IMG/VR virus record: IMGVR_UViG_3300035099_000469
Coordinates: 1-44,376 of that record
Length of the DNA: 44,376 nucleotides
Direction: 5' to 3' (one strand)
From: a virus
Part shown: one piece after another, positions 1 to 44,376 of the stretch
Layout: the number at the start of each line of letters is the position of its first letter
How positions within the stretch are numbered: the first letter of the stretch is position 1
The notes under the pieces: model-generated
What the model saw: only the letters and a program-made list of their open reading frames with translations
The model's database searches: none
What the model was told of the DNA's origin: nothing
Made by a program: the position numbers and the translations under genes

Positions 1-1
1 T

Positions 2-232
2 TTCCTGGTCCGCGTCGATGACGGCCGCGGCAAGGACGATCCGCTGAACCTGATTATTGAAGTCAGCGGCGAGCGCGACGCCGACAAAGCTGCCAAGGTC
101 GCCACTGCCCGCAATCTGTGGGTTCCCGCGGTGAACAACGCCGCGACCTGGGGCCGGTGGGACTTCATCGAGATCGCCGATCCGTGGGACGCGAAGAACA
201 CGGTCCAGGCATACTTGAAAAGAAGCTTGTGA
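2..232 (+). CDS. Type III-like restriction subunit (Res), C-terminal fragment
   Basis: The open frame runs in from the left edge and ends at the TGA at 230-232, so only the last 76 residues are present. The tail reads as the end of a DEAD/DEAH helicase-nuclease of the type III R-M restriction-subunit family: LIIEVSGERD, then a Lys/Ala-rich helix (DKAAKVATAR), then GRWDFIEIADPWDAK. This resembles the C-terminal nuclease part of planctomycete and Thermus-type Res proteins from memory. The helicase motifs lie outside the window. The matching methyltransferase is encoded at 1955-4957, which supports the call. The order (Res first, Mod after three intervening genes) is unusual. Ten bases separate it from the next ATG, so it is probably co-transcribed. 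Confidence 0.6.
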   Translation, partial: FLVRVDDGRGKDDPLNLIIEVSGERDADKAAKVATARNLWVPAVNNAATWGRWDFIEIADPWDAKNTVQAYLKRSL

Positions 233-242
233 GAGCCAGGCT

Positions 243-1247
243 ATGAGCAAGGCAAGAAGCAAACACAGCAGCGGCACTCCACCGCGTTTGACGGTCACCA
301 TGAAGGGACCGAAGGTAGGCGATGCGCGCTTGTCAGCCGCCGACCTTGCTGAGATTGTCAAGCGCACGCAACAGGCGTTGAAGCGAGTCGGCCGCGTTCT
401 TTACGGTCAGGACTCACAGCGACAAGGACGCGACAGGGCCGATATTGAACAACTCTGCGAACTCTTCCTTATCGCGTGGAAGCCGGGAAGCGCGGTTGCG
501 CAACTGGAGCTTGGCGCGCCGCCGGCGCAGATGGACATGTTCGGCTACATCGGCGAGGAGAGTGTCAAGGCACTTGTGGGCGGTATGCCCCAGATTCAGC
601 AGACCAATGTCACAGCAACCAACCTTCCCCGTGGCTTCGATCGGGGAGTGCTTCAGACGTGTGATGCCCTCGCGAAGGTCCTGGACCATGGCATCGACAC
701 CATCACGTTCGAGTCTCAGAACGGCCGCGCCGGTGCGGCGTTTACGTTGGACACACCTCTTCGGAATCGCGTCCGGGAACTGCTGGGTCAACCCGTCGAT
801 GTGTCGAGCGCTGCGAAAACCGGCCGGCTGGAGGAACTCAACGGGCACGGTGCGCTGACGGGACGATTGTGGGAGGCCGACGGGACCAAGTGGATGTGCC
901 ATTTCAAGCAAGAGCACATTGAGCAGTTGCCCGAGGCCTGGATGCGGACTGCCCGAGTCGTCGGCCGGGCGATCGTTGAGGAAGGGAAGGAGCGGGTCCT
1001 TGAAGTCGAATCGCTAGTTGTGCTCGACGACGAGATGGTCCCTCCAACCGCCCGGGAGGCAGCGCCCTTCTGGAAATCGCTGTCGCTTGAGGAACTCGCC
1101 GAGCAGCAGGGCGTGGCGGCGGTGTCCGATCTCGACGCGATCAGCGCGCTTTGGCCGGTTGACGACGATCCCGATGAACTCCTGCGGCACATCCTCCACG
1201 AACGTGAGGCCCGTCGCACGCTCGCGGAGGGAGGTAACGCCGCATGA
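243..1247 (+). CDS. Unrecognised 334-aa protein paired with PIN nuclease
   Basis: No family is recognised. The protein is soluble with no membrane segments. Its N-terminus is basic (SKARSKHSSG), followed by a beta-type start (PRLTVTMKGPKVGD) and a helix-rich middle; the C-terminal third contains an acidic stretch (LPVDDDPDELLRHIL) and ends in a charged helix. The final ATGA at 1244-1247 is shared with the start of the PIN gene, so the two are translationally coupled. That arrangement resembles antitoxin-toxin pairs, but at 334 residues the protein is far larger than a normal VapB antitoxin and no DNA-binding domain is evident. It could instead be a partner or sensor in the surrounding R-M cassette. 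The coding call is firm because of the coupling and position; the function is open. Confidence 0.75.
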   Translation: MSKARSKHSSGTPPRLTVTMKGPKVGDARLSAADLAEIVKRTQQALKRVGRVLYGQDSQRQGRDRADIEQLCELFLIAWKPGSAVAQLELGAPPAQMDMFGYIGEESVKALVGGMPQIQQTNVTATNLPRGFDRGVLQTCDALAKVLDHGIDTITFESQNGRAGAAFTLDTPLRNRVRELLGQPVDVSSAAKTGRLEELNGHGALTGRLWEADGTKWMCHFKQEHIEQLPEAWMRTARVVGRAIVEEGKERVLEVESLVVLDDEMVPPTAREAAPFWKSLSLEELAEQQGVAAVSDLDAISALWPVDDDPDELLRHILHEREARRTLAEGGNAA

Positions 1248-1783
1248 GCGTGGTCCTCCTCGATACCAGCGTCGCCAGTCTTCTTCATCCCAAGAAGAAG
1301 AACGATCCCTTGCGCGCCAAGTACGAGCCCCATATGCGTGGGCAGACCTTGGCGCTCAGTTTCCAGACCGTGGCCGAGCTTTGGGACTGGGCTGAAAAGA
1401 ACAACTGGGGCGCTAAGGCGAGGGAAGGACTCGACGCATTCATCCGTCGGTTCCTGGTCATTCCCTACGATTACGACTTGGCAAAGACCTGGGCACGGGT
1501 GATGTCGGGTTCGCGGGCCGCCGGTCGGAGGCTCGAGGCCGGCGATTGTTGGATCATCGCCACGGCCGTGCATCGCGACCTGCCACTGCTCACCCATGAT
1601 CGGGATATGGTCGGACGTGCAATCAATGGGCTGAACGTGGTGAGCTATCTCGACTCCGACGCGCCCAAGTCGGATGGTTCATCCTGCGTGACGCCGGGAC
1701 AAAGGGAGACCTCGCATGCGCCGGATTCACCTCGGCAACGCGGAGAAGCAGATCCTGGTCGAGCTATACGGCCAGACCCGTAA
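1244..1783 (+). CDS. PIN-domain ribonuclease (VapC-like)
   Basis: The PIN fold is clear, with the acidic metal-binding residues in the right order: D7 in LLDTSVAS, E45 in QTVAELWDW, E98 and D101 in RRLEAGDCWI, and D119 in LLTHDRDM. PIN enzymes cut RNA in the cytoplasm with Mg2+ or Mn2+ and are typically toxins. The start overlaps the previous stop (ATGA). Typical VapC proteins are 130-140 aa; this ORF is 179 aa, and residues after about 140 look like unstructured read-through that overlaps the next gene by 68 bases, so the tail may be a recent extension. It sits inside an R-M cassette between the Res fragment and the methyltransferase, suggesting a back-up abortive activity. That role is inferred. 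Confidence 0.85.
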   Translation: MSVVLLDTSVASLLHPKKKNDPLRAKYEPHMRGQTLALSFQTVAELWDWAEKNNWGAKAREGLDAFIRRFLVIPYDYDLAKTWARVMSGSRAAGRRLEAGDCWIIATAVHRDLPLLTHDRDMVGRAINGLNVVSYLDSDAPKSDGSSCVTPGQRETSHAPDSPRQRGEADPGRAIRPDP

Positions 1784-1934
1784 GACCGTGGATGACCTGC
1801 CCTACACCGAGGAGTTCGAGACCCTCTACACCAAGTTCGTCGCTCGATCTGGTCGGGTCATGACACGCCACGACGTCTGGCGAGCGCTGGCCAGTCAGCG
1901 CAAGGCCCGCCGTCTGGTCCGCAAGGAACGCTGA
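1716..1934 (+). CDS. Small basic protein (72 aa) upstream of methyltransferase
   Basis: A 72-residue basic protein. It begins MRRIHLGNAEKQILVELYG and ends in a Lys/Arg-rich helix (SQRKARRLVRKER). The middle (GRVMTRHDVWRALASQRKA) looks like a helix-turn-helix or winged-helix recognition segment, so DNA binding is plausible, but I cannot name a family. It has a good Shine-Dalgarno stretch (AAGGGAGA at 1702-1709) before its ATG although it overlaps the tail of the PIN gene, and it is followed 20 bases later by the methyltransferase start. A specificity or regulatory subunit for the methyltransferase is possible. Confidence 0.7.
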   Translation: MRRIHLGNAEKQILVELYGQTRKTVDDLPYTEEFETLYTKFVARSGRVMTRHDVWRALASQRKARRLVRKER

Positions 1935-1954
1935 ACCGAGCAAGGGGAGACCGC

Positions 1955-4900
1955 ATGGCACGGAAGAAAACCACCGGCACCGGCCGCGGCCGAAGCGTCG
2001 AGGCCGTCCGGCACAAGCACAAGCGCAAGAACATCCCCACCGAGGAGCTGCGCGACTTCGTGCGCGAGGAAGAGCAGCAGCCGCGGAAGGTGCTCTACCC
2101 GCGCGACCCGGACCTCGATCCGCAACTGGTCTGGAATGGCAAGGACGAGCAGGACGCCGCGCCGCTGGAAGTGCCCGCCGTGCCCGTCTACATCCAGGAG
2201 AAAATCCACCCCCAGGCCATCATTGACCAGTGGATCGTGGATAGTGAAAAGTGGATGGCCGAACACGGAAAGCCGTCCCGACCATCCACCATCCACGATA
2301 CACCGTCACTATTCGCCGACTTCAACGGCCTGCCGGCCGCTTTTGCCGACCGCGTGGACTTCTACCACCACGAGGGCAACTGGTCCAACCGCCTGATCCT
2401 GGGCGACTCGCTGCTGGTGATGACCAGCCTGGCCGAGAAAGAGGGCCTCAAGGGCCAGGTCCAGATGATCTACATCGACCCGCCCTACGGCATCAAGTTC
2501 GGCTCCAACTGGCAGGTCTCGACGCGCAAGCGCGACGTGCGCGACGGCAAGGCCGAGGACGTGGTCCGCCAGCCCGAACAGATCAAGGCCTTCCGCGACA
2601 CGTGGCAGCTCGGCATCCACTCGTACCTGGCCTACCTCCGCGACCGCCTCGTCGTCGCCCGCGACCTGCTCACCGAGTCCGGCTCCGTCTTCGTGCAGAT
2701 CGGCGATGAGAACGTCCACCTCGTGCGATGCCTGCTCGACGAGGTGTTTGGGGCCGACAATTTCATTTCGCTGATTGCCTTTGCCACAACCAGCGGCTTT
2801 GAGACGAAAGAACTTGCGCGTGGTGGGGATTACTTGCTTTGGTACGGGAAGAACAAGGAGGGCGGGATTAAGGTCAGGGCCTTGTTCGAGGATGCGCAAA
2901 AGGAGGGCGGGGCCAGCGGCTATCGCTGGGTGATGTCTAGCGACGGAAGTTACCGCGCGCTGACAGTTGAGGAGGTCCGAGGGGATGCGCCACTGCCAGC
3001 TAACGTAAGATTCTACAAGCCCGACAACACGCTTTCCCAAGGTGCGTCGTCGGAACGGCAAGACTTCCAGTACAACGGTAAGACATACAGCCCGGGGGTC
3101 AACTCGCATTGGAAGGCTCAGTATCCCGACGGCATGCGCCGACTTGCGCGGGCGGGACGGTTCCATGTGTCTCGAAACACAATCCAATACGCTCGCTTCG
3201 CAGACGACTTCGCAGTCAAGAGCCGAAATAACATTTGGACGGACACCATCACGGGACAGTTCACAGAAGACAAGGTGTTTGTCGTCCAGACTAACACGAA
3301 GGTCATCGAGCGTTGCATCCTGATGACTACCGACCCCGGCGATCTGGTGCTGGACCCGACGTGCGGGAGCGGGACGACGGCGTACGTCGCCGAGCAGTGG
3401 GGCCGGCGGTGGATCACCATCGACACCAGCCGCGTCGCCCTGACGCTGGCCCGCACCCGCCTGATGGCCGCCAGGTTCCCCTACTACTACCTGGCGGATG
3501 ACCATCCACAGATTGCACAGATGAACACAGAGGAGGAAATCAAGTACCATCTGCGTAAATCTGTGACATCTGTGGATCGCTCCTCCGGCGACGTGCGCAA
3601 GGGGTTCATCTACAGGCGCGTGCCGCACATCACGCTCAAGTCCATCGCCAACAACGAGGAAATCGACGTTATCCACGCGAAGTGGCAGCCGCAGGTGGAA
3701 GAGGCGCTGGCCCGGCTGAACGCGGCCCTGCGCGGTCACCAGACGCCGTTCGCGGTGACCGAGGGCGGCCGGGCGGGGCACGAGGTCCGCTTCGACGCCC
3801 CGGCCGACGCGACCTTCACCATGCCCAGCGGCCAGGTGGTGCCGGTCTGCGCGCTGGTCGAGTGGGAGGTGCCGCGGCAGGCCCCGCAGGACTGGCCGGC
3901 GGCGGCGCACCAGGCCCTGGAGGAGTTCTGGCGGCTGCGCCGGGCGCGGCAGAAGGAGATCGACGACTCGATCCAGCGCCGGGCCGAGTACGAGGTGCTG
4001 TACGATCAGCCGTACGAGGACCCCAAGCGCGTCCGCGTGACAGGCCCGTTCACGGTCGAGAGCCTCTCGCCGCACCGGACGATCAGCGTGGAGGAGAAGC
4101 GCGACCGGGCCGAAAGGCCGCGCGACTGGGGCGCGGGCGACGCCGCGCCGCCGCGGACGCTCAAGACGATCGGCCCGGACGACTTCGGGCGGATGATCCT
4201 GGAGAACCTGCGCACCGCTGGCGTGCAGACGGGCAAGAAGGGCGAGCGGCTGAAGTTCGAGACGCTGGAACCCTACGCCGGCCAGTGGATTCACGGCCGG
4301 GGCGAGTACGTCGAGAAGGACGGCACGCGGAAGCGGGCGGCCGTGTGCATCGGCCCCGAGCACGGCACGGTCGGGCCGGAACTGGTGAAGGAGGCGGCCA
4401 AGGAGGCGGTGCAGGGCGTGGGCTTCGACGTGCTGATCGTCTGCGGCTTCGCCTTCGACCCGCACGTGAGCGAGGAGGCCAAGCGCTACGGCAAGCTGGT
4501 GGTGCTGCCGTGCCGGATGAACCCGGACCTGGCCATGGGCGACCTGCTGAAGAAGACGGGCAGCGGCAACCTGTTCATGGTCTTCGGCGAGCCGGACGTG
4601 GCCGTGAAGAAGGCCGCGGGCGGCAAGCTAACGGCGGAGATCAAGGGGCTGGATGTGTACGACCCGACGACGGGCGAGATTCGCTCGTCCAGCACGGACG
4701 ACATCGCCTGCTGGTTCATCGACACCAACTACAACGGCGAGAGCTTCTTCGTGCGGCACGCCTACTTCACCGGGGCCGACGAGCCGTACGACAAGCTGAG
4801 GCGGGCGCTGCGGGCCGAGGTGGACGAGGCGGCCTGGTCGGCGCTGTACGCGACCATCAGCCGGCCGTTCGACCGGCCCGAAACGGGCAAGATCGCGATC

Positions 4901-4957
4901 AAGGTCATCAACCACTACGGCGACGAGGTGCTGAAGGTGTACGAGGTGGAGGCGTAG
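1955..4957 (+). CDS. Type III-like DNA methyltransferase (Mod), 1000 aa
   Basis: An SAM-dependent amino-methyltransferase of the beta class. The catalytic motif DPPY is at residues 175-178, preceded by a GDSLLVM segment and followed about 290 residues later by the SAM-binding motif (LDPTCGSGTTA), which is the motif order of type III Mod proteins. At 1000 residues it is longer than classic Mod (about 650): an N-terminal extension of roughly 130 basic residues and a large C-terminal domain (about 620-1000) are extra. A ribosome-binding site (GGGGAGA) precedes the ATG. Two in-frame segments, residues about 92-120 and 517-541, are made of short inverted repeats (see separate entries) and look like insertions. 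The 722-1000 part is unassigned. It would modify host DNA to protect it from the Res subunit encoded upstream. Confidence 0.9.
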   Translation: MARKKTTGTGRGRSVEAVRHKHKRKNIPTEELRDFVREEEQQPRKVLYPRDPDLDPQLVWNGKDEQDAAPLEVPAVPVYIQEKIHPQAIIDQWIVDSEKWMAEHGKPSRPSTIHDTPSLFADFNGLPAAFADRVDFYHHEGNWSNRLILGDSLLVMTSLAEKEGLKGQVQMIYIDPPYGIKFGSNWQVSTRKRDVRDGKAEDVVRQPEQIKAFRDTWQLGIHSYLAYLRDRLVVARDLLTESGSVFVQIGDENVHLVRCLLDEVFGADNFISLIAFATTSGFETKELARGGDYLLWYGKNKEGGIKVRALFEDAQKEGGASGYRWVMSSDGSYRALTVEEVRGDAPLPANVRFYKPDNTLSQGASSERQDFQYNGKTYSPGVNSHWKAQYPDGMRRLARAGRFHVSRNTIQYARFADDFAVKSRNNIWTDTITGQFTEDKVFVVQTNTKVIERCILMTTDPGDLVLDPTCGSGTTAYVAEQWGRRWITIDTSRVALTLARTRLMAARFPYYYLADDHPQIAQMNTEEEIKYHLRKSVTSVDRSSGDVRKGFIYRRVPHITLKSIANNEEIDVIHAKWQPQVEEALARLNAALRGHQTPFAVTEGGRAGHEVRFDAPADATFTMPSGQVVPVCALVEWEVPRQAPQDWPAAAHQALEEFWRLRRARQKEIDDSIQRRAEYEVLYDQPYEDPKRVRVTGPFTVESLSPHRTISVEEKRDRAERPRDWGAGDAAPPRTLKTIGPDDFGRMILENLRTAGVQTGKKGERLKFETLEPYAGQWIHGRGEYVEKDGTRKRAAVCIGPEHGTVGPELVKEAAKEAVQGVGFDVLIVCGFAFDPHVSEEAKRYGKLVVLPCRMNPDLAMGDLLKKTGSGNLFMVFGEPDVAVKKAAGGKLTAEIKGLDVYDPTTGEIRSSSTDDIACWFIDTNYNGESFFVRHAYFTGADEPYDKLRRALRAEVDEAAWSALYATISRPFDRPETGKIAIKVINHYGDEVLKVYEVEA
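2230..2314. repeat. Inverted arrays of a 7-bp word (GTGGATR) inside mod
   Basis: Left array: GTGGATC, GTGGATA, GTGAAAA, GTGGATG start at 2230, 2237, 2244 and 2251. Right array on the opposite strand: CATCCAC, CATCCAC, GATACAC start at 2283, 2290 and 2297, followed by a decayed unit. The period is exactly 7 on both arms with a 25-bp spacer. The element is translated in frame as part of the methyltransferase without a stop. Confidence 0.75.
3504..3577. repeat. Inverted arrays of a 9-bp word (CCACAGATK) inside mod
   Basis: Left array: CCACAGATT, GCACAGATG, AACACAGAG at 3506, 3515 and 3524. Right array, reverse-complement: ATCTGCGTA, AATCTGTGA, CATCTGTGG at 3549, 3558 and 3567. The period is exactly 9 on both arms with a 16-bp spacer, and the outermost bases (ATCC...GGAT) also pair. 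It lies between the SAM motif and the C-terminal domain of the methyltransferase and keeps the reading frame. Confidence 0.8.
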
Positions 4958-4960
4958 TGA

Positions 4961-5797
4961 ATGGCGAAGCGACGCCTGCCGGCAACTGATCCGAACGGGA
5001 AGCCCGCGACCGTAGACGAACTTGACACCGCCATCCTCGACCTGCTGGCCCGGCTGCCGCTCAAGTGGTCCCCGCTGGACGTGGACGGCCTGTCGGCCGT
5101 GGAGCAGGAAGCGCTCCGGCTGCTGACGGCCGGCGGGATGGTCGAGCGGCGGTTCTCATTGCGGCTGCGGTTGATCGGTCACGGCGAGGCTGTGGAGGCG
5201 ACGGTCACGGCCACGGGTGCAGGCGGGCTGGCCCAGGCGTTCGAGCCGGTGCTGAAGGCGGCCTGGCAGGCGTGGGCCGGCGACTACCTCAAGGGCCGGG
5301 CCGGCGGGCCGCAGGACCAACCGACGTTTCATTGTGAGCGCATCGGTGCGGAGGAAGCGCGGCTGACGGCGGACGGCCAGCAGGCGCGGGCCGACATCGA
5401 GGCGGGGAAGGCTCGCACGGTGCTGGATTTCCTGCACCGGCGGACGCTGGTCTTCATGGGCGTGACCGTGCCGGGCCACGGCCGCACCGAGAAGCTCCGC
5501 ACGGTCAAGGTCGTCTCCGAGCCGACGGCCCCGCTGCAGGTCGAGGTGGTCAACAACGGCCCGCTGGCGGCGATTGCCGACACGCTGGCCAAGTGGTTCG
5601 AGCGGCAGGCCAAGCAGGTACCTGACGACTTGATTACGATGCAGATCGCGCTGGACGAGTTTGAGACAAAGGAAGCGACGATTCGCCGCAAGATCAAGAA
5701 GGGGGAACTACGCGACTACCGACCGGTCGGCGCGGGGAAGAACTCCAAGCTCCTGCTGTCGCGGGCCGAGCTTGCCCGCCATTTCGGCCGCAAGTAA
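4961..5797 (+). CDS. Unrecognised 278-aa protein with C-terminal HTH-like segment
   Basis: It starts 3 bases after the methyltransferase stop and closes the cassette. The N-terminal third contains a winged-helix-like stretch (LDTAILDLLARLPLKWSPLDVDGLSAVEQEALRLL, broken here by my reading into two helices and a turn). The last 50 residues (TKEATIRRKIKKGEL, then LLLSRAELARHF) look like the helix-turn-helix ending common in planctomycete phage and island proteins. There is no catalytic motif and no membrane segment. It may be a regulator or accessory DNA-binding subunit of the R-M cassette. The function is not known. Confidence 0.75.
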   Translation: MAKRRLPATDPNGKPATVDELDTAILDLLARLPLKWSPLDVDGLSAVEQEALRLLTAGGMVERRFSLRLRLIGHGEAVEATVTATGAGGLAQAFEPVLKAAWQAWAGDYLKGRAGGPQDQPTFHCERIGAEEARLTADGQQARADIEAGKARTVLDFLHRRTLVFMGVTVPGHGRTEKLRTVKVVSEPTAPLQVEVVNNGPLAAIADTLAKWFERQAKQVPDDLITMQIALDEFETKEATIRRKIKKGELRDYRPVGAGKNSKLLLSRAELARHFGRK

Positions 5798-5830
5798 TAG
5801 ACCCCTGTCAAGCCCGTCTGCTCGATCATT

Positions 5831-5882
5831 TGCGGTCATTTTGCGGTCATTGTGCGCGCAAGTGCGGTCAAGTGCGCTCACG
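5831..5882. promoter_or_regulatory. Helically phased GCGSTCA array A
   Basis: GCGGTCA or a close variant starts at 5832, 5843, 5854 (GCGCGCA), 5864 and 5874, with spacings of 11, 11, 10 and 10, so all copies face the same side of the helix. The array ends 39 bases before the start of the HTH gene at 5921. The same word in the same phasing occurs at 33902-33961, and a weaker form at 44338-44360. An operator array for a cooperative repressor is the simplest reading. Confidence 0.6.
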
Positions 5883-5920
5883 CCCCAAGTCCGGCTCCGA
5901 ACCACCCTTATATTCGCGGC

Positions 5921-6136
5921 ATGGACCGGCGATTCATCACGCTGAGCAGACTGGCCGCGCGATTGGGCCTGCCGCGGCGATTCCTGCGTGAGCAGGCCCG
6001 ACGCGGCCTGATCCCGTACCTGCTGGTCGGCGGGCGGATGCGGTTCGAGGAAGCGGCCGTCTGCGAGGCGCTCCGCCGCCAGTCGGTCGGGCGGCCGGAC
6101 GCCGGTGCGACCGCGGAGGTCGAGCGTGCCCGGTGA
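5921..6136 (+). CDS. Excisionase/MerR-type HTH protein (71 aa)
   Basis: The protein begins MDRRFITLSRLAARLGLPR, the usual start of excisionase-like winged-helix proteins (helix 1, LAARLGLPRRFLREQ; helix 2, ARRGLIPYLLVGGRMRF; then EEAAVCEALRRQ). The ATG at 5921 is chosen because the homology begins there. The longer in-frame reading to 5852 would translate the phased repeat array. It is the first gene of the plus-strand module that carries a primase and a serine recombinase, which fits an excision or replication-control factor. Confidence 0.75.
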   Translation: MDRRFITLSRLAARLGLPRRFLREQARRGLIPYLLVGGRMRFEEAAVCEALRRQSVGRPDAGATAEVERAR

Positions 6137-6371
6137 CCTTACCAGCACCGTCCGGCCGACCCCGACCGCCGCCCGCCGGCGACCGCGACGCGGCCATCCG
6201 CCTGCGGCCGGTGTTGCTTCGACCGATCGAGTGGGCGACTTCGAGCTGCGGATCGTGCTCGCCGACGAATCTCCCGAGTCACGCCGGCGGTGGGAGCAGC
6301 GGAGCGAGGCGCTCGCCGCCTGGCTGCTGAGCCGGTGGCGTGAGCAGCACGGGCCGGAGGGGCGGAACTGA
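6126..6371 (+). CDS. Small unrecognised protein (81 aa), coupled to primase
   Basis: A GTG at 6126 lies inside the tail of the preceding HTH gene and the frame stops with TGA at 6369-6371, which overlaps the ATG of the primase (TGATG). This double coupling argues it is translated. The N-terminal half is Arg/Pro-rich and low complexity; the C-terminal half (DFELRIVLADESPESRRRWEQRSEALAAWLLSRW, given here only as a region at residues about 37-72) is a charged amphipathic helix pair. The family is not recognised. Confidence 0.6.
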   Translation: MPGDLTSTVRPTPTAARRRPRRGHPPAAGVASTDRVGDFELRIVLADESPESRRRWEQRSEALAAWLLSRWREQHGPEGRN

Positions 6372-8818
6372 TGGACGGCCTGGACCTCATCCGCCGGAAC
6401 ACGCCCGCGGGCCTGCGGGAGCCGCCGCAGTGGGTCTGCTGGCGCTCCGAGAACGCCCCGGACGGCCGGTCCCGCAAGGTGCCCTGCGACCCCAAGACGG
6501 GCCGGCCGGCCAGTAGCACCGACCCGGCGGCGTGGAGCGCCTTCGAGCAGGCGCTGGAGGCCTGCGCCGGCGGCGGCTACGCCGGCGTGGGGTTCGTCTT
6601 CACCGCCGCCGATCCCTTCTGCGGCATCGACCTGGACGACTGCCGCGACGAGGCTGGCACGCTGGCCGGCTGGGCGGCCGCGATCGTGGGGGAGCTGGCG
6701 AGCTACGCGGAGATCAGCCCGTCCGGCCGAGGCGTCAAGGTGTTCGTCCGGGCGGTCAAGCCGGGGCCGCGGTGCCGTACGGCGTGCGAGGGCGGCGAGG
6801 TCGAGCTGTACGACCGCGACCGGTTCTTCACCGTCACGGGCCACGTGCTACCGAACGTCCGCGGCGACGCGGAAGAGCGGCAGGCGCAGGTAGACGCGCT
6901 GTACGAGCGGCTGTTCGGGCCGGCCGACAACGATGCTTCCGCGACCGGCCCGGCGGGTGCGCCACGCGAGTTTACGGCGGCCGCCCCGTGCGTGCTCTCC
7001 GACGACGAGATCATCCGCCTGGCCGGAAGCCTCAGGCGGAAGAGCGGCGCGGGGCAGAAGTTCGCCGACCTGTTCGAGGGCCGCTGGGAGGGCTACTTCG
7101 GCTCGGCCAGCGAGGCCGATTCGTCGCTGTGCTGGACGCTGGTGTATTACACCAAAGACCCCGGCCAGATCGACCGCCTCTTCCGCCGGTCGGGCCTGTA
7201 CCGCCCGAAGTGGGACGAGCGGCACGGCCGGGCGACCTACGGGCAACTGACCATCGAAAAGGCCCTGGCCGGCGTGACCGGGCAGTACACACCGCCGAAG
7301 CGCTGGGCTGCACACGAGCGAACGGACGCCGCAACGGATACCACCGGCGACCCGCCCGACGAGCTGCCGCCGCTGTATCGGCCGGACGTGGTGGCCCGGC
7401 TGTTCCGCGAGGCGAACGCCCGGCTGATCTACTGGCGTGACGTGTTCCACCTGTACGGCAGGACGTGCTATCAGCCGCTGACTGAGGCCGAGCTGGGTGC
7501 CCGCGTCGCGGCCTTCATCACGGAGGTGGGCTGGTGGGCCCGGCCGGCCCGCAAGGTCGGACTGGCTTACGAGAAAGGGGCCATCCCGCACCCGGACTAC
7601 GGCGACCTGATGGTGGTGCTGGAGAAGGTCGTCCCCAAGGTCGCCCACATCCGCGAGATCTTCCTGCAACTGAAGATCGACTACCTGCCCGACGCGACCG
7701 ACGCCCCGATCTGGCTGACCTACTTCACGCGGCCGCTGGCGGTAGAGTTGCTAGCCTGCGCCAACGGATTGCTGCACCTGCCGACGGGGCGGCTGCACCC
7801 GCACGACGAGGAGCTGTTCGCGCTCAACGCGGTGGACTACGACTACGAACCGCGGGCCCCCGCCCCGTCCGCCTGGCTGGCGTTTCTGTATGACCTGTTC
7901 GGGGACGACCTGGAGTCGGTCGAGACGCTCCAGGAGCTGTTCGGCTACTTCCTCCTGCCGGACACCCGCCAGGAGAAGATCGGCCTGATCGTCGGCCCCA
8001 AGCGGAGCGGCAAGGGCACCATCGGCCGGGTGCTCACGGGTCTGCTGGGCAAGGCCAACGTGTGCGCCCCGACGCTGGCCAGCCTGGGGACGAACTTCGG
8101 CCTGTGGCCCCTGCTGCACAAGCCCCTGGCAATCATCAGCGACGCCCGATTGAGCGGCCGGACCGATCAGGCGGTGGTGGTCGAGCGGCTGCTGAGCATC
8201 AGCGGCGAGGACACCATCACGGTGGACCGCAAGCACCTGGCCCCGTGGACGGGCAAGCTGCCGACGCGGTTCCTGATCCTGACCAACGAGCTGCCGAAGC
8301 TGTCGGACGCCTCGGGCGCGCTGGCCAGCCGCTTCGTGCTGCTGTGTCTGACGCGGTCGTTCTACGGGCGCGAGGACATGCTGCTGACGGACCGGCTGCT
8401 GGAGGAACGCCCGGGCATCCTGAACTGGGCGATCCAGGGCTGGCGGCGACTGAACGAGCGCGGCTACTTCGTCCAGCCCGGGGCGTCGGAGGAGGCGCTC
8501 CGGCAGCTCGAAGACCTGGCCTCGCCGATCAACGCCTTCGTTCGCGAGCGGTGCATTGTGGGGCCGGACCGGTCGGTCGAGGCGGGCGAGCTGTTCGCGG
8601 CGTGGCGGACCTGGTGCGAGGAGACGGGCCGGGCCCACGCGGGAACGATCCAGGGCTTCGGGCGCGACCTGCGGGCGGCGGTGCCGGGGTTGCGGATGTC
8701 ACAGCCGCGGGTGGAGGGTGGTCGGACGCGGTTCTACGAGGGCCTCGCGCTGGCGGAGGACGAGCAAGCCACGGGTTTGGCTGGCACGCTTGGCACGCAT
8801 GGAACGCGATCCTGGTAA
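6371..8818 (+). CDS. Primase-polymerase/helicase of NrS-1 / D5 phage type
   Basis: An 815-aa replication protein. Residues about 85-91 (GIDLDDC), then EISPSGRGVKVF and ELYDRDRFFTVTG, are the AEP-type primase/polymerase motifs seen in NrS-1-like proteins (metal-binding Asp pair, His/Arg and second Asp). The C-terminal half is a D5-type superfamily 3 helicase: Walker A GPKRSGKGT at about 541-549, acidic ISDARLSG at about 590, and sensor segment RFLILTNELPKL at about 630. It starts on the TGATG overlap with the previous gene. It would prime and unwind the element's DNA. The last residues (GTLGTHGTRSW) are encoded by a 9-bp repeat that continues downstream. A second, unrelated primase-helicase is at 36482-38935. 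Confidence 0.88.
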   Translation: MDGLDLIRRNTPAGLREPPQWVCWRSENAPDGRSRKVPCDPKTGRPASSTDPAAWSAFEQALEACAGGGYAGVGFVFTAADPFCGIDLDDCRDEAGTLAGWAAAIVGELASYAEISPSGRGVKVFVRAVKPGPRCRTACEGGEVELYDRDRFFTVTGHVLPNVRGDAEERQAQVDALYERLFGPADNDASATGPAGAPREFTAAAPCVLSDDEIIRLAGSLRRKSGAGQKFADLFEGRWEGYFGSASEADSSLCWTLVYYTKDPGQIDRLFRRSGLYRPKWDERHGRATYGQLTIEKALAGVTGQYTPPKRWAAHERTDAATDTTGDPPDELPPLYRPDVVARLFREANARLIYWRDVFHLYGRTCYQPLTEAELGARVAAFITEVGWWARPARKVGLAYEKGAIPHPDYGDLMVVLEKVVPKVAHIREIFLQLKIDYLPDATDAPIWLTYFTRPLAVELLACANGLLHLPTGRLHPHDEELFALNAVDYDYEPRAPAPSAWLAFLYDLFGDDLESVETLQELFGYFLLPDTRQEKIGLIVGPKRSGKGTIGRVLTGLLGKANVCAPTLASLGTNFGLWPLLHKPLAIISDARLSGRTDQAVVVERLLSISGEDTITVDRKHLAPWTGKLPTRFLILTNELPKLSDASGALASRFVLLCLTRSFYGREDMLLTDRLLEERPGILNWAIQGWRRLNERGYFVQPGASEEALRQLEDLASPINAFVRERCIVGPDRSVEAGELFAAWRTWCEETGRAHAGTIQGFGRDLRAAVPGLRMSQPRVEGGRTRFYEGLALAEDEQATGLAGTLGTHGTRSW

Positions 8819-8909
8819 TTGCGGAAAACTTTCGGGCCTATTGGTTTGATCGAGGGAAGTAAAAAAAAGAGCTGCAATAGGGTGGATCGCGTGCCATGCG
8901 TGCCGCGCG
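8782..8909. repeat. 9-bp repeats and 21-bp inverted repeat around A-rich core; candidate origin
   Basis: TGGCACGCT, TGGCACGCA and TGGAACGCG follow one another with period 9 at 8782, 8791 and 8800 in the end of the primase gene. A 21-bp segment at 8792-8812 recurs inverted at 8884-8904 with a single mismatch. The 71 bp between (8813-8883) include an A8 run and are AT-rich for this window. Iterons beside an A/T tract right after a primase-helicase gene suggest a replication origin. This is inferred only. Confidence 0.5.
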
Positions 8910-8939
8910 GGCCGAAACGGGACCAAGGAGAGCGTGACG

Positions 8940-9182
8940 ATGAGCCTGGACTTGAACAAGGTGGCGGCCACCCCGGAGTGGATCCGCCGGCTCCCGCTGT
9001 CTCCGACCTGCCTGCTGTGCGGGGCGGACAGCGAGATCATCGGCGTGTGGGTGCGGCCCAAGAGCAACGGCGGCCAACGGCTGGTGTTCTACTCCCTGTG
9101 CCGGCCGTGTACCCGGCACGCGGACGAGAAGGCCGACCTGATCGAGCGGATCCTCGAAGGCCGGCTGGCCCAACTCAACTGA
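8940..9182 (+). CDS. Small zinc-binding protein (80 aa)
   Basis: Begins MSLDLNKVAATPEWIRR. It carries a CLLCGAD knuckle at about residue 28 and a second pair in YSLCRPCTRH, giving a C-x2-C ... C-x2-C-x3-H zinc site. A good ribosome-binding site (AAGGAGAG) precedes the ATG at 8940; the GTG at 8934 is less likely. It sits between the primase-helicase and the AlpA-like gene, so a nucleic-acid-binding role in replication or control is plausible. The specific family is not recognised. Confidence 0.7.
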   Translation: MSLDLNKVAATPEWIRRLPLSPTCLLCGADSEIIGVWVRPKSNGGQRLVFYSLCRPCTRHADEKADLIERILEGRLAQLN

Positions 9183-9337
9183 GGGCGACCACGCGCCGGA
9201 CATGCCCGGCGGGCATCTGCGCGGCCCGCGGTGCAGCGCGGCGCAGCGGGACGGTCGGCAAGGCGTCGGCGCGGTGCCGATAGCGCCGCGAGGCCGCGGG
9301 TGCGACGCGGCAGATTAAGTGGAAAGGAGGTCTCCCC

Positions 9338-9733
9338 ATGCTACGTGCAACGGAGCGCGAACTGGTGGCCGCCAGGAAGGTCGCCGACGCCGTGACAGAA
9401 TTCCTGATTGCTTGGGACGAAGGTCGGCGACTCCGGACGCCTGAGGAAAGCAGGCCCCAGGTCGAGGTGAAGCTGCCGGAATGGCCACCCGTCCCAAGGC
9501 CGGGGCCCGAGCTTCCGCAGGAGCCAAAGCTCCCGCCGGCAGACCCTGGCCAGCTCATCGGGGTAAAGGAACTGGCGAAGCTCTTGGGATGCGGGTCCCG
9601 CACCATCTACCGGCTCGCCGACAGCGGGCGGATGCCGCGCCCTCGCAAGGTTGGCGGCCTCGTTCGGTGGTCGCTCATGGAGATCAGGAAGTGGGTCGAG
9701 GACGGCTGCCCGAAGGATCACCGCAGGCGGTAA
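9338..9733 (+). CDS. AlpA/excisionase-family HTH protein (131 aa)
   Basis: The C-terminal half is a standard helix-turn-helix_17 (excisionase/AlpA) domain: LIGVKELAKLLGCGSRTIYRL at about 69-89, then ADSGRMPRPRKVGGLVRW and IRKWVEDG. The N-terminal half is a helix followed by a Pro-rich linker. A strong ribosome-binding site (AAAGGAGG) lies 7 bases before the ATG. Its position immediately before a large serine recombinase suggests it is the recombination-directionality or transcription factor of that element. The preceding 150 bp (9183-9337) contain no gene that I can see. Confidence 0.85.
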   Translation: MLRATERELVAARKVADAVTEFLIAWDEGRRLRTPEESRPQVEVKLPEWPPVPRPGPELPQEPKLPPADPGQLIGVKELAKLLGCGSRTIYRLADSGRMPRPRKVGGLVRWSLMEIRKWVEDGCPKDHRRR

Positions 9734-9734
9734 C

Positions 9735-9818
9735 GGGTCCTTCCGGCGTTTTCCGGGAGGCGTACCGCCGCGAGAACGGCACCGGAGCGGGTTTGTTTCG
9801 TTCGACGGCGCGCGCACA
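9735..9818 (+). repeat. Dispersed 84-bp structured repeat, copy 1
   Basis: It starts one base after the HTH stop. Landmarks are GGGTCCTTCCG, a 19-bp variable stretch, CCGCCGCGAGAACGGC, CCGGAGC, then a T-rich GTTTGTTTCGTTCG and a GCGC run. The same landmarks at the same spacing occur inverted at 35870-35953. Here the variable part forms an 8-bp hairpin (CCTTCCGG / CCGGGAGG, one G-U). It lies in a 235-bp stretch with no gene. Confidence 0.65.
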
Positions 9819-10010
9819 GCCGACCACGCCTCCTGCCACGCGCGGCGCTGCCCCTGGCTGGCCGGCCGGGAGCCGTCCGGGATCGACCCGCACGGTTTTC
9901 AGACGGAAAGCAGCCCGCCGATGCTTGACACGCTGGCCATCGTGACCGCAAGGTGGACGTAAGACGCGATGACACAGGCACTTGCGACAGAGCAACAGGA
10001 GGCAAGAACG

Positions 10011-11324
10011 ATGATCGCGACGGTCACGACGCCGGCAGTGGCCTACCTGCGCCGGTCCACCGACAAGCAGGAACAGAGCATCGCCGACCAGCGGAGCGAG
10101 ATCGAACGGTACGCCCGCGACCGCGGCTTCCGCATCGTCCGGGAGTACGTGGACGACGCCATCAGCGGCACCTCGGCCGAACAGCGGCCCGGCTTTCAGA
10201 AGATGATCGCCGACGCCCCGGCCGGCGGCTTCAAGGCGGTGATCGTCTGGAACTCCGACCGCTTCAGCCGCGGCGACGTGACCGAGACCGAGTATTACCG
10301 CTTCCTGCTCCGCAAGGCCGGCGTGACCGTCCTGAGCGTCACCGAGGATTACCTCGCCCGCGAGGGCATCGACGGCGACGTGTTGCGAACCGTCAAGCAG
10401 TTCCAGAACCGCCAATACTCGATCAGCCTCTCGCAGAACACGCTCCGCGGGCAGATCAGCTCGGTGACGGCGGCGGCCAACCCGTTCCGCTGGAGCACGA
10501 AGTACTTCGATCCCGAGACGGGGCTGAGCGACTCCGGCGGGCGGTACTACCACGCCGGGCTGGGGCGCTGGCCGAATCGTGATCCCATCGGGGAAGTCGG
10601 TGGCCTCAACCTCTACGCCTATGTGCACAACGATCCGGTGAACCGGGTCGATCCCTTCGGGTACATGGCCATTCCGTGCCCGTGGCTCTTCACCGATCCG
10701 TCCCGCTGCGGGTCGTGCCCGGGAAAGCCGCAGTCACAACCGGCGACGCAGCCCGACTCGCAACCCGCTTCACAACCAAAGGAAAGCGAAGGCTGGAAGA
10801 AAGCAAAGAACATAGATGACTGCCGTATGGGTCCTCCACCTGGAGGTAACCCGGGGAACTGTCCAGATCCGTCGCCGGGACTCCTATTGTGCATGGCATT
10901 CAAGGAGTCCAGCTTTGACCCAACACCCGGCAAAGGGGACGTCCGTGGCATGGGCAAGATGAGCGAAGCCGCGTGCAAAGACGTGGATGCTGCCTACAAG
11001 CAGCCCCCGGGCACGTGCTGGAACAAGGTGAACAGCGGCGATGCGTGTGCGCAACAGCAGATGATGGATGCATATATGCGCGTACTCCTCGGCAGATCGA
11101 AATGTGACACAGACGAAGCGCTGAAGCGCTACGGAGGTTGGGCCAAGAAGCCCAAAGAGGGTAAAGACCGGTACGTCGATCCAATCCGCAACTGTGAACA
11201 CTGCGTTCAGGGAATACTGAATGGCCGACCCTGTCGCGATGTTCCAGAGTCAGAACTGAAATCCTGCTTTGAGAAGCTGACCGAGGAATCCAGGGAAGCA
11301 AATCGGCGCTGGGACCGCCGTTAG
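10011..11324 (+). CDS. Serine recombinase catalytic domain fused to RHS core and lysozyme-like tip
   Basis: Residues 1-150 are the resolvase catalytic domain of a large serine recombinase: VAYLRRSTDKQEQS with nucleophile Ser16, then YVDDAISGTSAEQRPGFQ and VWNSDRFSRGD. At LRGQIS the family sequence stops and an RHS-associated core begins without frame change (NPFRWSTKYFDPETGLSDSG, then RDPIGE, LNLYAYVHNDPVNRVDPFG). A linker rich in Gln/Pro/Ser leads to a C-terminal domain with CMAFKESSFDP (candidate catalytic Glu near 299), GMGKMSEAAC and many Cys residues, resembling a lysozyme or transglycosylase toxin tip. The ATG at 10011 has AGGAGG upstream; 9969 is an alternative. The recombinase has lost its DNA-binding half and cannot be a normal integrase. 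It could be genuine or an assembly chimera. Confidence 0.75.
   Translation: MIATVTTPAVAYLRRSTDKQEQSIADQRSEIERYARDRGFRIVREYVDDAISGTSAEQRPGFQKMIADAPAGGFKAVIVWNSDRFSRGDVTETEYYRFLLRKAGVTVLSVTEDYLAREGIDGDVLRTVKQFQNRQYSISLSQNTLRGQISSVTAAANPFRWSTKYFDPETGLSDSGGRYYHAGLGRWPNRDPIGEVGGLNLYAYVHNDPVNRVDPFGYMAIPCPWLFTDPSRCGSCPGKPQSQPATQPDSQPASQPKESEGWKKAKNIDDCRMGPPPGGNPGNCPDPSPGLLLCMAFKESSFDPTPGKGDVRGMGKMSEAACKDVDAAYKQPPGTCWNKVNSGDACAQQQMMDAYMRVLLGRSKCDTDEALKRYGGWAKKPKEGKDRYVDPIRNCEHCVQGILNGRPCRDVPESELKSCFEKLTEESREANRRWDRR
10476..10566 (+). repeat. 91-bp direct repeat in RHS core, copy 1
   Basis: Identical to 12998-13088 except for one base (C versus T in GACTCC/GATTCC). It encodes the conserved RHS core. 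The upstream neighbour is recombinase sequence and the downstream neighbour is the lysozyme-like tip. Confidence 0.95.
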
Positions 11325-11390
11325 TCGGCCGCCGCTCGGCACTGCACACGCTGGGCGGCTCTCCGGCAAATTACCAGCGGAGCGAGCACC

Positions 11391-12257
11391 ATGCAATCGA
11401 CCATGTTTCGATGTTTGAACTACATACTCTGTACGATCCCCAAGCGGCACAGTGTAGCGTGTGTGTTCAGTCTGGTCAGCGTATTGACGATCACGTCTTG
11501 TGTCCGCTCAGACAGGGTCTGCCCATGCTGGGACGGCTCAACAGACTGCGCAGGTAGCTGGCGCGTCGTCCAGGTGCCTGGATCGCCCTATAGAATAGCG
11601 TATGAAGATGACTGGGGGCGGAACGTGAATCGGCTCGTGGTGTGCCGATATGGCTCCCCTGTGTGGTTGATGGACGGGTTCCGCTGGCACTTGATGGCAG
11701 ATTGCGAGAAAGCCCCGTTCCCCCTGGGGTGCGATATTACGGGTGACGGCACTCAGGACATTGTCATCGGCCAGTGGGACGGTTCGGCTCGAGGGGCGAT
11801 GACATACACGATTCTCGGGCTTGGCGAAACAGTTAGCATCATTGCAGTGCTGAATGCTCCGGATGCTGGCGGGCAGTTCGTTGACTTCGATGGCGATGGG
11901 ATCTGGGAGTTGGAAACGGAAGACGACACGTTTGAGTTCTGGGAAGGGTTGTCCCGCCGTTCGTTGCCTCCGCCCAAGGTCGTTTTGCGATTTCAGAATG
12001 GCCGATATACTCTATCCACGGATGACATGGCGCGGCTTGTTACGGAGGAGGATAATACTCGCATTTGGATTACGGCGAGGCTCGTGGAACTGATATACAG
12101 GGGTCGAATGGAAGACGCGTGGGCTCTCTTGGATGGGAGTCGGGAGATGGTCGGCGGTGATTCGGAGAACATTCGGAGCGCCATTCTGTCATGCCTGGCA
12201 AGAAGCCCGTATGGCAGCGAGATCTTGAATTGGAACCGATGCGCTGCGGCGAAGTAA
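11391..12257 (+). CDS. Predicted lipoprotein, candidate immunity protein for RHS tip
   Basis: A 288-aa protein with a hydrophobic signal segment (ACVFSLVSVLTITSC) ending in a lipobox-like Cys, so it is probably anchored in a membrane facing the periplasm. Two Asp-rich loops (DITGDGTQD, DFDGDGIWE) look like calcium-binding FG-GAP/VCBS-type turns. It follows the RHS-lysozyme-like tip by 66 bases with its own GGAG site. RHS toxins are usually followed by their immunity gene, and a periplasmic lipoprotein is the expected kind of inhibitor for a wall-cutting toxin. The family is not recognised, so the immunity role is inferred from position and localisation. The gene has lower GC than its neighbours, which fits tip/immunity cassettes acquired by transfer. 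Confidence 0.7.
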   Translation: MQSTMFRCLNYILCTIPKRHSVACVFSLVSVLTITSCVRSDRVCPCWDGSTDCAGSWRVVQVPGSPYRIAYEDDWGRNVNRLVVCRYGSPVWLMDGFRWHLMADCEKAPFPLGCDITGDGTQDIVIGQWDGSARGAMTYTILGLGETVSIIAVLNAPDAGGQFVDFDGDGIWELETEDDTFEFWEGLSRRSLPPPKVVLRFQNGRYTLSTDDMARLVTEEDNTRIWITARLVELIYRGRMEDAWALLDGSREMVGGDSENIRSAILSCLARSPYGSEILNWNRCAAAK

Positions 12258-13156
12258 TCCTGCCGAGCGCCTGGCTTGTCGCCGACATGAACTGTGACGG
12301 AGTGGCGAACTTCGCGGACATCAACTGCTTCGTGGCCGCGGCGGGCAATTGCCCGCCCAATCCCGACCCGTACGCCTGCGCCCCGTGCGACTGCCTCAAC
12401 GGGGACCTGAACGGCGACGGGGTAGTCGATTTCGCGGACATCAACCTGTTCGTGGGGACGATCGGCGCGGTGGGCGCGCAGACGCAGTATTCCTGGGACG
12501 GTGAGAACCGGCTGATTGGGGCCGAGCCCTCAACGGCAACGCCGCCCGACGGCACACAGAAAGCCGAGTACCTGTATGACTACCTGGGCCGTCGCGTGCA
12601 GAAGCGGGTCTGGACGTACGCGGGCGGGAGCTGGGGCGCGCCGGTCGTGCGGCGGTTCGTGTATGCGGGCTGGCGCATCGTGCTGGAGCTGGACGGCGAC
12701 AATCAGGTGGTGCGGAAGTACACGTGGGGCCTCGACCTGGCCGGGCAGAGCGGCGCGTTCAACAGCCTGAAGGATGCCGGCGGGATCGCCGGACTACTGG
12801 CGATGTCCGATCCGAACGATCCCAATGATCCGAACGACTCGTTCGGCGAGTTCGCGTACTTCTACGATGCGCACGGCAACGTCGGGCAGGTTGTGGACTG
12901 GGCGCACGACCCGAACGATCCGGCCGGCCCGCTGGTGGCGAAATACGAATATGACGCGTTCGGGAACATCACCTCACAGTCCGGCTCGTACGCGGCAGCC
13001 AACCCGTTCCGCTGGAGCACGAAGTACTTCGATCCCGAGACGGGGCTGAGCGATTCCGGCGGGCGGTACTACCACGCCGGGCTGGGGCTGGTAATCGGCA
13101 TGGAAATGGGACCCAGATCGGCGAGGAAAACGGGCCCACCTACATCAATAGAATAG
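12191..13156 (+). pseudogene. Orphan dockerin-RHS fragment without N-terminus or tip
   Basis: The recognisable part begins near 12275 with two dockerin type I-like calcium loops (DMNCDGVANFADIN and DLNGDGVVDFADIN), followed by YD repeats (QYSWDGENRLIGA, EYLYDYLGRRVQKRVW, FAYFYDAHGNVGQV, YEYDAFGNITSQSG) and the RHS core. It breaks off after YYHAGLG into an unrelated short tail (LVIGMEMGPRSARKT). The nominal ATG at 12191 lies inside the lipoprotein gene and is not a credible start. It is the left half of an rhs gene whose secretion and N-terminal parts are missing and whose tip is lost. Dockerin loops within an RHS protein are typical of Phycisphaerae-like planctomycetes in my experience. The DPNDPNDPND segment is low complexity. 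Confidence 0.75.
12998..13088 (+). repeat. 91-bp direct repeat in RHS core, copy 2
   Basis: Matches 10476-10566 at 90 of 91 positions. Recombination between the two copies would delete 2522 bp (tip, lipoprotein and dockerin-RHS half) or produce tandem copies. Confidence 0.95.
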
Positions 13157-13426
13157 TCATCCTTCCACCGCATGAGAAGCACTCACGATTCGGGGAAACG
13201 CCTGGTTCGCTGCGGGGAGGGGAAAGAAGCCCAAGGAAGGGGTCTGGGGAAACCTGCGGAGCTGGTTTCCCCAGGGCCGCATGGCGGAATCATGCGACTT
13301 GGTCCGCCGGCGGCGGGGCCGGATGGCGGTCGGCGCGGGAATCGCCGGGATAATCGGCATCCCATTGCACAGGGACTTCTGCGTGCCGGCGCGGGAATCG
13401 GCGGCCGGATCGGCATCGGTTCGCGT
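13157..13426. other. Gene-free stretch with strong hairpin and short repeats
   Basis: No gene seen. It holds a perfect 11-bp inverted repeat, CTGGGGAAACC at 13244-13254 and GGTTTCCCCAG at 13264-13274, with a 9-base loop and no T-run. GGCGCGGGAATCG occurs twice (near 13336 and 13389), each followed by a variant of ATCGGCATC. This may be debris of the IS21 element end. Confidence 0.5.
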
Positions 13427-13690
13427 TCATTCGGTTTTTCTTCCTTTCTTGGACTTCATGGACTCGCGGAAGCGGTAGCTCTCGCCGCTCAGCTCGAAGA
13501 TGTGGCAGCGGTGGGTCAGGCGATCGAGGAGGGCGGCGGTCATGCGTTCGCCCTGGAAGACCTGGCCCCAGTCGCTGAAGGCCAGGTTGCTGGTGATCAG
13601 CAGGCTGGCCCGTTCGTAGCGGTCGGCGAAGACCTGGAAGAGCAGTTCGGCGCCGCCGCGGCCGGGGCTGCCCGAGGCCGACATCGCCGA
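13427..13690 (-). pseudogene. istB: IS21-family istB (ATPase) C-terminal remnant
   Basis: Reading from about 13690 leftwards, [36 protein letters not shown] and [15 protein letters not shown] are the C-terminal third of the IS21 helper ATPase IstB, including the sensor segment (ITSN). The Walker A and B part and istA are absent. The fragment is cut where a GIY-YIG/DUF4357 gene fragment begins on the other strand, so the junction near 13680 marks a deletion or insertion edge. Not functional. Confidence 0.85.
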
Positions 13691-14162
13691 CATGGAGTAT
13701 TTCCTCGAACAGATCGTCATGATGATGCCCGTGCTCGGGTTCGGATTCCTTCAACCCAGCCCCCGCGTCGAAACGGCCGGGGTTCCCGCAGCCGAATCTC
13801 CGCTGTTCCGGCTAACGGCTGCCGGAGTGCACGCTGAGGCAAGGGTGATCGACGGCCAGTTCATCGTGCTGAAGGGGTCGACCGCACGAAAACAGGGCGT
13901 GGAATCATGGACGAGCTACAAGGGCCAGCGCACGGAACTGGTCGAAAGTGGCAGGATGGTTGAGGGTTCAGATCCGCAACTTCTCGTATTCGACGACAAC
14001 GTCTCCTTCGACAGCCCGAGCGCCGCGGCCGCCGTCGTCCTCGGGCGGAACTCGAATGGCCGCATCGAGTGGAAAGTCGCCGATACCGGCCGAACCTACG
14101 CGGAATGGCAGGATACGCAGCTCAAGCTCGCCGGTGTCGATGCCTCCACCGAGGACGAGTGA
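13672..14162 (+). pseudogene. GIY-YIG nuclease / DUF4357 protein, N-terminus lost
   Basis: The frame enters from the istB remnant and reads [24 protein letters not shown], the linker normally found after the GIY-YIG nuclease domain, then a central region and a DUF4357-like end (VFDDNVSFDSPSAAAAVVLG, then WKVADTGRTYAEWQ). The ATG at 13692 could be used, but the nuclease domain itself is missing. Intact relatives are about 280-300 aa and often accompany R-M genes; this is a 5'-truncated remnant, probably cut by the IS21 element. It might once have belonged to the defence cassette. Confidence 0.7.
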
Positions 14163-14705
14163 TCATTTCCCACATCCTTTGCACCCGGTGCGGCCGGCAG
14201 GCGCTTCGCCGGGACGGACCGGCGGAAGCGAGGCAGAGAACATGCTCAGGAGGACGGCAGCCCCAGAATAAGCCGCAGCCGAGAACAGCCACGCCGCCGG
14301 GGCGGTGATGCCGTCCGTGACGCCGTAGATCAGGACGGCCGCCCAGAAGGTCTGGCAGGCCCAGCAGCCGAGCAGGTAGTGCAGCGCCCGCCAGGGCAGG
14401 GACGTACTCGACAAGCGCCGGAGCTCGGCGCGCCGGGCGTCGAGCTCGGGCTCGGTGAGCGGAACGGCGGCGGCGTGTTGCGAGCTGCGGGCGACATCCT
14501 CGTCCCACTTCACGCGGTTCGCGACCTCCCAGTTCAGCCGGTTTAGCCGCTGGCGGCGCGGGTTGTCTCGCAAGGCGAACCGGTATTGCAGTTCCGCCGC
14601 GGGAAACGACCCGAAGATCGCCTTCGCCAGTGCGCAGACCGCCAAGGTCCAGACGAAGAAAGACGCCACGTGCGCCCAGTCGGTGATCTCGAAGATACTC
14701 GTCAT
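14163..14705 (-). CDS. Membrane protein with CxxC end (180 aa)
   Basis: It starts MTSIFEITDWAHVASFF and has about four hydrophobic helices: about 10-30 (FFVWTLAVCALAKAIFG), 108-128 (YLLGCWACQTFWAAVLI) and 133-160 (two adjacent). A cytoplasmic charged helix lies between the first and second. It contains CWAC and ends CKGCGK. In planctomycete prophages a membrane gene after the tail genes is often a holin or spanin-like protein, but nothing here proves that. It lies downstream of the tail region on the same strand. The stop abuts the stop of the opposing DUF4357 fragment at 14162. Confidence 0.65.
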   Translation of the reverse strand: MTSIFEITDWAHVASFFVWTLAVCALAKAIFGSFPAAELQYRFALRDNPRRQRLNRLNWEVANRVKWDEDVARSSQHAAAVPLTEPELDARRAELRRLSSTSLPWRALHYLLGCWACQTFWAAVLIYGVTDGITAPAAWLFSAAAYSGAAVLLSMFSASLPPVRPGEAPAGRTGCKGCGK

Positions 14706-14773
14706 GTTCAGGCCTCCATGCCTCCAGATTTCGTTTCAGCGGCGAGCGTCGTGCCCGCCAGCGTATTCACATG

Positions 14774-15100
14774 TCATGCCTTCCGCGACGCGCACTGCTC
14801 CATCCGTTCCCGCATCAAATGCCGCACGATCCGCGCTTCGGCCGGCGCGTTGCTCGGGTCCACGGTCAGGTCGCCGTTCTTCGGCAGCTTCCAGCCGGCG
14901 TCGAGCTTGGCGAACAAATCGGCAATAGCCGGGTCGCGCTCGATCAGCCATCGCCGAAGCTCGGCTTCTGCCGTGCCGTTCAGTCGCTCCACCGCGCGGG
15001 CCAGGACGTAGTCGCAGGCCAACAGGCCGAGCTCATCGTCCGGGCAGTACGCCGTCAGATGCACCCGCTTGGGACCGACGTTGATCGACACGACCGGCAC
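14774..15100 (-). CDS. Unrecognised 108-aa protein
   Basis: The GTG at 15100 is preferred: GGGAG lies 8-12 bases upstream and it leaves no overlap with the preceding stop at 15105. An earlier in-frame ATG at 15133 would overlap the Toprim gene. The protein begins VPVVSINVGPKRVHLTAY and has an alpha-rich remainder with ERLNGTAEAELRRWLIERDP. There are no membrane segments. It follows the Toprim chimera and may be part of the same transcript. The function is unknown. Confidence 0.55.
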   Translation of the reverse strand: MPVVSINVGPKRVHLTAYCPDDELGLLACDYVLARAVERLNGTAEAELRRWLIERDPAIADLFAKLDAGWKLPKNGDLTVDPSNAPAEARIVRHLMRERMEQCASRKA

Positions 15101-16024
15101 TGCCTCACGCTCCCTTCGCACCGCCGACCACAAGCCGGCGCTCCCACATCCAGTGAATCTCCGCTGCCCATGACGCCGACGCGAACGCCACGAGCCGTTG
15201 AAGCTCCTCGAAGCGCGTGGCGCCGGGATCGCGGTACTCGAACCCGATGTTGATCGCCCCGACGTTCAGTACGCCGGCGAGCTTCGCAACCTCACGGGCC
15301 AGCCGGCGGCAGCGGCCCCAGACGTTCGCGTCCAGCATCATGTAGACCATGCGGTAGAACGGCACAGCGGCTACGACCAGCGCGAGTTGCGTCTCCGTGG
15401 GCAGCGAGCCGAAGAACGCGGTCGCGACCGAGTCGCTCTCCGGCTCCATCGCCGCCGTGACCATCAGCGCGTCGAACGGCCCCTCAACCACGAACAGCGT
15501 GTTCCCGCCGTGCTGCACGCGGTCAGCTTCGTAGATCGTGGTCTTGTGCCCGCCTTCGACCGGGTAGCTGAGCCAGCGCTTCCGCTGCCGGGCATCGATG
15601 GCCCGCGCCGTGTAGCCGAGCTCCCGGCCGCCCTCGCGCACCGGGAACACCACGCGCCGCTCCTGCTCGTCGAAGCGCAGATCGAACAGCGCGGTGAGCT
15701 CGTCCAGACGCCGCGCGGGAACACCGCGGCCGACCTCGTTCGTGGCCAGCGGCTCCAAGAGCACGGCGAAGCGGCCGTCGTGCTCCGTGCCCGGTGTCAC
15801 ACCCTTCAACGCGACGCGCTCCTTGAACGCGTCGGCGTTGTCGCTGGGCTTCACGATCGTGCCGGCGACGCCGAGCACGTCGAAGCGCTCGCGATCGGCG
15901 CCGCTCTCGTTGCGGATCAGGACGATGCCCGTCTGCCGAAGCTCGCGGTAGCGGTCCTGCTCGGTGCGGCGCTGTCGCTCCTGGAAGTTTCGCGTCGCGT
16001 CGATGAACGCGTTGAACGTCGGCG

Positions 16025-16032
16025 CGGGAATA
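16025..16032. repeat. 8-bp target-site duplication, left copy
   Basis: CGGGAATA immediately left of the IS end. The identical octamer follows the right end at 17531-17538. Confidence 0.9.
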
Positions 16033-17530
16033 GGGTGTGACTAATTCTGTTGGACCTCCAGTTTCCAGTAGTCATCCCAGGCGTTCGAGTCCTGAAGGGT
16101 GCTGAGATTGAGGATTGCGTCGGCACCGGCGGGGTCCCAGCGCATGCCTGGACCCTTCAGGCGGCGCGACATGCTCTTGCACAAGGACTCCGTCGGCCCG
16201 CTGCCGAGGTCCCAACCCCGCGCCCGGCTTTCGGCATAACGGATCATGCTCGTCCGCTCGCCCACGTAGTTTCGCAGCCGGGAGAGAGCCACGCGTTGGG
16301 CCGGACTCCGCAACGCCGTCCGTTGCCGCGTGATCTCGCCCAGCACGGCGTCCACGTCGTGTTCCAACGCCAGGTGAACCACTCGGTGTCGCCAGGCGGC
16401 GGATTCCGCGGTGCGCTCACCGAAGCACGCCCGGGCCGCTTCCGCCACGTGTTCGCTGAAGTGATAGAAATCCAGGGCGATGTGATCGCAGGCCGCCCAG
16501 CGTTTCAACTGCCCACGGATCCACGGCGCGCCATCCACAATCGCCACCACCTCATCCACCATTTTCAGTTCCAACTGCCGGGCCGCGCGCCGCAGCCCAC
16601 GCCCCACCGCCTCCGGACCGCCCCCCGTGGCCAGCACGTGGCAGTGCCGCTTGGGCTGGTCGTAAAACGCGGTCAGCTTGAACTCCTTGTACCGCTCGCG
16701 GTGGCCCCGTCGCAGACGGCGCGGCCGGGTCCGCCGCACCCGCCGGCGAACTCGCGCCGCACGCCGCTTCTGCTTCTCCGCCTCGGTCACCATCGGAGCC
16801 AGAAAGCCGTCCACACCCACGTGGACCCGGGTCCGCCCCCCGGCCGTGCCACAGTCTGCGCCCCGCCAAGTCGGAGCCAAAACCCCGGCTTGGCGCAGCC
16901 GCGCCACGCGCTGCCCCTCGCCCTCCACGATCTGCCGCAAATGCTCCGGACTGACTGAAATCCCCGCCAGACGCTTCAAATCCTCCGCCGCGCGGCGAAA
17001 GCCATGCGGATGGCAACTGACCCGGCAGCAACGCTCCCGCGCCCCGACACTGATCCGAGCGCCTTGTCCGTTCAGCCCTTCATCGGCCGGCACGTCCAGC
17101 CCGGCGTCGGGGCGGCGCCACACCCGGCGTCGCACCGCCACATGACCCACCGCCGTCAGGTGCGTCACCGTTCGCAGCCCCTTGTTCGTCCAACCGGCGC
17201 CCCGCGGAGGGGGAAAAAGACCTCTGCTCCGCCTCCACCTGCATCTGTAGCAGCTTCTCCAAGGCCTTTTGCCGAAAAACGTCGCCCGCGTCCCGCACCA
17301 CTTCCTCGGTGTCTTCGATCCAATGCCCCTTGCGTGCGGCCCGCATGGCCGCCCAACTCTGCCGCAGGAACGCGTTGTACTCCCCGCGCATCTCTTCCGC
17401 CCAAGCCTCGAACTCTCGCTCGCTCAATTCCGCGCTCATGTTCGGCCTCCATGCCAAAACCAACCCACTCGAAACCGCAACCCATTCTGTTGGCTTATCT
17501 TACCCGCTGCCACAAAATGTGGTCACACCC
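16033..17530 (-). mobile_element. ISKra4-like insertion sequence, 1498 bp
   Basis: Both ends read GGGTGTGAC going inwards (16033-16041 and the reverse complement at 17522-17530), followed by loosely similar ATTYTGTKG stretches. The flanks are a perfect 8-bp direct repeat, CGGGAATA, and deleting the element with one copy restores the interrupted phage gene. The transposase fills nearly the whole length. Family call from the transposase (see its entry) and the 8-bp duplication. The preserved target duplication suggests a fairly recent insertion. Confidence 0.88.
16041..17439 (-). pseudogene. ISKra4-like transposase, split by +1 shift
   Basis: The N-terminal part starts at the ATG at 17439 (GGAGG upstream): MSAELSEREFEAWAEEM to EKLLQMQVEAEQRS. 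At a T5C5 tract (17209-17218 on the opposite strand) the frame must move by +1 to continue as FPPPRGAGWTNKGLRTVTHL, then AVGHVAVRRRVW and the catalytic region: VHVGVDGF, VDEVVAIVDGAPWIRGQLK, IALDFYHFSEH and GSGPTESLCKSMSRR, ending at the TAG at 16041. These give the three acidic positions expected of a DDE transposase (D of GVDG, D of VDGAP, E of PTES). The shift may be programmed or a single-base indel; without it the protein is split. Confidence 0.75.
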
Positions 17531-17538
17531 CGGGAATA
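17531..17538. repeat. 8-bp target-site duplication, right copy
   Basis: CGGGAATA immediately right of the IS end, identical to 16025-16032. Confidence 0.9.
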
Positions 17539-17689
17539 ACCAGCGGGTCGCCACGCTTGACTTTCCGCATCAGCCCGGGCATCATGGAACCTTGGACACT
17601 CGACGGTTGAAGCGCTGGAAACGAGGCGGTAACATGGGTTTACTGCTGTGCGGAGCGATTTTGGTCGGCTGGAAGGCAGGAGACTGCCG

Positions 17690-18688
17690 ATGAAGTTCGA
17701 AGTCATCGGAGCCGATCGGGAAACCGGCGAGGATGCCAAAATCATCGTCGATGCCCGAGACGAGGTCGATGCTGAAGCGATCGCGGGACGCCGAAACATC
17801 ATGGTTAGCCACGTCGCTCTGGTTCCCTTGGCGCGGCTGACTCAGGTCACTCGGCAGGTACCCCCACCGCCGCTTGAGCCCGGGCATGTTGCGGGCGTGC
17901 CTTCGATAAACGTGCATCTTCCGCGCCGCAGCTCCAGCCTCGGTATCGTCTCGCTCGTGCTTGGCATCGTGGCGTTTCTGTTCTGCTGGATTCCGCTTGT
18001 CGGTATCTTGAGCATTCCGCTCAGCGCACTGGGCCTGTTGCTCGGCGCGATTGGCCTGTTGGTTGCCGTGCACCGGCGCGGCTCCGGCATTGGCTATCCG
18101 ATCGGTGGCGCCGCCGTGTGCGGTCTGGCGCTCGCCATCGGGATTGCACAAGCGACCGTTATCGCTGCTCCGTTGTTCGTAGCCAGCGAACTCGCAGAAC
18201 GGGCGAAGGCGATCAGCGACCCCGCCGCGTGGGTGTCGGCCAACCAACCGCTGAAGATCGGAGATGTGCAAGTTCGGGTCGTTTCTGCAACGGTGGGAAA
18301 GATTCGAATGAAGGGTTCGCTCGCTGACGGTTACGAATCCGCCGACAGCTACCTGAAGCTCGTCATAGAAGTAAGTAACAGTAGTCAGGATCGCAAACTC
18401 GATTTCGCAAGTTGGATGGGAAGCGACTTTTCGATCTCGCGCGACTATGCGTCTGTTCGAGACAATCACAACAACCTCTACAAGAGAATCGACTTCGGGT
18501 TCACTACCCGGGCCGAGGGACAGATCGATCGCGAGTCGCTGTATCCCGGGAAGTCTGTTCGCGACGTTCTCGTATTTGAGCCGCCGATTCGAAACGTCGA
18601 GTACTTGCGCCTGGAACTGCCGGCGAAGAACTTTGGCGAGGACGGAATGATCCGATTCCAGATTCCCGCCGAGATGATCAAGCAATAG
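17690..18688 (+). CDS. Planctomycete-type membrane protein (332 aa), likely cargo gene
   Basis: The ATG at 17690 with GGCAGGAGA upstream is preferred over 17648. Residues 1-50 (MKFEVIGADRETGEDAKIIV, DAEAIAGRR) are a small domain I associate with planctomycete proteins. Residues about 80-165 hold three hydrophobic helices with a DUF4190-like look (LGIVSLVLGIVAFLFCWIP, ILSIPLSALGLLLGAIGLL, GGAAVCGLALAIGIA). The last 150 residues form a beta-rich domain resembling DUF4352 (IGDVQVRVVSATVG, LKLVIEVSNSSQDRKL). It probably spans the inner membrane with the C-terminus outside. It is the only plus-strand gene within the phage block and has host-like style, so it reads as a moron or a captured host gene. 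Confidence 0.75.
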   Translation: MKFEVIGADRETGEDAKIIVDARDEVDAEAIAGRRNIMVSHVALVPLARLTQVTRQVPPPPLEPGHVAGVPSINVHLPRRSSSLGIVSLVLGIVAFLFCWIPLVGILSIPLSALGLLLGAIGLLVAVHRRGSGIGYPIGGAAVCGLALAIGIAQATVIAAPLFVASELAERAKAISDPAAWVSANQPLKIGDVQVRVVSATVGKIRMKGSLADGYESADSYLKLVIEVSNSSQDRKLDFASWMGSDFSISRDYASVRDNHNNLYKRIDFGFTTRAEGQIDRESLYPGKSVRDVLVFEPPIRNVEYLRLELPAKNFGEDGMIRFQIPAEMIKQ

Positions 18689-18760
18689 GACTCGCACGTT
18701 GCGGATTGCGACCGCACGTTGCGTGTCAACCAACATGGCTCGCGCGATCCCGCGCATCGC

Positions 18761-19567
18761 TCAGATCCCCAGCAAGCCGAGGTCGCCGTACGGGTAGACC
18801 TGCTCGATGTAGACCGCGACCGGCTTCTTCACGAGCGCCTTGGCGACCGCGTCCTCGGCGTCTGCATATCGCACCCACAGGTACTCCCAGCCCTTCTTGT
18901 TGATGCCGGTGATGTCGCCGATCGTGAGGTTGGTGACGTTCGGGCTGGCCGCGAAGCGGTAGGTGATTTCCCAGTCGCCGCTGGCGCGCTTGGAGCCGGC
19001 CGCGCCCAGGAACAGGCACTCGCCGGCGGCGAAGCCCTTGAAGCCCGCGCTGTTGACCTTCCCCGTCAGACCGAAGAGCGTCGCCTTGTACGCCGGCGTG
19101 ACCACCGTGTCGGCCAGATAGTGCGTCTCCGAGAAGTGATAGACGGGGACGGTGATATCCACGCCTTCGACGCTGTCGGCCGTGACGCCGATCGCGCCCT
19201 TGAAGTCGGGCGCGGTCTTCCCGGGCGGTGCATAACGGGCCACCGTCGCCAGGCTGTGCGTGACATGCTGCGTGCCGCCGCCGGTGTCGAACGTGAAGGT
19301 GGATTCCTGCGTCTGCGGCACGGGCCCGTAGCGGACGATGCCTTCCCAGAGCAGGTCGCCGATGGGCTGCACGGTGACCGTGTCGCGCGGCAGGAACAGC
19401 AGCCCACCGCCCCACGGGTCGTACATCGCCGGACTGCCGGCGAGCAGGGCTGTGCGGGCCTCGACGTCTTCGTTCGTGCCGCGAATGACGTAGCGCAGCT
19501 CGACCGACGGGTTCTGCCCGGTCGTGACCTGTCGGCTCTCGAACTTCTCAACGACCTCGACGGGCAC
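18761..19567 (-). CDS. Phage virion-associated protein (268 aa), after tape measure
   Basis: Begins MPVEVVEKFESRQVTTGQNP and is rich in beta segments (LRYVIRGTNEDVEARTAL, ITVPVYHFSETHYL, ITYRFAASPNVTN, LTIGDITGINKKGWEYLWV). The end (AVYIEQVYPYGDLGLLGI) is a tyrosine/glycine-rich strand. It follows the tape measure by 9 bases in the same direction, where distal tail or baseplate proteins are encoded in siphoviruses. No enzymatic motif. Of a type I associate with planctomycete prophages, but not tied to a named family. Confidence 0.7.
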   Translation of the reverse strand: MPVEVVEKFESRQVTTGQNPSVELRYVIRGTNEDVEARTALLAGSPAMYDPWGGGLLFLPRDTVTVQPIGDLLWEGIVRYGPVPQTQESTFTFDTGGGTQHVTHSLATVARYAPPGKTAPDFKGAIGVTADSVEGVDITVPVYHFSETHYLADTVVTPAYKATLFGLTGKVNSAGFKGFAAGECLFLGAAGSKRASGDWEITYRFAASPNVTNLTIGDITGINKKGWEYLWVRYADAEDAVAKALVKKPVAVYIEQVYPYGDLGLLGI

Positions 19568-19576
19568 TGACGACTC

Positions 19577-21568
19577 CTACGCAAAGCTGAGGCGCCCGAC
19601 TGCCGCGGCGTCGGCCAGGCGCTTCGTGTGCCGCGCGATCTGTTCCGTGTTCCGCGCCGTCCGTTCGACCGCGTCGCCCGCACCGAGTCCCGCGGCGGCG
19701 AGCGGGTTGAACGTGCCGGTGACGGTGATCTTGCGGGCCAGGAAGTCGCCCAGGCCCGCGAGCTGGTCCTCCAGGCCGGCCAGCGGATCGGTCGGCCGGC
19801 GGCGCGGCGGGCCAGCCGCTTCGACTTCCTCGCGCTTCTGCCGGGCCTCGGCGATCGCGTCGTTGAGTTCGCCGCGGGCCTTGCGGAGCGCCTCTTGCGT
19901 GCGGGCGACTTCGGCCGCGGCCCGCTCGTTGGTCTCCTGCTCGGCTTCGCTCCACTTGCGGCCGATCTCGGCGACGGCGGCTTCATGTTCGGCCTGCGAG
20001 TCGGCGCGGCGGGTCTTGCGCTTCTGTTCGGCGCCCGCGAGCGCCGCGGTGCGCTGGTCCTCGATCTTCCGGGCCACGTCCGCGAACTCCTCGTCGGCCA
20101 TGCGTTTGGCCTCTTCGAGGTTGAAGCTGTCGTCGAACAGGTGCTGGAGTTCGAGGAAGCGCTTGGTGAGCCAGTTCTGAGCCAGACCCCAGGCGGCTTG
20201 CAGGTCGCTGGTGAAGTTCGTCCACGTCTTCGACAGGAACGCGGTCGTCTCGATCCACGCGACCTCCAGCCCGTGCCAGACGGTTTCCGCGGCGAAGAGC
20301 GCCCCGTACCACATGTCGTACGCGGTCTGGACGAAGAACTGCTTGGCCGTCGCCCAGGCCCGGTTGAGGGCGTCGATGCCCTGCTGCCAGGCGAGCTTGA
20401 GCGACAGCCAGAGAATCTGCGCAGCAAGGGCGATATCGCGCGCGGCCAGCGCGTCGGCGATTCCGCCGACCACGGCGAGCACGCCGTCCTTGAGCCAACG
20501 GAAGGTGTCGCCGAGCCAGGCCAGGGCGTCCGCGCCGGCGCCGGTGTAGGCCAGGATCGCCGTCCCCAGACCGGCGACGGCCGCGACCACCAGCCCGATC
20601 GGCGTGACCAGCGCGCCCAGTACCGCGGCGAGCGCACCGAAGACCGCACCGACGCCGCTGACGGCGCTCGCCAGCCAGCCGAACACGGCCCCGAGGCCCG
20701 AGACCAGCGTCCCGGCCGCGACGAGGGCAGCGCCCGCGGCCATGACGCCGGCTGCGACCTTCGCCGCGCTGACGATGATGGCCTGATTCTGCTTGACCCA
20801 CGCCGTGACGGTCACGACGACGCGCGTGATGCGACCCGCCAGGTCGATCACCGCGTCGGCCAGCGCCGCCCCGATCGTCGTGGTCAGCTTCTTCACCACG
20901 CGCCAGAGTATGTTCAGCGTGTCGTGCAGCAGGGCAGCCTTCTTCGCCGCCTGCGTCGAGGTCGTCAGCCCCAGCGCGCGGGCTTCTTCCTGCAACCGCT
21001 CGATGCCCCGCGCCCCGTCTTCCAGCAGCGGCAAGAGCCGGGTGCCCGACTTTCCGAACAGTTCCAGCGCTAGGGCCGCCCGCAGCGTGGGGTCCGCGAC
21101 GTGCGATAGCCGTTCGGCGATGAGCTTGAACTGCTGCTCGGGCGAGAGGTTGGCCAGGTCGGCGATGGACAGCCGCAAGAAACCCAGCGCCTCGCTTGCG
21201 CCGTCGCTGCCGCGCGCAGCCGCGGCAAGGAACTTCTGCATCTTCCGCAGGCCCGTTTCGAGGGTTTCGAGGTCGGCCCCGGATTGCTCGGCGGCGAACC
21301 CGAGTTCCGAGAGGGCCTCCACGCTCACGCCGGTCCGCCGCGACATCTTCTCCAACGTATCGCCGGACTCGGAGAACGCCCTCACGGCCCCCAGCAGCGG
21401 CGTCAGTGCCGCAGCGCCGGCCGCGAAGACGCGCGTGCCGAGCGAGCGCAGGCCTTCGCCGAACGCCTTGAGCCGTTGCTCGGCCTTCTGGAGTCCCTTG
21501 GCGATTCTGTCATCCACGCCGAGTTCGACGAACGCCCGCCCGGCGCGGATGCCTTTCGTGTTCGCCAC
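19577..21568 (-). CDS. Tail tape measure protein (663 aa)
   Basis: The N-terminus (ELGVDDRIAKGLQKAEQRLK, then GTRVFAAGAAALTPLLGAVR, SGDTLEKMSRRTGVSVEALS, EQQFKLIAERLSHV) is the TP901-type tape measure start. The central part, about 245-360, is strongly hydrophobic and Ala/Gly/Val-rich, as in tape measures that cross the membrane during DNA entry. The C-terminal 150 residues form a charged coiled coil (KRMADEEFADVARKIEDQR, EAVAEIGRKWSEAEQETNE). The length predicts a short tail if the usual 1.5 angstrom per residue holds. It lies between the gp10-like gene and a distal tail gene, as expected for a siphovirus. Confidence 0.92.
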   Translation of the reverse strand: MANTKGIRAGRAFVELGVDDRIAKGLQKAEQRLKAFGEGLRSLGTRVFAAGAAALTPLLGAVRAFSESGDTLEKMSRRTGVSVEALSELGFAAEQSGADLETLETGLRKMQKFLAAAARGSDGASEALGFLRLSIADLANLSPEQQFKLIAERLSHVADPTLRAALALELFGKSGTRLLPLLEDGARGIERLQEEARALGLTTSTQAAKKAALLHDTLNILWRVVKKLTTTIGAALADAVIDLAGRITRVVVTVTAWVKQNQAIIVSAAKVAAGVMAAGAALVAAGTLVSGLGAVFGWLASAVSGVGAVFGALAAVLGALVTPIGLVVAAVAGLGTAILAYTGAGADALAWLGDTFRWLKDGVLAVVGGIADALAARDIALAAQILWLSLKLAWQQGIDALNRAWATAKQFFVQTAYDMWYGALFAAETVWHGLEVAWIETTAFLSKTWTNFTSDLQAAWGLAQNWLTKRFLELQHLFDDSFNLEEAKRMADEEFADVARKIEDQRTAALAGAEQKRKTRRADSQAEHEAAVAEIGRKWSEAEQETNERAAAEVARTQEALRKARGELNDAIAEARQKREEVEAAGPPRRRPTDPLAGLEDQLAGLGDFLARKITVTGTFNPLAAAGLGAGDAVERTARNTEQIARHTKRLADAAAVGRLSFA

Positions 21569-21571
21569 GGT

Positions 21572-22009
21572 CTACCCTCCGCGCACGCTGCCCGCCCAGC
21601 GCTTCGGGAGGTTCGGGCGCTCCTTCTCCAGGGCGGGCCCCATGTACGGCCTTTCCTGAATCGTCGCCCGCGTCTTCACGACCTTCCCGCGGCGCCGGCG
21701 TTTGACCTCGCTCTTGCCGCCGAATTCCAGGACATTCGGCGCGGTGGAGCGTTTGAATCCGACCGGCCCAACCACCACCGAATCGCTGGCCCGGTCGTAG
21801 CCGAAGTAGATCAGCCGGCGTAGGCTGCCTTCGTGCGAGTGCGGCGGCTTGCCGGGCGGGGCGGAGCCCTTCTTCGAGCGGATGCTGTGCTTCGCGGTCG
21901 TGCGGATGAACGCCCCCGCCTTCGACAGCACGGCGCGCTTGGCCTTGTCGACCGCGCGCAGCACGGCCTGCTTGTCGAAGAACAGGTCCTTGATCCGCAT
22001 CGTGATCAT
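21572..22009 (-). CDS. HK97 gp10-like head-tail/neck protein (145 aa)
   Basis: The ATG at 22009 forms an ATGA overlap with the stop of the previous gene and gives MITMRIKDLFFDKQAVLRAV. Typical features are KAKRAVLSKAGAFIRTTAKHSI, a Pro/Gly-rich loop (GSAPPGKPPHSH), VVVGPVGF, LEFGG and RPYMGPALEKE near the end, which match HK97 gp10/minor tail completion proteins. These sit at the head-tail interface. The longer reading upstream to 22330 would run through the lipoprotein gene and is rejected. Confidence 0.85.
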   Translation of the reverse strand: MITMRIKDLFFDKQAVLRAVDKAKRAVLSKAGAFIRTTAKHSIRSKKGSAPPGKPPHSHEGSLRRLIYFGYDRASDSVVVGPVGFKRSTAPNVLEFGGKSEVKRRRRGKVVKTRATIQERPYMGPALEKERPNLPKRWAGSVRGG

Positions 22010-22464
22010 GTCTGGAGCTTCCCGCACGGAGTCGCGCCGTGCCGGCCATTCTGCTTGATTCGCAGCACCTCGCGGCGGTGACTGAGCACGAGCGCGAGCA
22101 GCAGCGTCAGTGATACGACGAGCGTGGCGCCGACGCCGAACTCGCTGCGGTAGCCGGTCGCGTCGCCGCCGATGCCGGTCGCCTGTACTTCGGCGCGAAG
22201 CGTCGTCTCGACGGCGGTTTGGATGCGGCTCGCGAGCTCGGCCTGCACGCCCGCGACGATCTGGCCGCTGAGTTGCTGGACATCCAGCGCGGCGGTGTCG
22301 TCGGCCGGCTGCGACGCCGCGGGTCGCCACGGCGACTCGCCTGTGGCGAGCGGCGGCATCACGACCAGCCGCGGTTGCGACCGGCTCGCGGCGCAGCCGA
22401 CCAACAGGGCAAGCAAAGTGACGAGTAGCGAGTAGCGAATAGCGAATGAAGATGCGCGTCGCAT
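22006..22464 (-). CDS. Predicted lipoprotein with C-terminal membrane helix (152 aa)
   Basis: Start chosen at the ATG at 22464 (CGGAGGACG upstream), giving a signal peptide MRRASSFAIRYSLLVTLLAL ending in a lipobox (LLVGC). The middle is a soluble helix (VQQLSGQIVAGVQAELASR). A second hydrophobic helix (GVGATLVVSLTLLLALVL) is near the C-terminus. The signal peptide is partly encoded by the 7-bp repeat array. Together with the lipoprotein at 22502 it forms a pair that could be a spanin-like lysis pair, although the position before gp10 is odd. That function is a guess. Confidence 0.65.
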   Translation of the reverse strand: MRRASSFAIRYSLLVTLLALLVGCAASRSQPRLVVMPPLATGESPWRPAASQPADDTAALDVQQLSGQIVAGVQAELASRIQTAVETTLRAEVQATGIGGDATGYRSEFGVGATLVVSLTLLLALVLSHRREVLRIKQNGRHGATPCGKLQT

Positions 22465-22514
22465 GATCGTCCTCCGGGTGTAACTCGCTACTCGCAATTC
22501 GCTACTCTGAACTC
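22423..22514. repeat. Inverted arrays of a 7-bp word (GAGTAGC) between two lipoprotein genes
   Basis: Forward units GAGTAGC, GAGTAGC, GAATAGC, GAATGAA start at 22423, 22430, 22437 and 22444. Reverse-complement units GTAACTC, GCTACTC, GCAATTC, GCTACTC, TGAACTC start at 22480, 22487, 22494, 22501 and 22508. The period is exactly 7. The 29-bp spacer holds the ribosome-binding site and ATG of one lipoprotein; the right arm supplies the stop codon of the other. Confidence 0.8.
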
Positions 22515-22930
22515 TTCGCGGCCGGCTGCGTGCTGGGCGGCCCAGCATTCTCCTTCTGGTGCGGGCGGCTCTCGTTCGCCGCTGCGCCAGCTCGCGGCTC
22601 ACCCTCGTTGCTGGCGCTGGAGACCTGAAGCTGGCCGGCGATGCCTTCGACGCCGACGGATGCGGCGCCCTCCACGCCGGTAACCCACTTGCCCGAGAAC
22701 TTCACGACGTACGTCGGGTTGATTCCCTGCGCGCCAGCCTGGATCACGAGCTGCTCCACGCCTTGCGATAGGCCCTCGCGCACGGCGGGGATGATCGCCT
22801 CGTCGGCCAGCTTGTTGGCGAAGTGCTCGACCGGCGGCTGCGGGTTGAGCGTCGCACAGCCGGAAAGCCCGAGCAGCGCCAGGATGGCCAGCAGAATGCC
22901 GGCAAACGTCTTCAGGTAGCAGAACCACAT
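22502..22930 (-). CDS. Predicted lipoprotein (142 aa)
   Basis: N-terminal signal MWFCYLKTFAGILLAILALL with a lipobox (LSGC at the end of LGLSGCATL). The mature part has a helix (HFANKLADEAIIPAVREGL) and a strand (TYVVKFSGKWVTGVEG), then a polar Ser/Ala/Pro tail. It overlaps the preceding chaperone-extension frame by 19 bases. Lipoproteins in prophages may serve in superinfection exclusion or lysis. No family recognised. The final TAG is part of the 7-bp repeat. Confidence 0.7.
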   Translation of the reverse strand: MWFCYLKTFAGILLAILALLGLSGCATLNPQPPVEHFANKLADEAIIPAVREGLSQGVEQLVIQAGAQGINPTYVVKFSGKWVTGVEGAASVGVEGIAGQLQVSSASNEGEPRAGAAANESRPHQKENAGPPSTQPAAKSSE

Positions 22931-23250
22931 ACATTGTCCTCCGTCCTTGGAGCCTCGGTGCGAGGGAACCGTCCCTCGAGGAACACCGCTTTCAGACCGT
23001 CCATGTCGATCGGGATGGGCGCCGGCCGTTTGGCGAACGGGTCGAAATCGGCCGGCTTGAACGCCCGCGTCCTCTTCGGGTCGCGGTGGCAGTTAGCGAG
23101 CAGGGCCAGGAGGGCGCTCATTCGCGCCCACTCGTCCTTCGCCCGCGCTTCGGCCATCGCGAGCAGTTCGCGCAGCGTCAGCCGTCCGGGTTCGACGCCG
23201 ACGGTGCCGGCGCAGCGCCAGACGAGTTGCCAGACATCGCGAGCGCTTGG
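22912..23250 (-). CDS. Tail assembly chaperone, -1 frame extension (gpGT-like)
   Basis: This frame begins within the end of the 23178-23663 gene and reads VWQLVWRCAGTVGVEPGRLT, LRELLAMAEARAKDEWARMS, ALLALLANCHRDPKR and KPADFDPFAKRP. The front part looks conserved and structured, yet there is no ATG, GTG or TTG in frame before it. The arrangement matches tail assembly chaperones of siphoviruses, where the second frame is made by a -1 slip (lambda G/GT). I see no classical X XXY YYZ heptamer in 23178-23270. An internal ATG (MAEARAKDEW) could give a shorter product. Confidence 0.65.
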   Translation of the reverse strand, partial: PSARDVWQLVWRCAGTVGVEPGRLTLRELLAMAEARAKDEWARMSALLALLANCHRDPKRTRAFKPADFDPFAKRPAPIPIDMDGLKAVFLEGRFPRTEAPRTEDNVCGSAT

Positions 23251-23663
23251 GCGACAAGGTCTTCCGTATTGACCGTCGCCAGCTTCGCTTCGATCGCGTC
23301 CCGCGCTTTGTCCATCACGTTCCAGGTCGTTTCGAGGACGCGTTGAAGGTTCGCCCGATCCCTCGGGCTCGGGGAAAAACCCACGAGTTCCTCCAACAGC
23401 GCCTTCGTCGCGTGCTCGATGACGTCGCCTGCCATCGCCCGGCCGAAGTCCTCGTCCGTCACGTTCCGCGCGTCCGCTTCCGGCTTGCACGCGGCGTAGA
23501 CCACGTCGCACAGCAGCACGGGGTCACGGTAGAGCTTCTCGATCAGCTTGCCGTCGAGGATTTCGAGCAGATCGACTTCCAGCAGGTCGCGGACGCGCTT
23601 GATCGCGTCCACGTTGATCGCGACCGTCCACGTCCGGCCGGCGTTGTCGGCGAAGGTCTTCAT
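23178..23663 (-). CDS. Tail assembly chaperone, first frame (161 aa)
   Basis: MKTFADNAGRTWTVAINVDA, then KRVRDLLEVDLLEILDGKLI, followed by helical segments and a low-complexity Ser/Ala/Pro end (SGNSSGAAPAPSASNPDG). It lies between the tail tube gene (2 bases upstream) and the tape measure side of the cluster, where chaperones that coat the tape measure are encoded. The disordered C-terminal end overlapping a second long frame is the usual layout of gpG/gpGT-type pairs. Confidence 0.75.
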   Translation of the reverse strand: MKTFADNAGRTWTVAINVDAIKRVRDLLEVDLLEILDGKLIEKLYRDPVLLCDVVYAACKPEADARNVTDEDFGRAMAGDVIEHATKALLEELVGFSPSPRDRANLQRVLETTWNVMDKARDAIEAKLATVNTEDLVAQALAMSGNSSGAAPAPSASNPDG

Positions 23664-23665
23664 GG

Positions 23666-24082
23666 CTACGTCCCCGTGACCCAGGTGCGGAACACGGCGA
23701 GCTTGGCGGTCACGCTGACGGTGATCGCTTCCTCCAGTTCCTCACTGCGGCTGAAGGACGTGATCGAGAAGTCGCCGTCCGGCCCCTGGCCCCCGGCTTG
23801 GTCCAGCACCTTCAGGGCGATCAGGCCAGCGGTGAGGTAGGCGTTCTTGATGGCCGTAAACCCGGCGTCGGCCGGGTCCCAGACCATCTCAAACTCGACC
23901 GAGCATTCGCGGAGCGTCGGCGCCGTCGCCCGCCACCCGCTGTTGGCGCGCGTAGTCACGTCCGCTTCGCCCGCCTCTAGGTTGAGCGTGACGTTGCGGA
24001 CGTTGGTCATTTCCGTGTTGGCGGGGCCTCCGGCCGCGCCGTGGTACAGCTTGGCGTTCATCCCCAGAACGAAGTTCGGCAT
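23666..24082 (-). CDS. Major tail (tube) protein (138 aa)
   Basis: MPNFVLGMNAKLYHGAAGG, TEMTNVRNVTLNLEAGEADV, TTRANSGWRATAPTLRECSV and EFEMVWDPADAGFTAIKNAY have the strand pattern of siphovirus tail tube proteins (an N-terminal strand pair, then a 'DVTTR..SGWRA' loop). The product polymerises into the tail tube. The position directly before the chaperone supports it. Confidence 0.88.
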   Translation of the reverse strand: MPNFVLGMNAKLYHGAAGGPANTEMTNVRNVTLNLEAGEADVTTRANSGWRATAPTLRECSVEFEMVWDPADAGFTAIKNAYLTAGLIALKVLDQAGGQGPDGDFSITSFSRSEELEEAITVSVTAKLAVFRTWVTGT

Positions 24083-24111
24083 GATTCAGTCCTCCATGAC
24101 TGCTTGACGCG

Positions 24112-24786
24112 CTACGTCAGACCGAGCTCGATCACCGTGCCGGCCGTGGCCCGCAGATAGACCGTCTGGCCGTACGACGGGCCGAGCATCACCATCGAGT
24201 CGGCCGGAATCGTCAGCTTGGCGGTCCCGCCGGTTACGTCGCGGACCTCCACGTTCGCCGCCAGCGGATGCACGACGAGCGTCGCGCCGCGCGGCACCTC
24301 GACGGCCTGGTCGGAACCCGTCGCGGTCAAAGGCTCCAACGCCTTGAAGTTCATGGGCCACTCCTTCGGTTGGATGGGCACGACCGGCGGCGTGTGCAGC
24401 AGCACGTGCACGCCCGCCTGCGTCGCTCGCAGGCCGGAGCCGGCATTGACGACCGCCCCGACCAGCGCCGCATCGACCTCGGGCTTCGTCCAGGGTTTGC
24501 CGGTCGCCGGCGACTTGAGCGTGAAGACGAAAATCGTGTCGTAGGTCGGACCGGGCGTGAAGTTGGCGGTCGCGAGTTCCGCCGACCCGACCCGCAGCAC
24601 CGCCCGGCCGCTGCCGCCGGAGTTGTTCCGCCAGCACAGTGCCCCGGCCACCGCGACGATCCGTTCGCCGGGCGCCAGCGCGACATCGGCGACGCCGACG
24701 TTGAACGCGGCACCCGGGTACATCCCCTCGAGATAGGTGGCATCGCCGTCCTGCGGCACTTGTGCAACATGGGCCCAGTACTCCAC
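24112..24786 (-). CDS. Virion-associated beta-rich protein (224 aa)
   Basis: MEYWAHVAQVPQDGDATYLE starts a protein of short strands with two parts: about 30-130 (ERIVAVAGALCWRNNSG, RAVLRVGSAELATANFTPG) and 140-224 (VPRGATLVVHPLAANVEVRD, MVMLGPSYGQTVYLRATAGT). No enzyme motif or signal sequence. It lies among tail and head-tail genes, so a structural or fibre-associated protein is likely. Family unknown. Confidence 0.65.
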   Translation of the reverse strand: MEYWAHVAQVPQDGDATYLEGMYPGAAFNVGVADVALAPGERIVAVAGALCWRNNSGGSGRAVLRVGSAELATANFTPGPTYDTIFVFTLKSPATGKPWTKPEVDAALVGAVVNAGSGLRATQAGVHVLLHTPPVVPIQPKEWPMNFKALEPLTATGSDQAVEVPRGATLVVHPLAANVEVRDVTGGTAKLTIPADSMVMLGPSYGQTVYLRATAGTVIELGLT

Positions 24787-24794
24787 GGCTCACC

Positions 24795-25487
24795 TCACGG
24801 GTCAGGCACGTTCGGCGGATAGATCGACCAGCCTGCGGCCGTCCCGTTCGCGTTGGCGTTCAGGCGCGCGACGCGCGCGGTCGGGCCGTAGAACATCCCG
24901 TCGTCGCACGTGTAGAGGTCGTCCACGTCGAGGGTGTAGCCCTGCGAGGCGAGGTTGAAGCGCTTGCCCAAGTACGCGGCGTTCATCGACCCGCCCGGCG
25001 ACGCGAGCCCCTGCGCCACGACGCGGCCGTCCATCCGCCAGACGTAGCGGTCGAACAGCACCGCAAGCTCGCAGAAGTACCAGCGGCCAAGCTCGACCGG
25101 CCCGAAGCTGGCGATGTACGGAATGCCGGCCGCGCCCACGTGCAGCCGGAGCGTGCCGTCCTGGCCGATCCGCAGCGACGCCCGGTGCGTGGTGCTGTAC
25201 GCGACGTAGAGCAGGTACTCCCACGTGCCCGCTGTCTGCGGCAGCGTGGTCAGTCGCATCCCGAAGCCCAGCGTGTACGCCAGCCTGGCGATGCTGGTCG
25301 GATTGCCGTTCGCGTCGATGCCGTTGGCGGCGGCGACGTACGCGGTGCTCGTGCTCTGCGGGACGATGATGCGACAACCGTAGTTGCCGCTGCGCTTGTA
25401 CAAAGCGCCAATGGTGACCGAGCCGCCGAGCGCGACCAGCTCGTTCGTGTCGCCCGCCTCGAAACCCGCGAACCACTGCGCCGGCAT
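24795..25487 (-). CDS. Concanavalin/LamG-like virion protein (230 aa)
   Basis: MPAQWFAGFEAGDTNELVAL, YKRSGNYGCRIIVPQST, FGMRLTTLPQTAGTWEYLL, ASLRIGQDGTLRLHVGA and LGRWYFCELAVLFDRYVWRM give the jelly-roll strand order of LamG/concanavalin A-like domains, often found in phage receptor-binding or capsid-decorating proteins that contact sugars. An Asp-rich loop (LDVDDLYTCDDG) is near the end. 8 bases separate it from the next gene. Role in host adhesion inferred. Confidence 0.7.
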   Translation of the reverse strand: MPAQWFAGFEAGDTNELVALGGSVTIGALYKRSGNYGCRIIVPQSTSTAYVAAANGIDANGNPTSIARLAYTLGFGMRLTTLPQTAGTWEYLLYVAYSTTHRASLRIGQDGTLRLHVGAAGIPYIASFGPVELGRWYFCELAVLFDRYVWRMDGRVVAQGLASPGGSMNAAYLGKRFNLASQGYTLDVDDLYTCDDGMFYGPTARVARLNANANGTAAGWSIYPPNVPDP

Positions 25488-25499
25488 CGCTGCCGCCTC

Positions 25500-25832
25500 C
25501 TACTTCACCTCGCCGCCCACCTCGCCGCCGGGCTTCAGGTGCTCCCACCGTTCGTTGTCGAACGGGCACTCTTTCACCCGCGTCAGCACGATGCCTCGGA
25601 TGGTGCCGTTGTCCTCGAAATCCACCCACAGCCAGTCCGGCGCCAGCAGTTCCGCATCGACGAAGGTCGCCCGCACCGCCGCCAGCACCGCGTCGCGTTT
25701 CTCGCCGGCCGAACGGCCCGCGGCGCGCGCGAACTGATCGGCAAGCCACGCACGGGGGATCGTGAGCTCGCGGCCGTTCACGAGCGTGATGACGGCCCGG
25801 TCCTCGGCGACGGCGAGCGATTGCACGTTCAC
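25500..25832 (-). CDS. Unrecognised 110-aa phage protein
   Basis: MNVQSLAVAEDRAVITLVNG, RELTIPRAWLADQFARAAG, KRDAVLAAVRATFVDAELL and WLWVDFEDNGTIRGIVLTRV: a mixed alpha/beta protein without signals or membrane segments. It is embedded in the head-tail gene run, so it is probably a small structural or assembly protein. Family not recognised. Confidence 0.65.
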   Translation of the reverse strand: MNVQSLAVAEDRAVITLVNGRELTIPRAWLADQFARAAGRSAGEKRDAVLAAVRATFVDAELLAPDWLWVDFEDNGTIRGIVLTRVKECPFDNERWEHLKPGGEVGGEVK

Positions 25833-25836
25833 GCGT

Positions 25837-26265
25837 TCACCTCCGCACCCGGTACGTGACGGTCAGCACGCTCGTGAACACGCGCTCCTTCTCCAGGTGG
25901 TCCGGGGCGAAGATGGGGTCGTTCTCGATCGCCAGCCACGCGGCGCCGGGGAACGCCTCCAGTCGGTGGAACCGCAACCGGTCAGCGATTTCCTCGACCA
26001 GGTGCATCAGGCCGTCCAGCGTTGGGGCGTCGTCCGCGTTCACCTTCCGCTGGACGCCGATGTCGATGGCGCAGTCGAAGAGGGCGTCCGCGCGCGTCGC
26101 GGCGGTCGCCGTCAGCGACTTCGGCACGACGCTCACCCGGAGCTCGTGAAGCTGCGAAAGCTCGAAGACCGGCTGATACTTCCGTTCCGCGGTGAACGGC
26201 AGACTGAACGGGGCGGCGTTCAGGCTGGCCACGACGGCGTCGGCAATCTGATTGATGGTGCTCAC
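25837..26265 (-). CDS. Neck/tail-terminator-like protein (142 aa)
   Basis: Starts at the GTG at 26265, which overlaps the previous stop (GTGA): VSTINQIADAVVASLNAAP, QPVFELSQLHELRVSVVPK, LFDCAIDIGVQRKV, LMHLVEEIADRLRFHRLE and LTVTYRVRR. The pattern of an N-terminal helix with strands that report 'ID(I/V)GVQRK' resembles siphovirus tail-completion (terminator) proteins. Identification is by pattern and location only. Confidence 0.6.
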   Translation of the reverse strand: MSTINQIADAVVASLNAAPFSLPFTAERKYQPVFELSQLHELRVSVVPKSLTATAATRADALFDCAIDIGVQRKVNADDAPTLDGLMHLVEEIADRLRFHRLEAFPGAAWLAIENDPIFAPDHLEKERVFTSVLTVTYRVRR

Positions 26266-26504
26266 GGCGGTGTCCTCCCGTTCTGCCGGCCTTCCAGGAA
26301 TGACACGCGCCGCTCGATGGCTTGGTACTCGGTGCGCAGCGCCCGGGCTTCGACGATCAGTTCGTCCAGCCGCTTTTCGACGTGGTCGAGCTTGGCCGTG
26401 ACAACGCCCCATTGGACGGTGAACGCCAGCACCGCGAGCAGCGCGGTCAGGGCGACGCCCGCCCACCGCGACCATTCAGTCCGGGTTGTGCTCGTGCCGC
26501 TCAT
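26262..26504 (-). CDS. Small membrane protein with coiled coil (80 aa)
   Basis: MSGTSTTRTEWSRWAGVAL leads into one transmembrane helix (ALTALLAVLAFTVQWGVV) and then a coiled coil with heptad leucines (LDHVEKRLDELIVEARALR). It overlaps its neighbours by 4 bases on both sides. Such small membrane proteins in head-tail clusters may be lysis or assembly helpers. No known family. Confidence 0.7.
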   Translation of the reverse strand: MSGTSTTRTEWSRWAGVALTALLAVLAFTVQWGVVTAKLDHVEKRLDELIVEARALRTEYQAIERRVSFLEGRQNGRTPP

Positions 26505-26884
26505 GCCCGCTCCATGTCCACGTGCTTCGTGTGAATCCGCAGCGTCCGCCGGTAGGGGTCCGAGTAGCGGAACGGCGGTTCGCCGCCCGGCGCCATGACC
26601 TCGTAGACGAAAACCTGCTCGCCGGCCGTCTCGCGGATGCGGTCTCCGGCTTGCGGCAGCACCGCCTTGTCGCCCAGCACCAGAGCGTCGGTCAGCACCA
26701 GGAAGTCCCGCGATTCGGTTCGGTGCATGACGCCGTACTCGTCCACCTGCTCGAACTCCGTTCGGCCGATCGTGGCCGCCACGTCCACGCTGTCACCGCC
26801 GCGGAGGTACGTGACCGTCCGCGACATGTGCCGCGTGCGCTGGTCTTCCAGCCACGCCGCGCCTTGTTCGAGCAGGTCGGGCAT
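26501..26884 (-). CDS. Head-tail connector-like protein (127 aa)
   Basis: The ATG at 26884 is chosen, MPDLLEQGAAWLEDQRTRHM; the longer reading to 26950 lies in the decoration gene. Middle: TVTYLRGGDSVDVAATIGRT and FLVLTDALVLGDKAVLP, then YRRTLRIHTKHVDMERA. A compact beta-barrel-like head-completion protein is plausible, given its place between the decoration protein and the tail genes. Function inferred from order. Confidence 0.65.
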   Translation of the reverse strand: MPDLLEQGAAWLEDQRTRHMSRTVTYLRGGDSVDVAATIGRTEFEQVDEYGVMHRTESRDFLVLTDALVLGDKAVLPQAGDRIRETAGEQVFVYEVMAPGGEPPFRYSDPYRRTLRIHTKHVDMERA

Positions 26885-26892
26885 GGCGTCGC

Positions 26893-27228
26893 CTACTGCA
26901 TCATCCGCGCGCGGACCGTCGCGTCGGCGTCGGCCGCCGCCTTGACGCACTTGCCGATCAGCTTGTTGCCGCTCGCCGTGGTCGTGGCGACGTTGTTCGT
27001 GTCGTCCCAGTACACGTTGGCGCCGGCCGTAATCGCCGTGCCGCCGCCCGTGGCCTTGGCGAAGTCGAACACGCCCGCCACGGCCAGCGCGCCGAGCGTG
27101 TTGGCCTTGATGTCGAGTTTCGCGACGCCTACGAGTTCGCCTTGGACGATCACGTCGCCGGCGGCCACGTCCGCGCCCGGGGTGTGGTCGATCGAAGTCC
27201 CGTCATGCCGGAAGATTGCCTGTGCCAT
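26893..27228 (-). CDS. DUF2190-type capsid decoration protein (111 aa)
   Basis: MAQAIFRHDGTSIDHTPGAD, VAAGDVIVQGELVGVAKLDI, GALAVAGVFDFAKATGGGT, AGANVYWDDTNNVATTTASG and KLIGKCVKAAADADATVRAR: the DUF2190 pattern of capsid-cement/stabilising proteins placed directly after the major capsid gene. It would bind the outside of the head. Confidence 0.88.
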   Translation of the reverse strand: MAQAIFRHDGTSIDHTPGADVAAGDVIVQGELVGVAKLDIKANTLGALAVAGVFDFAKATGGGTAITAGANVYWDDTNNVATTTASGNKLIGKCVKAAADADATVRARMMQ

Positions 27229-27278
27229 AGCTGTTTTCCCTTCGTGGCTTCGTGCCTACGTGTTCGCTTGCTTCACGC

Positions 27279-29369
27279 CTACGCTTCGCCCTTGCACTTG
27301 ACCGCGGCGCGGAAGTCCTGCATTGCCACGCCGAAGTCGAAGTACCCGCGCCACTGCATCCCCAGCGTGTTGAAGCTGGTCTCGCCGCTTTCGATCGTCG
27401 GGGTCCGCCGGCCGCGCAGGTACGCGATCTCCATCGCGGCCACGTCGGCCGGGCTAGCGAACAGGTACCACGCCTTCGCCGACGAGCCGGTCAGCCCCTG
27501 GGCGTTGAGGTAGGGGCTGGTGACGGACCGGAACATCCCGACGAACGGGTTGTCCGCGGGCTTGGGCTTGCCGGTCTCGGTCGTCTCGTTGACGCGCGAT
27601 TCGGTGAAGTACTGCCGCGCCGGGACGGCCAGCGCCGTCGGCACCAGCAGCAGCGCCGGCCGGATCAGGATCGGCTTGCCATCGACATCCACCTGGTCGC
27701 GGAACTTCTGCTCGGCGACCTGGAGCGCCGCGATCGAAAGGGCCGTCTCCGCGCCTGTGATGTAGTTCCGGTTCGTCGTGCTGAAGAAGCTGCTCGGGTT
27801 GCTGAGGAGCAGCTCGAAGACCGCTTCCTCGCGCTTCAGCGCCGACTTCCGCCCGATGATCTGGGGAATCTGGAGGAACGCGCCGAGGTCGTCATCGACG
27901 ATCATCTTCCGCGTCAGCGCAATCATCCCGCCGAACGTCTCGACGCGGTTGCGGTACACCTCCTCCGTCAGCGTGGCGTGCTTGAGTTCTCCGTCCGGGC
28001 CGACCTTCTCGAACACGCCGTTGCCGGTGAGGCGGTAGCGTGTGACCTCCTTGAAGTCGCTGACATCGGTCTCGGAACAGAACTGGGAAACGACGCTCTC
28101 GACTGCCTCGTACGCGGCCAGCATCGCCTTGTTGGCGACATTCGAGAGGATGCCGGACAGCGAGATAGTCGAGAATCCGTACGCGGCCTGAATGAGCCGC
28201 TGCTCGGCGAGGAACGCGGCGCGGATGGTGTCATCGTCGAAGCCGGTGACTCCGACGTGCCCGCCGGCGGCGTGAATGACTTGGTGAAACAGCGTGTGCA
28301 GGCCGGCACGGCGCAGGTCGCGCGACAGCGCGGCTTCCATCGTGCGCGCGTCGTACCACTTCGCGACCTTGTCTTCGGGTGCGACCTTGTACCTCAGCAG
28401 CAGCGCCGCTTCGAGGGCCTTGCCGGTGGGCGGCTCGCTCCCGCGGCGGACGCCGGTGACCGTGGGCCGCTCGGCGCGGAGCTTCTCCAATTCAGTGCGT
28501 TCCTCAGTCCAGCCTTCAGCAATCGCCTGCTCCTCGATCTGCGGGAACTTGCTCCCACAGATGCGGCGGATGGCGGCGATGCGCTTCGTCTCGGCCGCGG
28601 CCTGGGCGCGCAACTCAGACACAACATCGGCGCCGCCGGTCGGCTCGTCGGTGTCGCCCGCATCGCTGGCGTCGCTGGTCGGGTCACCCTGCGTACCCGG
28701 GCGTTTCTGCTCCGCGTCGTACATGGCCTGAAGGCTCGCCCGCTGCACCTCGCTGAGGTCGGCGGCGACGAAGCCCTTGGCTTCCAGCCACTTCTCGAAA
28801 TCCATGACATCCTCCTTGATGTCCGCGGCCGTGGCCGCGACTTGGGCGCTGGTGTCCTCGTCGGCGCCGAGCGCCACGAAACTGATCTCGCCGAGCGTCG
28901 CCTTCCTGGCGATGTGGACCGGTCCTTCAAACTCGCGCCCGTTGGCCGCGGCCTTGCGGCCCTTGGGCACGAGCTCCACCCGCTCGGCGAGTGCTCCCAG
29001 CGAAGCTTGCCAGGGAAAGCCGTTCCGGCTGCTTTCCACGATCTCCCGCGCGACCGGGCCGGCGCCGGAAATGACGCCGGTGACGAGCAGGTTCGAGCCC
29101 TGAACGGCGACCGAATCAGTATGCCCCACGATGAGGCTGCGGTTGTGGTCCTTCAGAATCGGCCGGCTGCGGGCGCTGAACTGGAGCCCGGCGAGGTCCA
29201 CCACGACCGGATGCGGCCAGCCGGCCAGCGCCATGGCGCCGCCGGTGTACGCGACCATGCTGAAGCGCCGCAGCGGCGCGGCGTCGGCGCCGGCCGCGGC
29301 CTCGATGTTGGCCCACTCGCCCACCGGAGCACAGAGTTGCAGCGCGCGCCGCGCCTCACTCGTCGTCAT
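27279..29369 (-). CDS. Prohead protease - major capsid fusion (696 aa)
   Basis: The N-terminal third (about 1-180) reads as a prohead protease domain: FSMVAYTGGAMALAGWPHPV, RPILKDHNRSLIVGHTDSV, GFPWQASLGALAERVELV and ATLGEISFVALGADEDTS. After a linker (about 180-290), the C-terminal part is a Mu gpT/HK97-type major capsid protein: GFSTISLSGILSNVANKAML, GMIALTRKMIVDDDLGAFLQ, NPSSFFSTTNRNYITG and ARQYFTESRVNETTETGKPK. Fusion of protease and capsid into one chain occurs in some phages and implies self-cleavage during maturation. The start overlaps the portal stop by 14 bases. Confidence 0.88.
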   Translation of the reverse strand: MTTSEARRALQLCAPVGEWANIEAAAGADAAPLRRFSMVAYTGGAMALAGWPHPVVVDLAGLQFSARSRPILKDHNRSLIVGHTDSVAVQGSNLLVTGVISGAGPVAREIVESSRNGFPWQASLGALAERVELVPKGRKAAANGREFEGPVHIARKATLGEISFVALGADEDTSAQVAATAADIKEDVMDFEKWLEAKGFVAADLSEVQRASLQAMYDAEQKRPGTQGDPTSDASDAGDTDEPTGGADVVSELRAQAAAETKRIAAIRRICGSKFPQIEEQAIAEGWTEERTELEKLRAERPTVTGVRRGSEPPTGKALEAALLLRYKVAPEDKVAKWYDARTMEAALSRDLRRAGLHTLFHQVIHAAGGHVGVTGFDDDTIRAAFLAEQRLIQAAYGFSTISLSGILSNVANKAMLAAYEAVESVVSQFCSETDVSDFKEVTRYRLTGNGVFEKVGPDGELKHATLTEEVYRNRVETFGGMIALTRKMIVDDDLGAFLQIPQIIGRKSALKREEAVFELLLSNPSSFFSTTNRNYITGAETALSIAALQVAEQKFRDQVDVDGKPILIRPALLLVPTALAVPARQYFTESRVNETTETGKPKPADNPFVGMFRSVTSPYLNAQGLTGSSAKAWYLFASPADVAAMEIAYLRGRRTPTIESGETSFNTLGMQWRGYFDFGVAMQDFRAAVKCKGEA

Positions 29370-30828
29370 CGTCGCCGGCCTCCTTGCCGATGGGCTGAAG
29401 CGGTTGCGGCGTCAGCCCGAGTTCCGCCATGAGCGCCGCTTCCTTGGCGCGCTGCCGCAACTCCGACTCCCAGTCGCGGCCGACGCGGGCGTACTCGGCC
29501 GCAAGCGTGGTCGTGTGACTCGCCAGGCGCGTGGCCTGCGCGGTCGCTTCCTTGGCCGGGTCCACGTGCTCCTGACCGTCCCAGAACCACTGATGCGGGA
29601 ACTCGGCGTCGCGCGTGCGGGCCGGCTGGGGCAACAGGCCCTCGACCAGCACGGCTTCGCCGATCCAGGCCGTCAGAATGCGATCGAGGACCACGTCTTC
29701 GACGTGTTCCTGTTCGACGCGGATGCTCTTGAAGTAGGTCTGGTGGTCCATCCGCCCCGAGGCGTAGTTGTAGGCCGACGAATTCGCCGCCGCGACGTTG
29801 AACGGCATGTTCAGGCAGCGGGCGATCTCGTTGAGCAGTTCCTTCTTGAACTCGCCGTAGGTGGTGGAAGGTTGCTCGGCCTGGACCTGCGACATCTTCC
29901 AGCCGCCCGGCATGGTGAGCAGCGAGCGGGCCTCAAGTTCGATCGCGTCCATCGGCTCGACGCTCTCGGCCTGCCCGTCCGGCGGCGCGTCGGTGTAGAG
30001 GATGCCGGCGAAGTCCGCGGCCGTTTCCGCGGCGCCGAGGACCGCCAGCGTGTACCGCCGGAGCTGCGCGAACAGCGGCAGCGCGGGCGTGAGATCGGGG
30101 ATGCCGCGACTCTGGCCGGGCCGATCCACCCGGAAGTAATGGATGACGGCCTCGGCCGGCACGCGGTCGTAGCTCAGTCCCAGACCCGCGGCTGCGCGGG
30201 TGTCGCCGGGGTGGGCTTTGAGCACGTGGTATTCGACCGGGTTGCCCCACGGGTCGAGGACGATGCCGTCGATTGCGTTCGGGTCGAGGATCGACAGGTC
30301 GGGCGTGGTGACCTGGTCGGCCTCGATCAAGCGGAGGTCGAGCTTGACCGCGCCGGGCAGCTTGGGATTGCTGCCGAGAATGGCGAACGCCTCGCCGTCG
30401 GTGGCGCGGGCCGTCCGCAGCGTGCGGAGCTTCTCGGCCAGGCCGACGGTCTTCGCCCAGCGGCCGAACTCGCGCTCGATGCGCTGGTTGACCTCCGGGG
30501 TTTCGGTGAGCATCTGGAGCCGCGGGCCGGTGCCGATTACGTCGTTCGCCAGCGTCAGCACGATGCCCTTGGCGTAGGAGTTGTTCGCGACCTCGTACCG
30601 CGCGCGATTGCGCAGCAGTCGCCGCACCTCGGGCGACGCCGCGGCGTCGGCCGAAAGCCCGTCCGCGTTCGCCCAGTGCCGGCGGTTCTCATCGTTCGTG
30701 GCCGCGGCGTCGTAGCCGGCCAGCAGCGCCCGTAGGCCGGAACGCACCGCTCGGATGCGCGCGCCCGGCGCACGGCCCCGCACCGTGTCGTTCCGACCGG
30801 CCAGCTTGTTCCTGATCCACGCGAACAT
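29356..30828 (-). CDS. Lambda-type portal protein (490 aa)
   Basis: Matches the lambda gpB portal family: MFAWIRNKLAGRNDTVRG, RRLLRNRARYEVANNSYAKG, VLTLANDVIGTGPRLQML, RFGRWAKTVGLAEKLRTLR-like helices, then VIHYFRVDRPGQSRGIPDLT, ALPLFAQLRRYTLAVLGAAE and NMPFNVAAANSSAYNYASGR. The portal forms the DNA entry ring at one capsid vertex. Length and gene order (terminase, small head-tail gene, portal, protease/capsid) match lambda-like head modules. Confidence 0.9.
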   Translation of the reverse strand: MFAWIRNKLAGRNDTVRGRAPGARIRAVRSGLRALLAGYDAAATNDENRRHWANADGLSADAAASPEVRRLLRNRARYEVANNSYAKGIVLTLANDVIGTGPRLQMLTETPEVNQRIEREFGRWAKTVGLAEKLRTLRTARATDGEAFAILGSNPKLPGAVKLDLRLIEADQVTTPDLSILDPNAIDGIVLDPWGNPVEYHVLKAHPGDTRAAAGLGLSYDRVPAEAVIHYFRVDRPGQSRGIPDLTPALPLFAQLRRYTLAVLGAAETAADFAGILYTDAPPDGQAESVEPMDAIELEARSLLTMPGGWKMSQVQAEQPSTTYGEFKKELLNEIARCLNMPFNVAAANSSAYNYASGRMDHQTYFKSIRVEQEHVEDVVLDRILTAWIGEAVLVEGLLPQPARTRDAEFPHQWFWDGQEHVDPAKEATAQATRLASHTTTLAAEYARVGRDWESELRQRAKEAALMAELGLTPQPLQPIGKEAGDDDDE

Positions 30829-30843
30829 CGTGATGCAACCGCT

Positions 30844-31041
30844 TCACGCCGTCCCCGGCGGCACGAACTTGGTGAACCGCAGCCCCTTCGACGGCTTCTT
30901 CACCGCTTCCTTCGAGACCAGGTACCGATCCGCTACGACCTGGTCGGGCAGCGGGTGCTGTTCGACGCTGCCCGAGTCGCCCTGGGCGCGCTTCGGCCCG
31001 GCGGCGTTCTCACGAATCGTCTGTTCGAGGTCCTCGGCCAC
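30844..31041 (-). CDS. Small head-tail joining-like protein (65 aa)
   Basis: The GTG at 31041 (GGAG 8 bases upstream) gives VAEDLEQTIRENAAGPKRAQ, GDSGSVEQHPLPDQVVADRY and LVSKEAVKKPSKGLRFTKF. The ATG at 31092 is a poorer choice. The place between large terminase and portal is that of lambda gpW. The sequence type recurs, to my recollection, in planctomycete prophages at the same place. Conserved small structural protein; exact role inferred. Confidence 0.7.
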   Translation of the reverse strand: MAEDLEQTIRENAAGPKRAQGDSGSVEQHPLPDQVVADRYLVSKEAVKKPSKGLRFTKFVPPGTA

Positions 31042-31295
31042 GTCGTGCTCCGCTTGCCGGGCGCTCCGGGAGGCGACGCCAAAAGAAAACACCGCGCAGG
31101 TGCACAGCCCTGTGCGGCGTGTCGCTTGCTGGCTTGTCGTCCGGCGGGGATCAGCCGCCGTCCGCTCGCCTCCGGGAAAGCCCGGTCCGGTTGTCTATTC
31201 GATATCTACGGCGTCGGATCGACTCCTGCAACGAGAAAACACGGTACATGCGAAGATCGTTCGATAGATCGAACACGATTCGATAGATCGAATGA
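31042..31295 (-). promoter_or_regulatory. Leader with twin palindromic operators upstream of head genes
   Basis: A 254-bp gap within an otherwise gapless cluster. TTCGATAGATCGAA occurs twice, at 31260-31273 and 31279-31292 (19 bp apart); each is a 6-bp inverted repeat with a 2-bp centre. A third half-site (ATTCGATATC) lies near 31196. Hairpins CGGCGG/CCGCCG and CCGGG/CCCGG lie further downstream. The position suits a promoter-operator region for the portal-capsid-tail genes. Confidence 0.5.
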
Positions 31296-31481
31296 CTACT
31301 GAGGCGCTTCGCGCGTGGTCATGCGTTTCCCGCAGTGCCGACACTCGCGCAGCCGGCGCACCGCGCCATTGGGCAGCGGCCGGACGTAGACCACCCGGAA
31401 ATGCTGGCATCCACACGCCCGGCAGACCAGCCCGGCCTTCTGCCCGTCCACAACCGCCTCGCGCTGTCGAACCTTGGGCAC
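31296..31481 (-). CDS. Zinc-ribbon protein (61 aa), Ogr/NrdR-like
   Basis: The GTG at 31481 shares a base with the terminase stop (TAGTG) and has AGAGGAG upstream. The protein is VPKVRQREAVVDGQKAGLV, then CRACGCQHFRVVYVRPLPNG and LRECRHCGKRMTTREAPQ. The paired C-x2-C knuckles with a final TTRE resemble zinc ribbons of Ogr/Delta-type late activators and NrdR N-termini. It sits just before the twin-palindrome leader and could be the regulator of late genes. It is short and was placed from sequence reading. Confidence 0.75.
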   Translation of the reverse strand: MPKVRQREAVVDGQKAGLVCRACGCQHFRVVYVRPLPNGAVRRLRECRHCGKRMTTREAPQ

Positions 31482-33724
31482 TACCGTTTGCTCCTCTGCA
31501 ACTCGGACAGCCGCAGGCGCGGCCGCTCCGGCCGCTTCGCATCCGTGCCGGGCACTACGACGCCCTGAAGCGACGCCGCGACGGCGCAGCCGACCAGGCA
31601 ATCGAACCAATGGTTGTCGGGTCTCGACGGCTTCGGGCGCCACTCGCGGACCGTCCGCCCGTGGCCTTCCGTGACGACGTAGCTTTCCGCTTCGGCGACG
31701 TGCTCGGCGAACAGCCGATGATGTTCGGGCTTCTTGCCGAAGAGCGTGAGTGCCCCGCGGTCGCCCGCGGCCGTCGCCAGCCGCGCATGGACGAAGGTCT
31801 TCCAGAAGTTGGCATCGAACGCCACGTGCCGGAACTCGCTCGACCGCGACACGTTCGGGATGTACCAGTTGCAGCCGTGCCGCTCGCCCGGCCGGCGGCG
31901 GTACGTCGCCATCGGCTTGTGGCCGGCCTTCAGGCCCATGCCCTTCGACAGCATCACGGCCGGGCCGAGCTTGATCGCGACGGCATTGCACACCGCCGGC
32001 AGATAGCCGGAGTCGATCAGCAGCCGCTCGACGCTCAGCAGCACGCCGTCGGTCCGCTGCCACCGCCGGGCGAGCAAATCGCCGGCGAGCTGCTCCAGGC
32101 CCGCCTGGACCGCGCCTTCCTTGCCCGCCCCGCGGAACACCGCGGCCAGCGTGGCGGTCGCGTCGCGGAGCGTGAAGTACAGCCGCTTCTGATCGGGGAA
32201 CGTGCCGTAGTCGATCACGGTGCCGGTGAAGTCCTCCTCCCACGCGCAGACGCACCAGAACAGCAGCTTGTCGTGCACGTCGATGAACGCGGTGACGCGC
32301 GTCGCGGCGAGCGGCACCTCGCCCCGCGGCCGGCCGGTGATCTTCTCCGCAACCTGCTCCGCGGTGAGCCGCTCGTCCTCGAACTGCTCCATCACCGGTT
32401 CGTTCTGATACTCGGCGGCGAACGCTTCCTCGTCGCGCAGCTTGAGGTTCATCGCGTGCTGAAGCGCGGAAAGCTCGGTCTTCGGGTCGAAGCGCTCGGG
32501 CCAGGCGACGACGGCGCCGGCGTCCATCGCTTCGCGGTGCGCGGTGTAAAACGCCGTCGCCGGCTTGAGGCTCTTGCCGGTCCGCAAGCCTTCGCCACGG
32601 AGCCGCGCGTACTCGTCCCAGAGCTTCTCGTTGGTCGGGAAGGCGTAGACCAGCCTGGTGCATTCGCCCTGCCACTCGGGGTTCTTCTGGCGATCGAGCA
32701 GTTGGTCGGCGAGGTCGCCGGCGTAGATTTTGGTGCACGTCAGCACCGCGGCGATGGACTCGCCCGGACCGGCCATACACAGCACGTCGCCGGTGAGAAG
32801 CTGGAGCCGGTAGCGCGTCTGCGACGGCGAGCGCGCCGACTGCCGCGTTTGCGGATCGTCCAGCAGCACGAGCGACGGCCGCAGCGTCCGACCGTCCATC
32901 GTCGTGTGCTGCTGGCCGCGCATGTTGGCGTCCAGCGACGTGACGGTGATGATCGCGCCGGACGCCTCGTTGTACGGGCCTTCGGCGGTGGGGAAGACCA
33001 GCTTGTCCGCCGACCAGGTGCAGTAGGTCGGCCGGCCGTCGATGTGCTGGCCGATCTGCCGGCGGGCGTTGTTCTGGAGCCGGTGCAACGGATAGATGGC
33101 CTTCGGAAAGTCGGCCAGCAGCAGCGGGTTTTCGAGGATGGCTTTGCGGATCGGGGCCAGCAGTTCGATGGCCCGCTCCTGCGCGCCGCCGATCAGACAC
33201 ACGAACGGCCGGTACCCGGACAGGACCGCCCACAGCGCGGACAGGCGCGCGAGCGTCGTCTTCCCGGAACCGCGAGGCATGGCGAAGGCGAACAGGCCGC
33301 CTTCCTTCACCGCCCGTTCGATCTTGTCGATGACGCGCAGATGGTCTTCCGACCAGCCGCGGTAGAGCGTGGGCGCGAAGTACGTTTCGCAGAAGAAGCG
33401 GAAGTCGGCCCGCGCCCGTTCGCGCCGCTCCAGGTTGACGATCTCCGGCAGCGGCGCGACGTTCTGACTGCGCCAGGTCTCGGTGTTCTTGCGGGCCAGG
33501 TCCGCGGCCCGGGTGTCGATCGCGGGCCTTTCCGGCCGCTCCACCTCGCGGATGAGCCAGCGCAGGTAGTCCAGCAAGCGGATGTGCCGGCCGTCGTGCC
33601 ACCGCCGGCCGGCGCGGTTCATCTGCCGGTCGAGACGGGACCGCGTGAGCGACTCGCCCAGCGCCGTCGAGTTCAGCAGTTGGACGAGCTCGTTGCGGGT
33701 CAGCCTGTTCGGATCAAGCGCCAT
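31481..33724 (-). CDS. terL: Phage terminase large subunit (747 aa)
   Basis: Walker A AMPRGSGKT at about 147-155, Walker B LVLLDDP at about 284-290, and a C-terminal nuclease region with an acidic cluster (VTAFIDVHDKLLFW near 455; LLIDSGYLPAV near 570). Family resemblance is to GpA-type terminases of planctomycete and Mu-like prophages. It would cut and translocate phage DNA into the prohead. It starts inside the end of the HTH gene by 11 bases. At 747 aa it is longer than T4-type terminases but normal for this group. Confidence 0.9.
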   Translation of the reverse strand: MALDPNRLTRNELVQLLNSTALGESLTRSRLDRQMNRAGRRWHDGRHIRLLDYLRWLIREVERPERPAIDTRAADLARKNTETWRSQNVAPLPEIVNLERRERARADFRFFCETYFAPTLYRGWSEDHLRVIDKIERAVKEGGLFAFAMPRGSGKTTLARLSALWAVLSGYRPFVCLIGGAQERAIELLAPIRKAILENPLLLADFPKAIYPLHRLQNNARRQIGQHIDGRPTYCTWSADKLVFPTAEGPYNEASGAIITVTSLDANMRGQQHTTMDGRTLRPSLVLLDDPQTRQSARSPSQTRYRLQLLTGDVLCMAGPGESIAAVLTCTKIYAGDLADQLLDRQKNPEWQGECTRLVYAFPTNEKLWDEYARLRGEGLRTGKSLKPATAFYTAHREAMDAGAVVAWPERFDPKTELSALQHAMNLKLRDEEAFAAEYQNEPVMEQFEDERLTAEQVAEKITGRPRGEVPLAATRVTAFIDVHDKLLFWCVCAWEEDFTGTVIDYGTFPDQKRLYFTLRDATATLAAVFRGAGKEGAVQAGLEQLAGDLLARRWQRTDGVLLSVERLLIDSGYLPAVCNAVAIKLGPAVMLSKGMGLKAGHKPMATYRRRPGERHGCNWYIPNVSRSSEFRHVAFDANFWKTFVHARLATAAGDRGALTLFGKKPEHHRLFAEHVAEAESYVVTEGHGRTVREWRPKPSRPDNHWFDCLVGCAVAASLQGVVVPGTDAKRPERPRLRLSELQRSKR

Positions 33725-33902
33725 CGTGCTGCCGCTTCTGCTCCTGCTGGTTGAGCCACGCCCCGTAGACGATCAGGTCGATCCGCTTGTCCACCAGTGG
33801 TAGGCCGCGGCGGATGTGCGCGCGGATCGTCTGCGGCGCCACCTTCAGCAGCTTCGCCGCGGCGGCGACCGTCAGGGCGCGGATGTCGAGTTCGGTAGCC
33901 AT
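33714..33902 (-). CDS. Small HTH protein, possible terminase small subunit (62 aa)
   Basis: MATELDIRALTVAAAAKLLK, VAPQTIRAHIRRGLPLVDKR form an excisionase-type helix-turn-helix; the rest is YGAWLNQQEQKRQHDGA. The ATG at 33902 is used; an upstream TTG at 33920 would begin within the phased repeat. It overlaps the terminase by 11 bases, as small terminase subunits often do. It may instead be an autoregulator of array B, which begins at its first codon. Confidence 0.75.
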   Translation of the reverse strand: MATELDIRALTVAAAAKLLKVAPQTIRAHIRRGLPLVDKRIDLIVYGAWLNQQEQKRQHDGA

Positions 33903-33961
33903 GCGGTCAAGTGCGGTCAAAGTGCGCTCAAAATGCGGTCATTCGCGGTCAAGTGCGCTCA
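33902..33961. promoter_or_regulatory. Helically phased GCGSTCA array B
   Basis: GCGGTCA/GCGCTCA copies start at 33903, 33913, 33924, 33935, 33945 and 33955 (spacings 10, 11, 11, 10, 10; mean 10.4). It ends in the same CGGTCAAGTGCGCTCAC string as array A (5831-5882). It covers the space between the radical SAM stop (33939) and the HTH start (33902), including the stop codon. Confidence 0.65.
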
Positions 33962-35357
33962 CTCCCAGGGCTCCATCCGGCCACGGCGCGCCGGCGCGCT
34001 TCCGCGCCACCACGTCGATGGTTCGCAGCTTTTCGTTCGGGATGTAGGACGCGAGATAGCGCGTCGGCAGCGTTTCCCACGTGTAGCCGGCAAACAGCCG
34101 GGCGACATCGACGTGCCGCTCCAGCATGGCCGTCTTATGCGCCATGCTGGCGTTGCGAAACTTCGACGAACCGGCCAGCCGGGCAATGGTCTCGGAGTCG
34201 TCCTCCACGCCACGCAGCACCAGCGCGTCGAGGATGACCGTCGGCAGGCTCTCCGTGCCGCGCGACTCAGCCGCCCAGAACCGATTGCCGCGGTAGAAGA
34301 TGCCCTTGTACTCCCGGTGCTTGCCCTGGCTGAGCACCCTCGTGATTCGGCCGCGGTAGTTGACGTGGCTCATCGGCCAGCACGCACACGGCGTCGCCGG
34401 CATCGGTCGAAACGGCGTCGAGTGGACCTCGATGCCCCATTGCGGGTCGATCTTTGTCCAGCCTTCGTCCGCCGCGGCGAGGTCTTCGAGGAACTCGAAC
34501 CAGTCGGCTTCCGTCTCCGTCGGATAGCCGACGATGTTGTAGACCTTCATATGGTTCGGCGCGACCTGCGCCGCCGCCAGGCCACGGAAGAAGCCGCGGA
34601 GCATGTCGCGCGTGATCGGCTTGCCGACCATGCGCCGGAGCCGTTCGGAGAAGCCGTCCAGGCCGACGATGCGGAGCTTCGGCAGGCCCCAGGTCTCCGG
34701 GCGGGCCAGGTCCAGCTCGAAGATGGTCTTCTCGGCCGAGCCGCCCCAGAGCACGTCACCCGCGCCGGCTTCGTTCTGGAGTCCGCCGACGTGCCGCCGG
34801 TGCCAGGTATAGGCGCAGAACAGGCATTTGCGCTGGCAGCCGTAGGCGGTCTCGCGCCAGGTCTTCCCGTTGGCCAGCGGCACCGCGTACGGAAACAGCG
34901 CCGTCCCGGCGTCGATGAAGTACGTGTTGCTGACATTGAACTCGGCCGCGTACACGACTGACGGGTGTTCGAGCTTCTCACCGGCCAGCGCGGCGCGGAC
35001 CAGCGGAACGACGTACTCCTCGGATCGGCCCAGACAGAAGACGTCGCACCACCGCAGGAACGGCCGCACGTTGAGCAGCCCCGCGCCGCCGGCGATGACC
35101 GTCGGCCGGACCTGGCGCGGCCAGCGCAGCCGCTCGGTGACGAACGGGTACCAGTCGCAGCCGGACGTGATCGAGACCAGCACGACCTTGTACCGGCCGA
35201 CCGTCGCGGACGAGCAGTAGTCCACCTCGACGCCCGCCTGCCGCAGCGCGTGGCAGACCATCTCCAGACCCGGCCAGGCACGGACGTTGTAGCTCTCGAC
35301 CGCGTAGGCCGGTTTCGCGTAGCGGGACTGCACGTACACGGCCACTTTGGCGCTCAT
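33939..35357 (-). CDS. B12-binding-type radical SAM protein (472 aa)
   Basis: ATG at 35357: MSAKVAVYVQSRYAKPAYAV. The N-terminal half looks like a cobalamin-type Rossmann domain (VVLVSITSGCDWYPFVTERL, TVIAGGAGLLNVRPFLRWC, VFCLGRSEEYVVPLVRAAL). The radical SAM cluster motif is GCQRKCLFCAYTW with Cys at 174, 178 and 181. Later segments (PKLRIVGLDGFSERLRRMVG, HMKVYNIVGYPTETEADWFE) are the usual barrel strands. Radical SAM enzymes cut S-adenosylmethionine to start radical chemistry. Between a ParB-like protein and terminase in a prophage, a role in DNA or nucleotide modification before packaging is possible. The substrate is unknown. Confidence 0.85.
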   Translation of the reverse strand: MSAKVAVYVQSRYAKPAYAVESYNVRAWPGLEMVCHALRQAGVEVDYCSSATVGRYKVVLVSITSGCDWYPFVTERLRWPRQVRPTVIAGGAGLLNVRPFLRWCDVFCLGRSEEYVVPLVRAALAGEKLEHPSVVYAAEFNVSNTYFIDAGTALFPYAVPLANGKTWRETAYGCQRKCLFCAYTWHRRHVGGLQNEAGAGDVLWGGSAEKTIFELDLARPETWGLPKLRIVGLDGFSERLRRMVGKPITRDMLRGFFRGLAAAQVAPNHMKVYNIVGYPTETEADWFEFLEDLAAADEGWTKIDPQWGIEVHSTPFRPMPATPCACWPMSHVNYRGRITRVLSQGKHREYKGIFYRGNRFWAAESRGTESLPTVILDALVLRGVEDDSETIARLAGSSKFRNASMAHKTAMLERHVDVARLFAGYTWETLPTRYLASYIPNEKLRTIDVVARKRAGAPWPDGALGVSALDRE

Positions 35358-35362
35358 GGGTC

Positions 35363-35848
35363 TCACTCCACGGGGAACTCGTGGCCGCACTTCGGGCAGC
35401 GGACGGTGTCGGCGGCATCCGCGTGGGCGTCGCCGTCTTCGAGGTCGGTATCGAACTCGCGGAGGTACTCGGCAAGCTCCTTGTCAGAGAAGCCGGCCAG
35501 CTTCAGGTCGAAGCCGCCCTCGCGCAGCTCGCCCAGTTCGATCGGCAGCAGGTCCACGTCCCACTCGGCGTTCTCGGCGGTCCGGTTGTCAGCCAGGCGG
35601 TAGGCCCGGGCCTGCTGGGGCGTGAGGTCCGCGGCGACATGCACGGGGACCGTCTTGAGGCCGAGCTTGAGGGCCGCCTTGTAGCGCGTGTGCCCGACGA
35701 CGATGACGCCATCCGAGTCCACCACGATCGGTTGCCGGAATCCAAACTCGCGGATGGACTCGGCGACGGCCTGGACCGCCTTGTCGTTGCGCCGCGGGTT
35801 CTTTTCATAGGGTCGGACCCGGTCGATGTCCCATTGCTCGATCTTCAC
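35363..35848 (-). CDS. ParB/Srx-fold protein with C-terminal zinc knuckle (161 aa)
   Basis: GTG start at 35848 with AGGAGG upstream and a GTGA overlap with the previous stop. VKIEQWDIDRVRPYEKNPRR, AVQAVAESIREFGFRQPIVV, DGVIVVGHTRYKAALKLGLK and AYRLADNRTAENAEWD are the ParB N-terminal (ParB/sulfiredoxin-fold) motifs, including GHTRY in place of GERR. The end CPKCGHEFPVE is half a zinc site. In phages such proteins accompany DNA methylases or modification enzymes, and 5 bases separate it from the radical SAM gene. No partition partner (ParA) is seen. Confidence 0.85.
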   Translation of the reverse strand: MKIEQWDIDRVRPYEKNPRRNDKAVQAVAESIREFGFRQPIVVDSDGVIVVGHTRYKAALKLGLKTVPVHVAADLTPQQARAYRLADNRTAENAEWDVDLLPIELGELREGGFDLKLAGFSDKELAEYLREFDTDLEDGDAHADAADTVRCPKCGHEFPVE

Positions 35849-36492
35849 GGCTGGTGGACCTCCTGCCCCGGCGTGCGCGCGGCCGAACGAAAAAAACCTG
35901 CTCCGGAGCCGTTCTCGCGGCGGTTCTTTTCCGACGGACCGTCGGAAGGACCCGGAGCGTCCCCCGAAACCTCTGCGACCTCTGCAACCTCTGCACGACG
36001 GAGACGCGGCCAGGCCCACACGTCCTTGCTGATCTGCGGGCCGTGATACTCGGCGCAGTAATGCCACTCGTCGGCCGGCGGCAGGCACACGTGCGGCAGC
36101 GGGCACGCCAAGCCGCTGCTGGTGGGCACCTTGGACCGCAGGCAGTCCGCGCAGCGGCAGTGCTTCAGCAGCGTGACCGGCCCGGGCAGGTGCAGAGGTT
36201 GCAGCGGTTGCAGGGGTCCGGCGTCGATACGCTCTGTACGGGCGCGCGCGTGCGCGCGCGCGTGCGCCCGCGCATGCGTAAGGCTGTGAGAAACCTCTGC
36301 AACCTCTGCGTGCCGCTCGTAACCTTCGCTCGGTGCGCGACTTGGCGATGCAGAGGTTTTACAAAACCTCTGCACGACCTCTGCAACCTCTGCGTGACGA
36401 CCGCCGCGCATGGGGTCCGCCGGTTCGCGCAAAACCCCTGCAACCCCTGCGTCCTGCGTGGCCAGCCGGTGAAGGACATTCTCAAGCCCCAT
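35845..36492 (-). CDS. Repeat-rich protein with Cys/His cluster (215 aa)
   Basis: Coupled on both sides: the ATG at 36492 overlaps the primase stop by 11 bases and the TGA overlaps the ParB start. The recognisable core, about 110-165, is Cys/His-rich (LLKHCRCADCLRSKVPTS, CPLPHVCLPPADEWHYC, GPQISKDVWAW) and may bind zinc. The flanks are peptide repeats of AEV produced by the 9-bp word GCAGAGGTT (HAEVAEV twice, RAEVAEVAEV) and an HARAHARA stretch from an alternating GC tract. The last 40 residues are encoded by the dispersed 84-bp repeat. It has therefore absorbed three kinds of repeat without losing the frame. Function unknown. Confidence 0.6.
   Translation of the reverse strand: MGLENVLHRLATQDAGVAGVLREPADPMRGGRHAEVAEVVQRFCKTSASPSRAPSEGYERHAEVAEVSHSLTHARAHARAHARARTERIDAGPLQPLQPLHLPGPVTLLKHCRCADCLRSKVPTSSGLACPLPHVCLPPADEWHYCAEYHGPQISKDVWAWPRLRRAEVAEVAEVSGDAPGPSDGPSEKNRRENGSGAGFFRSAARTPGQEVHQP
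35870..35953 (-). repeat. Dispersed 84-bp structured repeat, copy 2
   Basis: Inverted copy of 9735-9818 with the same landmark order and a 19-bp variable part, here a perfect 9-bp hairpin TTCCGACGG-T-CCGTCGGAA (35929-35947). The conserved CCGCCGCGAGAACGGC and T-run follow. It lies inside a reading frame, unlike copy 1. Confidence 0.65.
35968..36450. repeat. 9-bp word RACCYCTGC in both orientations, about 14 copies
   Basis: Forward units at 35968, 35977, 35986; 36292, 36301; 36365, 36376, 36385; 36433, 36442. Reverse units at 36192, 36201, 36210; 36350. Adjacent units keep period 9. The pair at 36350-36373 (GCAGAGGTTTT-AC-AAAACCTCTGC) is a perfect 11-bp hairpin. Confidence 0.8.
36242..36267. 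other. 26-bp alternating purine-pyrimidine tract
   Basis: Uninterrupted GC/GT alternation from 36242 to 36267, followed after three bases by another 11-bp alternating stretch. This composition favours left-handed Z-DNA under torsion. It lies within the reading frame of the 215-aa repeat protein, in the middle of the 9-bp word cluster. Confidence 0.6.
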
Positions 36493-38935
36493 GGATGTCC
36501 TCCAGCCGGTAGACCGCCTGACGAGCCTTGCGCTGACGGATGCGCCACTGGCCGATGGGTGCGTTGACGTGCCGCGTCAACAGCTTGCCAAACACCGAGC
36601 CGCGGGCGGCGATGCCGTTGCGAGCGAACACGAAGCCGAACAGGCCGTTCTGCTCGGCGAGGTTCATCAGTTCGAGCGCTGTCACTTCGGCCGCGCCGAA
36701 GGTCTCATGCCACACCTCGACAAACGTCTCCATCTCGGAGCCGTGCGGGTTGGCCACCTTCTGCCACTCGCCTTCGTTCGTGCGCCACGCCCGCAGGCCG
36801 TTGACTTGCAGGATGCCGCCGACCACCTCCGACCAGCTCTCGAAGCCGCCGAGTCGGTCGGTGCATGTCGGCCGGCCGGCCGCGAGCCAGTTCTCGACCA
36901 GCCCGAGCAGGCATTCCAACACCGTCCGCCGCTGCCGGCGCACGTAGGCCCGGATGTCGGGATGCTGGAAGTCGGTGCGGGCCTCCGGGTTGGCCGAGGC
37001 CGGCTCGATCATGATGGGGACGATCCGCTTGGCGATCTCCCCGGACGCCTGGACGTTGTTGCCCGTGCCAACGACCGTGAGGTTGTTCGGCAGTGACACG
37101 TTTCGCGAGTAGCCCAGCAGCCGGCCCAGGAAGCGTTGGGTCGTCAACAGGCTCGCCAGCGCCGGCGAGTCGATGTAGGACGGCAGGTTGTCCAGGTGCA
37201 TCAGCGTTTCACCTTGGAGCAGCATCGCCAGGATGCGTTTCTCGCGCTCCTCCTCCCGGTCGGTGATCTGCATGGACGGCGTGTCGCGGCCGGTGACGAT
37301 GCCGCCGAAGACCTCGTTGACCAGCTTGCTCTTGCCGGTTCGCTCCAGGGGCGCGTTGAGCAGGTGCATCGGGCGGTTGCCGTCCAGCGCGGGCGTGACG
37401 ATGGGCGTCAGCAACAGGCCAAAGAAGTTCTGCCGGTCCGCTTCGCCCTTGAACGGGAAGTCCACGACGAGATCGTGCAGTACGTTGTGAATGACCTCGC
37501 AGTCGGTCTCCGGCCGCAGGTCGCGCAGCTCGACCGGCTCGTCGTAGAACAGCCCGTCATGCCAGCCCGGCTCAACAAGCTCGAAGCCCGGCCCATAGAC
37601 CGGGTAGGACACCATCAGCGACAGCTCGCGGACGCCGGCCGCGCCGGTCGCATGGGCGACGACCAGGCCCGCGGCGTCCTTGTTGCACGCCTGGTAGAGC
37701 AGCAGTTGCTCTTTCGTCTGCCGGTGTGTGACCCACTTCCCGAGCTTGACGTGGCCGTCCACGACGATGCGCATCCGGTCGGCCGACAGCTCGACCCACT
37801 TCCGCCGGCCGGGGGCGCCGATGATCTCGCCGGGGATGAAGTCGCGCCGGTAGATCGCGTCGTCCGGCAGCCGCGACAGCACTTCCGCGGCGAAGTCCGC
37901 GCTGGACCGCTCGATGTATTCGTCCTGGTCGTCCTTGTGCGGGCCGGGGAGCAGGATGTACTCGCTTGAGTCGCCGTCGGGATCGCCTTCGCCCGCCGGT
38001 CGGTCGCGCAGCTCGATCCGGCGCGGCTGGGCAATGCCCGAGTCCAGACCCGAGCGAAGCGTGGCGTCGATTTCCTTCGGCTCCAGGCCGACCGATTCGG
38101 CGGCGCTGCGCAGCGCTGCTTCCACCTCGGCCCGGTCCAGATAGCCGCCGCCGATCAGCCGGCCCAGGCTGAACGCCGCCCGGTTGAGCGTCTCATTGCG
38201 CGTTCCGTCGGCGGCGCTGCACAGCGCGTGCAGTTCGAGTTGCAGCGCCCGCTGCGCGTAGCGGGCCGCTTTGGCGTCGGCGCGGTCCGTTTTCGCGGCG
38301 GGCGGTCCGGGAGCCGGTCGGGACGGCGTTTCGAGCGCCGCGGGCAACGGCGGCCCCGCCGCGGCCTGTTTGGCGCGCTCTGGCGACTCCAGCAGTTTCA
38401 CGATGTGCGCCGGCAGTTCGGCGATTTCCACCTTCCACGGCTCGCGGCCTTCCGCCCACGTGTACGTCGCCCCGGTGTCGGGATGCACCGAGCCGGGGAA
38501 GACGACCTGCCCGCGGTCGGCCTTAACGTCGATGTGCGGCCCCAGCTTCTTTGAGGAGTTGCCCAAGGGGCGGTCGTGGCGGAAGTAGAGGTGGAACGCG
38601 CCCGGGCGCCCGGATAGCGCCGTCACCGTGCCGGGCAGATCGAGCGGCTCGATGTCCGCGCCGGGGTCCACGTCGATGACGACGATGCCGCTGGCCCGGC
38701 CGGTGCGCAGGCCGACGTTGCCCTGCGCCGCCCACGCGAGCACCTGTTCCAGCGACTCGCGCGGCGCGGACTGCCAGCCCTTCAGCACGGGGCGCTTGCC
38801 GTCCAGCGGCGTGAACGACCAGCCCAGGCCGTAGCCGTAGCGGACGCTTGTCGCCAGCGGGCTACCCGAGCCGGACGCCGGCGGCGGCGAGTCGCCGCCG
38901 CACGTCTTCGACGGACTTTGCGAGGATGTAGACAC
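36482..38935 (-). CDS. Prim-pol / primase-helicase (817 aa), second replication protein
   Basis: The N-terminal bifunctional primase-polymerase domain has GWSFTPLDGKRPVLKGW, the metal site IVVIDVDPGAD at about 82-92, and HLYFRHDRP and DVKADRGQVVFPGSVH later. A middle spacer of low complexity leads to a C-terminal ATPase with a degenerate Walker A (PLERTGKSKL, about 527-536), TLMHLDNLPSYIDSP and a sensor-like LTVVGTGNNVQASG. This is the plasmid/phage prim-pol-helicase type, distinct from the 6371-8818 protein. The start at the ATG at 38935 overlaps the VRR-NUC gene by 74 bases. It probably initiates prophage replication. The 9-bp repeat cluster begins immediately downstream. Confidence 0.87.
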   Translation of the reverse strand: MSTSSQSPSKTCGGDSPPPASGSGSPLATSVRYGYGLGWSFTPLDGKRPVLKGWQSAPRESLEQVLAWAAQGNVGLRTGRASGIVVIDVDPGADIEPLDLPGTVTALSGRPGAFHLYFRHDRPLGNSSKKLGPHIDVKADRGQVVFPGSVHPDTGATYTWAEGREPWKVEIAELPAHIVKLLESPERAKQAAAGPPLPAALETPSRPAPGPPAAKTDRADAKAARYAQRALQLELHALCSAADGTRNETLNRAAFSLGRLIGGGYLDRAEVEAALRSAAESVGLEPKEIDATLRSGLDSGIAQPRRIELRDRPAGEGDPDGDSSEYILLPGPHKDDQDEYIERSSADFAAEVLSRLPDDAIYRRDFIPGEIIGAPGRRKWVELSADRMRIVVDGHVKLGKWVTHRQTKEQLLLYQACNKDAAGLVVAHATGAAGVRELSLMVSYPVYGPGFELVEPGWHDGLFYDEPVELRDLRPETDCEVIHNVLHDLVVDFPFKGEADRQNFFGLLLTPIVTPALDGNRPMHLLNAPLERTGKSKLVNEVFGGIVTGRDTPSMQITDREEEREKRILAMLLQGETLMHLDNLPSYIDSPALASLLTTQRFLGRLLGYSRNVSLPNNLTVVGTGNNVQASGEIAKRIVPIMIEPASANPEARTDFQHPDIRAYVRRQRRTVLECLLGLVENWLAAGRPTCTDRLGGFESWSEVVGGILQVNGLRAWRTNEGEWQKVANPHGSEMETFVEVWHETFGAAEVTALELMNLAEQNGLFGFVFARNGIAARGSVFGKLLTRHVNAPIGQWRIRQRKARQAVYRLEDIHGA

Positions 38936-39185
38936 CGTGGAACCTCTCGATCATCTCCTGAAAGCTTCGTTGCGCGCTCGACTGCCGACCGGTCGCGGCC
39001 TTGACCTCGATCTCCAGGCGCCGGCCGTCGGGCAGGATTCCGGTGAGGTCGCCTTGTCCGGGTATACCGAACCGTACTACGCGCTGGCCGAGCCGGGCGA
39101 CGCCCACGTTCGCCCGCCACAGCCGCAGCACGGGCAGCGTGCCGAACGCGCGGAGGATCGCGTTCTGGAGTTCCTTCTCCGTCAC
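38862..39185 (-). CDS. VRR-NUC nuclease (107 aa)
   Basis: The GTG at 39185 overlaps the helicase stop (GTGA). VTEKELQNAILRAFGTLPV, RANVGVARLGQRVVRFGIP, GDLTGILPDGRRLEIEVKA and SSAQRSFQEMIERFHGVYIL show the PD-(D/E)XK core of VRR-NUC enzymes: D46 in GDLTG, E60 and K62 in EIEVKA, then the QxxF helix. It acts on branched or flap DNA during recombination or replication. It sits between helicase and primase, as in many phages. Confidence 0.9.
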   Translation of the reverse strand: MTEKELQNAILRAFGTLPVLRLWRANVGVARLGQRVVRFGIPGQGDLTGILPDGRRLEIEVKAATGRQSSAQRSFQEMIERFHGVYILAKSVEDVRRRLAAAGVRLG

Positions 39186-40699
39186 GCGACATCCCTCCGC
39201 GGCCAGTGCCCGAACGCATCGCGGAAGCGATACGCCGCCCAGCCGCGCTTGTAGCCTTTCTGTGCCGCGATCCGCAGCAGCTCGCGATAGACCTCGGCCT
39301 TCTCTTCCGGTGTGGCGTCTTGCGGGTTGACCAGCTCGCCGCCGGCCACGATCGGCGCGACGCCGAAGCGGTCGAAGAAGCGGTAGTAGCTCCAGCCCGG
39401 CTTGTAGCCGGCGGCCTCGCGCTGCGCTTCGATCTGGACCCACACCTGCCGCCGGTACTCGAACGCCGAATCGTCGAACTCGGCGAGCTCGCCCTCGCCG
39501 TGAATCGCCGGCCGGCGCCGCTGCCCGCCGTCGCCGGCCTGCGGCTCCCAGCCGCACTCGGGACAGCACGGCTCGCTCGTCTCGAACAGCAGCCCGCAAT
39601 GACCGCAGCGCCGCAGGCCCAGCGGCTCCGAAAAGCCGACCTTCTCATCGCTCAGCGTGTAGTCGAGCCGCCGTGTGACGAGGCCGTGCACGTGGTGGTT
39701 GCCGGCGTGGTCCAGGACGATCGCGCCGGTCTTGCCGTCGGCAGCACGCATGATGCGGCCGATCATCTGGAGATGCAGGTTCAGCGACGCGGTGGGCCGG
39801 GCGATGATGGCGCACTCCAACGCCGGCAAGTCCCAGCCTTCGGTGAGCACCATGCAGTTGGAGACGACCAGCGTTTCGCCGCTCGCGAGCCGCGCCAGGA
39901 TGGCATCGCGTTCGGCGCGCGGCGTGGCGCCGTCGAGGTGTTCGGCCGGCACGCCCGCCTGCCGGAACGCTTCGGTGATGGCTTCGCTGTGCGCGATGTC
40001 CACCGCGAACGCGGCGGTCCGCCGGCCAGCGGCGCGCTTCTGCCAGGTCTCGACGATGTCGGCGTTGAGCTCGGCGGTGTTGGTCCGCTCGGCGAGCGCG
40101 CCCAGGTTGTAGTCGCCGGCCACGACGCGCACGCCACGCAGGTCCGGGGCCTTCGATGCCCAGACCCGCGGCTTGTGCAGCACGCCGGCGGTACAGAGTT
40201 CGTCTGACCAGGCCGCGACGACCAGCTCGCCGAATAGGTCGCCCAGGCCGCGCCCGTCGAGTCGGAACGGCGTCGCGGTGAGGCCGATCAGCGCGGCGTC
40301 GGTGTAGTCGCTGAGGATCTTCTGATAGGTCTCGGCCGCGGCGTGGTGGCACTCGTCCACCACTACCAGACCGGCGGGCGGCTTGTTCCGCCGCACGAGC
40401 GTCTGCACCGACGCGACCTGCACGTGGGCGTCGGGGTCGCTTTGGTAGCCGGCCATGACGATGCCGGCGCGCAGGCCGTGTGCGGCCAGACGCTCAGCGG
40501 CTTGGTCGATGAGTTCCTTCCGGTGCGCCAGCCACAGTGTCCGTCGGCCCAGCCGCTCCACGATCTCCGTCGCGATCGTGGTCTTCCCGCTGCCGGTCGG
40601 ACTGACGAGGATCGGCCGCTGGTCGAGCTTCTCGATAACCGTCTCGACCGCCCGTTCCTGGTAGTCCCGAAGCTGTTGGCGTGCAGGGGCTGCAATCAT
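39182..40699 (-). CDS. SF2 DEAD/DEAH-type helicase with zinc ribbon (505 aa)
   Basis: Walker A SPTGSGKT at 33-40, DECH at 115-118, TATP at 141-144, then motifs V and VI (VLTEGWDLPALECAIIARPT, QMIGRIMRAADGKTGAIVLD). A Cys4 zinc ribbon follows (CGHCGLLFETSEPCCPECGW, about 367-386), and a C-terminal helical domain with repeated YKPGWSYYRFFDRFG / YKRGWAAYRFRDAFG units. This is the phage-type UvsW/RadD-like helicase used in replication or recombination, coupled to VRR-NUC. Confidence 0.9.
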   Translation of the reverse strand: MIAAPARQQLRDYQERAVETVIEKLDQRPILVSPTGSGKTTIATEIVERLGRRTLWLAHRKELIDQAAERLAAHGLRAGIVMAGYQSDPDAHVQVASVQTLVRRNKPPAGLVVVDECHHAAAETYQKILSDYTDAALIGLTATPFRLDGRGLGDLFGELVVAAWSDELCTAGVLHKPRVWASKAPDLRGVRVVAGDYNLGALAERTNTAELNADIVETWQKRAAGRRTAAFAVDIAHSEAITEAFRQAGVPAEHLDGATPRAERDAILARLASGETLVVSNCMVLTEGWDLPALECAIIARPTASLNLHLQMIGRIMRAADGKTGAIVLDHAGNHHVHGLVTRRLDYTLSDEKVGFSEPLGLRRCGHCGLLFETSEPCCPECGWEPQAGDGGQRRRPAIHGEGELAEFDDSAFEYRRQVWVQIEAQREAAGYKPGWSYYRFFDRFGVAPIVAGGELVNPQDATPEEKAEVYRELLRIAAQKGYKRGWAAYRFRDAFGHWPRRDVA

Positions 40700-40788
40700 C
40701 GTTCAGTCCGGAATCGACCGTGCCGCCCGGTCCGAGCGGGAGTCGCCGCGGCGACCCCCGACTCGGCCAGGCAGGGGAGACCAACCAC

Positions 40789-40859
40789 AGGCGGGCGTCG
40801 GAATCGAACCGACCGGCGCGAGGTAATGAGCCTCGCAGGCCCACCAGGGCCGACCCGCC
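40789..40859 (-). tRNA. tRNA-Met-like gene (CAU anticodon), short D-loop
   Basis: Reading leftwards: acceptor GGCGGGT pairs with GCCCGCC (one G-U), the anticodon arm CGAGG-CTCATTA-CCTCG has CAT at 40826-40828, and the T-arm GTCGG-TTCGATT-CCGAC is textbook, discriminator T, no encoded CCA. The D-arm is abnormal: GCCC-TGGT-GGGC with only four loop bases, and position 37 is T rather than a purine. It may be a phage tRNA, a decayed one, or a tRNA-like structure. It lies in the 166-bp gap before the helicase gene. Confidence 0.65.
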
Positions 40860-40865
40860 GCCGCG

Positions 40866-41678
40866 TCAGAACGGGACGATCCGCGTCGGTCCCTCATCGC
40901 GCATCACCGCCCACTCGGCCGGGCTGAGTTCGTCGGGTTGCTTGCCGGGGAAGAGCTCGGCGAGGATGCGGAACCACTCGCCTTCAACCGCACCTTGATC
41001 CCACTGCGGCCCCGTGCACCCCCGGCAGAACGCCTCCCACGCTTCCGCCATCGTGCTGCCGGCTGGGTCGCGCGTCGCTTCCGCCGGCGGCGGCGCGGGT
41101 TCAGGCTTCGGCGCCGGTGCGGTCGTGGGCGCCGTCGGCTGCGCCTTCGGCTTCGCCGGCGGGAGCTTCGGTGGCGCGGCTGGTTTGATCGGTTTCGCCG
41201 GTGCGGGCACCGGGCCGGACAGCGCCCGGAGCTTCGAGCCGAGCCGGTTGCCGATGGTGCGGCGCGTGGCGTCGTCGGCCTTCGTCACGCCGCCGCCGCC
41301 CGTGCTGCCAAAAGGGTTGAGGTACTGAACCTTTATCCGCGTCTTCCCGCCGTACTCCTCGAAGCCGAGCTTCACCTGCACGGCGTGTTCGGCGAGGTCG
41401 GTTTCCTGAAGCCAGAACGGATCGCGCCCATCCCAGCCGAGCGCCGCTTTCAGCGCGTCGATGGTGACGGTGTTGAGCGAGCCGTCCTTCTTCTCCAGGT
41501 AGAAGTAGCCTGTGATCTCCCACTTCTCGCCGGCGCAGTCGGCCCACTCGCCGGACGCCTGGAGTTCCTCGTACAGCTTGAAGCGGATGATGCACGTGGC
41601 CAGCTTGTTTGGCCCGGTCTCGTCGATGCCGATCTCGACCGGTTGCGCGTTGAACAGTCCTTCGCGTGTGGGCAGCAT
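40866..41678 (-). CDS. Partner protein of Sak4-like ATPase, DUF669-like position (270 aa)
   Basis: MLPTREGLFNAQPVEIGIDE, KLATCIIRFKLYEELQASG, WEITGYFYLEKKDGSLNTV, GWDGRDPFWLQETDLAEHA and GFEEYGGKTRIKVQYLNPFG form an OB-like N-terminal half. A Pro/Ala/Lys linker (about 150-205) leads to a small C-terminal helical part. In phages a single-strand-binding/annealing-helper protein of this size follows a Sak4 ATPase. The family assignment is from gene order and fold impression only. Confidence 0.65.
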   Translation of the reverse strand: MLPTREGLFNAQPVEIGIDETGPNKLATCIIRFKLYEELQASGEWADCAGEKWEITGYFYLEKKDGSLNTVTIDALKAALGWDGRDPFWLQETDLAEHAVQVKLGFEEYGGKTRIKVQYLNPFGSTGGGGVTKADDATRRTIGNRLGSKLRALSGPVPAPAKPIKPAAPPKLPPAKPKAQPTAPTTAPAPKPEPAPPPAEATRDPAGSTMAEAWEAFCRGCTGPQWDQGAVEGEWFRILAELFPGKQPDELSPAEWAVMRDEGPTRIVPF

Positions 41679-41721
41679 CGGTGTGGTCTCCCTACTCGGC
41701 CTCGTGGGCCAGCAACTTTTT

Positions 41722-42507
41722 TCAGAGGGTGGTGTCGAACTGGACCAGCTCGACCGGATCGGCGAGCGTGCGGCTCTTCGCCATGCACCAGGGCATTTCC
41801 TGGGGATAGATCGTCCGCGTGCCGTGGCCCTGAGCCTTGCCGTTCTTCGTGGACTCCACGTCGTAGCCGACGTACAGCAGGTGATCGAGCCACTCGCGGA
41901 CCCGCAGGCGGATCGACGCCTTCCCGCTGCTCGGGCTCTGGAGCCGCGGCTCCCAGCGGATGTAGTCCTCGCCCTTGGGGTTCGGCACCGTGGCAGTGCA
42001 GTCGTGCATGATGAGGACGACGTTGCGGCCGGCGCGGACGTGCTGGTCGAGATCGCTCAGCAGCGGCAGGAAGGTCTCGTAGTTGTGTTGATAGCCCTTC
42101 CCGAAACCGTAGTCCTCGATCCGCCGGATGACGACGCCGTCCTTCTCATGCCGCACGTTGCGGAGCGTCCACTCCAGCGCCAGTTCCTCGGCCTTCGTCG
42201 CCGAGTCGATGACGATGGTGCGCACGTCGTCCCAGCCGTCGCTGTGCAGCGCATCCCGAACGTCCTGCCAGCCGGCGACGCCGTCCACGCGGCGGATATC
42301 GAGTTCGCCCAGCGACGGCCGCAGAATCGGCAGCGAGTCGTCGAGGTCGATGAAGGCGACCGGGCCGGGCGCGGTGGCCGCGAGCGTCGTCTTTCCGATT
42401 CCGCCCGGCCCGAACATCCCGACGCGATGGCCTTGCGGCTCGATCGCGCCGAAGGCGACACGCCGGACGGGGAGGGCGTACGGGGCGCGTGGGGCCGCGG
42501 CGGTCAT
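41722..42507 (-). CDS. Sak4-like RecA-fold ATPase (261 aa)
   Basis: P-loop FGPGGIGKTT at 32-41, then FIDLDDSLP and a Walker B-like VRTIVIDSATKAEELA. Later, VVLIMHDCTATVPNPKGEDY resembles the Sak4 ATPase core that helps phage single-strand annealing. It is coupled upstream (start overlaps the previous stop by 4 bases) and followed after 43 bases by its presumed partner. Confidence 0.85.
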   Translation of the reverse strand: MTAAAPRAPYALPVRRVAFGAIEPQGHRVGMFGPGGIGKTTLAATAPGPVAFIDLDDSLPILRPSLGELDIRRVDGVAGWQDVRDALHSDGWDDVRTIVIDSATKAEELALEWTLRNVRHEKDGVVIRRIEDYGFGKGYQHNYETFLPLLSDLDQHVRAGRNVVLIMHDCTATVPNPKGEDYIRWEPRLQSPSSGKASIRLRVREWLDHLLYVGYDVESTKNGKAQGHGTRTIYPQEMPWCMAKSRTLADPVELVQFDTTL

Positions 42508-42788
42508 CGCGGCACCTCCGCGCCCGGCCGGCGCACCGTGAAGCCGTCCCGCCCGAACTCACGGATGGCGAAAGCGGCAAAGATGCCGTTGACGATCTGC
42601 CCGACGGCGGTAGAGGCGTCCACCGTCGCCGTCCGCGCCTCCGGGTCGATGCGGTAGGCGCTGTCCAGCCGAACCCGCGCTTCGCTGAACACGCCCTCCG
42701 CGGCCAACAAAGCCAGCAGCAGCGTGTCCTCGACATCACGCAGGTCGGTCCCCTCGCGGAACTCGTACTTGTAGGCGGTTTTGGTCAT
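42504..42788 (-). CDS. Small unrecognised phage protein (94 aa)
   Basis: The ATG at 42788 shares 4 bases with the sigma-factor stop. MTKTAYKYEFREGTDLRDVE, DTLLLALLAAEGVFSEARVR and TVDASTAVGQIVNGIFAAF form an alpha/beta protein with no motif. It is coupled to both neighbours (sigma factor and ATPase), so it is translated with them. Function unknown. Confidence 0.7.
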   Translation of the reverse strand: MTKTAYKYEFREGTDLRDVEDTLLLALLAAEGVFSEARVRLDSAYRIDPEARTATVDASTAVGQIVNGIFAAFAIREFGRDGFTVRRPGAEVPR

Positions 42789-43453
42789 GGGTTTCCTTTC
42801 GCACCGGCTTGCGCTACCGGCTTCCCGGTACATATGCCGTCCACGTCCAGACTGTCCGGGGAGAAGCAGAATTCGCGCATCCCCCGACGCGCCAGGTGTT
42901 CGCGTATGCGCCGCTTCGCGTTCCGCACCTGCCGCCTGGAAATGCCCAAGTCATTGGCGACGGCGGCCTCTTTGCTATCCGCGAGGAGAAGGGCGATCTT
43001 CTTTAGATCGGGCGCGAGGCCACTGATGGCTTCCGCCAGTTCGGTGAGGTGAGCCTGATCCGGCACGCTCTGATGCTGCCCACCCCAGCGACGGCGAAGG
43101 TCAGCCTCCGTGACCAGATCACCTAATGTCGGATCGCGGCCCCCCGCGTGGCCCGCGGTGCTGCTCTCCAAGGACGCGACCACGAGCCCGCGGCCACGTT
43201 TGATTCGATGCCGCTCTCGGATCATCATGGCAACGGCGGAGTTGACGACTGCGGCGATGAAGGCACCCGGTGTACCACGCGCAGGGTCAAACAACCGTGC
43301 TTGTTCCAGGACGTGGACGATTAGGTCGTGCTCGACATCCTGCCGGTCTGAAGGGCGAAATCCTGGCCGATGACACAAGTCATAGGACTTCCGAGCAAGA
43401 AGCGATTTGACGGACTCCGAGCCCAGCGCGGCCCGAATTGTCTCCCGAGACAT
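42785..43453 (-). CDS. Sigma-70-family factor, phage type (222 aa)
   Basis: Region 2 is in LCHRPGFRPSDRQDVEHDL, IVHVLEQARLFDPARGTPGA, FIAAVVNSAVAMMIRERHRI. Region 4 is LAPDLKKIALLLADSKEAAV, ANDLGISRRQVRNAKRRIRE, with a clear helix-turn-helix. It ends in a short tail after the DNA-binding helix. It would direct RNA polymerase to phage promoters. It is the first gene of the early/replication run after the regulator. The ribosome-binding site is buried in a perfect hairpin just before the ATG (see 43456-43477). Confidence 0.82.
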   Translation of the reverse strand: MSRETIRAALGSESVKSLLARKSYDLCHRPGFRPSDRQDVEHDLIVHVLEQARLFDPARGTPGAFIAAVVNSAVAMMIRERHRIKRGRGLVVASLESSTAGHAGGRDPTLGDLVTEADLRRRWGGQHQSVPDQAHLTELAEAISGLAPDLKKIALLLADSKEAAVANDLGISRRQVRNAKRRIREHLARRGMREFCFSPDSLDVDGICTGKPVAQAGAKGNP

Positions 43454-43455
43454 GT

Positions 43456-43477
43456 CTGCCTCCGAGGCCGGAGGCAG
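43456..43477 (-). promoter_or_regulatory. Hairpin covering the sigma-factor ribosome-binding site
   Basis: On the transcribed strand CTGCCTCCG-GCCT-CGGAGGCAG is a perfect 9-bp stem, 4-base loop, ending two bases before the ATG at 43453. The only Shine-Dalgarno match (CGGAGG) is the 3' arm of the stem. Confidence 0.65.
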
Positions 43478-43838
43478 GCTCGTAGGTGTCAGCCGATGTC
43501 AGCGCGCAAGAAGAGCGCCCGCCGCGCCACGCAGCGTTGAGTGTCCGCAACATCGACGACACCCAACGACGCGTGCTTCGCGGCCTGTGTGTACTGGCGC
43601 TAGTCAGCGCGGATTGCTAAGACATTCGACACGAGACCCATGAGGCAGCAGATTAGTCACGGCGAGCGGCAGCGCGGACGCACACAGCCCCCGAACGCGT
43701 GTTCAATGACGATCAAGAGTGGCACGTTGCACCTCCTTCGCAGCGCGTTGGATGTGCAACCATCGTGGATCGAAGCGGATTTGTTTGACGGAACGTGCGC
43801 GGCAAACAAGAGGCACAGAAGGCGCAGCGAAGCGGAAG
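43478..43838. other. Gene-free control region
   Basis: 361 bp between the sigma-factor leader and the end of the wHTH gene. I see no convincing reading frame: the frames present lack start signals and homology. It is somewhat less GC-rich than its surroundings and probably contains the early promoter for the sigma-factor transcript. No clear -35/-10 pair could be assigned by eye. Confidence 0.5.
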
Positions 43839-44309
43839 CTAAGCCGAAGCGCGGTCGGCCCCGGTGACAAGTCGGCGCCCTTCTTCGGTAATGCGGACGC
43901 CGCTTCGGGGACCCTCTGGATACTCGACGAGCTTGTGCTCGACGAGTTTTTGCAGAATGGAGCCAATCGTCCTTTCAGACAGCCGAGTGCCAGCCGATTC
44001 GGTCGCCGCGACAAGATCGGCCTGCTGCATCAGCACCGTCGCAGTGCCGAGCACCCGCAGGACCATGAGTGCGTGTTTTGTTGGCGTGTAGGCCAGCGGT
44101 ACGGCTTCTTCCGCATCTGCGGCAGACGGCGCCAGCCGATGTGCCTTCTGTGCGCCGAGCGCGAACGCGGTCATCAGCCCACATGTGGGGTCCAGCTTCC
44201 CTTGATTGAAGTCATGCACGTTGGCCTTCATCGCCTCCTCGATCACAGAGTTGACCTGCTCGGCATGACGCCGGTGCAGATCAAACAGCTTGCCGACGGC
44301 GAATGGCAT
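43839..44309 (-). CDS. Winged-helix regulator-like protein (156 aa)
   Basis: MPFAVGKLFDLHRRHAEQVN, SVIEEAMKANVHDFNQGKLD lead into a central helical part and a C-terminal winged helix (LSERTIGSILQKLVEHKLVE, GPRSGVRITEEGRRLV), i.e. a helix-turn-helix with wing as in MarR/PadR-like repressors. It sits at the head of the leftward prophage transcript, behind a short array of GCGC words. A lysogeny or early regulator is the likely role. Confidence 0.7.
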   Translation of the reverse strand: MPFAVGKLFDLHRRHAEQVNSVIEEAMKANVHDFNQGKLDPTCGLMTAFALGAQKAHRLAPSAADAEEAVPLAYTPTKHALMVLRVLGTATVLMQQADLVAATESAGTRLSERTIGSILQKLVEHKLVEYPEGPRSGVRITEEGRRLVTGADRASA

Positions 44310-44337
44310 GTAGATAATCTATAAGTTCTTGTGGCCA

Positions 44338-44360
44338 GCGCACTTACGCGCACTTGCGCG
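44338..44360 (-). promoter_or_regulatory. Short GCGC array C upstream of wHTH gene
   Basis: Read on the minus strand: CGCGCAAG, TGCGCGTAAG, TGCGCT, at 10-bp spacing, about 30 bases before the ATG at 44309. It resembles the CAAGTGCGSTCA units of arrays A and B but is degenerate and only three units long. Confidence 0.4.
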
Positions 44361-44376
44361 AAGCATGGCCTCCCGT

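Follow-up and report, generated by a model that had tools for sequence, protein, structure and literature searches.

The virus contig IMGVR_UViG_3300035099_000469 from IMG/VR, analyzed here over its whole length of 44,376 nt (the window), carries two arrays of a short GCGSTCA unit, one in a satellite-like element and the other in a phage. The arrays common to these two elements raise the question of what they do and which protein may read them. To our knowledge, few bacterial operators are phased direct-repeat arrays of this kind. If the array were read by a protein of one of the elements, this would offer a testable route by which a satellite could sense or steer its helper.

Two phased arrays in two modules

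The two arrays are located as follows.
5820..5882, plus strand: array A, five good GCGSTCA units and a weak sixth at 5820-5830
33901..33963, plus strand: array B, six GCGSTCA units

The units of array A start at 5832, 5843, 5854, 5864 and 5874 (steps of 11, 11, 10 and 10), the third unit being GCGCGCA, and those of array B start at 33903, 33913, 33924, 33935, 33945 and 33955 (steps of 10, 11, 11, 10 and 10). The string CGGTCAAGTGCGCTCAC is common to both. Positions, copy numbers, spacings and the common string were all exactly as given by an earlier, sequence-only reading of the window. Array A lies between a 278-aa gene and the HTH/primase operon of the satellite-like element. Array B lies inside the phage packaging operon, where it spans the stop of a radical-SAM gene (33939-33941) and the ATG of the gene at 33714-33902. 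Both arrays read GCGSTCA on the plus strand; relative to its downstream gene, A therefore has the same orientation and B the opposite one.

Arrays A and B are real and far above chance. A motif-blind finder, which scores 8-mers recurring every 10-11 bp across the window, gave 42 for array B and 34 for array A, the top two scores in the window, with the next place at 20; the highest score among 200 Markov-simulated windows was 28, below that of either array. A third array that had been proposed at 44338-44360 scored 13, the same as background places, and was discarded.

Two further arrays were found in related loci (L037 and L091, see below), with step series of 10, 11, 10, 11 and 11, 11, 10, 10 between them. 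Over the four arrays, the 17 steps had a mean of 10.47 bp and every unit lay within 1 bp of a 10.5-bp ladder, which bears out the one-face phasing at about 10.5 bp that had been claimed. Unit positions C1, A6, G2 and C5 were near-invariant, while the linker bases varied. Slippage would be expected to leave a fixed period, and mixed 10/11 steps were seen, so selection for one face is the simplest reading and the arrays appear to be kept on one face of the helix.

The phage occupies 14163-43453 on the minus strand, with the following main features.
19577, minus: tape measure gene
27279, minus: capsid protein gene (Phage_capsid_4 / Mu-like gpT)
29356, minus: portal gene
31481..33724, minus: large terminase, gpA type
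33714..33902, minus: winged HTH of small-terminase type (62 aa), encoded immediately upstream of the large terminase
33939..35357, minus: radical-SAM / B12-binding-type gene, its last codons in array B
35363..35851, minus: ParB-N-type gene, which opens the packaging module (start placed from relatives)
35874..35953, minus: phage copy of a cos-like box (GGGTCCTTCC..GAGAACGGC..GTTTTTTT)
35969..36460, minus: probable phage origin, where an alternating GC tract sits among GCAGAGGTT iterons of both orientations
36482..38935, minus: Prim-Pol primase
39182, minus: DEAD/ResIII-type helicase gene
41722, minus: Sak4-like AAA protein gene
42785, minus: sigma-like factor gene

Relatives of the large terminase were detected in 55 of 392 Planctomycetota genomes. 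A small clade of these phages has the radical-SAM / B12-binding-type gene in its packaging module. At the phage edge there are an IstB-like remnant (13427-13720, minus) and a DUF4357 protein (13692-14162, plus).

The left module (about 1955-10469, plus strand) includes a DNA methylase and the following features.
4961..5797, plus: 278-aa protein, common to the satellite relatives L365 and L368
5921..6133, plus: HTH A, a 71-aa winged HTH (HTH_17 / excisionase-type), 38 bp after array A
6371..8818, plus: primase-helicase (NrS-1 HBD, DUF5906, D5_N; TIGR01613 P4 family)
8782..8908, plus: probable satellite origin, TGGCACGCNT / TGGCACGC iterons inverted around an AT-rich stretch and placed directly 3' of the primase
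9338..9733, plus: AlpA-like HTH_17 regulator (HTH_17 8.8e-11; Phage_AlpA 22 bits, cut-off 21)
9735..9814, plus: satellite copy of the cos-like box
9969..10469, plus: serine recombinase catalytic domain, running in frame into RHS sequence at 10470

This module looks like a phage satellite. Among the marks used for PICIs (PMC6092414), it displays a primase accompanied by two sets of iterons with an AT-rich stretch between them, and an AlpA-type regulator, and no structural or packaging genes were recognised among the main proteins of 1955-10469, the left boundary lying outside this view. A putative packaging site is matched by sequence only (76/80 to the box of phage L034). The relatives L365 and L368 have the same gene order, a tyrosine integrase, non-phage flanks and a two-sided iteron origin on the same plan as the window satellite; both belong to one planctomycete genome, where they lie about 60 kb apart and differ in their origin iterons. 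Relatives of the 278-aa protein were not found in viral contigs. At the left end (243-1783), a 334-aa ORF is followed by a PIN-domain protein, possibly cargo or a toxin-antitoxin-type pair.

The recombinase ORF is cut at an RHS-core repeat of 97 nt (10470-10566 and 12992-13088, 98% identical), which bounds the 2.6-kb join to the phage, and a search for an att pair found none. The RHS ORF stops matching at 13088. The repeat may mark insertion points in tandem RHS genes, or it may be an assembly chimera joining satellite and phage, so that the adjacency of the two is putative. The sharing of array and box is independent of this physical adjacency.

Distribution of the array and the box

The related phage and satellite loci (the L-numbers, 1.62 Mb in total) were scanned with a weight matrix derived from arrays A and B. 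Further arrays were detected only in L037 (score 51) and L091 (44), while the reversed matrix peaked at 21 in the same sequence. The L091 array occupies the same radical-SAM/small-terminase junction as array B. The L037 array lies between the ParB-N and radical-SAM genes and not beside an HTH gene. Ten records encode the radical-SAM gene, and of these only L037 and L091 have the array. At the radical-SAM/small-terminase junction no array was found in L034, L028, L026, L031, L035, L074 or L027, and the junctions of array-less relatives, L028 among them, measure only about 10-20 bp. The large terminase of L034 is 96% identical and its small-terminase helix near-identical, yet it is without the array. 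The satellite relatives L365 and L368 are also without a GCGSTCA array. As the array is missing from most near relatives, it is best described, on these sequence comparisons, as an optional add-on at gene junctions and not as something obligatory, be it for packaging, as an origin or as the operator of the adjacent HTH gene.

The sequence-only reading had tied the arrays to HTH genes and had proposed a search of the genome for such arrays. With the related loci included, the link to HTH genes is only partial. A and B each adjoin an HTH gene; the link fails for the L037 array, which precedes the radical-SAM gene, for the phages with nearly the same small terminase and no array, and for the satellite relatives, of which L365 has another HTH, of AlpA-like type, ahead of its primase.

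A motif widespread in hosts was considered and rejected: in 392 Planctomycetota genomes, the matches listed all had one or two mismatches and none was A/B-like. A scan of genome contigs returned tandem repeats in many phyla. In viral contigs the exact three-unit pattern had 23 matches, compared with 17 for the reversed pattern, and most were near-perfect tandem repeats in unrelated contexts, so a globally enriched viral motif was rejected too.

The second shared element is the 80-nt box. The satellite copy is identical to the box of phage L034 at 76 of 80 positions (95%) and to the phage box of the window at 63 of 80, and the homology between satellite and L034 ends at the box edges, where 13-16 of 50 flanking positions match (about 28%). 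The consensus, GGKTCCTTCC..GGGAAC..GTTTKTTT, is located upstream of packaging genes in these phages; 30 of the 34 viral loci with the box pattern also encode this family's ParB-N or large-terminase gene, and in L033, L337, L348 and L349 the box lies close before the terminase genes. Comparison with annotated phages gave no convincing match. Most simply, the box is a putative cos-type site, a reading taken from its position; it may instead be a promoter or another signal of the packaging module. The array and the box are the two predicted cis elements common to satellite and phage. The single control circuit that the earlier reading hinted at for the two modules is hypothetical; what they do share is these two elements. 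The box makes helper-satellite pairs searchable in the phylum Planctomycetes; among the papers searched, none mentions phage satellites together with Planctomycetes.

Candidate readers of the arrays and rival explanations

With moderate confidence, we regard arrays A and B as putative operators for a head-to-tail oligomer of a small winged-HTH protein whose fold class is MerR/excisionase/BldC/TerS. Each GCGSTCA unit would be bound by one monomer, and neighboring monomers would stack head to tail, cooperatively, along one face of the DNA. Occupancy of the array would then change transcription of the next genes, that is, satellite replication at A and the small and large terminases at B. The earlier suggestion that the spacing is ideal for cooperative oligomer binding is consistent, by analogy, with precedents of the same fold (BldC, PMC5859096; winged-HTH excisionases, PMC11963761). 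HTH A is the leading candidate for binding array A. In favor of the operator reading are the scores far above chance, the motif and mixed 10/11 steps common to four arrays in four contexts, the near-invariant unit positions, the start of HTH A 38 bp downstream of array A, its fold, and the lack of the array in L365 and L368, with another HTH at that place in L365. A single protein reading all four arrays would need to be a factor common to satellite, phage or host.

The AF2 model of HTH A (pLDDT 80) aligned best with 6hn7 chain A, taken as RppC by its length (Z 7.7, rmsd 4.2, 60 residues aligned). It also aligned with BldC (6ama_P; Z 6.8, rmsd 2.7, 55 aligned), as well as with Pukovnik Xis (4j2n_A; Z 6.4, rmsd 2.7, 53 aligned). 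The matches to RppC, TerS, BldC and Xis are close together (Z 7.7-6.4) and all below Z 8, and the predicted fold alone gives no choice between packaging and transcription roles. The NCBIfam BldC family model gave no match to HTH A; in that search only TIGR01764 excise matched, its 28.2 bits lying under the cut-off of 28.8. HTH A displays a DNA-binding domain of the Rpp/TerS fold, near to other winged-HTH proteins as well; its 71 aa fall short of the approximately 135-154 aa of Rpp proteins, which have oligomerisation helices. Several observations count against the operator reading: homologues of HTH A were not found in viral contigs, the L037 array has no HTH gene beside it, A and B are oppositely oriented to their downstream genes, and the fold matches of HTH A are as close together and as low as stated. 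A fuller version, in which HTH A is a minimal Rpp/TerS-like winged HTH that polymerises on both A and B, at B over the start of the small-terminase gene of the helper, and could tie satellite replication to the packaging operon of the helper, the left module being a planctomycete-phage satellite with a captured 80-nt helper packaging site and the array a second shared cis element, is in our judgment improbable as a whole.

The main rival to the operator reading is packaging, in which the arrays would be cosB/R-like sites and their reader the phage small terminase, or else HTH A in the part of a TerS-like or Rpp-like partner; we consider it unlikely. The gene at 33714, which had been called an excisionase, proved to be of small-terminase type from its phrog_57 matches (10 of 19 family members), its structure and its position. 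Its model aligned with 6hn7 chain B (Z 7.5, rmsd 3.0, 58 aligned) and with 7lw0 (Z 7.5, rmsd 1.3, 49 aligned), both clear of the next matches. Like a lambda-type small terminase, it has a winged-HTH domain and is encoded directly upstream of a gpA-type terminase; at 62 aa, compared with 181 in lambda TerS, it is without the oligomerisation and TerL-binding domains. In favor of packaging are also the best alignment of HTH A with 6hn7 chain A, the cos-like box in both modules and the location of array B just upstream of the small-terminase gene, as for the R sites of lambda cosB (PMC9026076). However, L034, L028, L026, L031, L074 and L027 have the same small-terminase family (and the box where covered) without the array, so that array B is not kept with the small terminase across the phage clade and an obligate pac or cos role was rejected. 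In L034 and L028 the recognition helix is nearly the same and the array is absent, so the array is not a conserved terminase site. The satellite L365 likewise has a box-like sequence and no array. Arrays and boxes lie about 1.9 and 3.9 kb apart, and the array is no part of the 80-nt unit that was transplanted.

Distant relatives of the 33714 protein keep a (V/I)NLVHYAAWL-type tail and have an acidic recognition helix (e.g. VRADIEAGAPA), which suggests loss of sequence-specific DNA binding in these proteins.

Neutral tandem duplication at tight gene junctions would account for the overlap of array B with the ends of both flanking genes, and tandem GCGGTCA repeats with no apparent function do occur in viral contigs at about the background rate noted above. 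The mixed 10/11 steps, the conserved motif set against variable linkers in four arrays, and the lack of any other such array in the 1.62 Mb beyond L037 and L091 make this explanation quite improbable.

It is very unlikely that the primase-helicase of one of the elements binds the arrays as replication iterons. Helically spaced repeats with other motifs do adjoin the primase genes of L276, L051 and L311, and the origin repeats of the satellite L368 are loosely like the array. However, the iterons of the primase/ParB-N gap change from phage to phage (GCAGAGGTT in the window, GGAGTCT in L037, GGGAGAATC in L091), while the GCGSTCA motif is constant and located elsewhere, and this led us to reject the array as origin iterons. 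The left module also has its separate origin-like region at 8782-8908. An NrS-1 template motif (TTTGGTTA, GTG; PMC8718748) was at first suggestive, since the left primase has an NrS-1 HBD; it was rejected, the primase of the array-B phage being a Prim-Pol with no match to NrS-1 HBD.

The phages examined (window, L276, L051, L311, L037 and L091) each have their own iteron family, in both orientations, in the gap between primase and packaging genes. An alternating purine-pyrimidine GC tract (GCGCGCAC...) at 36235-36295 is also found in L037 (2770-2800), L091 and L303 (2740-2780). It sits amid differing origin iterons and is possibly a Z-DNA or melting element.

A centromere-like partition site of parC/stbDR type is the least probable reading: a ParB-N gene is nearby and stbDRs are sets of five 9-bp direct repeats with 2-nt spacing (PMC3098194), but phages that have no array keep the ParB-N gene too, and a scan of the proteins recognised no ParA/ParM-type partner.

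Comparison with known systems

The R388 stbDR/StbA system, whose short direct repeats come in sets of five with a period of 11 bp (PMC3098194), resembles the arrays in this respect. It differs in motif and context, with no StbA-like gene recognised here. The left module is like the Gram-negative PICIs and P4-like satellites in its recombinase, AlpA-like regulator, primase-helicase, two-sided iteron origin and cos-like site and in that no structural genes were found. Unlike these, it is planctomycete-associated, encodes a serine recombinase, carries the cos-like box of its own phage family and is known from sequence alone.

Compared with lambda cosB and the PICI cos-rpp systems, array B is similarly directly upstream of a TerS-type gene and HTH A resembles the Rpp/TerS DNA-binding domain. 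The lambda R sites adjoin the small-terminase gene on its upstream side (PMC9026076). In lambda, three R sites and an IHF site are next to cosN, whereas here 1.9-3.9 kb separate the array from the cos-like box, and close relatives have no array.

The excisionases and RDFs that form filaments, such as Pukovnik Xis and RdfS, are HTH group 17 proteins like the class assigned to HTH A, and RdfS oligomerises on DNA (PMC11963761). Their sites are at attP or the rdf promoter, whereas kilobases separate arrays A and B from the recombinase; RdfS also has no clear motif, unlike the GCGSTCA of the arrays. The Streptomyces protein BldC binds as head-to-tail multimers on variable numbers of direct repeats (PMC5859096). 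Its motif, AATTXXXX(C), differs from GCGSTCA with linkers of 3-4 nt; its operators vary in repeat number, and it is a MerR-like winged HTH of the same fold class as HTH A. BldC is the closest mechanistic precedent for such head-to-tail reading of direct repeats that vary in number.

Follow-up and report, generated by a model that had tools for sequence, protein, structure and literature searches.

The segment 8782-8913 of the DNA analysed here is very probably the replication origin of the P0001 module, with the predicted C-terminal winged helix of this first primase-helicase as the likely reader of the iterons found there, and a second origin built to the same plan, at 36191-36450, would serve the second primase-helicase, P0002. 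This reading is drawn from sequence: the anatomy of the segment, its recurrence with other words behind the primase genes of relatives, and the covariation between these words and the C-termini of the proteins. The window, by which we mean the whole stretch analysed, is 44,376 bp of the IMG/VR virus record IMGVR_UViG_3300035099_000469 and has a mean GC content of 67%. The features around P0001 are as follows.

6371-8818, + strand: P0001, primase-helicase of 815 aa, with NrS-1-type primase/HBD, D5_N and DUF5906
8540-8770, + strand: predicted C-terminal winged-helix domain of P0001, ~residues 724-800 (the last 126 residues modelled with AlphaFold)
8782-8812, + strand: first iteron set, TGGCACGCT TGGCACGCA TGGAACGCG + ATCC
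8813-8883: AT-rich spacer of 71 bp, 42% GC, the proposed melting site
8861-8868, + strand: A8 tract, the sole A8 or T8 of the window
8884-8913, - strand: second iteron set, inverted, with two units, TGGCACGCG and CGGCACGCA (read on the - strand), 26/30 complementary to 8783-8812
9338-9733: AlpA-like HTH gene downstream of P0001 (Pfam/PHROG searches)
9969-11324: serine recombinase/integrase gene downstream of P0001 (Pfam/PHROG searches)

An earlier note on this DNA had reported 9-bp units, a 21-bp inverted pair and an A8 tract at the end of P0001, and all of these are real. Three units (8782-8808) lie inside the last P0001 codons, where they encode GTLGTHGTR; for 8782-8807, TRF gives 2.9 copies of TGGCACGCA (88%). 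The word arrays on this side are TGGCACGC arrays. The inverted pair, 8792-8812 and 8884-8904, matches at 20 of 21 positions and extends to longer arms (8783-8812 and 8884-8913) that match at 26 of 30. It is the single instance of a 20/21 pair with arms at most 150 bp apart within the 44-kb window, and no such pair appeared in 100 dinucleotide shuffles. A chance origin of the repeats was ruled out by the shuffles and by control windows. In AT content, the spacer 8813-8883 ranks among the top three places of the window (42% vs 67% GC). GC skew tracked gene direction across the window and gave no origin signal.

P0001 itself matches PF22763 (3.7e-24), PF19263 (3.2e-14) and PF08706 (4.7e-8) in Pfam and phrog_1829 (1.3e-134) in PHROG. 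Its best PDB relative is 7ola, a 797-aa 'DNA primase' that we take to be SaPI5 Rep, over residues 11-307 and 460-754. Residues 15-311 match the PDB primases 7rr3, 6k9a and 6a9w, and together with PF22763 these give P0001 the primase and helix-bundle domain of NrS-1-type primase-polymerases. DNA-binding domains of the RFX winged-helix type are structural matches of the AlphaFold model of the C-terminus (E 2.0e-5 and 8.1e-5), and we propose that this modelled domain is the reader of the 9-bp words.

Relatives were collected via their primase proteins alone, so that the search was blind to repeats. We scored a strict signature, an exact 7-mer direct pair at a spacing of 8-11 plus an inverted copy, from -150 to +600 of the primase stop. 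It was present in 56 of 93 non-redundant loci, compared with 73 of 1243 control windows from the same loci. The 93 loci remained from 127 after removal of 16 without a + strand match, 14 duplicates and four short loci; 21 loci were re-read, 13 of them with a stop, and these were judged by eye only. The best period was 9, seen in 35 loci (2.7 expected), followed by 10 in 20 loci (0.9 expected) and 8 in 11 loci (1.05 expected), and the distribution rose again at 18-20. An earlier count of 8-mers, which took in 87 of 89 loci with duplicates included, had shown five or more occurrences of one word close to the stop in 23/87 loci vs 15/1248 control windows. The words differ from group to group of relatives and keep the same position. 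The first copy lies a median of 16.5 bp past the stop, and the opposed sets are separated by a spacer with a median length of 75 bp and a GC content 15 points under the locus mean. An alternating purine-pyrimidine run of at least 12 occurs in the spacer of 16/53 loci vs 16/2650 control stretches. One check that the earlier note had proposed, a search for 9-bp arrays of other sequence after homologous primases, therefore comes out positive (56/93 vs 73/1243, with peak spacing 9).

The same note had held that homologous primases lacking such arrays would speak against its proposal, and this is partly what we found: the strict signature is absent in 37 of the 93 loci, against the 56 that carry it, and entire groups, the 9NA-like and the Vibrio phages, are without an array. 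Among annotated phage and satellite records, the signature was found in 9/16 vs 2/103 control windows. The seven without it are 9NA, Tbat2_2, PM-CJR, the Vibrio phages 1.285, 1.056 and 104E43.1, and CHPC1029; KeAlii has it by a single spacing only, and by eye its array is not convincing. Locus L125 (G066 contig 249), also a primase-helicase relative, has two in-frame TAG codons, for which recoding or decay is possible.

The second primase-helicase and its surroundings comprise the following features.

36482-38935, - strand: P0002, primase-helicase of 817 aa, Prim-Pol PF09250 (Pfam, PHROG searches)
36485-36730, - strand: winged helix predicted at the C-terminus of P0002 (residues 736-817), with the recognition helix around ARGSVFGKLL (AlphaFold model, family alignment)
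36292-36450, - strand: iteron sets nearest the gene, GCAGAGGTT / GCAGGGGTT; one copy, 36350-36358, is inverted
36237-36281: alternating purine-pyrimidine core, GCGCGCGCGTGC repeats, GCGCGC/GTGC (TRF 36242-36278)
36191-36217, + strand: distal inverted iteron set
35968-35995, - strand: extra set of three units, 487-513 bp beyond the P0002 stop, also in loci L093, L094 and L095
35845-36492, - strand: 215-aa ORF overlapping the P0002 stop and spanning the iteron arrays

The 9-bp word cluster reported directly after P0002 was confirmed, and it is the strongest in the window. The word AACCTCTGC has eight exact copies (six on the + strand, two on the - strand) at 35968-36393, with near copies as far as 36450, and this is the top 9-mer count among all 600-bp windows (8; others at most 4). 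Words of the GCAGAGGTT type flank the GCGCGC/GTGC core 3' of P0002 in both orientations, and an alternating GC/GT-rich core stands at the corresponding place in the P0002-family members examined. The cluster overlaps the 215-aa ORF, so part of its 9-bp periodicity could be coding. This ORF has no Pfam or PHROG match; the C-terminal half of its product is cysteine-rich, and similar DNA is found in L093-L096, L109 and L110.

P0002 sits in a tailed-phage operon: genes for a sigma factor, a Sak4-like protein and a helicase precede it, and those for terminase, portal, head and tape measure follow. A phrog_21 portal match was found in 6/10 P0002-family records and in 11/36 records overall, while the Pfam portal PF04860 was found in 0/36. 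Of the six P0002-family records with a match, five (L007, L010, L102, L106 and L110) have one in-frame TGA within the phrog_21 portal match. The AlphaFold model of the P0002 C-terminus has a per-block pLDDT of 79-95 over fragment residues 41-128. A sequence search of this C-terminus against the PDB gave no significant match and Foldseek gave no match to the model at E 0.001; a second structural look returned many winged helices at Z 6-8, middling by the scale of the tool. Both C-termini are predicted winged helices, that of P0002 from its modelled elements, with no more than middling structural matches. The earlier note had spoken of two unrelated primase types. P0001 and P0002 indeed do not align, by BLASTP or by profiles, but each joins an archaeo-eukaryotic-type primase domain to a helicase-like part, with a predicted winged helix at the C-terminus, and the coincidence is thus a single architecture that occurs twice.

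Within the P0002 family, the layout is constant and the word is variable. Words like GCAGAGGTT occur in the window, in L008 and in L093-L095, the latter being Planctomycetota contigs that are 94, 89 and 86% identical. The word is GGGAGAATC in L007, L009, L010, L102 and L103, GGAGTCTGN in L011 and L110, GCGGAGGTT in L109, GTATAGGTC in L096, CGGATATTC in L106 and GGGAGACTC in L107; that of L012, GACGAGGTC, lies ~700 bp further on. For a correlation with the proteins, the words were aligned by hand to one register, that of L008 resting on 40 bp, and L108 was excluded because its contig stops 349 bp past the stop, where the array is absent. With the body controlled for, word distance followed the distance between C-termini (n=17, partial r 0.73, permutation p 1e-4); with body distance it did not correlate (-0.17). 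Along the protein, the correlation stayed at 0.04-0.25 as far as residue 740 and reached 0.5-0.7 in windows from 720 on. These comparisons indicate that the word of the P0002 family goes with the C-terminal winged helix and not with the enzyme body.

One relative, L007, has a body 96% identical to that of P0002 and a C-terminus only 41% identical, and carries the word of the L009 group. Its DNA is mostly 80-98% identical to the window outside this region, drops at about -240 to +300 and rises again at the core between. By its sequence, L007 is a natural cassette swap. Since the words adjoin the end of the gene, recombination could move word and C-terminus together without any contact between them; such linkage has to be taken seriously as another explanation of the L007 swap and could explain part of the covariation. 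A literature search, mostly open-access, turned up no account of word-domain covariation in these phages.

It is a credible but tentative extension, short of what we would call probable, that winged helix and iteron arrays form a swappable specificity cassette, moved as a single unit around a conserved core, in several phage primase-helicase families, with two independent initiator-origin pairs in this record that would not cross-talk, their words being different. In the P0002 family, the halves of the word would then track recognition-helix residues, the helix G-[SA]-[VA]-F-G going with words xxxxRGGTY and the helix [NS]-V-A-F-G-R with words xGGAxxxTx.

The arrays could instead be operators, through which the winged helix of the primase or another regulator controls transcription of adjacent genes. 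Other word arrays of the window do directly precede HTH genes (5829-5880 and 33901-33961), and a protein bound at an origin could regulate as well. However, the arrays keep to the 3' end of the primase gene whatever the neighbours, the spacer that the inverted sets enclose is AT-rich or alternating and varies rather little in length, and origins are annotated at that very place in A2 and phiadh; we consider operators an improbable explanation. The arrays at 5829-5880 and 33901-33961 consist of GCGGTCA / GTGCGCTCA words in 10-11-bp steps, have GCGGTCAAGTGCGCTCAC in common and stand immediately before, or at the start codon of, the two HTH genes. They may be a common operator that ties the operons of P0001 and P0002 together. 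Three words of this type are also present in L110 at 6042-6079, and an array before the same gene is absent in L093, L095, L007 and L109.

A second possibility is that the 9-bp units are three-codon repeats of a protein tail (GTLGTHGTR, or AEVAEV in the small ORF) with no role as DNA. The first set is in frame within P0001 and an open frame runs through the second cluster, but inverted copies are found outside the primase gene, the first copy lies past the stop in most loci, the arrays of L004, L005 and L006 are beyond the primase stop, and spacings of 8 and 10 are likewise in excess. A purely coding repeat was rejected on the inverted copies beyond the gene and the excess of these two spacings, and this explanation is most improbable. 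Equally hard to credit is an attachment, resolution or packaging site for a nearby serine integrase or terminase, an idea that the serine recombinase and AlpA-like genes after P0001 would favor, because the same architecture is found behind primase genes in many records retrieved via the primase alone. Period-7 repeats, CGAGTAG and, inverted, ACTCGCT, were also detected by TRF at 22422-22507 of the window.

The recurrence, the covariation of word and winged helix, and the annotated origins of A2 and phiadh together favor iterons that act with the primases, as the earlier note had suggested. We infer how replication might start at 8782-8913, through binding, melting and ring loading. The C-terminal winged helix of P0001 would bind the 9-bp words on either side of the 71-bp spacer, the inverted layout of the iterons would seat two helicase rings face to face, the facing rings would melt the spacer, and the primase domain would start DNA on the exposed strands. 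For NrS-1 polymerase, the start sites described are TTTGGTTA or GTG (PMC8718748). P0002 would use its origin in the same manner, the word there being a different one and the core an alternation of purines and pyrimidines.

The replicon that P0001 serves may be the phage, or a satellite or other element beside it. P0001 adjoins an AlpA-like gene and a serine integrase, and PICI satellites, small elements built on int, alpA and pri-rep-ori, have no portal/capsid set of their own; the same record also encodes terminase, portal, head and tape-measure proteins. A search of eight P0002-type records or genomes for close relatives of P0001 gave a single weak match and no close one. Genes 3' of the serine integrase (11391-13156, + strand) with FG-GAP, RHS and dockerin-like matches look host-like, and the border of the element may therefore be near 11.3 kb.

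A testable candidate origin and its likely reader are thus located in phages of uncultured Planctomycetota, and the natural domain swaps offer a source for reading the recognition code of winged helices and iterons. If the words are specific, they would also account for the ways in which related phages and satellites that share a cell either escape cross-initiation or impose it.

Several known systems resemble the one proposed here. The tailed phages A2 and phiadh encode relatives of P0001 over 96-97% of its length (A2, 25.8% over 96% of the query). In both records, the annotated rep_origin starts at the 3' end of the primase gene, the same place as the arrays of the window, and inverted word arrays flank an AT-rich core as at P0001; they differ in their words and in having Gram-positive hosts. 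A search on the origins of A2 and phiadh, in mostly open-access literature, brought up no paper. The ori element of S. thermophilus Sfi21 (PMC6356513) belongs with these origins; CHPC1029, the single S. thermophilus phage tested, is without the strict signature.

PICI origins are described as lying 3' of rep, with an AT-rich region between two iteron sets, and a PICI rep-ori drives plasmid replication (PMC6092414). As in the SaPI and EcCICFT073 origins of that account, the P0001 origin would stand directly 3' of its primase-helicase initiator, the iterons starting within the last P0001 codons, and the two sets (8782-8812 and 8884-8913) flank a region of 42% GC. The nearby AlpA-like gene and integrase are also PICI-like. 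Unlike PICIs, this integrase is of the serine type, P0002-type modules are found in tailed-phage records (portal in 6/10), and several of them have a GC-rich alternating core instead of an AT-rich one. The same source ascribes the downstream-iteron origin to PICIs and to 'no other known bacterial replicon' (PMC6092414); our results suggest that it serves tailed phages too.

SaPI Rep and SCCmec Cch2 are reported to bind repeats 3' of their own genes via the C-terminal domain (PMC7581432). Cch2, a helicase proposed to be self-loading, resembles the arrangement proposed for P0001 in placing this domain on direct repeats just 3' of the gene, and differs in its three copies of a 5-bp AAGTG iteron and in having polymerase and primase as separate subunits (PMC7581432). 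ORF904 of the crenarchaeal plasmid pRN1 is likewise a prim-pol/helicase/winged-helix protein with an origin downstream, conserved in form and poorly in sequence (PMC4234260). That origin is a stem-loop of ~100 nt, iterons not being part of its description there (PMC4234260); the 21-30-nt arms around 71 nt at P0001 have similar proportions, but are built of repeated words.

An initiator primase-helicase with a downstream iteron origin is therefore a kind already known from phages and satellites. Less expected is the design in tailed phages, with a core that may be GC-rich and alternating. What is new is that a single planctomycete phage record holds two modules of this kind, each with its own word, and that word and domain covary, which renders a recognition code testable.
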